64,000 bases of DNA from Cliona cf. orientalis (taxonomy: Eukaryota > Porifera > Demospongiae > Clionaida > Clionaidae), in assembly GCA_963930775.1 (NCBI GenBank), contig OZ005698.1:7632501-7696500 (forward strand). Reading direction: 5' to 3'. Positions 1 to 64,000 of this stretch are shown here, piece by piece. Made by a program: the position numbers and the translations under genes. The first letter of the stretch is position 1. Each line of letters opens with the position of its first letter. The notes beneath the pieces were generated by a model that searched no databases, had not been told where the DNA came from, and saw only the letters and a list, made by a program, of their open reading frames with translations.

Positions 1-1569
1 ACTTGGGACTTGGTGTACGATAATGATACACTGACTCAGAATGTGACTCAAGTTTACAATATAAATACCTCAAATTGCGGGATGTGTACAATCGTAGCTT
101 CATCTAACTTTGCAACATGTACTTTAACAGCAAGTGATCTACAAGTAGAAACGCCGGTGTGTAATGTAACAGTGATGATTCAAATTATAGGGTGTAATAG
201 TATAATAGCTGAACAATATTCAGCAGACCTAAATGGTGAGATCTACCTTACATATAATGGATCTGACTTATAAACTGCCATATTAAATTTTACAGGTCTT
301 AAGCTTATTTATCCTATAAGTAATAATATGATGACTACTGGAGCTGATTTAAGTTAGTATAAAATTTAATATTAAATTTTAAGCATACTATTGTACTCAT
401 TAGTAATGCCATGCATATATAAATACTTCTCTTTAAAGCTGAAGGGGGCCCATTGGCTACAAAAAACAACAACGACCCTCTTCAAAAGGTCTTGTTTGTA
501 TCTCTTCCTTTGGCATCAGTTGGAATACTAATAATAACTGTGGTACTAGCTGTGATTTTTGTGGTAGTTATTATGAAACGCAAATCTCAGCGCAAGAAAA
601 TGTAAGTTTTAAAGCCTGATCACTCATAATAATGTATTCAATTTGATAATTATGTTTAGAATTATTGGAGGAGCTTCTGAATTAGATCATTCTGATAATC
701 CAATAGATCGTGACATCATGATAGTAAATTATAACCAATGATTTTTTTACGATTAATTATAATAATAACAGGATACAGATCAATACAGCTTACTTCAGCA
801 TCCATCTGATAAGTTAGACGAGGTATTGAAGGATTATAAATTAAATTAAGAGATAGATTTGCAAATTATTATACAGGGAGTGATGATCTATCTCGAGGTT
901 GGTCCAGATACAAGAGTTGGGACAGCAATAATACCTAGTGCAGATAGGGTGGAGTATGCTGAAGTGAAAACAAAACCTCAAACTTCAATAATTATTGGTA
1001 TACAATTAGATACACATCAATAATTATTTTTGTTGATTGATATTATTGTGCTACTAGATAAATATCTAAACTTGGATACTCTGTTAATTCAAGTCCGGTG
1101 TCAGGTGACTCCCCTGTGGTATGAATTTGGTGTGGCTGCTGGAGTGCCAATGGATACACTAAACAAATGCTTCAACTGCACCCCAGAGGAAAGCATAGTT
1201 GAAGTGCTGGATTACTGGCTGAGGCAGGGAGGGAAAACTTGGAGAGATGTTGCCTGTGTATTGAATGAGATCCACCTTCAAGAGTTGTCCAAAAAAATAT
1301 TAAAGGTTTATGATACCGGTAAGTATCATAGGATACATTATGAAAAACTATGCATCAATTATTGATTATTACACCTGCATTGCTGCGCATACCATGCATG
1401 CTATTATAAATAGTGAGGCAATAGTACATATGTGAATATTTTAATAGTCGTCCACTTAATATTAGGAACACTTCCTACTACTGTTGTTGATAAGGACATT
1501 ATGGCTCCAGAAGTAACATCTGAGAAGAGTCAGTCTCCCCCTCCTCCTCCTCTGCCACCTAAACCTTAA
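1..1569 (+). CDS. Receptor with FN3-like ectodomain, TM, ITIM-like motifs, Death domain and poly-proline tail (5' partial)
   Basis: Seven exons fit with GT-AG borders and matching phases: 1-235, 445-601, 660-723, 772-822, 877-997, 1058-1318, 1466-1569. The window cuts the 5' end. The first exon is an FN3-like piece with the NTSNCGMC motif shared by the other receptors here. Exon 2 carries a transmembrane helix (SVGILIITVVLAVIFVVVIM) followed by basic residues. The cytoplasmic part has YSLL, YLEV and VEYAEV; the last fits the ITIM consensus (V/I/L/S-x-Y-x-x-V/I/L). Exon 6 is a Death-fold domain (LWYEFGVAAGV, then a VLDYWLRQGG helix) resembling the Death domains of the NLRs in this window. The last exon ends with PPPPPPLPPKP, a likely SH3 ligand. 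Likely a type I immune-type receptor coupling tyrosine signalling and Death-domain assembly. The architecture is directly visible; the function is inferred. Confidence 0.8.
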
Positions 1570-2545
1570 AAGGTGTAAACTTCAGACTTTAACATTAATT
1601 GTAATAATCTAGCTAGAAAGAAGTGACTTTTCTAGGAAGGAGAGTGTTTACGGACACAAGGTGAACATACAGACATTAAGTTTTATAAACATACACCCAT
1701 AATAAAGCAACTGTTGTTCTGTGATTAATAGATGTTCGAAACAGCTCAGCAATCTCTGGTAAACAGTTTCTTTTGGGAAGGCCTTCTCTCTCCCCATCAA
1801 TATATACATCATTACATAACTGCCATGGTAGCACAAAACAAGTGTGATACTGCATTGCGTGCTAGAAAATAGAGTGGATTAAGGTGAGAGGTGTAGGCAG
1901 TCTTGAGTTAGCCCTGGAAATGAAAAGAAAGAGAGAAAGAATGAATTTTTTTTGCACGACGCCTGCTTCATGCGTGCCTGATTATTTCCACAGACGTGTG
2001 GGAGCTTGATATAGGTATTCTAGCTGGTATAGATGATGAATATGAAAGAAGTTGTTTTATTTTAAATGACTCTATTATCCCAAATAGCTACTACTCACAT
2101 GACAGGGTTAGGGTATAGCATGATGCAGCTGATTGACATGCATGAACTTAATTCATACAATATATTATTCATACTGATTGCTTATTCACCTGAACACCAA
2201 ATTCTGAGAATGTACCGGTATTCATACTTCTCATAACATTTGTGCTTGGAATCAATGAATGAAATTGAAATATACATGACATGTATAGTTTGAAAATCAG
2301 ATCAAGTGTTTATTGATCTTCAGCAGGTATACAATAGCTACTTGTGGTTAATTTTATCTAATTTTGGAGTTTCTCCCATGCGCAAACAGTGCATGTAAAC
2401 AAACATTATTAAAATTGAGACAATGTCATCATGTTGTAAAATATATATTTATAAGGATAAGCTAAACACAACTACGTACATTCTATGGCCATGACAATAA
2501 TTATCCATGTATACGTAGGATACTTCAAATTAATTTTGTGTTAAC
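1570..2545. other. Intergenic, no gene seen
   Basis: AT-rich sequence after the Death-domain receptor. Short open frames on both strands have no recognisable domain or splice context. Confidence 0.5.
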
Positions 2546-2555
2546 TTGAGTCACT

Positions 2556-4350
2556 GTGGTACCGTGGAACCCTTGGAGGCTCACGTTTGAATGCATTTCC
2601 ATCCAGCTCTCCTTGTGTGGTGCCACAATGTATGAGAGATTCTTTCATTTTTCCAATGTGATGCTCATCCCATGGAAATGTTTCAATATCCAGCACAAGA
2701 CCAGTATAGCACGCAGTTCAGGTATCAATGCCACTTGTTGCTAATTGGTCGCCATAAATCTTATGTGATTGTGAACGTATCGAACACTGCGATATATATC
2801 TTCCTGGCTCAGGCTTATGATATTGATATTATAGTCCTATAATGCATAAACTAATAACTAGTGCAATAAATAAATAGTAATATTATAACTAGTGCCTAAG
2901 TACTCACAATGAAGACCGATAAAGCTATGCTGAGAGTTCTCACTTGATGCCTAGCCAAAAATTTAATATCGTAGTTGACTGTCCCTGTATATAATAGTTT
3001 TTGCATTCTTTGCAAAGGACATACAATAGCATAAAAATTAATGCTAATATAGAATGTGTGCCCAAAATTAATGAAGTATGAATAAGGAGTTAATAACAAT
3101 AAACAAAAGATAATTATTAAGTTAGTAGTGAAATGATGATTAAAACTTAATTAAGTTGACTCCACACATTTAATTTGAACGATGATAAAGAACAGGAGAG
3201 CAAGTCCAGAGGCAGTGAATTCCATGCTTCAATCGAGCGAATAATGAAGGAGTTCTGAAACTGATTGGTATGGAAACTTGGGTATGCAAAGTACAAATGT
3301 TCAGGGCGGTTTGATGTAGTATCTCAGTATCTCTCCTACCAATTTTGAGTAAACTACTAGAGAAGCACATCTACAGTCTCCTCAATCACCATTTACAGAA
3401 TACCCAACCACTTTCCAACTTTCAATGGGGTATTGGTGGATCTACGAATTATTATTCTAGTTGTATACTATTATCACTTATTTCATGGTCATAATATACC
3501 AGAGGACTTGTTGCACTGGATCTCAATTATGTGGCCAGAAGACTGCAGTTCACTTATGACATCATCCAGTTCTTTGATATCAGATTCACTAGAAACCACC
3601 ATCTGAATGCATGCGTATTTGATGCTTATCTCAGACCTGAGCTCCATGTTAGGATCAGCGCCAAATGAATTAACTCCAATAATGTTGATATTTAGCTCCT
3701 ATAACACTCACATCCATAAGGATCATATATAGACAATCATTATGATTACCTTACCTGAAACACTTTAAGAGCACTAACAAGTGATCCAACTATATCCTGG
3801 ATAGAAAATTTCACAATACAGTAGCTGTATAGTTTTGGTGATCTCTTTGCTTTCTGAATCAGATACATAGCAGTAATAAACATGAATAAACTAGTAATTA
3901 CGCTTGTTGATACCTTTTTTGATCATCGTGCAAGTGAACATTAATAGCAGATTTTTTGAGATTTTTGAACATCTCTCTCTCTCATCTTCAACACACAGGC
4001 ACTCCACATAATTATATGGTTTGATGTCCTGGAATATCATGAGTTTGGAGCATCATATAAGCTGGATTGATTCCAGTAATGTTGATATTGACATGAGCTC
4101 CTGTTGTACATTAAGGTTGAAAAGGTGTATCATTATGAATTGGAATCTTTGCTGCAGTCACTTACTCTAAATGCTTTCAGTGCATTAGCAAGTGCTCCCG
4201 GTTCATCCTTAACGTAAAACTGAAGAGTCCGAGTTGCAATTGATGGCTTAATGTTATGTGATTTAATTAATGCTAATGCTAAATTATTCAAAACCATCAT
4301 CAATGCTAAGATTGAACATACCCACTTTGATATTGAATGCTCCAGCATTC
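2556..4350 (-). pseudogene. Degenerate partial duplicate of ACT-domain exons
   Basis: Six minus-strand blocks match, in order, the last three ACT-like domains of the intact receptor at 4,989-9,012. About 4,166-4,280 carries VKDEPGALANALKAF. About 3,930-4,100 carries NINITGINPAYMML. About 3,750-3,840 carries FSIQDIVGSLVSALKVF. About 3,510-3,700 carries LNINIIGVNSFGADP. About 2,920-2,980 carries YDIKFLARHQVRTL. About 2,740-2,840 carries NINIISLSQE. The fourth-from-last block has an extra 4 bases and a stop. The last block has TAG where the intact gene has CAG, before QQV. No ectodomain or TM exon accompanies it. Best read as a tandem duplication of the receptor's 3' exons that decayed. Confidence 0.75.
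3125..3460. mobile_element. Two LINE reverse-transcriptase remnants in opposite orientation
   Basis: On the minus strand, about 3,125-3,260 encodes RSIEAWNSLPLDLLSC, which resembles the C-terminal tail of CR1/L2-like LINE ORF2 proteins. On the plus strand, about 3,316-3,440 encodes LPILSKLLEKHIYSLL then PLSNFQWG, which resembles the finger region of LINE RT. They sit between two decayed ACT exons and are far too short to be active. Confidence 0.6.
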
Positions 4351-4365
4351 TCTAGAGCTCTTAAG

Positions 4366-4988
4366 ATGGCATTCCTTTTATGAATGAATTATCCAAAAAA
4401 AAAAAAAGTATAAAAATTGAAGGATGAAGAAGGGATGGCAGGGCCAAAAAGCAGTACACAAACAAGATTTTTAGGGGTAATCACGTCCGTCCCTACTGGG
4501 ATCCTGCACTTATTGATGTCGACCCGTTTACTATAATAATAATATTATTGAATCTGAGTCTATGCAGAAATTCATGTTACCATAACAATTATGGCTCGTG
4601 GAGGGGGGGGGGTGGGGGAGAGGGGGATGGTAATTAGTTTTGATTGTTGTATTACTGCCTGGTTAGTTTGTTCAACACCAGAATGCACTGGTGCTAGTAC
4701 TTAATTCTCATAGTATCAAATAATTATACTTAGAATCAATGATGGGAATAATGTTACTGTAACCAGAGTGCTCATGTCGGATTCTGGACTTGATCTAAAG
4801 CGGGTATATAGCTAATTGCTAGCTATACTTATATTATTATTCATTTCCCAAGTTAAGTCTCCCATGCAAACAGTGCATGTAAATAAAAATTAAACGTCAT
4901 AGTACATTCTATGACTATGACAATAACTATCCATGTATACATAATAATTATGTAGGGTATGCTTCAATTTATGTTAATTCTCTTAAGC
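4366..4988. other. Intergenic with G-rich tract
   Basis: No gene seen between the decayed ACT exons and the stop of the ACT receptor. It contains an A-run near 4,396 and a G-rich tract around 4,602-4,626. Confidence 0.5.
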
Positions 4989-7900
4989 TTAAACTCGAGA
5001 CACAGTGGTACCAACTCTTGGAGGCTCATGTTCGAATGCATTTCCATCCACCTCTCCTTGTGTGGTGCCACGATGTATGGGAGATTCTTTCATTCTAGCA
5101 ATGCTATGCTCATCCCACGGAAACATTTCAACATCCAGCACAAGACCAGTAGCACACAGTTTGGGTATCAATGCCACTTGTTGCTGATTGGTCGCCACAA
5201 ATCTTATGTGATTGTGAACATAATATCGTACATCATGAGATACACTTTCCTGGCTCAGACTTATGATATTACTGATGTTATGGTCCTATAATGCATTAAG
5301 TAATGACTATATACAACATTATTATAATTGTGAATAATGACTCACGAAGAAGACAGATAAAGCTTTGATAAGAGTTCTCACTTCATGCCTAGCCAAAAAT
5401 TTAATATCGTAGTTGACCTGTCCCTGTATTGGTGGAACTATGGAACAATATAGATACTATTATCACTTATTTTATTGTCACAATAACATTATACCAGAGG
5501 ACTTGTTGCACTGGACATCAATTATGTAGCCAGAAGACTGCAGTTCACTTACAAGATCCGGTACTTTGATATCTGATTTACTAGAAACCACCATCTGAAC
5601 ATGTTTATATGCGATGCTTATCTCAGACCTGAGCTTCATGCTAGGATCAGCGCCAAATGAATTAACTCCAATAATGTTGATGTTTAGCTCCTACAATACT
5701 CACGTCCATAAGGATCATAGATAATCATTATGATTACCTTACCTGAAACACTTTAAGAGCACTAATAAGTGATCCAACTTTATCTTGGATAGAAAACTTC
5801 ACAATACAGTGGTTTTGGTGAATATTTAGCTTTGAATTTCTTGAAATAGCTGGATCAGATACAGAGCAGAAATGAACACAAATAAAGTTTAAATAATTGG
5901 AGACAGGTCCTTCAATAAGCTGTCTGGCTCAAAGCTCACGACAATCATAATTATAATACTACCACCATACCGATAACTGTTACATAATATCACTGAATGC
6001 CGTCTATATATTATAGCTTAACCTAGTAAAGGCAGTCACATAATGATATTATTGTCTAAGGCAGTTATATAATATTAGTAATACACTCTTGTCGATACCT
6101 TCATGATCATTGTACAATTGAACTTTAATAGCACCACTTGCAGATTTTCTGAGTTTATCGAACAACATCTCTCTTTCATCCTTACCACACTGGCACTCCA
6201 CGTATATAGTTCGATGTCCTGGAATATCATGAGTTGGGAGCATCATGTAAGCTGGATTGATTCCAGTAATGTTGATATTGAGCTCCTGTTGTACATTAAG
6301 GTTGAAAAGGTATATCATTATGAATTGGAATCTTTGCTGCAGTTACTTACTCTAAATGCTTCTAGTGCATCAGCAAGTGCTCCCGGTTCATCCTTAACAT
6401 AAAACTGAAGAGTCTGAGTTGATGGCTCAATGTTGTATTCTATGATTTAATTAGTATCTAATGCTAATTTGTTCAAAATCATCATCAATGCTAAGATTGA
6501 ACATACCCACTTGGATATTGAATGCTCCAGCAACACCTAGAGCTCTTAGGATCTTTTTCTGCTTCCATGTAGAACATACACAACTTACATAACCATTCAT
6601 GTATTCAGACTTGCTGTCATAATCTGAGCGAGTATTTAGCCCATGAATGTTTATTCCATGTTTCTGTATTATATACAGTGATCATGATTAATAATTATCA
6701 TCTGTAATCAGCAAGATTAACACACTCCAAACTCATGTATAACTTCCCACAGTGCTCCTGGTTTATCCTCTACAAAGAATCTGACAATACGAGGTCTTTT
6801 TGTGCTATCTGTGGTCACACCATCAGTGTCTTCTTGAATTGGTACAGGTTTAATTTTAATATCAATGCTTTAAATTGCTTAGTGGTATAGACTAACCATC
6901 ATCCTCAATAAATTCAAGATTAATCTTTGATTGTGCTTTAAGTTGTGCTTTTTCTTCACTTTTGCAGGAAATATGCACATAATTTTCCTTCATTTGACGT
7001 TTTCCAATGCCACAGAATTTCCATTTGATATCATCCTCACTCCAGTAAGTATTAATACGGATAATATTGACATGATTTTTCTGTATCACAATTATTAGTA
7101 TTGATTTTTACTTTTATCCCTCTATATAATACGAAATTACCATTACCTTGAACACTTTCAATATCTGAGCTAAGGTTCCTGGTTTTTCAGAACCTGAAAA
7201 TCTTATGACAATAAGCGATTGGCTGAGCTGATAATATAACATAATTAGAACAATCACCACTCCCCCCACTACGAACACTGTTACCACTGGCACAACTGCT
7301 GCAGGAGTTGCAATACCTGAATTGTCTAATATTTGCACCAATTAATAAGGATTATTAGTTTTCACAGAATTGTTAATTTCCTTACCAATGACATTCGATA
7401 CTTCAATGAGATTTAAAGTTCCTTCCACACTCACTGTTATATTATTGCTCCTGGCAGTGACTGTGAAGCAATATTCAGAAATGTCTTCAAGCAAAGGTAG
7501 CTCAGGGCTTGAAACAGAATCTCCAATTCCTTCACTAGTGTATGAGCCAAGCTGTTGGCCACAATTTGGACCATAAGTAATATTAATGGAACACTCCTTT
7601 GTAGTATCCATTGGTTGGTTCAAAAATGTGCAAATAATAGTTGTCATCTCAGAATTGAAATCAATATTAACAAAGTTGTTCACTCCATCTAGATGTTATA
7701 ATAATGTCAAATTTAATGTGCAAATGATTCAAATTCAATATGGTACCTTGAAATATTGGCTCTGAAGTTGATCCATTTCCAAGCACATTGGTAGCGAAAA
7801 CAGTGACACCAATGTCAGCAGCGGGTGGACAGAGGGATATAGAAGTAAACGAATGAGCACACATCTCATCGGTGCACGATGAAGCTGGGATGGTAGCTGA

Positions 7901-9012
7901 ACCGCAGATACTACCAGAAGAGGAGTCGGAGTAGACTACAGTGTAGGAATAAGTTGACCCGTCAATTCCATCAGATATTTGAAAAGGTTGCTACATAATA
8001 GATCCCACTGATGAAAGTGTGATTGAGTACATGTAAGACGTCTTAAACTTACAGTGGTATTAAAATATACTGTGAGTCTCAGCAGCCTTTTATTATCGAT
8101 ATCACTATCAGAATAATATGGATGAATCTCTATTATAGTAGGAACTTCAGGAACTGAAAAAAGAAAGTAATCCAGAATTACCACTATAATGTATAATTAT
8201 TGCTTGGGTGCAGTATAGAATATACCATTTAGTCTGGCAGTAACTGGCATGCTCTCAGCAGAAGAAAGATTTCCACATATGATACTCTGTACTGTCAGTG
8301 TGCATGTGCTAGGAAGGGTAAACTCTCTGCATGTCATATTGCTGAAGGCTGAATTGTTTTGACATGTTCCACAGTCGTTTGAGATGACATTGAATGTGAG
8401 ATATGGGCACCTCTGTTGAGGTGGTGACCAGCTGAAGGTCAGCTCTCCTGGCCCAGCCATAACAAGTTGGACATTGGTGGGTGGTGGAAAAGGTGCTGCA
8501 TGTACAATGTATATAATGTACGTAACGGATATAATCTTAATCTTACTTGTGGTAATGAAAAGAGTAGATGTATCTATCACTCTGCTTGTGGTGACATCAT
8601 CAATGATACATTCCACAGTCCTTCCGTTCAGTTCAGAGCTGACTAATACATCAAGGTTGGAAGTATAGCAGTTATTTTCCGCTCCAATGTTATACCCAAC
8701 TACTGCTCCATTGTTGCACACCCCTCTAGCAGCACCTGGAACCCCAAACATGGAGTGAAACAGAACAACCTCACAGCTTCCTGATATATCTGTCCCTCTC
8801 CACACAGTGAATCGTCCACCAATAATAGAACATTCATATGTAAAATTTCGACCAGGACAAATGCAGTCAGCCGTGGCAATCAGCTCATTTTTAGCACAAA
8901 AACCTATGATTTTTATATACTAATAATAATTTATTGTACTCTGGCTGGATGATTATTACAACTTACACTGATGTAGTGCTACTAAAATACAGATTAGTAC
9001 CAAAAATTTCAT
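4989..9012 (-). CDS. Ig/FN3 transmembrane receptor with five cytoplasmic ACT-like domains
   Basis: Read right to left. A signal peptide exon (8,967-9,012) starts [17 protein letters not shown] Cys-rich Ig-like exon (8,547-8,903) follows, then FN3-like exons at about 8,225-8,494, 8,050-8,157, 7,748-7,989 and 7,386-7,692. The TM exon (7,147 to about 7,331) has VVPVVTVFVVGGVVIVLIML and runs directly into the first ACT half. Five ACT-like domains (beta-alpha-beta-beta-alpha-beta) follow: SEKPGTLAQILKVF/HVNIIRINTYW; EDKPGALWEVIHEF/GINIHGLNTRS; KDEPGALADALEAF/LNINITGINPAY; QDKVGSLISALKVF/LNINIIGVNSFG; RHEVRTLIKALSVF/HNISNIISLSQ. Each is split by a phase-0 intron at the same place after helix 1, so the array grew by duplication of an exon pair. 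The stop is at 4,989. ACT domains normally bind amino acids or small ligands in cytosolic metabolic enzymes, so a receptor carrying them is unusual. No disruption was seen. Ligand and signalling are unknown. Confidence 0.8.
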
Positions 9013-9224
9013 ATTCGGCTCTGGCTTTCGACTTTATAAGGCTATTGTCTTTCTAACACACTCTTCTCTATCAAGAAAAAAGAGGTGGAGCTCATGAATT
9101 ACTTTACTTGTCATGCTTTACGTTCTTCACTATTCATAGCTATGAAAGTGAGTCACAACGCCTACTCTATAATTCATTACTAAGCTTATTTGATTTGCTA
9201 CAGGTATCCTATATGTGTGCATGA

Positions 9225-9920
9225 ATGGATTTTAGAGATATTACATATTATATAATATTATTCATTTATCACCAGTGGAGGAGTAGCTTTTTACCCCGCG
9301 CGCATGCGCAAGGGGTAAAGCAATCGGTTTGTCCGTCTGTTGTTGTTGTTGTCGGCACAAAAATCGCCAGATCTCGAGTTCTAGGCGTCTGTGCGTGCTG
9401 TAAGCACAACCAATCGGTAGATATCGGTGAAAAACTGGTTTGTACGGGCTTCGAATTTCTCAACAAGGCTTACTAGTACTACAAATCGTGCTATTTCTGT
9501 TCAAAATGCCTGTGGTTTATCGACCACACCCACTCTTTTAGCATGCTGATGCGACTGCGCATGCTCAAGCTCAGTGTTGGAAAGGGTCGTCAGACCATAA
9601 AACAGCTATACCGCAGAGTGTTGCAGTACTATATACGCTACAGTGGCTACAGAGCGCGCGGGGTATGTGCTCTACAGAGCTCTAGTTTGATACTGATTCT
9701 AATTACAGCTGTGTTTGTTTCTGTGACAGTTCTACTGATTCAAAGCAAACGGTTGATGCAAAAGGAACTGAAAGATATCAAAGAGAGTCAGGATAACACA
9801 AGGAAAGGCAATACTGTATACGATGAAATAAAACCACTACCAGAATCAACCATCATTGAAACAACTGAGAACACTGCATACACGTGCATTTCAAGAGTGT
9901 GTGCTAATGCAAGCCTCTAA
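9225..9920 (+). pseudogene. TxYxxI-tail receptor, 3' remnant cut by an inserted element (copy 1)
   Basis: Only the 3' end of this receptor type is present. MDFRDIT at 9,225 matches the pre-TM segment of the other copies. A repeat element (about 9,291-9,684) then interrupts it. After the element come the rest of the TM helix (LILILITAVFVSVTVLLI), a basic stretch and the tail NTVYDEIKPLPE...NTAYTCISRVCANASL, stop at 9,918-9,920. The tail stays open and close to the other copies, with YDEI in place of YEEI. No ectodomain exons were found between this and the divergent ACT receptor starting at 9,012. An open frame from 9,543 crosses the element, so a chimeric short protein is possible but unsupported. 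Confidence 0.7.
9291..9684. mobile_element. MITE-like element, TACCCCGCGCGC terminal repeats
   Basis: Begins TTACCCCGCGCGCATGCGC and ends with GCGCGCGGGGTA plus GTGCTCTACAGAGCTCTAG. The same ends, in the other orientation, bound a larger element at about 56,990-58,030. It is absent from the other four TM-tail exons of this receptor family, so it is an insertion. Target duplication not resolved. No coding capacity seen. Confidence 0.65.
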
Positions 9921-10690
9921 CAGTCAATAACGGTATTAATGCTCATACAAATAACATAACTCGATGCTGAAGCAGTTTTGGTTTATAATAATATTATTAT
10001 AAAGGAGTACATACGTACTGTTATAATTTTTGATGATAGTTGGATTGACTAACTATAGTGTGTGAATACTACAGTGTTGCCTATTAAACTTTGCATTCAA
10101 TGATTGTTGTGATCTTGCAGGTGGAAAGTGGTAATATGGTGATGTTTTCTCTAGATAAAATTACTATTTTGATGACAATCTTGAATGCTAGGCAAACATC
10201 ACTCGGCATAATTACAAAACAAGTATTCCCACAACTTTTGCGACAGCTTATGGTTTATTCTTTTTTTCTAATTGATCCCATGCCCAGTGTATATGATATG
10301 ATCTACAAAAACTGCTCTACTTAAATTGTCAATCTATCACACGTTTGTATATTTCATTTAATGCTGGCAAACTAATATGGGCCTGTATATGGAGATGCGG
10401 CTAGGAGAAACCTTGGGAGAAACTGGTCTTGATTGGGATTCATGCATGTGTGTATAGATGATAGATATCATAGTCTTTGACCTTGTCGACCGTTTGGATG
10501 TAAACTAGCTGATGCAGATGTGCATGTACTGCTGTGGAAATCTGGTTCATGAATAGCTACTAGCCTGTAGCTAGCTCCTTTTTCTATTGGGTACGAGATG
10601 AGGGTCTATAGACTCTAGCTCTATGCAAGTGCATACATGACATTGTGTGCACATGTGCTGTGTGTATGTACTGTACTACGATTTGTGCAT
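9921..10690. repeat. Conserved block downstream of TxYxxI receptors (five copies)
   Basis: The sequence after the tail stop recurs after each TxYxxI locus (starting about 19,743, 25,925, 38,287 and 45,384). Shared landmarks are CTATAGTGTGTGAATACTAC, GATCTTGCAGGTGGAAAG, GTCAATCTATCACACG and GGATTCATGCATGTGTG. The frame at 10,091-10,324 and that at 38,369-38,587 share the middle MIVVILQVES and NARQTSLGII, but other copies break it by indels. It is more likely 3' UTR or intergenic DNA carried by duplication than a gene. Confidence 0.55.
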
Positions 10691-10822
10691 ACAACTAATT
10701 AACTGGCCACAGCCGATAGCGTTGCTAAGCAGCAAAGTGGATACACATGTCAATTATGAAGTAAGTGCTAATTGCTTGACGACCATTTACCGCTATCGTT
10801 AATAAGGTCAGGGTTCAAACAA
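10690..10822 (+). promoter_or_regulatory. Conserved upstream block of Death-NACHT genes (copy 1)
   Basis: The block from CTGGCCACAGCCGATAGCG to TAATAAGGTCAGGGTTCAA precedes all four Death-domain starts, at about 10,700, 26,660, 30,538 and 46,487, and ends 0-55 bases before the ATG. It contains GATAGCGTT and, about 90 bases later, CGCTATCGTT, an inverted pair. Candidate promoter/5' UTR; conservation may simply reflect recent duplication. Confidence 0.45.
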
Positions 10823-10874
10823 GTCTCGTGCCCAGCCCCTCCTAGATCCTACGCAAAATTTAAAAAGCGTAGCC

Positions 10875-11553
10875 ATGGATGTCAGGGAAGACGATCTACC
10901 TCGCTTGTATAGGGAATACTTCAGTTGTCGTACCCAATGGAGAGCTATTGGCTGTGCCTTAGGCGTCAGTGCTGCCGACTTGGAGGCCATCGAAATAAAT
11001 CAGCGTGGAAAGTGCGAGGACTGCTTTCTACAGGTTCTTATCAATTGGCTGAGAAAGAGAGGGAGAAAGACAGAGGAAGAGCTATAGATCTGTGCAATGT
11101 AGAAGAGGGTGCCAGCCTATTTCCAAACTGGAGATACCGTGATTACCATCTTGATCTTGCTTAGTATTCTATCAGCTATTCTAGCTGTACACGTCCATAG
11201 GTGGCTCACTGCCAGTTCTCTGACTACAGCTGCACACTCTTTGAAGGGACTCTACAGGTATCCGCATCCAGTGGTGGAGTTTGAACTACTAGACTTCACC
11301 GCTATAAACATGCCATGTATAAATGTGACGATGGAACATACTGATTACCCAGGTATGACAGTGGACTTCTGGGAGCTACTGAATAGATCGACTTGATTCG
11401 AAACACCAGGTGCAGCTACACACTAACCAACCAGGAAAACTTGAAAGAATTTTGATTACGGGCCATCCAGGAGCTGGTAAAATGACCTTAATGCGATACT
11501 TAACGTCACATGTGGTCCAACTGGGTCTATCAATGACAATTGCATGCAGTACT
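10875..11553 (+). pseudogene. Truncated Death-TM-NACHT (NLR) gene, unit 1
   Basis: Starts with MDVREDDLPRLYREYFS, the same Death-domain start as the full NLRs at 26,802 and 46,681. It is broken by a 10-base deletion (GAAGAG-CTATAG where others have GAAGAGTTACGTCAAGCTATAG) that makes a stop at 11,087. It carries further 3-4 base insertions, for example TCGA near 11,388. Homology to the full genes ends just after the P-loop, where GKT is changed to GKM (GHPGAGKMTL) and the sequence leaves the NLR at TACTTAACG|TCACATG. The rest of NACHT and all LRRs are missing. The unit 2 copy at 30,684 shares the same truncation point and the GKM change, so both arose before the unit duplicated. Confidence 0.85.
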
Positions 11554-11559
11554 CACATG

Positions 11560-12065
11560 TACGGTGGCCCAGAAGGGCCATCCATCTTTGCAATTTTTCA
11601 AAGTTACATTTTGTAAACTTGTAGTTTTTTAATTTTGCACTTTTGCAAACATGCAGTTTGTCAATCATGCAGGTAGTTTTGCAAACTTGCTGTTTATCAA
11701 TTTGCATTCAGTACCCCAACAGTAAGGGACGTGCAATAATGAAAACTATGATGTGTATGCACAAGAGATGCACATCATATATTAATCATGGCGCACACTA
11801 CAATGTCATAGCTAGCAGCACCATTATAGTCACATCTATTAATAGAAGTGACATCACTCTCACTGACAATTGCTAGCTATCAGTCTGCATAAAAGCAAAG
11901 AAATCCATTATCGGTTTATCAACTTGAAATGGGAATCAATGATGCCATAATAATTATTGATACAAGACTAATAGTGCAAGTTATGTTGATGCAGCCTTGA
12001 TGATAGGGGGTGTGAGCTTGTATGTCATCACAATAACTTATAAATGTTATCAATATTATAGCTAA

Positions 12066-12156
<91 letters not shown>

Positions 12157-12908
12157 ATGTGTGTGTACGTGTGTGGAATCTCATGGGCCAGGCATAGTTA
12201 CACTTCACAATTTTCACCTGCTCTTAGATTTAGTTTGGCAAACTGCATGTTTTCAAAAGTGCAAGATTGAAAAAAAATACAAGCTTGCAAAAGTACAAGA
12301 TTGAAAAGTGGCAAAATTCAACTTTGAAATATCATGCATAGACGGCGGAAGCATATTATTGAATGTGAGGGGGCCAAGATGTAAGATGATCCATGCGCTT
12401 TGCGCGCGCGCGCGCACGCAAAATTTTAAGCCACGCCCACTAGTTAGCGATAACGCGTCTGTGAAAATGAAGAAACAACGATGGACAACAGGCAAAAAAA
12501 TAGTCGATTTCAAGGAGAGCAACAATGAAACTAGCATAATATTTTTGACTCAGAAATGATAAAAGGCTATTGCAGACTGGTAAAATTGACAATTTTGCTT
12601 AGTACAAGGCAAAAGTGGGTGTAGCTATCAGCCGTGAAAAGTGGGGGACCATGGCCCCCCCCTTCCGGTATGGAATGGCCCTTCTGGACCACCGTACTCA
12701 AGGCTTCGATGTTGGGTATGGTTTATCTAGATCTTACTGCACGTCCCTTACTGTTGGGGTACTGATGCGAATTGATAAACAGCAAGTTTGCAAAAGTGCC
12801 TGATTGACAAACTGCATGTTTGCAAAAGTGCAAAATTGAAAGACTGAAAGTTTACAAAATGTAACTTTGAAAAATTGCAAAAATGGATGGCCCTTCTGGG
12901 CCACCGTA
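11560..12908. mobile_element. MITE-like DNA transposon, long TIRs, 6-bp TSD CACATG
   Basis: The ends TACGGTGGCCCAGAAGGG and CCCTTCTGGGCCACCGTA are perfect inverse repeats. The similarity continues inward about 190 bases, through AAAGTTACATTTTGTAAACTT and CCCCAACAGTAAGGGACGTGCA. The element is flanked by CACATG at 11,554-11,559 and 12,909-12,914. The paralogous unit 2 site (about 31,357) has a single CACATG and no element, so it is a true empty site. The interior holds a long GT microsatellite and no transposase. It is 1,349 bp, non-autonomous. Confidence 0.9.
12068..12155. repeat. (GT)n microsatellite
   Basis: A long uninterrupted GT run followed by imperfect GT units, inside the MITE at 11,560-12,908. 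Open frames of repeated MCVCV or MHTHT across it are artefacts of the repeat. Confidence 0.95.
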
Positions 12909-12949
12909 CACATGATTGCACGCACAATTACATTTATTTTATTCACTTG

Positions 12950-14035
12950 TTGTTTATTAGCCAGGTAGTCCCTTATTTTGGTGATCTGTTCACTCATTGC
13001 TGAGATAGTTGCATCTTTCTCTTCTAGAGCTCTGTTCTTGGCTTCAAGGTCAGAATTCTTTCTTCTAACTAAAGCATCTTTCATTTGAATGATATAATCT
13101 TTATCTACAGCAGCAGTGTGCAGCTCTGAGATGGTGTGTTGAAGAGTGGCATTTTCTAACCTCAATTTTGACAAAATGGATTGTAACTCATGATTACCAG
13201 CCATTAAGCTTTTATTGATTTCTCTCTCTTGAGCTAGTTGTAGGTTGTTGATGCTCTTATGAATGAGATCCATCAGAGGATGATCATCTCCAATGGCTCG
13301 AAGAAACACCTCATGTCACTCAGCTTCTGTGACTGGAATCAGTCTACCATCGGATTCAGTACGATTTGGACCAACCTGTGGCTCTGGCCACCTACCACTG
13401 AAAATGTGGATCGTCATAATGCCGTAGGAGAACTCATCAACACTTGTATCATATTTGGGATTGGCTACCATCACCTCTGGTGGCATGTAGGCAGGGGTGC
13501 CAGGAGTCTGGGTCATGCAACTGATCTATAGAGGGGTCAGGATAAGGATCCTGGCCACACCCAGATCAGAAATCTTGGCTGTCATGTTAGGGGTGGGGAG
13601 GACATTGTTGGAAGAGAGATCTCGGTGAATGATGGGAGGAGTTTGGCCATGGAGAAAGCACAAGCCCAGAGCCACGTTATAAAAGGATGGAGTAACTGAT
13701 CTCCTTTGGGAGAATGCCGTATCGCTCAATGCAGGTGATGTTGGTGGGGAGAAACTCCATCACTAGGATGGGTGCTTGCACACCTTGTTCAAATAGACTC
13801 TCAGAAACTGAACAATGTTGGGATGGCGTACTTGACTGAGTAGACAACATTCTTCTTTCAAACCTGCGAACAGTGTAGCTGGCATCTCCCTGCCTCAGTA
13901 GCAGTTCATGGATCTTCTTGCCAGCACATTTCAGTCTCATGTATTCCAGTTCTAGCACAGTAGCATAGGAGCCATGCCCCAGCTCTTGATCTGTCACTCT
14001 AACCCCAGTCAGTTTGTAGGGATCAAACCCAGTGA
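12950..14035 (-). pseudogene. TKL-type kinase with C-terminal coiled coil, broken copy (unit 1)
   Basis: Nearly identical to the copy at 31,420-32,533. Read right to left: glycine loop GHGSYATVLE, lysine in CAGKKIH, HRDLSSNNVLP catalytic loop, SDLGVAR in place of DFG, TPAYMPPEVM, then a charged heptad-rich tail (ELQSILSKLRLEN... LEAKNRALEEKDATI). Four disruptions are seen against the other copy and the expected frame. One is an extra A in TTTGAAAGAAG near 13,857. One is a lost base near 13,791 that restores the frame, leaving a scrambled stretch. One is an extra T in CCTTTTATAACG (about 13,680), shared with copy 2. The last is CGA to TGA in the codon after EAE at about 13,316. Not functional as read. 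Confidence 0.8.
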
Positions 14036-14455
14036 ATGTACGTTGCTGGTCTCACAGCACTCATTATTAGTCAGCACAAGGAGTAGATAAATGGTCAGCA
14101 AATTAAAAGAGAGTTAACAAGCATGCAGCTATAGCTACCTCATGATCAGCGGCTCACATAAACTCACAGTAAGAGTTGTATATAAACATTCTATCATGTG
14201 ATAACCACAACATTCCATTCTTCAAACGAGTATAGTAACGGATAATATTATAAGGCTGCATACTTCTTATGTTAGTATCCTCTCCAGGACTTCAAAACAA
14301 CATCTCATAGACCATGTATAAACCATAATGTTTACACAAAACGTAATATTTACTGCATATGTACACACTATCATAAATTGTTCACTATCTAGTAGCATAA
14401 TAATAATACATCGTCGTATAATATTAATGTCATATGATGCAGTTCTATTGTAACC

Positions 14456-17400
14456 TTAGATTTCACTCTCTCTAGATGTCTCCTTGCACAGGGGCACATA
14501 CTCTGCCATAGACTCCATGGTAGCTGATAGAGACTGAACTAGCTCAGAGAACGGTGGACGCCTTTTGGGCTCGAGTTCCCAGCACTGTGACATAAACAAA
14601 TACCTATAGTAGTAGATGATCACATTATCAATTAAAGTACACAAATGAATCTCATGAAGTATTACATGTGATCACTGCAGGCAGAATTTTCTGGTTTGTC
14701 CAAACTTTGTCCATTTTTGAGAAACCAGAGGAGATCAGACACATTGATACCAGGATAAGGGACTTTCCCTCCACTGAAAATTTCCCAACAAGTCACTCCA
14801 TAGGCCCACTATGAATTATGTACATATATAATACCATAATTATAGTTAATAGCACAATGGTTGATCTTACTACATCTGATTTTTCTGAGAAGACATGATC
14901 TTCCAAGCTTTCTGGAGCTAACCATCTCAGTGGGAGCTTGATAGTGACTGTTTCATCCTGTCGAAAGTACTCTTTATTCCCCAACATTTCAGCAAGTCCA
15001 AAATCTGCCACTTTGATGACCAAATTCATCCCTATCCTTTGGTAATAGTAATATTATGTGAACACGCACAAATGATATAATAAATTATGCGGATTTTAAA
15101 TTATTAGTATAACTAATATTGCCATGGACTCATGGTAAACTTACATGCAGTTCCTTGCTGCCAGATCTCTGTGAACTATCTTCATGGATGCTAAATATTC
15201 CATTCCTTTAGCAACTTGAAGACACATATCCATCAGCTGTGTGAGGACTGGTTTCATCTGGCCATGGAGTAAAATTTAATTAATGTATAGTCACACCAGT
15301 TAATCATAAAATTTCTGGTAGTTACATTATCTTCTGTTGGCAGTAAAAATGTATTCCTGTTCTTTCTAAGATATGACAGAAGGCTGCCATTTTCCATAAA
15401 TGGTGTGATAATGAAAGGAGCGGGACCTCCATCAACACAAATGCCTATTAGTCTGAGGATGTTGGGATGGTTCAAGTCCTTCATTTTAATGCACTCCCTC
15501 ACAAGCTCTTCGCTGATGGAATGATCATAGAATCCTATATTTATAAAATAATAATATAATTATCAGGTCCATATTAATATATTATATTATTATTCTATAA
15601 TACCTTTTATAGTTTTGACGGCCACAATATCAGTAGGAATATCTTCGACAATTATATATCCCTTATAGACAATTCCAAATTCACCTGCATGATCATGATC
15701 AAAGAGACACAGAGATAGAGGTTATTGCATGCTGCTTATAATTAAAGGTAATTACCTTGTCCAATGCTTTCTGAAAGTTGGATATCGGAGGCAGAGATAA
15801 CAAGAAGATCTGGAATGCTTGAGCTTTGTATATATAGCAAACGCCATTGGGTAAGTATGGTCATCAGCAACATAATTGACTGTAGCATAAAATTGTTCAT
15901 GTAACTAACTTGCACCATGATTAAACACAGGCCTAGCCATAACTTACACTTTTTCTTTGACAGAGACCTATATGCAAAAATTATTAGTCTGATCGAATCA
16001 TTTAACCCTCAGTGCATGTAGCGTGCCACAATGGCTCCGTACGTCGTACTGGAATGTATACGCGATATGGATGCCGGGAGGGGCTGGGAGTTTGGGGGTG
16101 GGTTAGTTAGTCTCTAGGGTTTGTCTATGATAGGGGTGAAATAAATAGCGATGGTGTAGTGGTTGGGGCTCTTGTGTGTGGAACAGAATGTAGCGGGTTG
16201 AAATCTCGCTTTATGCTTTGATTTTTTTCTTTTCACTTATCGAAATTTTTCTAAGTTCTTGCGAGCCATTCCAGCACGGAGCCAATATAGCATGCTGCAG
16301 TACTAGTGCATGCATGTTGGAATAATCAATTATTTAAGCAAATAATGCCATGTCTTGGATCCCAACCTACTGACAGTGTACTAATTTCAGCAAACCTGGT
16401 TCATGCACATGTCGGACTTAAATCTTTACAAACTACAACAACCTCTAGTAATAATTTTTGGGCATGCAGTATAATACTATAGTGGCTATTATAAGTGTGG
16501 TATTAATAATACTAGTTCTAGACTGACATATCACACACACACAAACCATTACCCTATTATTATAGATGCATAATATTATACTGAGGGTTAGCCAACAAGA
16601 ACTCACACATTAAAGTCATTTTTATTGCAATTGGCTTGTAATTTCTTCTTTCTGTAGGCCAACATCCCCCCTATAGCTGCCACGGCCATGATGGTGATGA
16701 TGAACGATCCACCAAGGATACCACCAACTAGAGCTTCATTAGGAACGTTAACTATTGAGTAATTACGATGATTATCATACAAAATAATCATTACACACTA
16801 GATTGTCTCACCATGCAATTTTAATATATGCAAGGTAATAATTTTCCCACAGAATCAACAATTTCTTACCATTGACATTTGATACTTCAAACAGATTTAA
16901 AGTTCCCTCCACACTCACTGTCACATTATTGCTCCTGGCAGTGATTGTGAAGCAATATTCAGAAACATCTTCAATCAAAGGTAGCTCAGGGCTTGAAATA
17001 GAATCACCAGTTCCTTCACTGATGTATGAGCCAAGCTGTTGGCCACAATTTGAACCATATGTAATATTAAGGAAGCACTCCTTTGTAGTATCCATTAATT
17101 GGTTTAAAAATGTGCAAATAATGGTTTTCATCTCGGAATTGAAGTTAATTTCAACAAAGTTGTTTATTCCATCTATAGAATGAACGTTGTATGTCAAATT
17201 TAATGACTGTGAAAATGATTAAACTGATGTACCTTGAAATGTTGGTTCTGAAGTAGGTCCATTTCCAAGCATATTGGTAGCGAAAACGGTGACACCTATG
17301 TCAGCAGCGGGTGGACAGAGAGATAAAGAAGTGTCAAAATTAAAGGAATGAGCACACATCTCATCAGTGCATGATGAAGCTGTGATGGTAGCTGAACCAC

Positions 17401-18566
17401 AGATACTACCAGAAGTTGAGTCAGAGTACATTACAGTGTAGGAATAAGTTGACCCATCAATTTCATCAGATATTTGAAATGGTTGCTATGTAGTAGGCCC
17501 GAGATATGAACACACCACAAAATTAATGAATGTTATAGAATGATTGAGTAAGACCAGGAGTACTCCTGGTAAGACCTCTTAAACTTACAGTGGTATTAAA
17601 GATGACTGTGAGTCGTAGCAATCTCCTGTCACTTTCAGAATAAACCTCTAATATAGTAGGAACCTCAGGAACTGAACAGGAAACAACAGGATATCATGAC
17701 CTAACAGTGATTATAGTTTGCTAGCTATATATAGTAGGATACCATTTAGTCTGGCGATGACTCGATTGCTCATAGTAGAAGCAAGATATCCGCATACGAT
17801 ACTCTGTACTGTCAGTGTGCATGTGCTAGGAAGGGTAAACTCTCTGCATGTCGTATTACTGAAGGCTGAATTGTTTTGACATGTTCCACAGTCGTTTGAG
17901 ATGACATTGAATGTGAGGTATGGGCACCTCTGTTGAGGTGGTGACCAGCTGAAGGTCAGCTATCCTGGCCCAGCCATAACAAGTTGGACATTGGTGGGTG
18001 GTGGAAAAGGTGCTGCATGTACAATGTATGCGTAAAGAAGAAACAGATGATGACCATTTCCATAATAATACATGTACCAACTATAGTCTTACTTGTAGTA
18101 ATGGAAAGTGTAGCTGTATCTATCAGAGTGATTATGACTCCATCATCCATGATACATTCCACAGTCCTTCCATTCAGTCCTGGGCCGACTAATATATCAA
18201 GGTTGGAAGTGTAGCAGTTGTTTTCCACTCCAATATTGTAGCCAACTACTGCGCCACTATTACAGACACCTCTAGCGGCACCTGGTATCCCAAAATCAGA
18301 GTGAAACAATGTAATCTCACAGCCTGCTGAAATTACTGTCCCTCTCCAAACAGTGAATAGTGCACCAACAACTGAACATTCATATGTGAAGTTTCGACCA
18401 GAGCAAATACAATCAGCCGTGGTAATCAGCTCATTTCTTGCACAAAAACCTATGATTTTTTTATAATAATTATTATAGTAATAATAATTTATTGCACTCT
18501 GGCTGGTTAATATGACTTACACTGATGGAGTGCTACCAAAATACAAATTAGTACCAAGAATTTCAT
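14456..18566 (-). pseudogene. Ig/FN3 receptor tyrosine kinase with a nonsense codon (unit 1)
   Basis: Same gene as 32,938-37,139. A signal peptide starts at 18,566 ([16 protein letters not shown]). Ig-like exon about 18,090-18,450, FN3-like exons between about 17,750 and 16,870, TM exon about 16,610-16,756 ([26 protein letters not shown]). Kinase exons follow: [12 protein letters not shown] and [10 protein letters not shown] (about 15,600-15,800), [15 protein letters not shown] (15,254-15,502), [11 protein letters not shown] (about 15,147-15,255), ADFGLAEML and [10 protein letters not shown] (14,870-15,029), [14 protein letters not shown] (about 14,670-14,811), [12 protein letters not shown] and the stop (14,456). 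The kinase motifs are all intact. In the first FN3 domain the GAG seen in copy 2 (GPGELTFSW type) is TAG near 17,967, truncating the protein before the TM. A 9-base in-frame deletion near 17,640 also separates the copies. Confidence 0.8.
16030..16290 (+). mobile_element. tRNA-like SINE element (unit 1)
   Basis: Bounded by GGCTCCGTACGTCGTACTGG and CCAGCACGGAGCC, an imperfect inverse pair. Inside, TGGTGTAGTGGTTGGGGCTC resembles a Pol III A box and GGGTTGAAATCTCGC a decayed B box, followed by a T-rich stretch. The same module recurs at about 34,760 and, with a better B box (GGGTTCGAATCTTGCC), at about 57,775. It lies in an RTK intron. Confidence 0.6.
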
Positions 18567-18739
18567 ATTAGAATTCGGCTCTGGCTTTAGACTTTATAAG
18601 GCTGTTGTATTTCTAACTCACTCTTCTCTGTCAAGAAATAAGAGGTGGAGCTCATGAATTACTTTACTTGCAACTGAATTTGTCCTTTATATTCTTCACT
18701 GTTCATAGCTAGATCAATGAATACAGATATGTCAAGAAT

Positions 18740-19742
18740 GCCAGTACTTCAACTGTGGTGTGTGCCCTAATACTACACATTCTACTTCAGTTTGAGGTGT
18801 AACTTCATCAATATTACTTCAAACCTACATGAATGTTGTCTAACAATTCCAACCGTTGTGTGTGGAAGAATTGGATCAAGTAGTGATCACTGATCCAGAT
18901 CCGTTCATTATTACAATAACAGTTCAGTGGACATAATAAGAAAGATTTATTAGGACATCTATTATATAATGTTGATGTGCTTATGATCATCAATAGTAAC
19001 TGTTCCACATCCACCAAGAGCTCAGATAATGCAAAGTTTAAATTGACTCTAGCTGATCATAACTGCTTTCATAAGATTGTTTTGGGTATACCACTGAAAT
19101 CTATAATTTTGCAAAAGGAAGTTGTCTCACTTGCTCATAAAACTACTGTATTAGCTACCTCATAATATTAGCTACTCTGACTCAAGCACTGGTGAAACAT
19201 GTGGTTTATCTACAATACCAGTTCCTTGTGCAGGAAGAAAATTTGTAGCAATGCATTTGAAGTATCATCTGCTTCATGCATGTTTAAACATGGCTGTGAG
19301 TTTCTTTGCTAGCAGTAGCCTGGGAAATGGGCCTGCTTCTGGACGAACCTTAATCTCACTTCAGCAATACAATAACAGTGAGTCACGATAATATTATCTA
19401 AATTTGACATTTTTATAATTAGTTTGCTACAGGTATCAGAGAGCAGAATTATCCGAACTTTGGAGATAATTATTTCAAATACTGATCACTAGTGGAGTAG
19501 TGGCTTTATTAATACTGATTCTAATTACGGCTGTGTTTGTTTCTGTGACAGTTTTACTTATTCGAAGTAAACGGTTGATGCAAAGGGAACTGAAAGATAT
19601 CAAAGAAAGTCAGGATAACAGAAGGAAAGGCAACACTGTGTATGAAGAAATAAAACCACTACCAGAATCAACCATCATTGAAACAACTGAGAATACTGCA
19701 TACACATGCATTTCAAGAATGTGTGCTAATGCAAGCCTCTAA
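18740..19742 (+). pseudogene. TxYxxI-tail receptor, decayed ectodomain (copy 2, unit 1)
   Basis: Ectodomain traces are recognisable but broken. CGVCPNTTHSTSV is followed by stops near 18,793, and YSDSSTGETCGLSTIP is preceded by a stop in VLATS. A +2 shift lies just before the TM at about 19,470. The last exon is open from 19,500. The TM LLILILITAVFVSVTVLLI is followed by a basic patch and a tail with NTVYEEIKPLPE and NTAYTCIS, stop at 19,742. It is head-to-head with the RTK starting at 18,566. The copy at 37,290-38,286 is nearly identical. Confidence 0.75.
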
Positions 19743-21400
19743 CAGTCAATAATGACAGTTGGATCAACTAACTATAGTGTGTGAATACTACGTATACTAT
19801 AACAGTGTTGCCTATTAATTATTTTTGAATTTAATGATTGTTGTGATCTTGCAGGTGGAAAGTAATGCGGTGATGTTTTCTCCAGATAGAATTGAAATTT
19901 TGATGACAACCTTGAATGCTATAGGCAAACATCACGCGGCATAATTGTATACAAAATAAGTATTCCCACAACTTTTGCGACAGCTTATGGTCCACTGACC
20001 CCATTCAGTGTGCATGATATGATTATAACAACTGCTCCACTTAAATTGTCAATCTATCACACGTTTGTATATAGCTTCTGATTCAATGCTGGCAAACACC
20101 TTAATATTATTATGGGCCTGTATATTATGGAGATGTGGCTAGGAGAAACCTTGGGAGAAACTGGTCTTGATTGGGATTCATGCATGTGTGTACAGATGAT
20201 AGATCTATAGCCTTTAATTTGTTGACCGTTCAGATATGAACCAGCTGTAATGCTATGGAGAGCTGGTTCACGAATGTTAGCCTATAGCTAGCTTGACTCT
20301 TTCCGTTGGATACAAGATGAGGAAGGTCTATAGTTCAATGGGAGTGCATACGTGACATTGTGTGCACATGTGCTGTGTGTATGTACTATGATTTGTGCAT
20401 ACAACTAATTAACAAAGTAAACACCAATTCTTGTAATTGCCAATTACAAGTTTATAAGTAGAGGAATTTATCAGACCACAAGCAGGGATTTATCACTAGA
20501 CTAAGTCTTACTAAACCACCTCTGTTGCCTAGGATACAAAGCTAAGTAGGATATGTGAAAAATGATTGTCTGAAAAATATTTTTCGTTGCATATTAATAG
20601 TATAATCCGGATACTTCCCTTAAATAGATGGGAATATTTTGCTATTCCATGCCACAGTGAGGGAATCAGGAGTGAAAGGAAACTGTTTGTGATCAAATGC
20701 TATACTCTCAGTTCTTGAAAGTGGGGAACTTGAAAATCATCTGTAGCTATTGCATTAAATATATTATATTTCTTACTAAATTTTGGTACCCGGTGTACCA
20801 TTATGGCTGACTGTAAATAGAATGAAGTTGCCAAAATAATGGCAGTTGCAAGTCAGAAAAGTTTTCGTTAATCTTCCAGAAAGGAGTTACCCCACAAGGA
20901 ATGAATATATTGCTGGTACCTTCAGTTCATAGAAAGTTCAACTAACCAATAGTCAGGTTTCAGCACATAAAGTAGCTGACATTCTTACATAATATGCATC
21001 AACCAAGCACAATAATTCTACCTCAAGCATCTGATTTACCAATTATTATGAGTATGGTAACCATGCATCTGTATTGGTCCAAACACAGTTACTATATATG
21101 GAGAGCTTAAGCTGATGGTTTAGCTGTACTACTCTTGAAAGTACCATATAAAGCAAGAACGTGCCTTCCGTTACATAAGAGACACAAAATGTGCAAAGTC
21201 AGAATTTTCACACTCACGTGTAATGCATGGTGCCCTTACAGTGCCTCAAAGAGAAGATCTATCCTTGGTGAAATCATTTTGCATCAAGCTAGTAGCTATT
21301 CAGTGTCATGTAAGGAGTAAATTCAGTGCAATACAAACTGCTTGAATGGTGCAGAGAGTATAGATTTTCTCTTTGTCTCACCCATAGATGAATAATTATT
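19743..21400. other. Downstream block, then unassigned duplicated DNA
   Basis: About 19,743-20,410 is the block that follows every TxYxxI receptor. It diverges after CATACAACTAATTAAC, where the other loci continue into the NLR upstream block. About 20,410-21,400 has no recognisable gene. It is repeated nearly identically at about 38,960-39,930, and a 61-codon open frame (21,135) has no known domain. Confidence 0.5.
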
Positions 21401-21419
21401 TTTAATTATAGACTAGTGC

Positions 21420-21870
21420 CCATGTATGGTACATAATTTTGTTAATCGCTAACCATGAAATGATAATAGTGGGCCCAAGACTGAGCCGTGGGGAACACCA
21501 GGGAGTATATGGCAAGGGGAAGATGTGGTACAGGCAATACCGTGGGACCTATCGATCATAAACAAGTGGCTGCATGGAGATCCAAGCAAGTGTGTGGGGC
21601 TCCATGTCGAGGCTTGATAACTTTTGAATAAGAAGCTTATGAGGTAGCTACACTTCTGTACATCAAAAAGACAATTTCAAATTGTATCTCAGTACCTTTT
21701 TCAAGTTCACAGTGCCAGTTGTGTATTTTTGATAGAATTGTACTTGTAGTTGACCGCCCAGGTAGAAACCCCCTTTGTTGGTTGGACTCTGAATATTCAA
21801 CACAGTTCTTGAACAATTAAATTTTAATAGTAGCTACATTCAAGAATTTAATTGATAACAGGAAGCAGCT
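21420..21870 (-). mobile_element. LINE reverse-transcriptase fragment (unit 1)
   Basis: The minus strand encodes LPGVPHGSVLGPLL at about 21,465-21,515, close to the conserved LINE RT motif SGVPQGSVLGPLLF. Further upstream (higher coordinates) it has NKGGFYLGG, the degraded QxGFxxGRST motif. Stops and frame changes throughout. The unit 2 counterpart is at 39,960-40,447. Confidence 0.7.
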
Positions 21871-22048
21871 ACAATAATAATTAATATGACACTGTAGTAT
21901 ACAGTTATAACAACACTGCAGTCCCAACTGGCTGTGATAATCAACATAATTATATGAAATAATAACTTAAAACGATAGACCATTGACTTAATTAGTAACA
22001 CACCACATAATTATAATTTATTGTATGATCCTTATCTGGCACTATGAT

Positions 22049-23970
22049 CTACATCTGTGGTGAGAAATTTCCTGCTTTTTCGTATGCTTCATTGCATTTC
22101 ATTGGAATGTTATTAACTCCATAAACTGTATTTGTGACCATTGTTATTGATTCATGAGAGATAGTACGACAGTCCTCTGAAGTTGATAATTTAAAAGATA
22201 AATTTAATTTGAAATACATTTAAACAGCTTACCCAATGAACGTAATTTCACTCTGTACCGTGTATAGCAATAGCCAATAAAAGCCAAACTTGCAGAGATA
22301 CTTGTTATAATAACAATCACAAGTACAGGTCCTAGAACTGCATAATATTTTGATTTATTGGCACTCTCAAAATGTGCAAAATTACCTTTCCATTCTGTAC
22401 TCATCACACCACCACTCTTTCTTTTAGGGATTTGTTCAGCTTTAAAGATGATAATTTGATAATAATCCCAATTATTATTGTGTATTACACTAACCTATTG
22501 AATCGGGTGAAGTAAATGTGTCAAGAAGATCTGTAATAACTTAAGTGCATATAATAATTATTATACCCCTGGTTAGCTCATGATAAACCTCACCATTCAT
22601 TAAGTGTACTGAATACTGCTCACTAGTAGCATTGGATGTAATACCACACACCATAGCATGAACGATCACTGTTATATTACACGTATACATACCAGCTAGT
22701 AGGTCACTCATTGTCAAGTTACATGTTACAGAGGTGGACGAAGTTGTGGTTGGGCACATGCCACAATTTGAGGTATTTATAGTATAATAATCTAGTTGAG
22801 TCATATTTAGTGGGTCACTACTGTTCAGTGTACATGTGTCATTATACTCTAAGTCCCATGTAATGATCAATTCACCGATCATAGGACTCCAAACATTTAT
22901 ATTTATTGATGTAAGAAGAACTGTAGACCATGCAAAATAAATAACAATATGCACCATACTGTGATATTATATTATAATAATATACTTAGTTGTAACCCCA
23001 ATAGCAATTATTTACTATTCTGTGGTTATGAGGTCACTTATGTGTATGGTGTGGTTATGACCGTGGATAGCTAAAGCTAGCCTTGCACTATATGCTATTA
23101 TGATAGCACATATAATGCATGCAGCGCCAGTGATCAGTCTGAAGTTCGGAAGCTGTACTGCACTGTTGAGTTCATCTCTGTGATCATAGTGAAGCATTGA
23201 TATCGAAACTTGTCACTCAGATCAAGATCGGGATTCGATCTTATTACTCCATCTTCGGCATCCGTATACCTGTGCACGCACTAACTTATTAATAACCGTT
23301 TATAGTTATACCATATGCACCATATGTACCACTACATATATGCAGCTGAAACAAACAAAGCCTATAATCATTCTCTGTGAACAACTTATAATTAGCTGTT
23401 CGGTAAAACTTTAATTGCTACTGGGGATGGTGGTCAAGTATATTTCATGACAATCTCATAATACACACCTGATATCGATGGTATGTCAATTTGCTTGCTG
23501 CCAATAATCTGTCCACTTTGATTGACACATTCAATAGTCCTACCAAGTAGATCCTCACTGATGTTGACAAGGAGCTGTGAAGTGAAGGATCCATTTGCAA
23601 TAGAAATACTGCGAACAACTACTGGCCCCCTGGCTCCACATGATTCCTGCATTTCTAATCCAGAAATAAACCCACTATGACGTAGCGTAATTTTTTCATT
23701 AAGGCAGCCATCGAAGATTGTTCCTTGCCAGACGGTTGCAGCTCCACCACCAGTGACAGTACACTCCATTACCAGCTCACATCCAGGGCACACATCACAC
23801 GAGCTAATAATTCTTAACTCATTTTCTTGTGTGGTACCTCCATATTGTTATGGTGATATTATTATAATCATTGACTAATAATTATTTCACTTACCAGTCT
23901 TGATACCAGAAACAGTGAGAACCAATAATATGGCACCAAATTTAATTAGTCTAACTTGACTACTTGGTAG
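22049..23970 (-). pseudogene. Short-tail Ig-FN3 receptor lacking its signal-peptide start (unit 1)
   Basis: Read right to left. A leader-like exon ends AILLVLTVSGIKTG (about 23,890-23,950). It lacks the ATG present in the copy at 42,371: the ATGGATCCTTTAGG of that copy reads AATTAAATTTGG here. An Ig-like exon follows (about 23,470-23,840) with CPGCELVMECTVTGG and GRTIECVNQSG. The FN3-like exon (about 22,590-22,900) has TINTSNCGMCP. The TM exon (22,230-22,390) has YYAVLGPVLVIVIITSISAS. The tail exon has NTVYGVNNIPM and NEAYEKAGNFS, stop at 22,049. Domains are otherwise open. It may be rescued by another 5' exon, so classing it as a pseudogene is tentative. Confidence 0.55.
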
Positions 23971-24274
23971 GACGTCGATAGTCGGATATGAATGCACGCT
24001 TAGAGAATAATATAATATTATTATTATAATCTAATATTAGAAATCTTAATCTTAATATAGAAGAGGAGTTGCAGTCTCGTGATTAATAATACGAAAGGCG
24101 ATGACTTTCGATTCCCAGATCAGAGCAGCTGGTGATCAGTGATTTTAATTCCCAGGTCAGTTATTGTATACCCAGACCTCTAGCAATTCCCAAACTGTTA
24201 TTAAGGTTAAGTGTTGAAACTAGCTGCATGCATTATGATCAGTGAGTCAGAATTGCAACACTTACACTCACATA

Positions 24275-25924
24275 ATGCTACTTGCAGCTTTATTTGTACC
24301 TCTCATACTAGTATATAGCGTCATCAATCTTCAGATCAGGTGAATAAAAACCTAACGACATAGAAAATTATAATTTCTGTGCTATATATAACAGGTACCA
24401 CACAAGAAAATGAGTTAAAAGTTATTAGCTTGTGTTTGTGCCCTGGATGTGAGCTAGTAGTGGAGTGTACTGTCACTGATGATGGAGCTGTAACCATCTG
24501 GCAAGGAACGATCTTTGATGGCTGTCTTCACGAAATAATTACGCTACGTCATAGTGGGTTTATTTCTGGAATAGTGATCCAGGAATCATGTGGAGCCAGG
24601 GAGCCAGTAGTTGTTCGCAGTGTTTCAGTTGCAAGTGGATCTTTTACTTCACAGCTCCTTGTTAACATCAGTGAGGATCTACTTGGTAGGACTATCAAAT
24701 GTGCCAATCAAAGTGGACAGATTATTGGCAGCAAGCAAATTGACATACCTTCAGGTAAAAATTATGCATGCATGCATGCATACCTATATAATAATTCCAC
24801 ATATTAAGGCAATTGTACAATAATTGTAATGCATATTGACTGTGTTTGCATTATAGAAGTTTCCCACCACCAACTATTACACTTTCGGAGATTAACAGTG
24901 ACCAACTGACTTTCACATGGAACTCCATTTATGCAAACCATCTAGTGTGCAGTATTTTGTTAATACTTCAAACTGTGGTGTGTGCCCTAACACTACATAT
25001 TCTAATTCTGTGAGGTGCAACTCCATCAATATTACTTCAAACCTACACGAATGTTCCCTAACAATTCTAACCATGGTATGTGGAAGAAATGGATCAGGTA
25101 GTGATCCATTCATTGTTAGAGTAAGAGGTCAGTTAAATAAATAAATTATTACACCTATAATTTAACCTTAAAGTCGTATTAAAAATTATACAGTTCCACA
25201 CTCACCAAGAGTTCAGATAGTACAAGTTACTGAAGGTTTGACTCTGATTATAACTGCTTTCAATAAAACCGTAAGATTATTGATTTTCAGCTCTAGTCAC
25301 TAAAATTTTAATTAGAGTCTTGCAATGTCAGGAACTTATCTTCCTCAGTGATGGAACTACTGTATTAGCTACCTCATATACCATAAGCTACTCTGACTCG
25401 AGCACTGGTGAAACATGTGGTTTATCTACAATACCGGCTTCCTCATGTGGGGAAAAAACTTGTAGCAACGTGTATTTGAAGTGTCATCCACTTCATGTTT
25501 TAACTTTACAAACATTGCTGTGAGTTTCGTCGCTAGCAGTAGGCTAGGAAATGGCCCTGCTTCTGGACAAACCTTAATCTCACTTCAGCAATACAATAAC
25601 AGTGAGCCGCATACACGCTTTTTATTGCATGTACCTATTGGTTTGCTACAGGTTCCAAAAAGCAGGATTACCCTATATACATGGACTTTGGCGATATTAT
25701 AAATACATCGATCGCTAGTGGAGTAGTGGCTTTGGTGATACTGATTCTAATTACAACTGTGTTTGTTTCTGTGACAGTTTTACTGATTCGAAACAAAAGG
25801 TTGATGCAAAAGGAACTGAAAGATATCAGAAATAAAATCACTACCAGAGTCAAGTGTCATTGAAACAACTGAGAACACTACATACACGTGCATTTCAAGA
25901 GTGTGTGCTAATGCAAGCCTCTAA
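24275..25924 (+). pseudogene. TxYxxI-tail receptor, frameshifted, YEEI motif deleted (copy 3)
   Basis: The signal peptide ATG at 24,275 (MLLAALFVPLILVYS) carries extra bases against the copy at 43,728 and ends in phase 2 instead of 1, so it does not join the Ig exon in frame. The Ig exon (about 24,394-24,755) is open: CPGCELVVECTVTDD, GRTIKCANQSG. The FN3 exon (about 24,860-25,130) has a one-base loss before NTSNCGVCP. The second FN3 exon has a +2 shift near 25,470. The TM exon (25,681 on) is open, but the tail has lost about 50 bases (GATATCA|GAAATAAAATC), removing the first tyrosine motif and shifting the frame away from the second. It is head-to-head with the short-tail receptor at 22,049-23,970. 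Confidence 0.75.
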
Positions 25925-26654
25925 CAGTCAATAACAATAACAAATAACATAACTCGATGCTGAAGCAGTTTTGGTTTATAATATTATAAAGGTGTACATA
26001 CGTACTGTAATAATTTTGATGATAGTTGGCCATGGATTGGCTAACTATAGTGTGTGAATACTACAGTGTTGCCTATTAAACTTTGTATTCAATGATTGTT
26101 GTGATCTTGCAGGTGGAAAGTGGTAATATTATAGTGATGTTTTCTCTAGAAAAATTACAATAATTATTATTTTGATGATAATCTTGAATGCACAGCTTGT
26201 GATTTATTCTTTTTTCTAATTGACCCCATGCAGTGTGTATGAGATGATCTACAACAACTATATATTCTACTTAAATTGTCAATCTATCAGATGTTTGTAT
26301 ATCACTTCAATGCTGACAAACACCTTTATAATAATATTATTATGGGCCTGTATATGTAGATGTGGCTAGGAGACTAGTCTTGATTGGGATTCATGCATGT
26401 GTGTATAGATGATAGATATCATAGCCTTTGACCTTGCCAACCGTTTGGATGTAAATTATACAGCTGATGCAGATGTACATGTAATGCCGTGGAAATCTGG
26501 TTCATGAATGTTAGTCTATAGCTAGCTTGACTCTTTCTATTGGGTACGAGATGAGGAAGGGTCTATAGTTCAATGGGAGTGCATACTGCTACATGAAAAC
26601 ATTGTGTGTGCATGTGCTGTGTGTATGTACTGTGATTTGTGCATACAACTAATT

Positions 26655-26800
26655 AACTGGCCACAGCCGATAGCGTTACTAAGCAGCAAAGTGGATACAC
26701 GTGTCAATTAGGATTAATTGATAATATTATCATAAGCTATAAGTACGTGCTAATTGCTTGACGACCTTTACCTTTATCGTTAATAAGGTCAGGGTTCAAG
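26655..26800 (+). promoter_or_regulatory. Conserved upstream block of Death-NACHT genes (copy 2)
   Basis: Same block as at 10,690, ending in GGTCAGGGTTCAAGC just before the first ATG. An extra AT palindrome (GATAATATTATC at about 26,719, against GATATC in the copy at about 30,600) lies inside it. Confidence 0.45.
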
Positions 26801-26801
26801 C

Positions 26802-29800
26802 ATGGTTCAAGCAGCCATGATTGATATGGATGTCAGGGAAGATGATCTACCTCGCTTGTATAGGGAATACTTCAGTTCTCGTACCCAATGGAGAGCCCTT
26901 GGTTGTGCCCTAGGAGTCAGTGCTGCCGACTTGGAAGCCATCGAAATAAATCAGCGTGGAAAATGCGAAGACTGCTTTCTACAGGTTCTTATCAGTTGGA
27001 TGAGAAAGAGAGGGAGAAAGACAGAGGAAGAGTTACGTCAAGCTATAGATCTGTGCAATATAGAAGAGGATACCAGCCTATTTCCAAACTGGAGATACAT
27101 TTATACCATCGTGATCTTGCTTAGTATTGTATCAGCTATTCCAACTGTACACATCTATAGACGGGTTGCCTTAATGTGATTCATGACATGAAAGTTCAAG
27201 CCACATGAACATGCGGCCATGATTAGGAAAATCAATACCATCAAGGCTTGTTGCTATGGCAATGAATGTTTTTTTAGATAATGCTATTGACCCATGTAAT
27301 CATCACACCAACTTTGAGACTTGTCTGATCTATTGCTGATTTTATAAAAATCCTAGAAGTGAGCAATTTTCCCATATGTTTGTATGGCAGTAGGGCAAAA
27401 TGTGCCCTACCGCAATACAAACATATGGGAAAATTGCTCACTTCTAAGATTTTTATAAAATCAGCAATAGATCAGACAAGTCTCAAACTTCAGTGTGATG
27501 ATTACATGGGTCAATAGCATTATCTAAAAAAAAATCATTGCCATAACAACATGTCTTGAGGGTACTGATTTTTCTAATTTATGACCTTGCCATGCTAATC
27601 ATATTAAGGCAACCCGTCTATAGGTTGCTCACTGCCAGTTCTCTGACTACAGCCGCACACTCTTTGAAGGGACTGTACAGGTATCACCCAGTGGTGGAGT
27701 TTGAACTACTAGACTTCACCGCTAACATGCCATATATAAATGTGACGATGGAACGTACTGGTTACCCAGGTATGACAGTGGACTTCTGGGAGCTGCTGAA
27801 TAGACTTGATTCGAAACACCAGATGCAGCTACACGCTACTAACCAACCAAGAAAACTTGAAAGGATTTTGATTACGGGCCATCCAGGTGCTGGTAAAACG
27901 ACCCTAATGCGATACTTAGCGAAGGAGTGGGCTAATGGTAGAAGGCTGCAATCATGTAAAGTGTTGTTTCTCATCCAGGTTGGTGACTTATCGAAAGATA
28001 AAGAGCCTCAATCCCTTAGTGACTTACTACAGCTATCGCCGTATAATGATTTAGATCTTGTAGGACTATCCAAAGAAATTCAACAAAGACAGGGAGCTGG
28101 GGTGTGCTTTCTCTTGGATTCGTATGATGAATGGACTGGGAAAAAGGATTTCATACATCGATTATTTTTGAACTTCAACCTTCACTCTTCTTTATGTATA
28201 CTGACATCACGCCCAATTTCTCAAGATCGCAAGTATAAACAGCCTGACATTGAGTCTATTAATATGATTGGCTTCAACAGTCAAGATCTTGAAAAGCACC
28301 TAGAGGCTTTGTCCATGGATAGTCACGTGACTGACTCAGTCACAAAATTGTGGAAAACCAATCACCACATCAAAGAGCTCTGTACACTACCATTAAACTT
28401 GGTGATGTTACTGTCTATCATAAAATATGGAGAAAGGCCTGTTTTCAACGCAAGAACAGAAATGTATTCGGCTTTTGCGAACGTGACAGTAAAGCATTTC
28501 TTAGATCGCCACCCAGGTTGGAACACAGTTTCACTGTGGGAATGTATACTGAGTGTGTCGAATTCACTTCTTGATGAACTGTGTATCGCTTTCAAAGAGT
28601 TACACCGTATAGCATTTGAAATGTTCTTTAATCAAGCAGATAAATTTCCTGATCGTCAGGAGATCAATGGTAATATTCAGAAGCTTGGTTTTGTCAGTAT
28701 AACGAAGGTGAATTCAAATAGGGATGAAGTGATGTACACATTTTATCATCCTACATTTAAGGAATACTTTGCAGGCATTCATTTACTGAATTTGAGAAAG
28801 GAAGAACTATTATATTTGCATATTAAAGAACGTGAAGTAGGATATGCCTTATCACAGCGTAATAATCCTTGGTTGTTCTATTTTGGACTAATTGGAGCTC
28901 ACTTTAATGAAAAGAATGTATCAACGATTTTAAAGCAGCTCTCAATATGTCGAATAATGTGGGACCATTGTGTACCCCTTTGTTATGACAAAGTTGCTTT
29001 TGAATATATCCCAGAAATTGGATGGACTGGCAAGAAACTTTATGAGTTATTAGAGTTTACAGGAATGATTGTGAACTCTACACTATCAACTGATTTCAAT
29101 ATCGACACTTTGGGATACATACTTAATCATACTACTATTCACAAACTCATGATTGAGTCTTCATGCAGTAGGTTATGTCTTGAGGATAGCAACCTGAAAG
29201 TTGCTTCATATGCACAGTTGGAATCACTGAAATCATGTTTACTTAACATCACCGTAGACTTCGACATTCCATGGTTTACTCTTCCTCAAAGTTGGTTACC
29301 ACTGTCCATTCCAACTATCACTCATCTTCATTTTAAGGGAAACATTGGGGGTTATTCGAGTACCTTTAAGTGTTTGTTTGAAGCTGCCACTAGCCTTCAC
29401 TCACTTAGTATTCATTTAATGAACCCTGTAGTTCATTCATCGGTCTCAGCTATAATAAACTCAGGGAGAAAATTGAAAAGCTTGAGTCTTAATTTTGGAC
29501 CACTTTGTTGCAGGAACCTACCACACTACATTAGCTTTCTAGATGCCATATCTAGTAAATATCAACTTATCCGTGAGTTAGAAATTCAAATTACACCACC
29601 TGCAGCTATAGCTCTACATAAAGAATTCCAAAATAATTTTGATTCATGTCGTAAACTACGGATATCTCTTTTCAAGAAAATTAAACATCTTCAAAGGCTA
29701 CAGAAGCTATCACTCACTGATCTAAACTTTTTAAATCATGGTTCTCTATCCAACGTGTACAATAATATTTGTGAATTAAAGGAGTTAATAATTCTCAAAT

Positions 29801-30474
29801 TATCTGGTGTCGGAGCCTCTCAAGTGTTACGGTTGTCACAGTGCCTTCCGCAGACTCTTGAGGAACTTGATCTGTGTTACAATGGTATAAGTGACTACCA
29901 TGTGAATAGGATAGCACAAGGATTGAAACGTTTACGAAAACTCAAGTCACTTAGTCTTTGCGGAAATTCTATCAAAGGAGATAGTTTAAGATCCTTGACG
30001 AAATCACTGAGTTTGCATAGAAACTTTTTTTCACTTGATCTATCGCATAATCCAATTAGTGATCGTGATAATATTGAAGCGCTAGGTAAATTGAAACATC
30101 TTCATGAATTGAAGCTGAAATTTTGCCGAGTTAATGTCAAAGAGCTTGTGGATGTAGTATTGAGTAATAATATTACTTTGAATTCATTGAGTACTACGAG
30201 AAATAACTTGCAACCTCTGGCCAAATTGACTGATCTGCAACACTTAGATGTTTCAAAAGACACTCATTGGTACGCTGCATTTGAAGTAGATAGTAGAAAG
30301 CAATATGACCCTAACATGCTGGTGGTTATGCTAAAGAATCTAACCAAGTTAGAATCGCTGAAACTGTGTGACCACACAGATATGAGTATTCATTGGAGTA
30401 CTGATTTTGCTAGAGCTATCAGCCATCATCTTCCATATCTTCGTCTATTTCATGCCCTATGTTTGTGTGCATAG
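26802..30474 (+). CDS. Death-TM-NACHT-LRR (NLR-like) gene split by a foldback MITE
   Basis: A single-exon gene in two open parts. Part 1 (26,802-27,179) is a Death domain (LPRLYREYFSSRTQW... EINQRGKCEDCF) followed by a hydrophobic helix (YTIVILLSIVSAIPTVHI). A MITE (27,161-27,617) then cuts it. Part 2 is open to 30,474; its first ATG is at 27,592 inside the MITE. It carries P-loop GHPGAGKTT, Walker B CFLLDSYDEW, a CILTSRP sensor motif and a C-terminal LRR region (ELDLCYNGISD, SLSLCGNSIKG, SLDLSHNPISD). Family knowledge: NLRs oligomerise through NACHT after sensing a ligand, and sponges have large Death/CARD-NLR families. Whether both parts still work as one product is doubtful. The NACHT-LRR part shows no decay. 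An upstream ATG at 26,802 or the conserved ATG at 26,826 could start the Death part. Confidence 0.85.
27161..27617. mobile_element. Foldback MITE with 6-bp TSD CTATAG inside an NLR
   Basis: The ends ACGGGTTGCCTTAAT and ATTAAGGCAACCCGT are inverse repeats. Almost the whole element is one palindrome with arms of about 200 bases meeting near 27,400 (AGGGCAAAATGTGCCCT). CTATAG flanks both sides (27,155-27,160 and 27,618-27,623). The other three NLR copies have CCATAGG once at this site and no insert. Confidence 0.92.
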
Positions 30475-30537
30475 GTTATTATTACAATAATTATTGTGTG
30501 CACATGTGCTGTGTATGTACTACATACAACTAATTAA

Positions 30538-30668
30538 CTGGCCACAGCCGATAGCGTTACTAAGCAGCCAAGTGGATACACGTGTCAATTATGATTAATC
30601 GATATCATAAGTGAGTGCTAATTGCTTGACGACCTTTTACCGTTATCGTTAATAAGGTCAGGGTTCAA
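30538..30668 (+). promoter_or_regulatory. Conserved upstream block of Death-NACHT genes (copy 3)
   Basis: Same block as at 10,690, from CTGGCCACAGCCGATAGCG to TAATAAGGTCAGGGTTCAA, only about 60 bases after the preceding NLR's stop. Confidence 0.45.
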
Positions 30669-30683
30669 ACGGCCGTGGTGGAT

Positions 30684-31364
30684 ATGGATGTCAGGGAAGA
30701 TGATCTACCTCGCTTGTATAGTGAATACTTCAGTTCTCGTACCCAATGGAGAGCTATTGGCTGTGCCCTAGGAGTCAGCGCTGCCGACATGGAAGCCATT
30801 GAAATAAATCAGCGTGGAAAATGCGAAGACTGCTTTCTACAGGTTCTTATCAGTTGGATGAGAAAGAGAGGGAGAAAGACAGAGGAAGAGTTACGTCAAG
30901 CTATAGATCTGTGCAATGTAGGAGAGGGTGCCAGCCTATTTCCAAACTAGAGATACATTACCATCTTGATCTTGCTTAGTATTCTATCAGCTATTCCAGC
31001 TGTACACGTCCATAGGTGGCTCACTGCCAGTTCTCTGACTACAGCTGCACACTCTTTGAAGGGACTCTACAGGTATCATCCAGTGGTGAAGTTTGAACTA
31101 CTAGACTTCCCCGCTAACATGCCATGTATAAATGTGACGATGGAACATACTGATTACCCAGGTATGACAGTGGACTTCTGGGAGCTACTGAATAGACTTG
31201 ATTCGAAACACCAGATGCAGCTACACACTAACCAACCAGGAAAACTTGAAAGAATTTTGATTACGGGCCATCCAGGAGCTGGTAAAATGACCTTAATGCG
31301 ATACTTAACGTCACATGTGGTCCAACTGGGTCTATCAATGACAATTGCATGCAGTACTCACATG
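30684..31364 (+). pseudogene. Truncated Death-TM-NACHT (NLR) gene, unit 2
   Basis: The Death domain is open from 30,684, then a TGG to TAG nonsense change in LFPNW (30,948-30,950). A 5-base loss in the following GATACATTACC removes part of the TM lead-in. The NACHT start is recognisable to the P-loop GHPGAGKMTL, then the sequence leaves NLR homology at the same TCACATG junction as the unit 1 copy. It lacks the MITE present in unit 1, giving the empty site. Confidence 0.85.
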
Positions 31365-31419
31365 ATTGCACGTACGCCGAGCACGCACAATTACATTTAT
31401 TTTACTCACTTGTTGTTTA

Positions 31420-32533
31420 TTATAATAATATTATAGCCAGGTAGTCCCTTATTTTGGTGATCTGTTCACTCATTGCTGAGATAGTTGCATCTTTCTCTTC
31501 TAGAGCTCTGTTCTTGGCTTCAAGGTCAGAATTCTTTCTTCTAACTAAAGCATCTTTCATTTGAATGATATAATCTTTATCTACAGCAGCAGTGTGCAGC
31601 TCTGAGATGGTGTGTTGAAGAGTGGCATTTTCTAACCTCAATTTTGACAAAATGGATTGTAACTCATGATTACCAGCCATTAAGCTTTTGTTGATTTCTC
31701 TCTCTTGAGCTAGTTGTAGGTTGTTGATGCTCTTATGAATGAGATCCATCAGAGGATGATCATCTCCAATGGCTTGAAGAAACACCTCATGTCGCTCAGC
31801 TTCTGTGACTGGAATCAAGCTACCATTGGATTCAGTACGATTTGGACCAACCTGTGGCTCTGGCCACCTACCACTGAAAATGTGGATCATCATAATGCCG
31901 TAGGAGAACTCATCAACACTTGTATCATAATATTTGGGATTGGCTACCATCACCTCTGGTGGCATGTAGGCAGGGGTGCCAGGAGTCTGGGTCATGCAAC
32001 TGATCTGTAGAGGGGTCAGGATAAGGATCCTGGCCACACCCAGATCAGAAATCTTGGCCGTCATGTTAGGGGTCAGGAGGACATTGTTGGAAGAGAGATC
32101 TCGGTGAATGATGGGAGGAGTTTGGCCATGGAGAAAGCACAAGCCCAGAGCCACGTTATAAAAGGATGGAGTAACTGATCTCCTTTGGGAGAATGCCGTA
32201 TCGCTCAATGCAGGTGATGTTGGTGGGGAGAAACTCCATCACTAGGATGGGTGCTTGCACACCTTGTTCAAAATAGACTCTCAGAAACTGAACAATGTTG
32301 GGATGGCGTATATACTTGACTGAGTAGACAACATTCTTCTTCAAACCTGCGAACAGTGTAGCTGGTATCTCCCTGCCTCAGTAGCAGTTCATGGATCTTC
32401 TTGCCAGCACATTTCAGTCCCATGCATTCCAGTTCTAGCACAGTAGCATCGGAGCCATGCCCCAGCTCTTGATCTGTCACTCTAACCCCAGTCAGTTTGT
32501 AGGGATCAAACCCAGTGAATGTATGTTGCTGGT
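31420..32533 (-). pseudogene. TKL-type kinase with C-terminal coiled coil, frameshifted (unit 2)
   Basis: Read right to left. The exon begins near 32,533 (FTGFDPYKLTGV), then glycine loop GHGSDATVLE and lysine CAGKKIH. A 4-base TATA insertion (about 32,310) comes before RHPNIVQFLRVYFEQG. There is an extra T in CCTTTTATAACG (about 32,160), shared with unit 1. From 32,208 it is open: IIHRDLSSNNVLLTP, SDLGVARIL, TPAYMPPEVM, DEFSYGIMMIHIFSG and a long coiled coil (SKLRLENATLQHTISEL, ALEEKDATISAMSEQI), ending YLAIILL at 31,420. DLG replaces DFG, as in some TKL and pseudokinase families. Its 3' end abuts the truncated NLR, tail to tail. An intron or sequencing slip at the T run could explain the shared break. 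Confidence 0.75.
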
Positions 32534-32937
32534 CTCACAGCACTCATTATTAGTCAGCACATGCAAGGAGTAGATAAATGGTCAGCAAATTAAAAGAGAG
32601 TTAACAAGCATGCAGCTATAGCTACCTCATGATCAGCGGCTCACAGTAAGAGTTGTATATATTAAAACATTCTGTCATGTGATAACCATAACATTCCATT
32701 CTTCAAACGAGTATAGTAACAGATATTATAAGGCTGCATACTTCTTATATTAGTATCCTCTCCAGGACTTCAAAACAACATCTCATAGACCATGTATAAA
32801 CCATGATAATGTTTACACAAAACGTAATATTTACTGCATGCACCGTGTATATGTACACACTATCATTAATTGTTCACTTTCTAGTAGCATAATAATAATA
32901 TATTGTCGTATAATATTAATGTCATATGATGCAGTTC

Positions 32938-35900
32938 TTAGATTTCACTCTCTCTAGATGTCTCCTTGCACAGGGGTACATACTCTGCCATAGTCTCCAT
33001 GGTAGCTGATAGAGACTGAACTAGCTCAGAGAACGGTGGACGCCTTTTGGGCTCGAGTTCCCAGCACTGTGACATAAACAAATACCTATAGTAGTAGATG
33101 ATCACATTATCAATTAAAGTACACAAATGAATCTCATGAAGTATTACATGTGATCACTGCAGGCAGAATTTTCTGGTTTGTCCAAACTTTGTCCATTTTT
33201 GAGAAACCAGAGGAGATCAGACACATTGATACCAGGATAAGGGACTTTCCCTCCACTGAAAATTTCCCAACAAGTCACTCCATAGGCCCACTATGAATTA
33301 TGTACATATATAATACCATAATTATAGTTAATAGCACAATGGTTGATCTTACTACATCTGATTTTTCTGAGAAGACATGATCTTCCAAGCTTTCTGGAGC
33401 TAACCATCTCAGTGGGAGCTTGATAGTGACTGTTTCATCCTGTCGAAAGTACTCTTTATTCCCCAACATTTCAGCAAGTCCAAAATCTGCCACTTTGATG
33501 ACCAAATTCATCCCTATCCTTTGGTAATCACGCACAAAATATAATAAATTATGCAGGTTTTAAATTATTAGTATAACTAATATTGCCATGGACTCATGGT
33601 AAACTTACATGCAGTTCCTTGCTGCCAGATCTCTGTGAACTATCTTCATGGATGCTAAATATTCCATTCCTTTAGCAACTTGAAGACACATATCCATCAG
33701 CTGTTTGAGGACTGGTTTCATCTGGCCATGGAGTAAAATTTAATTAATGTAGTTACACCAGTTAATCATAAAATTTCTGGTAGTTACATTATGATCTTCT
33801 GTTGGCAGTAAAAATGTATTCCTGTTCTTTCTAAGATATGACAGAAGGCTGCCATTTTCCATAAATGGTGTGATAATGAAAGGAGCAGCACCTCCATCAA
33901 CACAAATGCCTATTAGTCTGAGGATGTTGGGATGGTTCAAGTCCTTCATTTTAATGCACTCCCTCACAAGCTCTTCGCTGATGGAATGATCATAGAATCC
34001 TATATTAAAATAATATTATAATTATCATAATGCATTTGAATGTTAGATCCATATTAATTATATATTATTCTATAATACCTTTTATAGTTTTGACGGCCAC
34101 AATATCAGTAGGAATGTCTTTGACAATTATATATCCCTTATAGACAATTCCAAATTCACCTGCATGATCATGATCAAAGAGACACAGAGGTTATTGCATG
34201 CTGCTTAAAGGTAATTACCTTGTCCAATGCTTTCTGAAAGTTGGATATTGGAGGCAGAGATAACAAGAAGATCTGGAATGCTTGAGCTTTGTATAGCAAA
34301 CGCCATTGGGTAAGTGTGGTCATCAGCAACATAATTGACTGCAGCATAAAATTGTTCATGTAACTAATTTGCACCATGATTAAACACAGATCTAGCCATA
34401 TAACTTACACTTTTTCTTTGACAGAGACCTATATGCAAAAATTATTAGTCTAATCATTTAACCCTCGGTGCATGTAGCGTGCCACAATGGCTCCGTACGT
34501 CGTGCTGGAATGGTCACTGTAGGGAGGCGCGCGCAACAGTGGTTCGTTCATGGTATACATATGTATGCGCCCCAGCTAGCCCCACTCACCTATACCGTAT
34601 ACGCAGTATAGGTGGGTGGGGCTGGGGGGGTTGGGGATGGGTTGCCAATGGTTAGCAGGATTAGTCTTTAGGGTTTGCCTATACGCGATATGGATGGGAG
34701 GGGCTGGGAGTTTGGGGATGGGTTAGTCTCTAGGGTTTGTCTATGATAGGGGTGAAATAAATAGCGGTGGTGAGTGGTTGGGGCTCTTGTGTGTGGAACA
34801 GAATATAGCAGGTTGAAATCTCGCTTTATGCTTTGATTTTTTTCTTTTCACTTGTCGAAATTTTTCTAAGTTCTTGTGAGCCATTCCAGCACGGAGCCAA
34901 TATAGCATGCTGCAGTACATATAAATCAATTATTTAAGCAAATAATGCCATGTCTTGGATCCCAACCTACTGACAGTGTACTATTTTCAGCAAATTTGGT
35001 TCATGCACATGTCGGACTTAAACTACAACAACCTCTAGTAATAATTTTTGGGCATGCAGTATAATACTATAAGTGTGGTATTAATAATACTAGTTCTAGA
35101 CTGACATATCACACACACACACAAACCATTACCCTATTATAATATTATAGATGCATAATATTATGCTGAGGCTTAGCCAACAAGAACTCACACATTAAAG
35201 TCATTTTTATTGGCTTGCACTTTCTTCTTTCTGTAGGCCAACATCCCCCCTATAGCTGCCACGGCCATGATGGTGATGATGAACGATCCACCAAGGATAC
35301 CACCAACTAGAGCTTCATTAGGAACTATTGAGTAATTACGATGATTATCATACAAAATAATCATTACACACTAGATTGTCTCACCATGCAATTTTAATAT
35401 ATGCAAGGTAATAATTTTCCCACAGAATCAACAATTTCTTACCATTGACATTTGATACTTCAAACAGATTTAAAGTTCCCTCCACACTCACTGTCACATT
35501 ATTGCTCCTGGCAGTGATTGTGAAGCAATATTCAGAAACATCTTCAATCAAAGGTAGCTCAGGGCTTGAAATAGAATCACCAGTTCCTTCACTAATGTAT
35601 GATCCAAGCTGTTGGCCACAATTTGAACCATATGTAATATTAAGGAAGCACTCCTTTGTAGTATCCATTAATTGGTTTAAAAATGTGCAAATAATGGTTT
35701 TCATCTCGGAATTGAAGTTAATTTCAACAAAGTTGTTTATTCCATCTATAGAATGAACGTTGTATGTCAAATTTAATGACTGTGAAAATGATTAAACTGA
35801 TGTACCTTGAAATGTTGGTTCTGAAGTAGGTCCATTTCCAAGCATATTGGTAGCGAAAACGGTGACACCTATGTCAGCAGCGGGTGGACAGAGAGATGAA

Positions 35901-37139
35901 GAAGTGTCAAAATTAAACGAATGAGCACACATCTCATCAGTGCATGATGAAGCTGGGATGGTAGCCGAACCACAGATACTACCAGAAGTTGAGTCAGAGT
36001 ACATTACAGTGTAGGAATAAGTTGACCCATCAATTTCATCAGATATTTGAAATGGTTGCTATGTAGTAGGCCCGAGATATGAACACACCACAAAATTAAT
36101 GAATGTTATAGAATGATTGAGTAAGACCAGGAGTACTCCTGGTAAGACCTCTTAAACTTACAGTGGTATTAAAGATTACTGTGAGTCGTAGCAATCTCCT
36201 GTCACTTTCAGAATAATATGGATAAACCTCTAATATAGTAGGAACCTCAGGAACTGAACAGGGAACAACAGGATATCATGACCTAACAGTGATTATAGTT
36301 TGCTAGCTATATATAGTAGGATACCATTTAGTCTGGCGATGACTCGATTGCTCATAGTAGAAGCAAGATATCCGCATACGATACTCTGTACTGTCAGTGT
36401 GCATGTGCTAGGAAGGGTAAACTCTCTGCATGTCGTATTGCTGAAGGCTGAATTGTTTTGACATGTTCCACAGTCGTTTGAGATGACATTGAATGTGAGG
36501 TATGGGCACCTCTGTTGAGGTGGTGACCAGCTGAAGGTCAGCTCTCCTGGCCTAGCCATAACAAGTTGGACATTGGTGGGTGGTGGAAAAGGTGCTGCAT
36601 GTACAATGTATGCGTAAAGAAGAAACAGATGATGACCATTTCCATAATAATACATGTACCAACTATAGTCTTACTTGTAGTAATGGAAAGTGTAGCTGTA
36701 TCTATCAGAGTGATTATGACTCCATCATCCATGATACATTCCACAGTCCTTCCGTCCAGTCCAGGGCTGACTAATATATCAAGGTTGGAAGTGTAGCAGT
36801 TGTTTTCCACTCCAATATTGTAGCCAACTACTGCGCCACTATTACAGACACCTCTAGCGGCACCTGGTATCCCAAAATCAGAGTGAAACAATGTAATCTC
36901 ACAGCCTGCTGAAATTACTGTCCCTCTCCAAACAGTGAATAGTGCACCAACAACTGAACATTCATATGTAAAGTTTCGACCAGAGCAAATACAATCAGCC
37001 GTGGTAATCAGCTCATTTCTTGCACAAAAACCTATGATTTTTTTATAATAATTATTATAGTAATAATAATTTATTGCACTCTGGCTGGTTAATATGACTT
37101 ACACTGATGGAGTGCTACCAAAATACAAATTAATTTCAT
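32938..37139 (-). CDS. Ig/FN3 receptor tyrosine kinase (unit 2, apparently intact)
   Basis: The signal peptide starts at 37,139 ([12 protein letters not shown]). Ig-like exon about 36,673-37,030 ([16 protein letters not shown]), FN3-like exons about 36,325-36,595, 36,165-36,255, 35,806-36,060 and 35,444-35,757. The TM exon is about 35,190-35,325 ([18 protein letters not shown]). Kinase exons: GEFGIVYKG and [10 protein letters not shown] (34,080-34,162), [15 protein letters not shown] and [10 protein letters not shown] (about 33,790-34,000), [11 protein letters not shown] (about 33,610-33,725), ADFGLAEML and [10 protein letters not shown] (about 33,355-33,520), [14 protein letters not shown] (about 33,155-33,293), [12 protein letters not shown] and the stop at 32,938. 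It has GAG where unit 1 has [15 protein letters not shown] and DFG indicate an active tyrosine kinase. The ectodomain is shared with the ACT receptor at 4,989-9,012. Head-to-head with the TxYxxI receptor at 37,290-38,286. Exon edges approximate. Confidence 0.78.
34482..34895 (+). mobile_element. tRNA-like SINE element (unit 2)
   Basis: Same element as at 16,030, bounded by GGCTCCGTACGTCGTGCTGG and CCAGCACGGAGCC, but with about 150 extra bases at the head (GGGATGGGTTGCCAATGG type repeats). The longer copy shows that the unit 1 copy has an internal loss. Confidence 0.6.
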
Positions 37140-37289
37140 ATTCGGCTCTGGCTTTAGACTTTATAAGGCTGTTGTATTTCTAACTCACTCTTCTCTGTCA
37201 AGAAATAAGAGGTGGAGCTCATGAATTACTTTACTTGCAACTGAATTTGTCCTTTATATTCTTCACTGTTCATAGCTAGATCAATGAAT

Positions 37290-38286
37290 ACAGATATGTC
37301 AAGAATGCCAGTACTTCAACTGTGGTGTGTGCCCTAATACTACACATTCTACTTCAGTTTGAGGTGTAACTTCATCAATATTACTTCAAACCTACATCAA
37401 TTCCAACCGTTGTGTGTGGAAGAATTGGATCAAGTAGTGATCACTGATCCAGATCCGTTCATTGTTACTATAACAGTTCAGTGGACATAATAAGAAAGAT
37501 TTATTAGGACATCTATTATATAATGTTGATGTGCTTATGATCATCAATAGTTCCACATCCACCAAGAGCTCAGATAATGCAAAGTTTAAATTGACTCTAG
37601 CTGATCATAACTGCTTTCATAAGATTGTTTTGGGTATACCACTGAAATCTATAATTTTGCAAAAGGAAGTTGTCTCACTTGCTCATAAAACTACTGTATT
37701 AGGTATACCTCATAATATTAGCTACTCTGACTCAAGCACTGGTGAAACATGTGGTTTATCTACAATACCAGTTCCTTGTGCAGGAAGAAAATTTGTAGCA
37801 ATGCATTTGAAGTATCATCTGCTTCATGCATGTTTAAACATGTCTGTGAGTTTCTTTGCTAGCAGTAGCCTGGGAAATGGGCCTGCTTCTGGACGAACCT
37901 TAATCTCACTTCAGCAATACAATAACAGTGAGTCACGATATCTAAATTTGACATTTTTATAATTAGTTTGCTACAGGTATCAGAGAGCAGGATTATCCGA
38001 ATTTTGGAGATAATTATTTCAAATACTGATCACTAGTGGAGTAGTGGCTTTATTAATACTGATTCTAATTACGGCTGTGTTTGTTTCTGTGACAGTTTTA
38101 CTTATTCGAAGCAAACGGTTGATGCAAAGGGAACTGAAAGATATCAAAGAAAGTCAGAATAACAGAAGGAAAGGCAACACTGTGTATGAAGAAATAAAAT
38201 CACTACCAGAATCAACCATCATTGAAACAACTGAGAATACTGCATACACATGCATTTCAAGAATGTGTGCTAATGCAAGCCTCTAA
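37290..38286 (+). pseudogene. TxYxxI-tail receptor, decayed ectodomain (copy 4, unit 2)
   Basis: Nearly identical to 18,740-19,742, with the same stops after CPNTTHSTSV and the same +2 shift before the TM. The frame from 37,531 to 37,962 is open through YSDSSTGETCGLSTIP and ASSSLGNGPASG. The TM-tail exon is open from 38,044: TM LLILILITAVFVSVTVLLI, then NTVYEEIKSLPE and NTAYTCIS, stop at 38,286. Confidence 0.75.
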
Positions 38287-39955
38287 CAGTCAATAATGAC
38301 AGTTGGATCAACTAACTATAGTGTGTGAATACTACGTATACTATAACAGTGTTGCCTATTAATTATTTTTGAATTTAATGATTGTTGTGATCTTGCAGGT
38401 GGAAAGTAATGCGGTGATGTTTTCTCCAGATAAAATTGAAATTTTGATGACAATCTTGAATGCTAGGCAAACATCTCTCGGCATAATTGTATACAAAATA
38501 AGTATTCCCACAACTTTAGCGACAGCTTATGGTCAACTGACCCCATTCAGTGTGCATGATACGATTTACAACAATTGCTCTACTTAAATTTGTCAATCTA
38601 TCAGACGTTTGTATATAGCTTCTGATTCAATGCTGGCAAACTCCTTAATATTATTATGGGCCTGTATATTATGGAGATGTGGCTAGGAGAAACCTTGGGA
38701 GAAACTGGTCTTGACTGGGATTCATGCATGTGTGTACAGATGATAGATAGCCTTTAACTTGTTGACCGTTCAGATATGAACCAGCTGTAATGCTATGGAG
38801 AGCTGGTTCATGAATGTTAGCCTATAGCTAGCTTGACTCTTTCCATTGGATACAAGATGAGGAAGGTCTATAGTTCAATGGGAGTGCATACGTGACATTG
38901 TGTATGCATGTGCTGTGTGTATGTACTATGATTTGTGCATACAACTAATTAACAATGTAAACACCAATTCTTGTAATTGCCAATTACAAGTTTATAAGTA
39001 GAGGAATTTATCAGACCACAAGCAGGGATTTATCACTAGACTAAGTCTTACTAAACCACCTCTGTTGCCTAGGATACAAAGCTAAGTAGGATATGTGAAA
39101 AATGATTGTCTGAAAATATTTTTCGTTGCATATTAATAGTATAATCACGGATACTTCCCTTAAATAGATGGGAATATTTTGCTATTCCATGCCACAGTGA
39201 GGGAATCAGGAGTGAAAGGAAACTGTTTGTGATCAAATGCTATACTCTCAGTTCTTGAAAGTGGGGAACTTGAAAATCATCTGTAGCTATTGCATTAAAT
39301 ATATTATATTTCTTACTAAATTTTGGTACCTGTACCATTATGGCTGACTGTAAATAGAATGAAGTTGCCAAAATAATGGCAGTTGCAAGTCAGAAAAGTT
39401 TTCGTTAATCATCCAGAAAGGAGTTACCCCACAAGGAATGAATATATTGCTGGTACCTTCAGTTCGTGGAAAGTTCAACTAACCAATAGTCAGGTTTCAG
39501 CACATAAAGTAGCTGACATTCTTACATAATATGCATCAACCAAGCACAATAATTATACCTCAAGCATCAATTATTATGAGTGTGTGTATTGGTCCAAACA
39601 CAGTTACTATAACAAAGAATATGACTTATGGAGAGCTTAAGCTGATGGTTTAGCTGTACTACTCTTGAAAGTACCATATAAAGCAAGAACGTGCCTTCCG
39701 TTACATAAGAGACACAAAATGTGCAAAGTCAGCATTTTCACACTCACGTGTAATGCATGGTGCCCTTACAGTGCCTCAAAGAGAAGATCTATCCTTGGTG
39801 AAATCATTTTGCATCAAGCTAGTAGCTATTCAGTGTCATGTAAGGAGTAAATTCAGTGCAATACAAACTGCTTGAATGGTGCAGAGAGTATAGATTTTCT
39901 CTTTGTCTCACCCATAGATGAATAATTATTTTTAATTATAGACTAGTGCCCATGT
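38287..39955. other. Downstream block and unassigned DNA (unit 2)
   Basis: Counterpart of 19,743-21,400. No gene recognised. Confidence 0.5.
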
Positions 39956-39959
39956 ATGG

Positions 39960-40447
39960 TACATAATTTCGTTAATCGCTAACCATGAAATGATAATAGT
40001 GGGCCCAAGACTGAGCCGTGGGGAACACCAGGGAGTATATGGCAAGGGGAAGATGTGGTACAGGCAATACCGTGGGACCTTTCGATCATAAACAAGTGGC
40101 TGGAGATCCAAGCAAGTGTGTGGGGCTCCATGTCGAGGCTTGATAACTTTTGAATAAGAAGCTTATGAGGTAGCTACACTTCTGTACATCAAAAAGACAA
40201 TTTCAAATTGTATCTCAGTACCTTTTTTAAGTTCACAGTGCCAGTTGTGTATTTTTGACAGAATTGTACTTGTGGTTGACCGTCCAGGTAGAAACCCCCT
40301 TTGTTGGTTGGACTCTGAATGTTCAACACAGTTCTTTAAAAATTTAATAGTAGCTACACTCAAGAATTTAATTGATAACAGGTAGCAGCTATGATAATAA
40401 TTAATATGACATTGTAGTATACAGTTATAACAACACTGCAGTCCCAA
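39960..40447 (-). mobile_element. LINE reverse-transcriptase fragment (unit 2)
   Basis: The minus strand encodes RGFLPGRSTTSTIL (RT QxGFxxGRST motif) near 40,290 and GVPHGSVLGPLL near 40,030. It sits between two immune genes in both units. Confidence 0.72.
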
Positions 40448-40560
40448 CTGGCTGTGATAGTCAACATATATGAAATAATAACTTAAAACGATAGACCATC
40501 GACTTAATTAGTAACACACCACATATAATTTATTGTATGATCCTTATCTGGCACTATGAT

Positions 40561-42371
40561 CTACATTTGTGGTGAGAAATTTCCTGCTTTTTCGTATGCT
40601 TCATTGCATTTCATTGAAATGTTATTAACTCCATAAACTGTATTTGTGACCATTGTTATTGATTCGTGAGAGATAGTACGACAGTCCTCTGAAGTTGATA
40701 AAGATAAATTTAATTTGAAATACATTTAAACAACTTACCCAATGAACGTAATTTCACTCTGTACCGTGTATAGCAATAGCCAATAAAAGCCAAACTTGCA
40801 GAGACACTTGTTATTAATACTATAATAATAATCACAAGTACAGGTCCTAGAACTGCATAATATTTTGATTTATTGGTGCTCTCAACAATGTGCAAATATT
40901 ATAATATATACCTTTCCATTCTGTACTCATCATGCCACCATCATTTATTAAATTTTCAGTGCTTGCTGTTGTTGTTATAAAATACCTACCTGCAGAGTCA
41001 AAATTTTCATAATAACTTGTGAAATTACCTATAATAATAATTATTATAATGATCCATGATGTACAATGTCATGATTGCATCAATAAAATTAAATGGTTGC
41101 ATGCATGATTGCTGATAATTTCATGCATCGTATATTATAGCTAACAACTATATAGGCTTAATAGCTCTAATTAGTCTTGAAGCCAGACCCTCCTATTTCT
41201 GTAGTACTGGATGTATCGTATCACCAGCATGCGGAAGGAAGGGTCTGGAAACTCTTGCACAATTTTCGTGTGCATTCGGTATCCAATTAAAGCTCTATAG
41301 TCACATACCATCCACCCCCACTGGATCAGCCCCTGCTGTACTCCAGCCTTTTCTTTATAATTATTATATTTATTTGGCTTTAAATTTAAAGGCAATTTAT
41401 AACGCTGTAACTATTGAATCGGGTGTAGTATACATATCAAGAGGATCTAAGTATATAACAATTTTAGTAGCCCTGGTTAGCTCTGATCTTACCATTTATT
41501 AAGTGTACTGAATACTCTTCACTAGTGACTTCAGTTGTATTACCACACACCATAATGTGAGCGATCACTGTTACATTGCACATACCAGCTAATAGATCAC
41601 TCACTATCAAGTTACATGTTACAGAGGTGGATGAAGTTGCGGGTGGGCACATGCCACAATTTGAAGCGTTTACAGTGTAATATAATTGAGTCAAATTTAG
41701 TGTATCACTACACTTCAGTATATCATTATACTCTACATCCCACGTAATTGTCAGTTTGTCCGTCATAGACTTTTGAAGTACAAATTTATGTTAATTGATG
41801 TAAGAAGAGCTGTATAGACCATAATTGCATAATTATGGATAAAAATGTAACAATTTCAGGTATTTACCTGATGGTGTGCCAATTTGCTTGCTTCCAATAA
41901 TCTGCCCACTTTTATTAGCACATTCAATAGTCCTACCAAACAAGCCCTCACTGATGTTGACAAGGAGCTGTGAAGTAAAGGATCCATCTGCAATTGAAAC
42001 ACTGCGACCAACTACCGGCCACTGCCTAGCTCCACAAAATTCCTGGATTTCTATCCCTGAAGTAAACTGGCTATGACGCAGCGTAATTTTATCATTCTGA
42101 CAGTCATCAAAGACCGTTCCTTGCCAGACTGTTGCAAGTCCACCAGTGACAGTACACTCCACTACCAGCTCACATCCACTTGAGCTAACAACTCTTAACT
42201 CGTTTTCTTGCATGATACCTTACAGTAATAATTACAATAATCACTATCGTAATACTTTTGTTGGGACTATCACAATAGTTCATTATAGAATTACTATTAT
42301 ACCATACCAGACTGAGTCTTGACACCAGAAACTGTGAGAACCAACAACAGCACTGTACCTAAAGGATCCAT
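40561..42371 (-). CDS. Short-tail Ig-FN3 transmembrane receptor (unit 2)
   Basis: The signal peptide starts at 42,371 (MDPLGTVLLLVLTVSGVKTQ). The Ig-like exon (about 41,873-42,215) has ENELRVVSSSGCELVVECTV and GRTIECANKSG. It lacks the CVCP residues before GCELV found in the sister at 43,844. The FN3-like exon (about 41,490-41,770) has TVNASNCGMCP. The TM exon (about 40,738-40,880) has YYAVLGPVLVIIIIVLITSV. The tail exon joins in phase 1 as LRSLEDCRTISHES and contains NTVYGVNN and NEAYEKAG, stop at 40,561. The tail shares NTVY with the TxYxxI tails, but the +3 residue is N, so it does not fit ITIM/ITSM. Possibly an adaptor-coupled or decoy partner of the divergent receptor starting at 43,728. 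Role inferred only. Confidence 0.72.
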
Positions 42372-42444
42372 GGAGTCTAAGTTGACCACCGTTGGAATCA
42401 ACAGTTGATCATGGTTCAGAAGTTGTATGAATAGCTACACCCTT

Positions 42445-43355
42445 TTTTTTTTTTTCTATAATACTTTATGCAACACATAGGTATGCAGTGGATACATAGA
42501 TAGTTAAGACAACTAATCAAGTATGTACCCAAAAACTATGTAAAAGTATAATAAAACGAAAAGAAAAGCAGACACACAAGTTAATTATGAGGCATTGAAA
42601 TGCTATTTTTGAAAGACGCGAGAGTCTGCATTGTGACCTGATCTTCGTTCAGCAAATTCCACGCTCGGATTGAGCTTGGAACAAAGGAGTGAAAATAGTA
42701 GTTTGTTCGAGCAAACGGACATTGTAGAGTGTCTGATCTTGCGAGCCTACTGGAGTGGGAGGGTTGTGTGATGAAGATGTCCTCAGGGAAATAGCAGAGG
42801 CCATGAACAATCTTGAAGACTTGTGCAAGTTTCAGGTGAAGTCGCCGCTCACTAAGTTTTGGTACATCAGTGATGCTTACCAACTGCTCATAACCCAAGT
42901 TCCACTGTCGTGAGATCAACTTGAGGGCAAACTTCTGTACTGCTTCCAGCCTATCAGTATCGCCTTGTAGGTAGGGGTCCCAGACTTGCGATGCATATTC
43001 CAAGTGAGGGCGGACTAGGCTAATGTACAGCTGCTTAAGGGTGGCTGGATCAACATTCTCATAAAATTGCCTATACAGTAGGCCTAGAATCCTTCTTGCT
43101 TTAGTGCAAAGTTCAGAAATGTGATCTGACCAAGAAAGATTCCTGCTGAAGAGCACACCAAGGTATTTAAAGATCTCCACCTCTTCTAGCTCTGACCCAC
43201 ACAAGTAAAGAGACACCGATCTGGTTGTTGGACATCTTTTTTTAGAGAGGATCATAGACTTGCACTTCTGTGGATTAAGCTGTAGTAGGTGATTATCAGA
43301 CCATTCCTCCAGTTTAGTTACATCTGACTGGAGTTTAGTTACATCTGACTGGAGT
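42445..43355 (-). mobile_element. 5'-truncated LINE insertion with poly-A and 9-bp TSD
   Basis: The minus strand encodes the C-terminal part of a LINE RT: LNPQKCKSMILSKK, VEIFKYLGVLFSRNLSW, LVRPHLEYASQVWDP, RAWNLLNEDQ, stop at 42,581. A T-run at about 42,443-42,456 is the poly-A tail in reverse. TACACCCTT flanks both ends (42,436-42,444 and 43,356-43,364). It lies between a divergent receptor pair. Confidence 0.88.
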
Positions 43356-43727
43356 TACACCCTTACGATCTAATATTAGAACTCTGGAAGAGAATAATAA
43401 TATTATTATTATTAATATTATTGTTCTTATTCAAATGGTGTATCTAATATTAGAACTTTTACTAATATGGAAGAGGAATTAACCATCAAACGGAATCAAA
43501 CTTTTGGGGCTGGAAATACGAAAGGCCATGGCCATGACTTTCAATTCCAAGATTTGAATGGCTGTCATGCAGTGATTTTAATTCCCAAGTCATTACTCAT
43601 ATTCTTGAATTAGCTTTATTATTATTGTATGTGCAGAACTGTAGCAGTTCCCAAAATATTGCCTAAACTATAAATGTTTAAACTCACTGCATACAGATAA
43701 TTATAAGAGAGTTACAATTTTGCTATA

Positions 43728-45383
43728 ATGCTACCTGCAGCTATTTTTGTGCCTCTCATACTAGCATCATCAATCTTCAGATCAGGTGAATACAAACTTT
43801 AAACAGTGTAGAAATTAATTATATAATTTCTGTACTATAACAGGTACTGCACAAGAAAATGAGTTAAGAGTTGTAAACTCATGTGTGTGCCCTGGATGTG
43901 AGCTGGTAGTGGAGTGTACTATCACTGGTGGAGCTGCAACAGTCTGGCAAGGAACGATCTTCGATCACTGTCAGAATGATAAAATTACACTGCGTCATAG
44001 CGAGTTTACTTCAGGGATAGAAATCCAGGAATCGTGTGGAGCTAGGGGGCCGGTAGTTGGTCACAGTATTTCAATTGCAGATGGATGCTTTACTTCACAG
44101 CTCCTTGTCAACATTAGTGAGGACTTGTTTGGTAGGACTATCGAATGTGCTAATAAAAGTGGGCAGATTATTGGCAGCAAGCAAATTGGTACACCATCAG
44201 GTAAGTATACGTGCATAAAATTCTCTATGATGTAATTGCACTTTTTTTGTAGATTTTTTACTGTCACCAAATATCACACTTTCTGAGATCAACACAGACC
44301 AACTGACTTTCACATGGAACTCCATTTCTGCAAACATATTCGGTGTGCAGTATTTGGTTAATACTTCAAACTGTGGTGTGTGCCCTAACACTACATATTC
44401 TAATTCTGTGAGGTGTAACTCCATCAGCATTACTTCAAACCTACATGTTTGCTCTCTAACGATTCTAACTGTTGTATGTGGAAGAATTGGGTCAGGTAGT
44501 GATCCATTCATTGTTACAATAAAAGGTCAGTTGACATAAGCAGATACTCATATACATTCTCGTGATTGTACATGTGCTTATGATCATCAATAGTTCCATA
44601 CCCACCAAGAGTTCAGATAATGCAAGTTACTGAAAGTTTGACTCTGATTATAACTGTTTTCAATAAAACCGTAAGATTGTTTTGATTATTATTTTATACC
44701 ACTATTTAAATCCTCATCAATTTTTACAAAAGGAAGTTGTCTCACTTGCTAATGGAATGACTGTATTAGCTACCTCATATACTATAAGCTACTCTGATTC
44801 AAGCACCGGTGAAACATGTGGTTTGTCTACAATACCAGCTTCCTCGTGCGGGGAGAACATTTGTAGCAGTGGATTTGAAATGTCATCAACTTCGTGTTTT
44901 AATTTTACAAACATTGCTTGAGTTTCTTTGCTAGCAGTAGCCTGGGAAATGGGCCTGCTTCTGGACGAACCTTAATCTCACTTCAGCAGTACAATGACAG
45001 TGAGTCACGGTATCTAAATTTGATTTTATAATTGATTTGCTCCTGACAGGTGTCAAAAGGCAAGATGAGTCAGATGACCCTATATGCATGGACTTTGGAG
45101 ATATTACAAATACACTGATCACTATAGTGGAGTAGTGGCTTTGTTAATACTGATTCTAATTACAGCTGTGTTTGTTTCTGTGACAGTTTTACTGATTCGA
45201 AGCAAACGGTTGATGCAAAAGGAACTGAAAGATATCAAAGAGAGTCAGGATAACAGTCTGAGAAGGAAAGGTGACACTGTGTATGAAGAAATAAAACCAC
45301 TACCAGCATCAACTGTCATTGCAACAACTGAGAATACTGCATACACGTGCATTTCAAGAGTGTGTGCTAATGCAAGCCTCTAA
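43728..45383 (+). pseudogene. TxYxxI-tail receptor, most complete copy, two frame breaks (copy 5)
   Basis: Exons in matching phase: signal peptide 43,728-43,785 (MLPAAIFVPLILASSIFRS), Ig-like 43,844-44,200 (CVCPGCELVVECTITGG, GRTIECANKSG), FN3-like 44,253-44,525 (VNTSNCGVCPNTTYS), 44,594-44,670 and 44,733 on (YSDSSTGETCGLSTIP). A single lost G in ATTGCTTGAG (about 44,919) gives an immediate stop where the copy at 25,500 reads GCTGTGAG. An extra AT near 45,122 shifts the frame before the TM. From 45,130 the TM-tail is open: LLILILITAVFVSVTVLLI, RSKRLMQKELKDIKES, DTVYEEIKPLPAS, NTAYTCIS, stop at 45,383. YEEI is the classic Src-family SH2 ligand, and both tyrosines fit the ITSM pattern TxYxx(V/I). 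If the two indels were assembly errors this would be a full receptor. Confidence 0.75.
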
Positions 45384-45605
45384 CAGCCAGTAACAATAAC
45401 TGTAACGGTTTTAATTAATGCTCATACAAATAGCATAACTAAATGCTGAAGCAGTTTTGGTTTATATAAAGGAGTAATAATTATTATGATTACACAAACT
45501 ATGATGACAGTTAGATCGACTAACTTTAGTATGTGAATACTACAGTGTTGCCTATTTTGTATTAAATAATGATCTTGCAGGTGGAAAGTAATGCAATGGT
45601 GTTTT

Positions 45606-45916
45606 TGTAATAGTTATTGACCAACTCCCGAGGTTTGTATGCAGCATAGAAGCACAAATCCCGAGGGCAAAGCCCGAGGGATGAGTGCTTCTATACTGCA
45701 TACAAAGCGAGGGATTGGTCAATAACTATTTTCTAGCCCATTGTTTCCATGGATACAATAAACATGTTTTTAGCCCCCAAGAACTGTATGAATGTTTGCC
45801 CTGGCCCTCAGGAACTGTATAATAGTAAACATATGGACATGAGCCCTACAAGGAGGGACTGTATCACATATACAGTACCTTGTATACCTTAGTAACCACA
45901 TAGCAACGGGCTAGAA
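45606..45916. mobile_element. Hairpin MITE insertion in the receptor-NLR spacer
   Basis: AATAGTTATTGACCAAC pairs with the inverse at about 45,709-45,731, and the interior CCGAGG/CCTCGG type arms make a near-perfect hairpin. A second part ends CAACGGGCTAG, inverse to CTAGCCCATTG at 45,733. The whole block is absent from the same place in the other four copies, where GATGTTTTCTCCAGAT is continuous. Confidence 0.7.
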
Positions 45917-46486
45917 CTCCAGATAGAAGTTAAAATTTTGATGACAATCATGAAAGCTAGACAAACATCATTCGGCACAATAACAAAGTATTCCCACAAC
46001 GTTTGCGACAGCTTATGGCATAGATCATATAGTCTAATACTATGCTTATGGTCAACTGACCCAATGCCAGTGTGCATGATGTGATTTACAACAACTGCTC
46101 TACTTAAATTGTCAATCTATCACACGTTTGTATGCTAGTATTTCATTCAATGCTGGCAAATACCTTAAATTTATAATTTGGGCCTGCATGTATGTAGAGA
46201 TGTGGCTAGGAGAAACCTTGGGAGAGACTAGTCTTGGTTGGGATTCATGCATGTGTGTATAAATGATAGATAGCCTTTGACCTTGTCGATGGTTGGATGT
46301 AAACTAGCTGATGCAGATGTACATATTATAATGCTATTGAAATCTGGTTCACGAATGTTAGTCTATACCTAGCTTGACTCTTTCCGTTGTGTACGAGATG
46401 AGGAAGGGTCTATAGTTCAATGGGAGTGCATACGTGTGCACATGTGCTGTGTGTATGTACTAGGACTTGTACATACAACTAATTAA

Positions 46487-46608
46487 CTGGCCACAGCCGA
46501 TAGCGTTGCTAGGCAGCAAAGTGGATACACGTGTCAATTATACCGTAAGTGAGTGCTAATTACTTGACGACCATTTACCGCTATCGTTAATAAGGTCAGG
46601 GTTCAAAC
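46487..46608 (+). promoter_or_regulatory. Conserved upstream block of Death-NACHT genes (copy 4)
   Basis: Same block as at 10,690 (CTGGCCACAGCCGATAGCG ... CGCTATCGTTAATAAGG). A short hairpin repeat separates it from the ATG. Confidence 0.45.
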
Positions 46609-46610
46609 TA

Positions 46611-46668
46611 GTCTCGTGCCCAGCCCCTCCTACGCATAAAGCGTAGGATCCGAGGGGCTGGGCACGAG
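46611..46668. repeat. Short hairpin repeat (TCTCGTGCCCAGCCCCTCC family)
   Basis: TCTCGTGCCCAGCCCCTCC and its inverse GAGGGGCTGGGCACGAG flank a short loop containing TACGCATAAAGCGTA. Relatives are at about 10,825, 53,469-53,537, 54,100-54,172 and 60,161-60,203. Confidence 0.8.
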
Positions 46669-46680
46669 GTTCAAACGGCC

Positions 46681-49600
46681 ATGGATGTCAGGGAAGATGA
46701 TCTACCTCGCTTGTATAGGGAATACTTCAGTTCTCGTTCCCAATGGAGAGCTATTGGCTGTGCCCTAGGAGTCAGTGCTGCCGACTTGGAGGCCATCGAA
46801 ATAAATCAGCGTGGAAAATGCGAAGACTGCTTTCTACAGGTTCTTATCAATTGGCTGAGAAAGAGAGGGAGAAAGTCGGAGGAAGAGTTACGTCAAGCTA
46901 TAAATCTGTGCAATGTAGAAGAGGATACCAGCCTCTTTCCAAATTGGAGATACATGTATACCATCGTGATCTTGCTTAGTATTCTATCAGCTATTCCAGC
47001 TGTACACGTCCATAGGTGGCTCACTGCTAGTTCTCTGACTACAGCTGCACACTCTTTGAAGGGACTGTACAGGTATCACCCAGTGGTGGAGTTTGAACTA
47101 CTAGACTTCACCGCTAGCATGCCATATATAAATGTGACAATGGAACATACTCGTTACCTAGGTAAGATGGTGGACTTCTGGGAGCTGCTGAATAGACTTG
47201 ATTCAAAACACCAGATGCAAGACAAAAAAAAAACTACACGCTACTAACCAACTAAGAAAACTTGAAAGGGTTTTGATTACAGGCCACCCAGGTGCTGGTA
47301 AAACAACCCTAATGCGATACTTAGCAAAGGAGTGGGCTAATGGTAGGCGGCTGCAATCATGCAAAGTGTTGTTTCTCATCCAGCTTGATGACTTATCGAA
47401 AGATAAAGAGCCTCAATCCCTTAGTGACTTGTTACAGCTATCGCCATACAATGATTTAGACCTTGCAGGATTATCCAAAGAAATTCAACAGAGACAGGGA
47501 GCTGGGGCATGTTTTCTCTTGGATTCGTATGATAAGTGGATTTGGAAAAAGGATTTTGTATATCGATTATTTTTCAGCTTCAACCTTCATTCTTCATTTT
47601 GCATTCTGTCGTCGCGTTCACATAGTAGTTTAAAAAATAGGCAACAGTCGGGCATTAAATACATTACTATGACTGGTTTCAAAAATACCGACCTCAAAAA
47701 GCATTTAGAGACTTTGTCTACAGATGACAATGTGACCAGTTCAATCCAAGAGTTATGGAGCTCCAATAACCACATCAAAAGTCTCTGTACGCTTCCATTG
47801 AATATGGTGATGTTGCTATCCATTATAAAGAATGGGGAAGGTTCAGATTTCAATACAAGAACAGAAATCTATTCAGCTTTCATGAATGTGACAGTGAAGC
47901 ACTTTTCAGATCGTCTCCAAGGGTGGAATACACTTTCTCTGTGGGGCTGTATACTAAATGTATCTGATTCATACAGCAACAAATTGTGTACAGCCTTCAA
48001 AGAGCTGTGTCGTGTAGCATTTGAAATATTTTTTAATGGAATAGACACGTTTCCTAATTGTGAAGAGATATCTAGTGATATTAATAAGCTTGGTTTTGTT
48101 AAAATAACAAGAGTGAATTCAAATGGCGATGAAGTGAGGTACGTATTCTATCATCCCACGTTTCAAGAATTTTTTGCAGCTATTCATTTACTGGACTTGA
48201 ATCAAAAAGAGCTGTTATATTTCTATATTACAGAACGTCAACAAAGCATAACATGGTACCAACGAAATAATCCTTGGTTGTTTTATTTTGGACTACTGGG
48301 AGCACATTGCAGAGAAGATAATGTAGCTGCCATTTTAAGGCATATATCTGTATATGAAAGAATGGTATATCACCGTCGCACGCACACATTTAAGTATCTC
48401 CAGGAAATTGGATGGACTAGCGAGAAACTTAATAGACTATTGGATTCTGCAGGAATCTCCACGTTGTATGTCAGTGGCACCAACTTTCACAACTTGGAAT
48501 ATGTGCTTACTCATGCTAATATCCACGAGCTCAGAATAGAACAACCAGGCTGCAAAGGATATTTGTACGTTAATCAAAAGGTGGTTTTAGGTTCTCAGTG
48601 GAAATCGTGCTTAGAAAAGAATTTTTACAAAAGCATAGTTGGTAGTGAGCATCATCCTTTTACCCATCCAATCTATCCACATGTACAAAATCATACATCC
48701 TGCTTGTACACTCTACAATGTTTGCATAGCATGTTCACAGATCTTCGCTCATCAGTACATGTAGATCTAGACTTGGAGGTGGATAGCTTCTCAACTGCAA
48801 TTAAGGGCATGGGTAAATATTTTAAAAGCTTGAATCTCACAATTGGACCAGTTTTCTGTGAAAGCGAATTACTGAATTATTTCATATATATTCTCAAACA
48901 CTTACCAAGAAGATATGCTATACGTGTAAAGGAATTAGAAATCAACATCAAGACCTCAACATCACCATGGCATAGACACAGTAGGTATGGATCTAGCGGA
49001 CACTTTGATCCTGATAGCTTGTTTAGAATACTGACGTCACTTTTTAAGGAGGTTAAACGGTATACGCTACAAAAGCTAATTTTCACCGGACCCAAGGATA
49101 ATTCACTGGCCACAAGTAATATGCTACGAGACACTATTTGTGAATTAAAAGAATTACAGACTCTTGAACTGCACTCTGTGGGACCCTACGAAGTTGAAAA
49201 GTTGTTGCCGTGCTTGCCACCTACTCTTCAAGAACTTAATCTATGTGAGAACAATCTCACTGACCAAAATGTGATCGTGATAGCCCAAGGATTGAAACAT
49301 TTACATGAACTCAAATTGCTCAGTCTGTGTAAAAACTCCATTGAGGGGAGCAGTCTGCAGTCCCTAGTGGAAATACTAGTGTCACATCGGACATTTTCCT
49401 CACTGGACCTCTCATATAATCACCTCAAGCTCGACAACAATGGTGATGGGATTAAGGCACTGGGTAGCTTGCTCAATCTTCATGAATTGAAAATAGAGGG
49501 TAGCGGAGTCGATACTAAGGAGCTGGTTAATGTGCTTGTATCAAACGAGATCAGACTCCATTCCTTGCATATAACAGCCAATTCCTCTACTGGATTCACG

Positions 49601-49888
49601 AGCTTACTACCTATAGCTCAGTTACACAGCTTGCATCATTTAGACGTCTCTGAAAGGTTTGAAATGGAGATCGAGAGGAAGTCGTTTGAAAGTGATTTAC
49701 TTGTTAAAATACTCAATAACCTAACCAAATTAGAAACCTTTAAACTGTGTGATCAGAAATGGTCATTAGTTATGAATGACAAGCTCAGATGGAGTATAAA
49801 GTCTATTCACTTGGCTAGACTTTTCGGCCATTATCTTCCATACCTTCGATCATTCCTAGCACCATGTCTGAATGTAACAATTGATTAG
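46681..49888 (+). CDS. Death-TM-NACHT-LRR (NLR-like) gene with one frameshift at an A10 run
   Basis: Part 1 (46,681-47,247): Death domain from MDVREDDLPRLYREYFS, then a hydrophobic helix YTIVILLSILSAIPAVHV, then the NACHT lead-in MVDFWELLNRLD. An insertion of 13 bases relative to the paralog, ending in ten As (47,224-47,233), shifts the frame by +1. Nine As would keep it open. Part 2 runs open to 49,888: P-loop GHPGAGKTT, Walker B CFLLDSYDKW with the usual acidic E replaced by K, then an LRR region (ELNLCENNLTDQN, LLSLCKNSIEGSS, SLDLSYNHLKLD). Single exon. The LRR region differs strongly from the paralog at 27,592-30,474 while Death and P-loop regions are close. It lies 1.3 kb downstream of the TxYxxI receptor at 43,728, same strand. 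Likely an NLR; membrane location is inferred from the helix. Confidence 0.85.
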
Positions 49889-51490
49889 TGTTTTAGGAGC
49901 AGTTATGAATGATTATTAAATTTTATTATGTGAAGGCTTCAATCATGATTGGTGTCTGTGCTGACTATATGTGGATGTTGCGTGAACATGATTGTGTATG
50001 ATATTGTTTTGTGTGTTGTACATAATATGCATAATAATATTATGGCAATATAATGTATCCGTGTTCATGTACCTATACTATACATACGTAAGTACTGTAT
50101 GAGCATATTTTAATAATAATATTATGTCAGCACACATGGTCTGGTGTTGATGTGTATGTATGGATTTTTGCACGTTTCTTATCAGATTATGGTATGTAGG
50201 TGGGCGTGGTATATACGATGATGCAATTGGGGGCGTTGCCCGACTGAGACACGCATGCCAAGATGCAGAGAGCTTTGCTTCGAGAGGCGATCAGAGGTCG
50301 CATTCTACCTCCTATTGTGAGATCTGGTCTGTGCCCAGTGTCAGCAAGATGCCAGTCAGGCAGTGCAAAAGACGGTGAGTTGCCAGGGGGCCTAAATAGC
50401 TGACCTGAGTTCAGGGGGACAATGGGGGGAGCAAGTCCTTGTAGCTGATTGATCAGTCTTTTAAAATATGTATGCATTGCTAGATATCGTATACTTAACA
50501 GTCTCGATGAGTAGGAGTATTAGCAAACATCTTAATGAAGAGGTGTAGTGAGTGTGGAGCGGGTATCATTGACGGGTCATTAGCTCTAAGCTCCGCCCCA
50601 ATTATGGGTTTTGGATTATAGTTCTAAAATAGTAGATTGAGGCTTATAGTTTAATAGCCACCCCAGCCTCTACTAGCATAAAAAGTGGTAGTGCATTCAT
50701 TGCATAAAATTTCATCGAGTTTAGTATATACATATGAAGAAGCAAGCAATCTCTCACTCACAAAATTAACGTTAAGTGTCAAAAGATCTTCCTCAAACTC
50801 ATTAGTAAGTGATTAATAATGCCTTCACCCCTTCTCTATGGATGAGACTCAATGATTCCTCTTCTGCTCAGATTGCTAGCTGTGGGTTGACTACCTGACT
50901 ACTCATGCATGCAGTGTACATAGGGTGCCATTATCTACCGTATACATGTGCCTGGCACATGCATTCCCACCAAAATTAATAAGAACTACGTAGGTTCTGA
51001 ATTTCTACCAAAATATCATCCATCAAGCTAGGAATTCATCTCTTCTGCCACAGACTCACTATCTCAATGTCATAGTTATAGCAAACACACTCACCTCATG
51101 TGCACATGTGCATGTGTGCTCTGTTATAATATTATTGTGTTTATACATGCCTATATTATACCTGTGATGTGATTGGTAGGTGGAATTGGTAAAATAATAT
51201 TATTCACACTTCATCTATGGAGTGCACTGTGTGGGGTGAGTGAATATTCATTGATAGGCTTTCTGTACCAGGTGTGCTTCCTTATCGGACTACATAACCA
51301 TTTGCATGTATTAATTTTAGATCTACCATCATACCACGAAATTTTTCAAGAGCTAGAGGTCCAAAACCTATGACATTGTACAGGTGCATGCAAATAGCAA
51401 GTACTAATTGAGCCCCTAAAAATTTCCTGGGAGTCTGGGACTGTACCTTGCATAATGTGTGCATCAACACCTGTAATGTCCACCTCCCAC
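49889..51490. other. Intergenic, end of the immune cluster
   Basis: No gene recognised. It contains short AT palindromes such as ATAATAATATTAT. The open frames near 50,160-50,480 and 51,173 have no domain. A first exon of the downstream reductase may lie in the last few hundred bases. Confidence 0.5.
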
Positions 51491-51492
51491 AG

Positions 51493-52719
51493 ATCAGCTC
51501 AGTGTTGAGTACCGTCCACTCGGAAACACTGGAATGGAACTCTCACTAATATCAATGGGTGGATCCGGATATGGGAATGTGTACGGGCAGATCGATGAGG
51601 CCCAATCCCTGGATTCCGTGCACTATGCCATCAATAGAGGCATCAACTACATTGACACTGCCTACTGGTACGGCCAGGGATCATCTGAACTATTTCTCGG
51701 GAAAGCTCTGAAAGACGTTCCTCGAGAGAAATACTACATTGCGACGAAAGTTGGTCGATATGAGCCGGATGCTCGGAAAAGGTTTAATTTCTCAGCTGAA
51801 AAGGTTACACAGAGTGCAGAGGAAAGTCTAAAACGTATGGAACTGGATTACGTTGACCTTCTGCAAGTTCACGACGTGGAATTTGCTCACGACATGGAAT
51901 TTGCTCCTTCGGTTGATGTGATTGTCAATGAAACTCTTCCAGCCGTCAATCGCTTACGAGAGAGAGGTCTGTGCCGATTCATAGGTATCACAGGTTACCC
52001 GATAAAAGCCCTCCGAGAGGTCTTAGAGAGGAGCCCTGTGAAAATCGACAGCGTCTTGTCATACTGCCGACTCACCGTGTGGGATCCTTCTCTCACGGAG
52101 CACTTTAGCTACTTCCAGTCGAAAGGGATCCCACTGATCAACGCAAGTCCAATAGGTATGGGATTACTGGCTACTGCACCACTGCAGTCATGGCATCCTG
52201 CGTCGGATGATATCAAGGAGGCATGTGCTAATGCGGTGAAGTATTGTGAGGCGGAGGGCGTTGATATCTCTCACCTGGCTGTCAAGTATTCTGCTAGCTT
52301 TAAAGAGGTAAAAAATTTAATGATGATAATTACAGGTACAATTTTGATATTATAATTAGTTATAGGGAGTCTGGGGGAATGATTTGATCGCACAACATTA
52401 CTGTATGTGCATGAAAAAGCAGCCGCTATTATGTTTGGTAGTGGTCATCATTTTTACAAACGCCAGATGTTTATCAATAGCCATTCTGAAACACACACAT
52501 GTACACTCACAGGTGACGACCACTCTGGTGTCCATGTGTGATCGTTCCACTGTTGACAGGAACATTGAGGCTGCGATGCGTCCACTGACACTGAAAGAAC
52601 AAACTGTTATGGATGAAATTATTAGGCGATACTTCACCCCTCTTCAGCTGACCCACTGGGAGGGAGTGGAATACCAGGAATACAAAAGACAGCTGCAAGA
52701 TCTAGAGTTAAATAAGTGA
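51493..52719 (+). CDS. Aldo-keto reductase, L-galactose/D-arabinose dehydrogenase-like
   Basis: The main exon (about 51,493-52,306) reads VEYRPLGNTGMELSLISMGG at its start, typical of AKR N termini. It has the catalytic set: D and Y in YIDTAYWYGQGSSE, K in YYIATKVGRY, H in LLQVHDVEF, with NADP-site features FIGITGYPI and NASPIGMGLL. It ends at SFKE with a GT donor. The last exon (about 52,513-52,719) continues VTTTLVSMCDRSTVD and ends ELNK at 52,719. The true start is in an unfound upstream exon; the ATG at 51,534 falls inside the conserved N terminus. Cytosolic NAD(P)-linked oxidation or reduction of a sugar-type substrate is expected from the family. An apparently single, intact gene of housekeeping type at the edge of the immune cluster. 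Confidence 0.88.
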
Positions 52720-52772
52720 TTAATTAAATTTTGTTATTAACTAAATTTTTGTGGGTAATAATATTATGGCTC

Positions 52773-52778
52773 AATAAA
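52773..52778 (+). terminator. Polyadenylation signal AATAAA of the reductase
   Basis: AATAAA 54 bases after the stop codon at 52,719, the usual spacing for a metazoan poly-A signal. Confidence 0.5.
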
Positions 52779-52779
52779 A

Positions 52780-54300
52780 GAAGTTTACAGTTGTGTTCCA
52801 CATGTATTAGCTTTGTTCAGATCTAATCTTAGACTAACATTGTTGGTGTTGCAGCAGCTATAATTATTTATTAATTTATGTCAAGGTGCTGCTGATCAAT
52901 AGGAATAATTATAATAATATTATGACCTTCAAGTTAATTTTGCTTCCATACTGACTTAATAAACTAAGATATTAAACGTTCATCAGTAGATGACCCGTAC
53001 GTTACCAAGTGACTGTGTCTCAACCATGTCACGCGGCAACAGGCCCTCTATATATATTATATAAAAAATATGTGCTGCTAGTGTTTAGAATAAGGAAGCA
53101 TAGAACGAAATGGTACAAGGTCGATACAGGTATTAGTGAAACAAGTATTAAACGCCATGCCTAAAACCTTACTAGTGTGACACCATTATTGCAATTGCTG
53201 TCCGTATCGATCCTTACCAAACTCTCTAATTGCAATCTATTGGCTATTGATTACATATACGTACGTGATAGACCCCTATAAATTTTTGGTAGTCACCTAG
53301 TATTATGACAGATTTCATAAAATTAATGCTGGGCAACTAGCTCTAGTGAATGCTACACCTTTGACGACCTTTACCAACAAGTTTATTTTTAATCTAAGTT
53401 CGCCCATAGATATTAGAGCGCGGGGTTCGCCCCATTGCAATGTTTTAATATTGGAAATTGGGCCTAACGAGTCTCGTGTCCAGCCCCTCCTACCTCCAGC
53501 CTCTCCTTTTTGCGTAGGAGGGGCTGGGCACGAGACTAGGGCCTAGCTACTATATACTGGAGAGCTATCGGCACCACAGCTGTCCATTTTCGATGTTTCT
53601 GCTGCACAGTGCTACACTGCTAGGTCTGTGAAGGGGCTGGCACCCAGACTAGCACAGTGCAGGGTGAGAAGTTTCCAGAAGTGGCCCATACTCATGATAT
53701 AGCTATAGGTCATAGGGTCTGGGGACGCTTAGCCTCGGCCTCGGAAAACATTCATTTTTGCCTGTGCTTTTGGTCACGATAGAGGGTGTGGTTGATAGGC
53801 GGGGCCAGCAAGACATGACGACAGTCTGAGTGTAATATCCCTCCATTGCATGATATTCAACGGTACCTCAGAGCTTCTAAAAGTGCACTTTGAACGAAAA
53901 TCTATCAGTCCAGTTATTATTATGGCAGTAGTCCAGTCCACCCGTGACCCGGTGCCGATTGTATACACCCTACAGAGACTGTACATGGATTTCCATTGCA
54001 TTCACGCGGCCGGCCATGGCCGGCCAGCGGACGTAGACCCCGCCCTCCTCGAAATTATAAGTCCCGCCCATCGCATATCGATGATCGTACGCGTAGTCGA
54101 GTCTCGTGCCCAGACCCCACCCCCGGCCTGGCCTGCGCCTATGGCCTAGCGCCTGCACCGGTAACGAGACTGATCGATCGTGCATGTACATATACATAGT
54201 ACATGTATAATAATGTGATGTGACGTTTTTTATCATGTGACCGTCGAAGTAGAAGTGCTTGCAGTCAATTCTGAGTCGCTGGAGCTGATTGCTGTAAATA
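52780..54300. other. Intergenic with hairpin repeats
   Basis: Hairpins of the TCTCGTGCCCAG family lie at 53,469-53,537 (arms CTCGTGTCCAGCCCCTCCTAC and inverse) and about 54,100-54,172 (arms GTCTCGT/ACGAGAC). No gene seen; frames at 53,850-54,300 on both strands overlap the repeats and have no domain. Confidence 0.6.
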
Positions 54301-54303
54301 AAC

Positions 54304-57300
54304 ATGGAGCAGATACAACCGGGGAAAAATATCCAGGCTTTAATGCTTACTCTCGTTGCATTGGCTGCGATAATTCAATGTGTATCTATTAACAGGATGT
54401 GTGACTCTGGAGGTAAACTATCATACTATATATTACGAGTCTAATTAATTTCAATAACTCCCTCGTTTGTACCCTTGTTTAGGTCAGGGTGAGAGTAGGT
54501 TTACTCATCAGCCCTGCAATCTGACTGTACTTGAAAATGAGACAGCAATTACTCTAAACTGCTCACAGAACAATGGTTCTGTTAGTACACACACAGCAAT
54601 TTGGATAGTTAATGGCTCTGCACCCACTCAGCAAGAGAGAGATTTGTACTACACATATCATCATAATAATTCGTTGACCATCCGTAGTTCAGTGGCGATG
54701 TTCAACAATACTTCATTCCAGTGTTGGTTGAACACATACCATAGCAATGTCGGTTATTTGACTGTGGTTTCTCCTTATCATCCCGATATTTTTTTCTCTC
54801 GTCAGCCTATAACTGAAACTGTGTTCATAGGAGATATAGTAACATTTTATTGTAGTGCATCAAGTGTGACTATGGCAGTCGTTGCTGTTTGGGTCATAAA
54901 TGGTACCACTTACTTGCATACAGATTTTGCGGCAAAACGTGAATACACATTCAATCACGATAATTCATTAAGTGTTATTGCAGAGATGGATCTGAATGGA
55001 ACATCATTTCAGTGCATTCTTGATCCAGTACGAAGTAATATTGGATACTTATATTTGAACTCAACTACTCAACTGATTTCCAATACACGTAAGTCCTATG
55101 TAATTTGTAATCCTAATACCATAAGACCATTATTCATGAGCAAGCCCCGAATACACGGGTGTAGTCACCAGTCAGGTATTTAGGTTATCTACCTGACCAC
55201 TTTTTACCTGAACAACTACCAAATCAAAATGGGCGGAGCCTGCTGGCCTTGCTGGCAAATCGAATCGTATTTGACATCAACTGTGACTGGTTATTCAGAT
55301 ATTACAATGATAGAGATCGCCATGCATCTAGACCTCAATTTTACCTACAGGATGAATCAGAAACGTTCTCAGAAGGTCTAAAAATACTATATTTTCCTGG
55401 GGGAAGCTTGCCCCTTGCGCATGCGCACTTTTTAGTGCCACACCCACTTGAAATTACCTGACCACTCAAAATTTCGTGGCTACAGCCCTGGTATACATAT
55501 ATTTTTTATTTGTGTGTGATCTTGCATAGCAATGACTCAATACGTATGGTCAGACAACTCATAATCAACGCAGTCAGTCAAACAAATCACGGCAATACAG
55601 TAGGGCTTGAGCTCAAGGCTGTATTAAAATGACTGCACCGTTCTCCAGTTCATTACAACAATGTAAGAGATAAATAAAGCCTAATACCGTACTCAAGGAT
55701 GTCAAGAATCATGAAACTGAGAGCCTGGCTTCCTAGTTGTAGGACCATGATCCTGTGTTGAATTTTGGATGTAGGTGAACATAATCATTAGTTACGTGTG
55801 GACCACTATCTCTCATTGCTGTTTATCATGTGTATATACCTCAGTATCTCTTGGAGGATATGTAAGCGTTATCATTATGGATTTTGAACACAATATTTCC
55901 CTCTTTTCTTCTTTCTCTCTATCCTTGGGAATTGGGGGGGGGGGGGGGGGGGGGGAAGGGAGGAAGTTCAGCTTTCCCCCCACCCCCACTGATGAAACGA
56001 TTCAAACCCTGTGTAGAGTTTTACCACTAGAGCTTGAACTAAGTGCTATAATAAGGAGGTGACATACACAGGACTGGTTAGATCTGTACCCACTGTGACC
56101 CACAATACACTCTCATGAAAAAAGATTATGGTCATTTTTTATGATAATTCTTTCTACCTTGCATGTATGCACATGTAGCTACAGAATATTCAACCTCAGA
56201 GGTCACTTATAGTAACGCTACTTCATCTACAGTGGAACGGACAACTACAGATGGTAATTAATACTGTTAGTAATAATATTACTATTATCATGAGGAATGT
56301 TATTTTTAGGAGATGTTAAAAATTCTGATGAAACTCCAGGATCAAAATCTAATGGTATGAAACACTCTACGATATCTCCAGTAGCTGCATAGTTGCAATT
56401 ATGCATGTGGTAAAAGGAGTGCATACACAGTTTAAGTCTATATATTATATCGATGCCAGTGCCTCACAGAGATTGAGACTGAGACTGACTCTCGACCTCG
56501 ATGGTGACAAATTTTGATGCTTCAGTCATAGAGACAAACTCGACAACACAGTACAGCTCTGAACTTAGTAGCCGCACGCAAGTGCAAACACAATTAAGTG
56601 GGCGTGGCCGTGATCACCAGCCCAAACAATCGTTAGTTCGAGGCAAAAACATGGCAGAAAATGTTCCTGGCTTGATTCTGCTGCTTATTTCTCGATCATG
56701 TATCTCGACTATTCGAAAATTAGTCCTGAAAAACAAGTTGATCATGTCAATATCACAAAGAGATATCACTCCAAAAATAAAAGCTGCCCTCGATTAGCTA
56801 GTAGCCGCACTCCAGCAAGGCTGAGATTAATAGTAGCTGCGGCTAGTATTTGAATAAAATTTAATACTGATTTTCAAGTCCCAGAAAGGCTCCATGGAGG
56901 GCCTGGATCTGGGAACGTAAACCGTAGCCCTCGTACTCGGGTCAGTTTACTGCCATAAATCCCAGGCAATTGGGCAACTAGAGCTCTGTAGAGCACATAC
57001 CCCGCGCGCACATTGCGCAATCTATAGATTTATTTCGTTGCATGGCTATAATTTTGTGAACTTGAGAGAAAAATGGAAATGCTGCATGCTTAGTTATTCC
57101 GGTGACACTTGAAACTGAGCCCTCTCTGCACCCAGCTGCAGACTAGGAAGACATGAGCTTGTACCTATATTTTGTTGTAATAATAGTATAGCTCTCTTAC
57201 ATACTGATTGGTTCCATTGGGCTTCACTGTTCAGATTTAAGTCACTATAGACATCACGAGCATTATTTAGAACATCGACGATCTTTACCAGTCATACGCT

Positions 57301-58323
57301 TGTTAGTTGTGCGCATGAGCAGAAAGCACAATGGGCATACATTATGCATTGATGGGCACTGTCGATAGGCGTGGCTACGGTGGCCAACAAATAGGCACTA
57401 TTTGTGATGCTCGTGGACCGTATCCCACGATTTGGCGCCCACAGACGCCATTTTTTCGCCGAATTCGATCGATTCATTGAGCTTACGAGTCGCTTGTTAC
57501 AACGCAAATGCGATCCCGACCCGTTCGCGATACACCGGTACGTACGCCGCCGCGATCGCTGGACGATATGGATGGGAGGGGCTGGGAGGTCAGGGGATGG
57601 ATTGCGAATGGTTAGTGTGGGAGGGGCTGGGAGGTCTGGGGATGGGTTGCGAATGGTTAGCAGGGTTAGTCTCTAGGGTTTGCGTATACGTGGACTGGAG
57701 GGTCTGGGGCTGGGTTGTGTAGGGTTTGTCTATAAAATAGTTGAAATAACGGCTGTCGGCAGCAACAACGGTGGTGGCCGAGTGGTTGGGCTCTTATGTA
57801 TGGGACGGAATGGAGCGGGTTCGAATCTTGCCGTACACTTTGATTTTTTTCTTTTTTTTTCCCTGTCGAATTTTTCTCTAAGTGTTGATAGATCGCATTT
57901 GCGTTAGATCGCATTCGCATTGTAACATCGCTTAGACGCCTACATCTCGAGATATGGCGATTTTTGTGCTAACAACGACAACGACGACACAACCGATTAC
58001 TTTACCCCTTGCGCATGCGCGCGGGGTAATAACTATTACAGGTTATACCACAATTACCTCATAACCACAGAAAAGTAATTTGCTACTGGGGGTATAATTA
58101 CTCTAGTCCAAAATCATGCTAAAATTTATTATAGTGCTCCCCCCCCAACACACACACAAAATACAGTGTCTGTTGCTGTAATAGTAGTACTTACTGTGAT
58201 ACCATTGTGCATCATCATCGTCACAGTGCTTCTAGTTCTGATCATTAAAGTGTACAAGTGGCGTAAAAAAAAGATCAGGCCTCCAGCCCCTGATAACAGA
58301 TTACAAGATCCCAATAATTTATA
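54304..58323 (+). CDS. Two-Ig-domain transmembrane receptor with short proline-containing tail
   Basis: The signal peptide exon starts at 54,304 (IQALMLTLVALAAIIQCVS) and ends at a GT donor near 54,413. The Ig exon (about 54,482-55,087) holds two Ig-like domains with Cys pairs: ITLNCSQN...SFQCWLNT and VTFYCSAS...SFQCILDP. Small Ser/Thr-rich stalk exons follow at about 56,180-56,253 (SEVTYSNATSSTVERTTTDG) and 56,311-56,354. The last exon (about 58,135-58,323) has a TM (VAVIVVLTVIPLCIIIVTVL), a basic stop-transfer and the short tail KIRPPAPDNRLQDPNNL. No tyrosine motif. The stalk-TM intron is swollen by a repeat element at about 56,990-58,030. Resembles a cell-adhesion or immune co-receptor; function unknown. 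Confidence 0.72.
55934..55955. repeat. Poly-G tract (22 bases)
   Basis: An uninterrupted G run in an intron of the two-Ig receptor; quadruplex-prone and a likely length polymorphism. Confidence 0.9.
56990..58030. mobile_element. Composite repeat element with TACCCCGCGCGC ends
   Basis: Left end CTAGAGCTCTGTAGAGCACA then TACCCCGCGCGCA. Right end TTGCGCATGCGCGCGGGGTAA. The same pair bounds the element at 9,291-9,684. Nested inside is an inverted pair (TGTTACAACGCAAATGCGAT near 57,497 and ATCGCATTCGCATTGTAACA near 57,908) enclosing a SINE-like unit. Confidence 0.6.
57560..57890 (+). mobile_element. tRNA-like SINE element (best copy)
   Basis: A minisatellite-like head (two GGGAGGGGCTGGGAGGTC units, then GTTAGTCTCTAGGGTTTG) is followed by GGTGGCCGAGTGGTTGGGCTC (A box; 57,774 on) and GGGTTCGAATCTTGCC (B box; about 57,817), then T runs. 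The long gap between boxes fits a Leu/Ser-type tRNA ancestor. Two decayed relatives sit in RTK introns at about 16,140 and 34,765. Confidence 0.68.
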
Positions 58324-58460
58324 ATTTTTATATCAGTAATAATAATGTGTGTGCATATACGTTTTGGATATTATTTATTATGATCTCATTGTGATATATA
58401 GTGGCCATGGCTAAAATTATGGTTAAGGTAATCTTAGTTAGTATAATTATTATAAACATA

Positions 58461-58809
58461 CAGTATTCTCCCTAAGGCATATCATCCCAACTAGCCTTCA
58501 GTACAGAATTCCCTTTAATATGGGGAATGGGAATACCGTAGTTAATCGAATACAACGCATGATCCAATTTAACGCAATAAATTAGCATTAAATTTTACGA
58601 ATTCTCATAACGTTTATAGCTATATGGAGCGATTGACAACCTTTAACAGAAAAACACGCATTTTTCAAAATTGAAATTATTATTAATTTTTTTTCCATGC
58701 GTAGTGTTAGATTAAGTATACGGTAATCCAAAACCTTTGTTGTGGTTACAGGCTCCACCTACACCATGCCCTCTTTTCATGCCTTAAATTTTGCTTAGGG
58801 AGAATACTG
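58461..58809. mobile_element. MITE with CAGTATTCTCCCTAAG terminal repeats
   Basis: CAGTATTCTCCCTAAGGCA at the left is inverse to TGCTTAGGGAGAATACTG at the right. No coding capacity. Target duplication not clear. Confidence 0.75.
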
Positions 58810-60690
58810 GCATATAGGGTGTAACGGGCATAGAGATCTAGTAAGTGACCTGTACCATGCGATGCTATATATAATGTTATTATAGCTATGCTATGGTTAC
58901 ACAGTTATTGTCATGATCTACGCATGCCAAATCATGTGACGTCATAATTATTATTTTCATTTGCATATTATATTATATTCCTGTTTAAGTACTGTGTACA
59001 TGTGTACAAAAGAGCCCAAACATACTATGCCTGCACAAGCTATGAGGGATAGAATTTAATGATGTCACCTTTTTGCTAATATTCACATCATGCCAAGATC
59101 TTAAGACCTGGTAAGTTTACTGCCGTCTTTCGTGGTGAATATATCCTAACATCAGTTTATTCTGCACTATATATCACGGTATGGGAGTGGTACTGCCTTC
59201 AGCTATTCTCAGGTATTTGTGCATAGTGATGGTTGAAAGGAGGGTGCTGTAACATGTTGTATGCTGATTGAATGTAATATTGAGTATGGCCAGGAGTACA
59301 TTGGTATCATGGCTATCATCATTAATTTTCCAAATTTTCTAATAGTATGATAATAATAATAGAAATGGACTTTCCCTGTGATGATGAAATTATCTATCTT
59401 AGGATGATTAGTTTTGCAGGTACTAATGTTTGATATTTCTGCGGATTGGTCCAAAAACACAAAGCTATGTACTATAGAGCATCGGAACTTTGTATGGTCT
59501 CATCCCCAGACCCCACCCCCCCCCCCCCCCCCCCCCCCCCCGAGGAGGGAAAGGGTCTGGTACACATCGGGTACTTTTGGGGGCACACGGGATGCAGCAT
59601 GCATGTCATGTGATTGTCAAGACAATGCATTGTTTTGGCATGGCAATGCATCAGCTCTCGATCTCACACACAGCAATAATTGCAGGGTTTTATACAGGAT
59701 TTTTTCCCAAGGGGGGGAAAACGATCGATGGTAATACTATCACGGCGTGCGTAGCACGCCCAGACTAGGGGGGTCTGGGGGCATGCCCCCCCAGGAAAAT
59801 TTTTAATTTTATAACCTCTGAGACTGCTTCTGGTGGCTTCTGAGACCACATCTCAGTTTGGTTTGTTACTGCACATTTTCACCTTTTTCGTGACATATCT
59901 TGTGGGCATAACCACCCATTGATTAAAATTTGCACTTTTGAGGAAATCTTGGACATATTTAAGGAGTCAAACAGGCGCATTTCACTTTAATTCTAGCTAG
60001 CAATAGGCAATGTGTTGTGCATTAAGCTATCAATGGCTGTTATTAACAAATATTATTACTATAATATATGGCAGTTTTCAGGGGGGGGGAAAAGCAAGTC
60101 AGGGGGGGGAAATCCCATGGTTCCCCCCCCTCTAAATAAAACACTGAATTGGATATCTAGTCTCGTTCCCAGACCCCATCACGCACGTCTGGGGACGAGA
60201 CTATTGGATATCTAGTAATGTGGTGTCACATGACAATCAGGTGCACGCCACATGGCATGAATCCGATTGGGGTGGCAATGAATATGCCTGCCCAGTCACT
60301 ACCACCTACCACCAGGACTACAGAATGCGGCCAGCTCCACACGCTGCTCGATTTGATTTGAAGGCAGAGCTATAATAAATTATATAGATTGTCTCCAAGA
60401 CTGAGTTACTGCCGATCCACATACAGACAGTTAGTGAGGTATTATATATATGATAGCATGCAGGTAGTTTAATACTTTTCGACAATAGCGCGTGACGCCT
60501 TTGATGTTGTAGATATACGCGACCAGGCTAGTAATGATATTCATAGATGTTTAATAATGGGATACGCAATACCGTAGACGACACATCTATGAATATTATT
60601 ACTAGCGACCTCCGGAATTCCATAGATTGTCACATGATGGACTTCGACTAGATGGACACAATCGAAACACTCAAATAAACTATTACTGTA
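58810..60690. repeat. Repeat-rich intergenic region with poly-C tract and hairpins
   Basis: A C-run of 26 at 59,516-59,541. A hairpin at 60,161-60,203 (AGTCTCGTTCCCAGACCCC and inverse). A second hairpin at about 60,529-60,604 (CTAGTAATGATATTCATAGATG and inverse with one change). No gene seen. Confidence 0.65.
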
Positions 60691-60691
60691 T

Positions 60692-62222
60692 ATGGTGAAA
60701 GTGACCATGGCATTGAGCAGCTTTCTTATTCCAAGCTATGTTCTAAGTCTCGGTAAGCTCATATCCATTTTATGAGTATATGGTATCTCTTGGACGATAT
60801 TAATATTCGGAAACTGGGTGTCACGCACTCGGAGATTAGCTACCGAGTATAACCCTGGTATAAGTGACTAATAAACCTAATGAGATGGCCATGTAGCAAG
60901 ATCAAAATGCTACAAAGAGAGGAGATGGTTAAGTTAGTGAGCATGCTTTTAAATAATTTACGACCTTGAATAGTTTTGAGTGGTCCGGTATATACTCTCC
61001 TGGACACCCATAAGTCTATGTGACCTTGGCAAACAACACTGTTTACTTTTAGGTACTACCGGATTTCGGTAATCGGTTAGTGACGAGGGGTTTGGGTTTA
61101 GGCTATGGTTGTTGACGAAGGGTTAGTATTATAGTGACAAGGTGAAATTCCGACTGCAGTAGTACTTGAAAGTAAACGTAACCATGATACATTCACTTGT
61201 AGGGTTTCTTCACTCAGCTCCATGCGCAGTAGTGAACATGCATGTGCTTGCTGGAAACTCAATATAGACCAATTGACAGGTAACATCGTCACCATCAGTG
61301 AAAGGACATAACAACTTTAGGCCCAAACGGTGCAATCATTTTTGGCCACACAAACATTGATTTACCCGATGAGCACAGTCCAGCTGAACCAAATTATTAT
61401 TGCAGCAGCTATGTTCATGTCAGGCTAAGGTCTGACTGATTAGGTTGCATACAAAGGGGGCTGGGATTCTCCCACCCCACAATTTCATAACGTAATATGT
61501 ATACAGCACAAATAATATGATTACATACGCAAGCAAGAAGACATCATTTATTTATCATAGCATTATTCTGTGATTTTCTCCTTAAAATTTCAATAATTTC
61601 ATTAAACTCTATTGTTGTCAGTTCTGGTCCCTCTATTGTGATTTGCATAAGCCTAGTTAAGTTAGCATCTCTGAGTCTACTTCTCAGAGATGAGCTTCAT
61701 TAATTTTGGCTAAATGACTGTTCCACCATTAGAAGTTACTAGCAGCGGTGCATATATACACACGTACAAAGTAAGTCATCTGTGAGATCCCCCCCCCCCC
61801 CCCCCCCCCCCCAAAAAGAAGAAAAATCCTGTATGCAACCCTGATCTAGAGTCCCTCTTTTAGTTGACACTTGGAATAGAATACCAAGAGGAACTCATAA
61901 TTGAGTCTTACAATGATATGTAATTTGATTTTAGCATTTCTAGCGGGATGTCAAGAACCCAGGAACATAACAAGATATATCAGTGAGACATACGTATTCA
62001 TCCCATGTCCCTTTGAGCCAGTAATTTGGCGAATTAATGGAAGAGACTTCATAAGTGCTACGTTGCCGCCTTTATATTTATGGACACCCAATGGCCTTAT
62101 CATCAAAAAGGTCTACGCATGTATGGATCAAAGCTCATTTCAGTGTATTGATACGCCCAAGAATAGCCTTACAGGAATAAGAGAAAGTGATATTGGAACA
62201 TTAACAGTGCTACCAAGAGAAA
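60692..62222 (+). CDS. Single-Ig secreted or membrane protein, 3' end unresolved
   Basis: Signal peptide exon 60,692-60,752 (MVKVTMALSSFLIPSYVLSL), phase 1. Ig exon 61,944-62,222, also phase 1 to phase 1, starting AGCQEPRNITRYISETY, with Cys in VFIPCPF and SSFQCIDTP and W in VIWRING. The DIGTLTVLP end resembles the NIGYLYL/NVGYLTV ends of the Ig domains at 54,482-55,087. The donor GTGAGC at 62,223 implies further exons, which I could not find before the next gene. Reading on gives a stop 23 bases later, so a one-Ig secreted product is the alternative. Confidence 0.55.
61789..61812. repeat. Poly-C tract (24 bases)
   Basis: An uninterrupted C run just upstream of the Ig exon at 61,944. Confidence 0.9.
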
Positions 62223-62287
62223 GTGAGCCACTATACTTAAAAGTTTAGTAGCTTACGTGAAACTTGTTTCCATGCATATTATGGTAA

Positions 62288-62476
62288 TACCGTAAATCGC
62301 AAATATTTCGATGTTAAATATTGTCGGACAGCATGGCTTGTGCGAAAATTAAACGCACGAAATACACACGCAATATTAACGACAATGCGGTACAGGGTCG
62401 TTTGTCCGAAAATTATTTAACGCGAAAAATTATCGCATGAAATATTTTAGACACGAAATATTCGCGATTTATGGTA
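62288..62476. mobile_element. MITE with TACCGTAAATCGC terminal repeats
   Basis: TACCGTAAATCGCAAATATTTCG at the left is inverse, with two changes, to CGAAATATTCGCGATTTATGGTA at the right. The interior repeats CGAAAATTA motifs. It is 189 bp with no coding capacity. Confidence 0.8.
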
Positions 62477-62479
62477 CTT

Positions 62480-63440
62480 TAAATTTTTTAATGTGATGGA
62501 TGACAGTTCGCCCAGCACGGGCATTTCCCAGTGTTGACCTGACCTAGTCCGCCTTTACGCTTGGCGTAAATTACCTTCTTTTGTGTAGCTTTCCCTCTGT
62601 GTAGGCTCTATGAACTTGAGAACCAACTCCAGCACTGGAGTAAGTTAAGTACTTCATAAATAAGCTGCAGCCTTTGTCTAAGCAAAACTTGACGCAAGAG
62701 TTTGTGATATATGGCGGCCATAACCTGACCCTGACCATGGTCTGATTTTCATGACAGGAAAGTTATTTCAATGTTGCGACAGCTGCCTTTGTCACCATGT
62801 TAGCTACATTTTCGTTGTTGTTTCAGCTCATAGCTGCTTCCCTTGTGAAGATACAATACAAACTGTCACCTGTAACCTTAAATAATATGTTTACCATAAG
62901 ATTGCATATCTCCCATGGGGAAAAGGTAACAACCTTGTAGCAATTTGATTACTTGTTCAAACAGGTACCAGGGTAAGTCTCTTTATTTTTGCTAGCCTGC
63001 TAATCGCTCGAACAAATTTTCGTCGTGCATTCGTCACCTCACGTTTATTAGCTATACTCAAGCAGAAAGACATAAGGCCACTCAGAATTAAATGTTTGTT
63101 TGAACTAACCCGACCGACTGTAAGATTTAAAGCATCAAATAGCTGAGTTTACTGCAGGCATATATACTGACTCACTGACTTTTAATACGACTGTCTTTTA
63201 AGCTACAACACAGCACAAACCTCTAGACAGCTGGAATACTACAAGTTTACATAGAAACACTGACACTTGTAACTTTGGTTAAATTATCATCCGCCCAACC
63301 GACCGACCCTACTATTTCGTGGTCATGTTAGTTCAAACAAACAATTTATTCTGTGTGGCCTAATGTTGTAATCTTAAATGCTATATGTCATAATATTGAT
63401 TTAGTTTACTGAAAATTTGATGGGAGTGTACAGTCAGGAG
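62480..63440. other. Intergenic, nothing recognised
   Basis: No open frame with domain features. It could hide small exons of the preceding Ig gene. Confidence 0.4.
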
Positions 63441-63443
63441 TGT

Positions 63444-63970
63444 ATGAGCCGCGCCCAAAGGGCCCTTTGGGTGGCTTATATGCTCCTGATACAGTGTATC
63501 CAGATTCTAGGTATGAACGGGCCTATATTATACAGTCCCTTCTATCGCTGGACTTTCTATCCGTTTATTATTATACAGTGTAGTATGTTGTTACACTTTC
63601 ATTCTTTCCATACAGGTAATAATATTATGGATTCAGAATCATGCTTAAACTTAAATTTTAGTTTAGATTTGCCATCACCTGCACGTATTGAGCTTGATCA
63701 TCAAGTTACACGATTTGAAATGACTAATATCACTCTCGGCTGGAAGATATTTCCACATCAAAGTGCCTGTAATGTTAGTCGAATATTGTCGCATCCTCCC
63801 TGTGAGCAGGACAACATTATTCTGAATATTACAACATTCGATACAAAAATTACTTTATCACCTGAGAATGCTTACATATCCAATCAACTAGCTGATTTTA
63901 ATCTATCAACCTTCAGTTATCAGTCATCAGAAGAATGTCCCGCACTAATAGATTCAATAAGAATCAATGG
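63444..63970 (+). CDS. Secreted or receptor ectodomain gene, 3' truncated by window
   Basis: The signal peptide exon starts at 63,444 (MSRAQRALWVAYMLLIQCIQ) and ends with GTATGA near 63,511. The second exon starts after TACAG near 63,615 in phase 1 (GNNIMDSESCLNLNFSLDLP) and ends at AATG|GTAAGT near 63,970, again phase 1. It has several N-glycosylation sites (NIT, NVS, NLS) and Cys residues, with a beta-sandwich-like pattern, but no family was recognised. The intron has no stop in this frame, so intron retention would also be open. Another upstream ATG at 63,420 is in frame. Confidence 0.55.
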
Positions 63971-64000
63971 TAAGTATTCCAACTGTAAAATTATATAAGA

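Follow-up and report, generated by a model that had tools for sequence, protein, structure and literature searches.

Introduction

ACT domains are best known as the metabolite-sensing parts of soluble enzymes, and as soluble sensors. In phenylalanine hydroxylase (PAH), the regulatory domain is described as dimerising on Phe, with the residues of its Phe site lying in the motifs ExVxAL, NLTxIxS and YxF (PMC4822156). CASTOR1, with its four ACT domains, is described as sensing arginine in the cytosol (PMC5187391), and the plant ACR proteins as ACT domain repeats with no catalytic domain (PMC6081435). A receptor whose tail is an ACT array is not described in the literature that we searched, in keeping with an initial annotation of the DNA studied here, made from its sequence alone, which knew of no described Ig/FN3 receptor with such an array. 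Here we analyse a stretch of 64,000 nucleotides from the sponge Cliona cf. orientalis (hereafter the window), in which one gene, gene A, apparently codes for a cell-surface receptor with a row of ACT domains as its inner tail, their relatives being the regulatory domains of phenylalanine and tryptophan hydroxylases.

Results

Gene A and the predicted parts of its product

Gene A lies on the minus strand at 9,012-4,989, the coordinates first assigned to it having proved correct, and its 16 exons, placed manually and separated by GT-AG introns, join in a single open frame with a predicted product of 971 aa (Table 1). The gene model was predicted from genomic DNA, its introns being set by hand or with our own alignment script. 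Kyte-Doolittle windows above 1.6 are confined to residues 1-21 and to one stretch within residues 442-483 of the protein, and the 432-residue ectodomain has 8 NxS/T sites and 22 cysteines, versus 3 NxS/T sites and 9 cysteines in the 497-residue tail. The product appears, from its predicted hydropathy, to fit a type I single-pass receptor with a signal peptide, one transmembrane (TM) helix and an extracellular N-terminus. By Pfam, the tail has no signalling domain besides ACT, and the protein has no match to the biopterin-dependent hydroxylase family (PF00351).

Table 1. Positions of gene A, its parts and related features in the window.
Feature	Coordinates	Strand	Basis or remark
Exon 1: start codon and predicted signal peptide	8967..9012	minus	Gene model; residues 1-21 hydrophobic
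Exon 2: Ig-like first module of the ectodomain, all-beta in a low-confidence model	8547..8903	minus	AlphaFold, Foldseek; no Pfam Ig match
Exon 3: FN3-like module	8226..8495	minus	Pfam fn3 E=0.0027, 18.3 bits, below cut-off of 25
Exons 4 (8153-8053) and 5 (7990-7747): second ectodomain module	7747..8153	minus	FN3-like by position only; no Pfam match
Exon 6: membrane-near ectodomain module	7386..7688	minus	Gene model; no Pfam match
Exon 7: predicted TM helix and first half of ACT1 (beta1-alpha1)	7147..7325	minus	Gene model, hydropathy
Exon 8: remaining half of ACT1, running from phase 0 to phase 1	6897..7080	minus	Gene model, Pfam
ACT2: exons 6832-6726 and 6663-6507	6507..6832	minus	Pfam ACT 37.0 bits, E=2.9e-9
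ACT3: exons 6439-6351 and 6285-6099	6099..6439	minus	Pfam ACT 30.3 bits, E=3.5e-7
ACT4: exons 5849-5743 and 5690-5495	5495..5849	minus	Pfam ACT 21.3 bits, below cut-off
Degenerate ACT5 and C-terminal tail: exons 5437-5346 and 5285-4989	4989..5437	minus	No Pfam ACT match alone
Second array copy, partial (from the end of ACT2 through ACT5) and interrupted by in-frame stops and frame breaks	2568..4379	minus	Within the window
RTK 1: like ectodomain, different TM exon, tyrosine kinase; in-frame stop in FN3-like exon	14456..18566	minus	
RTK 2: same ectodomain, lacking the RTK 1 stop; extends at least to the kinase motifs at 33637-33409	33409..37133	minus	

The signal peptide and TM helix of the initial annotation are borne out by the two hydrophobic stretches; of the Ig/FN3 ectodomain that it also proposed, the fn3 match is below threshold (Table 1), and none of the four ectodomain pieces scanned matches Pfam Ig. 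For the module encoded by exon 2, AlphaFold gave an all-beta fold with a pLDDT of 66.6 in the best model and of 33-43 in the other four. Foldseek returned 1985 matches to the modelled module, none of them at E≤0.001, and the 50 listed were, by title, complexes with an antibody or nanobody, or else structures in which one is commonly present. With a weak all-beta model and antibody-type titles on one side, and neither a Pfam Ig match nor a Foldseek match at this threshold on the other, we consider the module likely, though not proven, to be Ig-like. Counterparts of exon 5 are present in six further genes of the family described below, and counterparts of exon 6 both in ACT receptors and in kinases.

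Assignment of the repeats to a type of ACT domain

The reading of the five repeats as ACT domains was upheld by a Pfam search, in which PF01842 matched the whole gene A protein at E=2.4e-29 (101 bits) over four stretches. Scored singly, ACT2 and ACT3 alone pass the gathering score of 27 bits (Table 1; 26.5 bits for ACT1), and ACT5 has no PF01842 match of its own. This last repeat is degenerate and can be related to ACT domains only via its paralogue counterparts; in the tree of repeats it groups with the fifth repeat of gene B and, less surely, with the fourth repeat of gene D. Across five genes of the family, 20 of the 28 single repeats match PF01842 at E≤0.01.

A profile search of the PDB listed 24 sequences at E≤0.1, the best 11 of which are TPH2, TPH1 and PAH (top E 1.4e-9), and the best PDB match of the gene A array, TPH2, falls on ACT3. 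When the profile of the repeats was compared with four ACT domains from this sponge's own aromatic amino acid hydroxylase (AAAH) genes, the two matched with a probability of 98.3% (E=2e-14, 20% identity). The profiles of prephenate dehydratase and plant ACR proteins score below the AAAH type, and the ACR9-type Pfam match to gene A is weak (17.9 bits, cut-off 27). By profile comparison, the repeats are thus ACT domains of the AAAH (PAH/TPH) type; among the ACT proteins named in the initial annotation, phenylalanine hydroxylase is a closer match than prephenate dehydratase and ACR. CASTOR-type and plant-ACR-type ACT domains were rejected, the former because no CASTOR chain is among the 24 PDB sequences listed at E≤0.1 and the latter because of its low Pfam score.

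A family of ACT receptor genes

The combination of a receptor with an ACT array, first proposed from gene A, recurs in this sponge genome, where the family counts at least eight genes, spread over six contigs. In 8/8 genes read, the TM and half of ACT1 lie in one open frame, and the receptor order of parts is found again at six other, divergent loci. Gene B has the same 15 introns as gene A, in the same phases, one of the 15 (exon 6/7) having been placed by our script a few residues off the gene A position. Between these two genes, dN/dS is 0.34 (0.25-0.47) in the ACT region and 0.31 in the ectodomain; the value for the short TM part, 1.6 (0.6-9.0), is high and ill-determined. Neither a TM nor an ectodomain was found beside the broken array copy in the window. 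Odd numbers of repeats (5, 7) occur, a poor fit to simple pairing within a chain.

The family was found by protein searches. A six-frame search of the genome with the Pfam ACT profile gave two matches only, which lie in PAH-like genes; the receptors escaped it, presumably because introns split the domain. A search of prokaryote genome contigs gave 45 pattern matches and no relatives. The repeats of the C1 and C3 genes were read by eye from open frames, and in the automatic spliced alignments of C1 and C18, which were forced to use up the entire query, the small last exons (from 9,187 on in C1 and from 11,700 on in C18) and the order of C1 repeats 4-7 are artefacts. Some repeat halves of the C5 and C11 genes were not found, and the second half of the third C3 repeat was seen as a search match; the alignment, tree and residue counts cover 28 repeats of five genes and leave aside the third C3 repeat and the repeats of C5, C11 and C1:13.93 Mb.

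Introns of the repeats and of the hydroxylase genes

In gene A, a phase-0 intron interrupts each of the five repeats at a common position, as first annotated; the repeats are flanked by phase-1 introns, the last repeat ending the gene. In the repeats of genes A, B and D (5/5 each), this inner intron is in phase 0 and precedes the NI-motif Asn by four residues, with the qualification that in A5, where one residue is inserted, the distance is five; D2 also has a small insertion beside the intron. An exception is ACT1 of the C3 gene, which is encoded within one exon. Two of the four sponge AAAH genes have an intron at the corresponding position and phase of their ACT domain and two do not; in the two that do, the second ACT exon runs from phase 0 to phase 1, as in the receptors. 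Human PAH is described with introns of the same phases at c.168 and c.353, the inner intron of the repeats corresponding to PAH intron 2 (c.168). One member of the family, the eighth ACT receptor, shares its strand with an AAAH gene and ends about 2.4 kb upstream of it.

The ACT array is related to the exon pair of an AAAH regulatory ACT domain and was probably derived from this pair, which would have been joined to a TM exon and then multiplied to roughly four to seven copies. Growth of the array by duplication of an exon pair had already been put forward in the initial annotation, and the repeat introns of genes A and B and the repeat tree agree with it. The shared intron and the one receptor adjoining a hydroxylase gene would make such an exon-shuffling origin unusually easy to trace.

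Residues of the Phe site

Positions of the fold are kept in the repeats, the Gly in 27, the Leu in 26 and the Asn of the NI motif in 25 of the 28. At the position of the Glu in the PAH 'IES' there is Asn in 25/28, and aromatic residues occupy the two YxF positions in just 1/28 and 3/28 repeats. The initial annotation had proposed that the array may let an immune-type receptor sense metabolites or dimerise through ACT pairs. Judged by the residues above, the repeats retain few features of the PAH Phe site, so that ligand binding may be lost or changed in the ACT tails, and we do not assign the receptors as Phe sensors.

Receptor kinases with similar ectodomains

The two neighbouring receptor tyrosine kinases in the window (RTK 1 and RTK 2) have ectodomain exons that are 75-85% identical to those of gene A, with an ectodomain dS of 0.25-0.27 from gene A, versus 0.28 between genes A and B. 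A third kinase-tailed gene with the exon 6 module lies on C5 (L060; 41% identity), and the best 11 of the 75 places of exon 6 in the genome comprise 8 ACT tails and 3 kinase tails. All three kinases resemble gene A in their ectodomain (for the one on C5, in the exon 6 module) and differ from it in their TM exon and in carrying a kinase where gene A has the ACT array. Kinase and ACT tails being exchanged beneath one ectodomain, these genes offer a natural experiment on how receptors are designed.

Discussion

Our best explanation, which we favour tentatively, is that gene A encodes a type I single-pass receptor with an AAAH-derived ACT array, kept by selection, in which ACT pairing through beta sheets, which a small ligand may gate, would be coupled to binding by the ectodomain. 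The ACT domains begin some 5-15 residues past the membrane and would pair side by side, sheet to sheet, both inside a chain and from one chain to another; as in PAH, the interface would hold a small cytosolic ligand, amino-acid-like or otherwise. Ectodomain clustering, brought about by an outside cue, and inner ACT pairing would favour each other, and the receptor would consequently act as a two-input switch or scaffold. As the ectodomain is almost the same in the kinases, a cue may be common to ACT receptor and kinase, and the former may tune the latter by competition or co-clustering. It is conceivable, though we consider it rather doubtful, that these genes represent a sponge receptor class with two inputs, an outer cue and a cytosolic amino-acid-like metabolite, which arose when an AAAH regulatory domain, perhaps that of an adjacent gene, entered receptor tails and was multiplied there, and which, through the ectodomains that it has in common with receptor kinases, couples nutrient state to kinase signalling or to self/microbe recognition.

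An alternative that we take seriously, while holding it less probable than our best explanation, is that the array serves dimerisation or scaffolding and is blind to ligands, the fold and the sheet pairing being kept and no metabolite sensed. The retention of the fold positions, while the Phe-contacting residues described for PAH (PMC4822156) are largely replaced, is what such a module would be expected to leave. However, most repeats agree in the Asn that replaces the PAH Glu, a hint that they have a contact at the ligand edge in common, although this Asn could be structural. Phe-induced dimerisation has also reportedly been described for TPH2 in one paper, going by its title, which again argues for a ligand.

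We think it improbable that the protein is mainly a decoy or brake that competes with the receptor kinases for a shared outer ligand, its tail just anchoring or clustering it. The two kinases in the window, with another TM exon and as little synonymous divergence from gene A as gene B has, would suit this role, as would the kinase-tailed gene on C5, but the ACT region of genes A and B is constrained like the ectodomain, and ACT tails outnumber kinase tails among the best 11 exon 6 places. A merger of an ectodomain-TM gene with a separate ACT-repeat gene, which our placing of introns by hand or by script on genomic DNA alone might have produced, is very improbable and was rejected: exon 7 itself spans the TM and half of ACT1, as in the other genes read, gene B shares all introns and phases, and the order is repeated at divergent loci. 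We give next to no credence to the repeats belonging to another ferredoxin-like family, a placing by profile that the initial annotation had allowed for, above all to TRADD-N, which is described as a structural relative of ACT and as vastly expanded in the sponge Amphimedon (PMC8195603); this identity was rejected because TRADD-N is not among the Pfam families matched by the gene A protein or the 28 repeats, AAAH sequences fill the first 11 places of the PDB list and the intron lies as in AAAH genes.

If our best explanation holds, a selected family of ACT-tailed receptors would show that, in an animal lineage, a receptor tail was made out of the regulatory half of a metabolic enzyme, and would tie cell-surface recognition to cytosolic metabolites in a concrete and testable way. 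Compared with known systems, the sponge receptor shares with the plant ACR proteins its ACT repeats without a catalytic domain, and differs from them in its receptor part, none being described for ACR proteins in the available text of PMC6081435, and in its weak ACR9-type score. CASTOR1 is likewise an animal protein with several ACT domains and no enzyme, but it is soluble, has no receptor part and is not among the PDB sequences listed. Closest are the regulatory ACT domains of the hydroxylases PAH, TPH1 and TPH2, which give the best sequence matches, have the intron at the same position and in the same phases and are encoded, in one case, beside a member of the receptor family; there a single copy precedes a soluble hydroxylase, whereas in the sponge receptor several copies would follow a TM helix, with no hydroxylase domain and with the residues of the Phe site changed.

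Receptors with a tail of ACT domains

Our analysis established, for the predicted coding sequence, that a receptor ectodomain and a transmembrane (TM) helix are joined to an array of ACT domains in Cliona cf. orientalis, that this architecture recurs in the genome and that the repeats have an inner intron in common with some hydroxylase genes. The initial annotation had placed such a minus-strand gene in the window (receptor A, see table), and the gene model agrees, with 16 exons, GT-AG introns and a single open frame of 971 aa. Its only hydrophobic stretches are the N-terminus (residues 1-21) and one segment within residues 442-483; the ectodomain (432 residues) contains 8 NxS/T sites and 22 Cys, and the tail (497 residues) 3 and 9, respectively. 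The inner phase-0 intron that had been claimed for all five repeats (ACT1-ACT5) was recovered in each. Every repeat is an exon pair, the first exon ending in phase 0 after FK, FG, FR, FQ or FF and the second in phase 1, or, in the last repeat, at the gene end. Receptor A terminates in -SRV (window 4,989-5,000) and its relative B in -SEV (near 8,733 of L032, the stretch read at the B locus), ends which we take to resemble class I PDZ ligands. No TM or ectodomain was found alongside the broken copy of the array.

Features of the window (on contig C10) and of other contigs (C1-C18) of the same genome; L numbers are genome stretches read
Feature	Location	Strand	Remarks
Receptor A	window 9,012-4,989	-	ACT1-ACT5
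Exon 7 of A	window 7,325-7,147	-	TM helix and first half of ACT1 in one exon
Partial tandem copy of ACT array	window 4,379-2,568	-	broken
RTK 1	window 18,566-14,456	-	tyrosine kinase gene, A-like ectodomain
RTK 2	window 37,133-33,409	-	tyrosine kinase gene, A-like ectodomain
Kinase-like frame, then coiled-coil-like stretch	window 13,316-14,051	-	near RTK 1; in pieces
Kinase-like frame, then coiled-coil-like stretch	window 31,420-32,238	-	near RTK 2
Long open frames	window 26,787-30,474 and 46,612-49,888	+	Death-NACHT-LRR (NLR)-like by eye
Frame like end of retrotransposon reverse transcriptase	window 42,581-43,354	-	by eye; inside receptor cluster
B	C10, 45 kb from A		intact 968-aa model
C	C3		seven repeats, long introns, ACT1 in one exon
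ACT1 of C	L033 6,048-6,377		no internal intron, unlike other repeats read
D	C18		five repeats
E	C1 at 9.28 Mb		seven repeats
Two further members	C5 (2.0 Mb) and C11		~4 repeats each in the short regions covered; for some, one half not found
Eighth member	C1 at 13.93 Mb		~5 weak repeats
Eighth receptor and hydroxylase gene	C1:13,932,701-13,942,000 (L059-L051)	same strand	receptor ~2.4 kb upstream
Third exon-6 kinase gene	C5 at 10.68 Mb (L060 487-1712)		TM exon and single-exon kinase frame (HRDLCSDN, DFGM, by eye)

The proposed ACT identity of the repeats was upheld by Pfam family PF01842, which matched the receptor A protein over four stretches (E=2.4e-29); taken singly, ACT2 and ACT3 scored above the cut-off, ACT1 and ACT4 below it, and ACT5 was unmatched. 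Across 28 repeats from five ACT-receptor genes, 20 matched PF01842 individually (E<=0.01). When a family profile of these 28 was run against PDB sequences (E<=0.1), the first 11 of the 24 matches listed were the aromatic amino acid hydroxylases (AAAH) TPH2, TPH1 and PAH (best 1.4e-9); lower in the list stood aspartokinase, designed repeat proteins, acetolactate synthase, prephenate dehydratase and some others. Compared with a profile built from this sponge's own four AAAH ACT domains, it gave E=2e-14, with 20% pairwise identity. We regard the receptor architecture and the ACT nature of its repeats as nearly certain. We found no description of such an ACT-tailed receptor in the open-access papers that were searched.

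A receptor family and its history

The family was traced by protein searches over all 149 contigs of the genome (216.8 Mb), for which the arrays of A and of the C1 and C18 receptors and ectodomain exon 6 served as queries; since the search scores only the best candidates, the family counts are lower bounds. In each of the eight family genes read, a single open frame runs from the TM helix through the first half of ACT1. B matches A in all 15 introns and their phases, the script setting one of them a few residues away. In the same genome, a pattern for the signature of silicatein, a demosponge marker, had three matches, against no match in the reversed control. The pair on C12 has the sequence CGASYAFS; the single match examined sits, by eye, in a cathepsin-like frame.

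Between A and B, dN/dS (Nei-Gojobori, own script) was 0.34 (0.28-0.42) for the whole protein, 0.31 for the ectodomain and 0.34 (0.25-0.47) for the ACT region, with wide intervals for single repeats (upper ends 0.53-0.89) and 1.6 (0.6-9.0) for the TM part. In a tree of the 28 repeats and the four AAAH domains, the two sets split at 96/91, one AAAH row being a long branch. The ACT2 repeats of all five genes form a single group (99/97), and E and C agree in position at 6/6 repeats compared. Among A, B and D the agreement holds for ACT1-3 and is lost at ACT4-5, A5 and B5 sitting with D4, and the ACT1 of A, B and D is not joined to that of E and C. These groupings indicate that the array was largely in place before the genes diverged, and that its distal end was later shuffled or diverged.

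Much of the ectodomain is shared with the two kinase genes of the window, whose exons 2, 3 and 6 are 75%, 85% and 84% identical to those of A; their TM exon differs from that of A (read for RTK 1). PF07714 matches lie over RTK 1 exons, and kinase motifs are seen in both genes, which are recent duplicates (dS 0.03); the FN3-like exon of RTK 1 is interrupted by an in-frame stop that is absent from RTK 2. In the exon-2 tree, which carried the program's long-branch warning, the RTKs join A and B (89/95) and fall on the ACT-receptor side (100/99), from which seven further receptor-like exons of the region are separated. The exon-6 tree grouped ACT receptors and RTKs (99/99) without ordering them. 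Over exons 2, 3, 5 and 6, dS was 0.28 for A-B, 0.25-0.27 for A-RTK and 0.26 for B-RTK; it was 0.07-0.09 for exon 3 of A and the RTKs, and 0.49 for the A-B ACT region. The pattern fits ectodomain exons having been exchanged or converted across the ACT receptors and RTKs, a process that may have run in either direction. At least 75 places in the genome, A included, match exon 6; the best 11 comprise eight with an ACT tail and three with a kinase tail. A simple motif scan, which would miss divergent kinases, found none in the other stretches examined.

Origin of the repeats

The genome has three AAAH genes on C13 and one on C1. The ACT domain lies on a single exon in two tandem PAH-like C13 genes (L001, L002), which looks like intron loss; the third C13 gene, nearby, and the C1 gene have a phase-0 intron at the array position (FE|ELGIN and IFE|STGANI), and their second ACT exon runs to a phase-1 boundary ahead of VPWF. 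Intron 2 of human PAH follows c.168 (phase 0), intron 3 precedes c.353 (phase 1; PMC4579200) and the Asn of the corresponding strand is residue 61 (PMC4822156). As c.168 ends codon 56, the intron lies four residues from this Asn, as it does in the array. An in-frame Met occurs within the first ACT exon of the intron-bearing C13 gene. The upstream boundary of the first ACT exon is in phase 1 in the array, whereas in human PAH it is in phase 0. The simplest reading of the exon structure is that the array descended from an AAAH exon pair; alternatively, array and AAAH domain may both stem from an older ACT gene that already had this intron.

The eighth receptor, ending near C1:13,935,568, adjoins the C1 AAAH gene, which starts near C1:13,937,941 and whose own ACT has the array-type intron. 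Taking the eight receptors and the two hydroxylase loci into account, the chance of such closeness (<5 kb) is, as a rough and post hoc figure, ~8 x 2 x 10 kb / 216.8 Mb = 0.0007. The arrangement fits capture of AAAH exons by a neighbouring receptor gene, with the C1 gene as a possible source, but it could also stem from later rearrangement. It slightly raises the case for an AAAH-related origin, which we regard as very probable.

Possible working and comparison with phenylalanine hydroxylase

The array would lie on the cytoplasmic side, where its ACT domains may pair, and this pairing, which we rather favour, could be coupled to clustering of the ectodomains. Gating of the array by a small ligand is a more doubtful proposal, and the ACT receptors might also cross-talk with the kinases. 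In human PAH, dimerisation is driven by Phe, bound by ExVxAL, YxF and the Asn61-Ser67 segment from two protomers (PMC4822156). Among the 28 repeats, the first motif keeps its Gly (27/28) and Leu (26/28), and the third keeps its Asn (25/28), so that the ACT fold and pairing surface are likely retained. The Glu of the PAH IES is replaced by Asn in 25/28, and the YxF positions, aligned via the sponge hydroxylases, hold Tyr or Phe in only 1/28 and 3/28. These residues lend no support to a PAH-like binding of Phe, and the repeats may bind another ligand.
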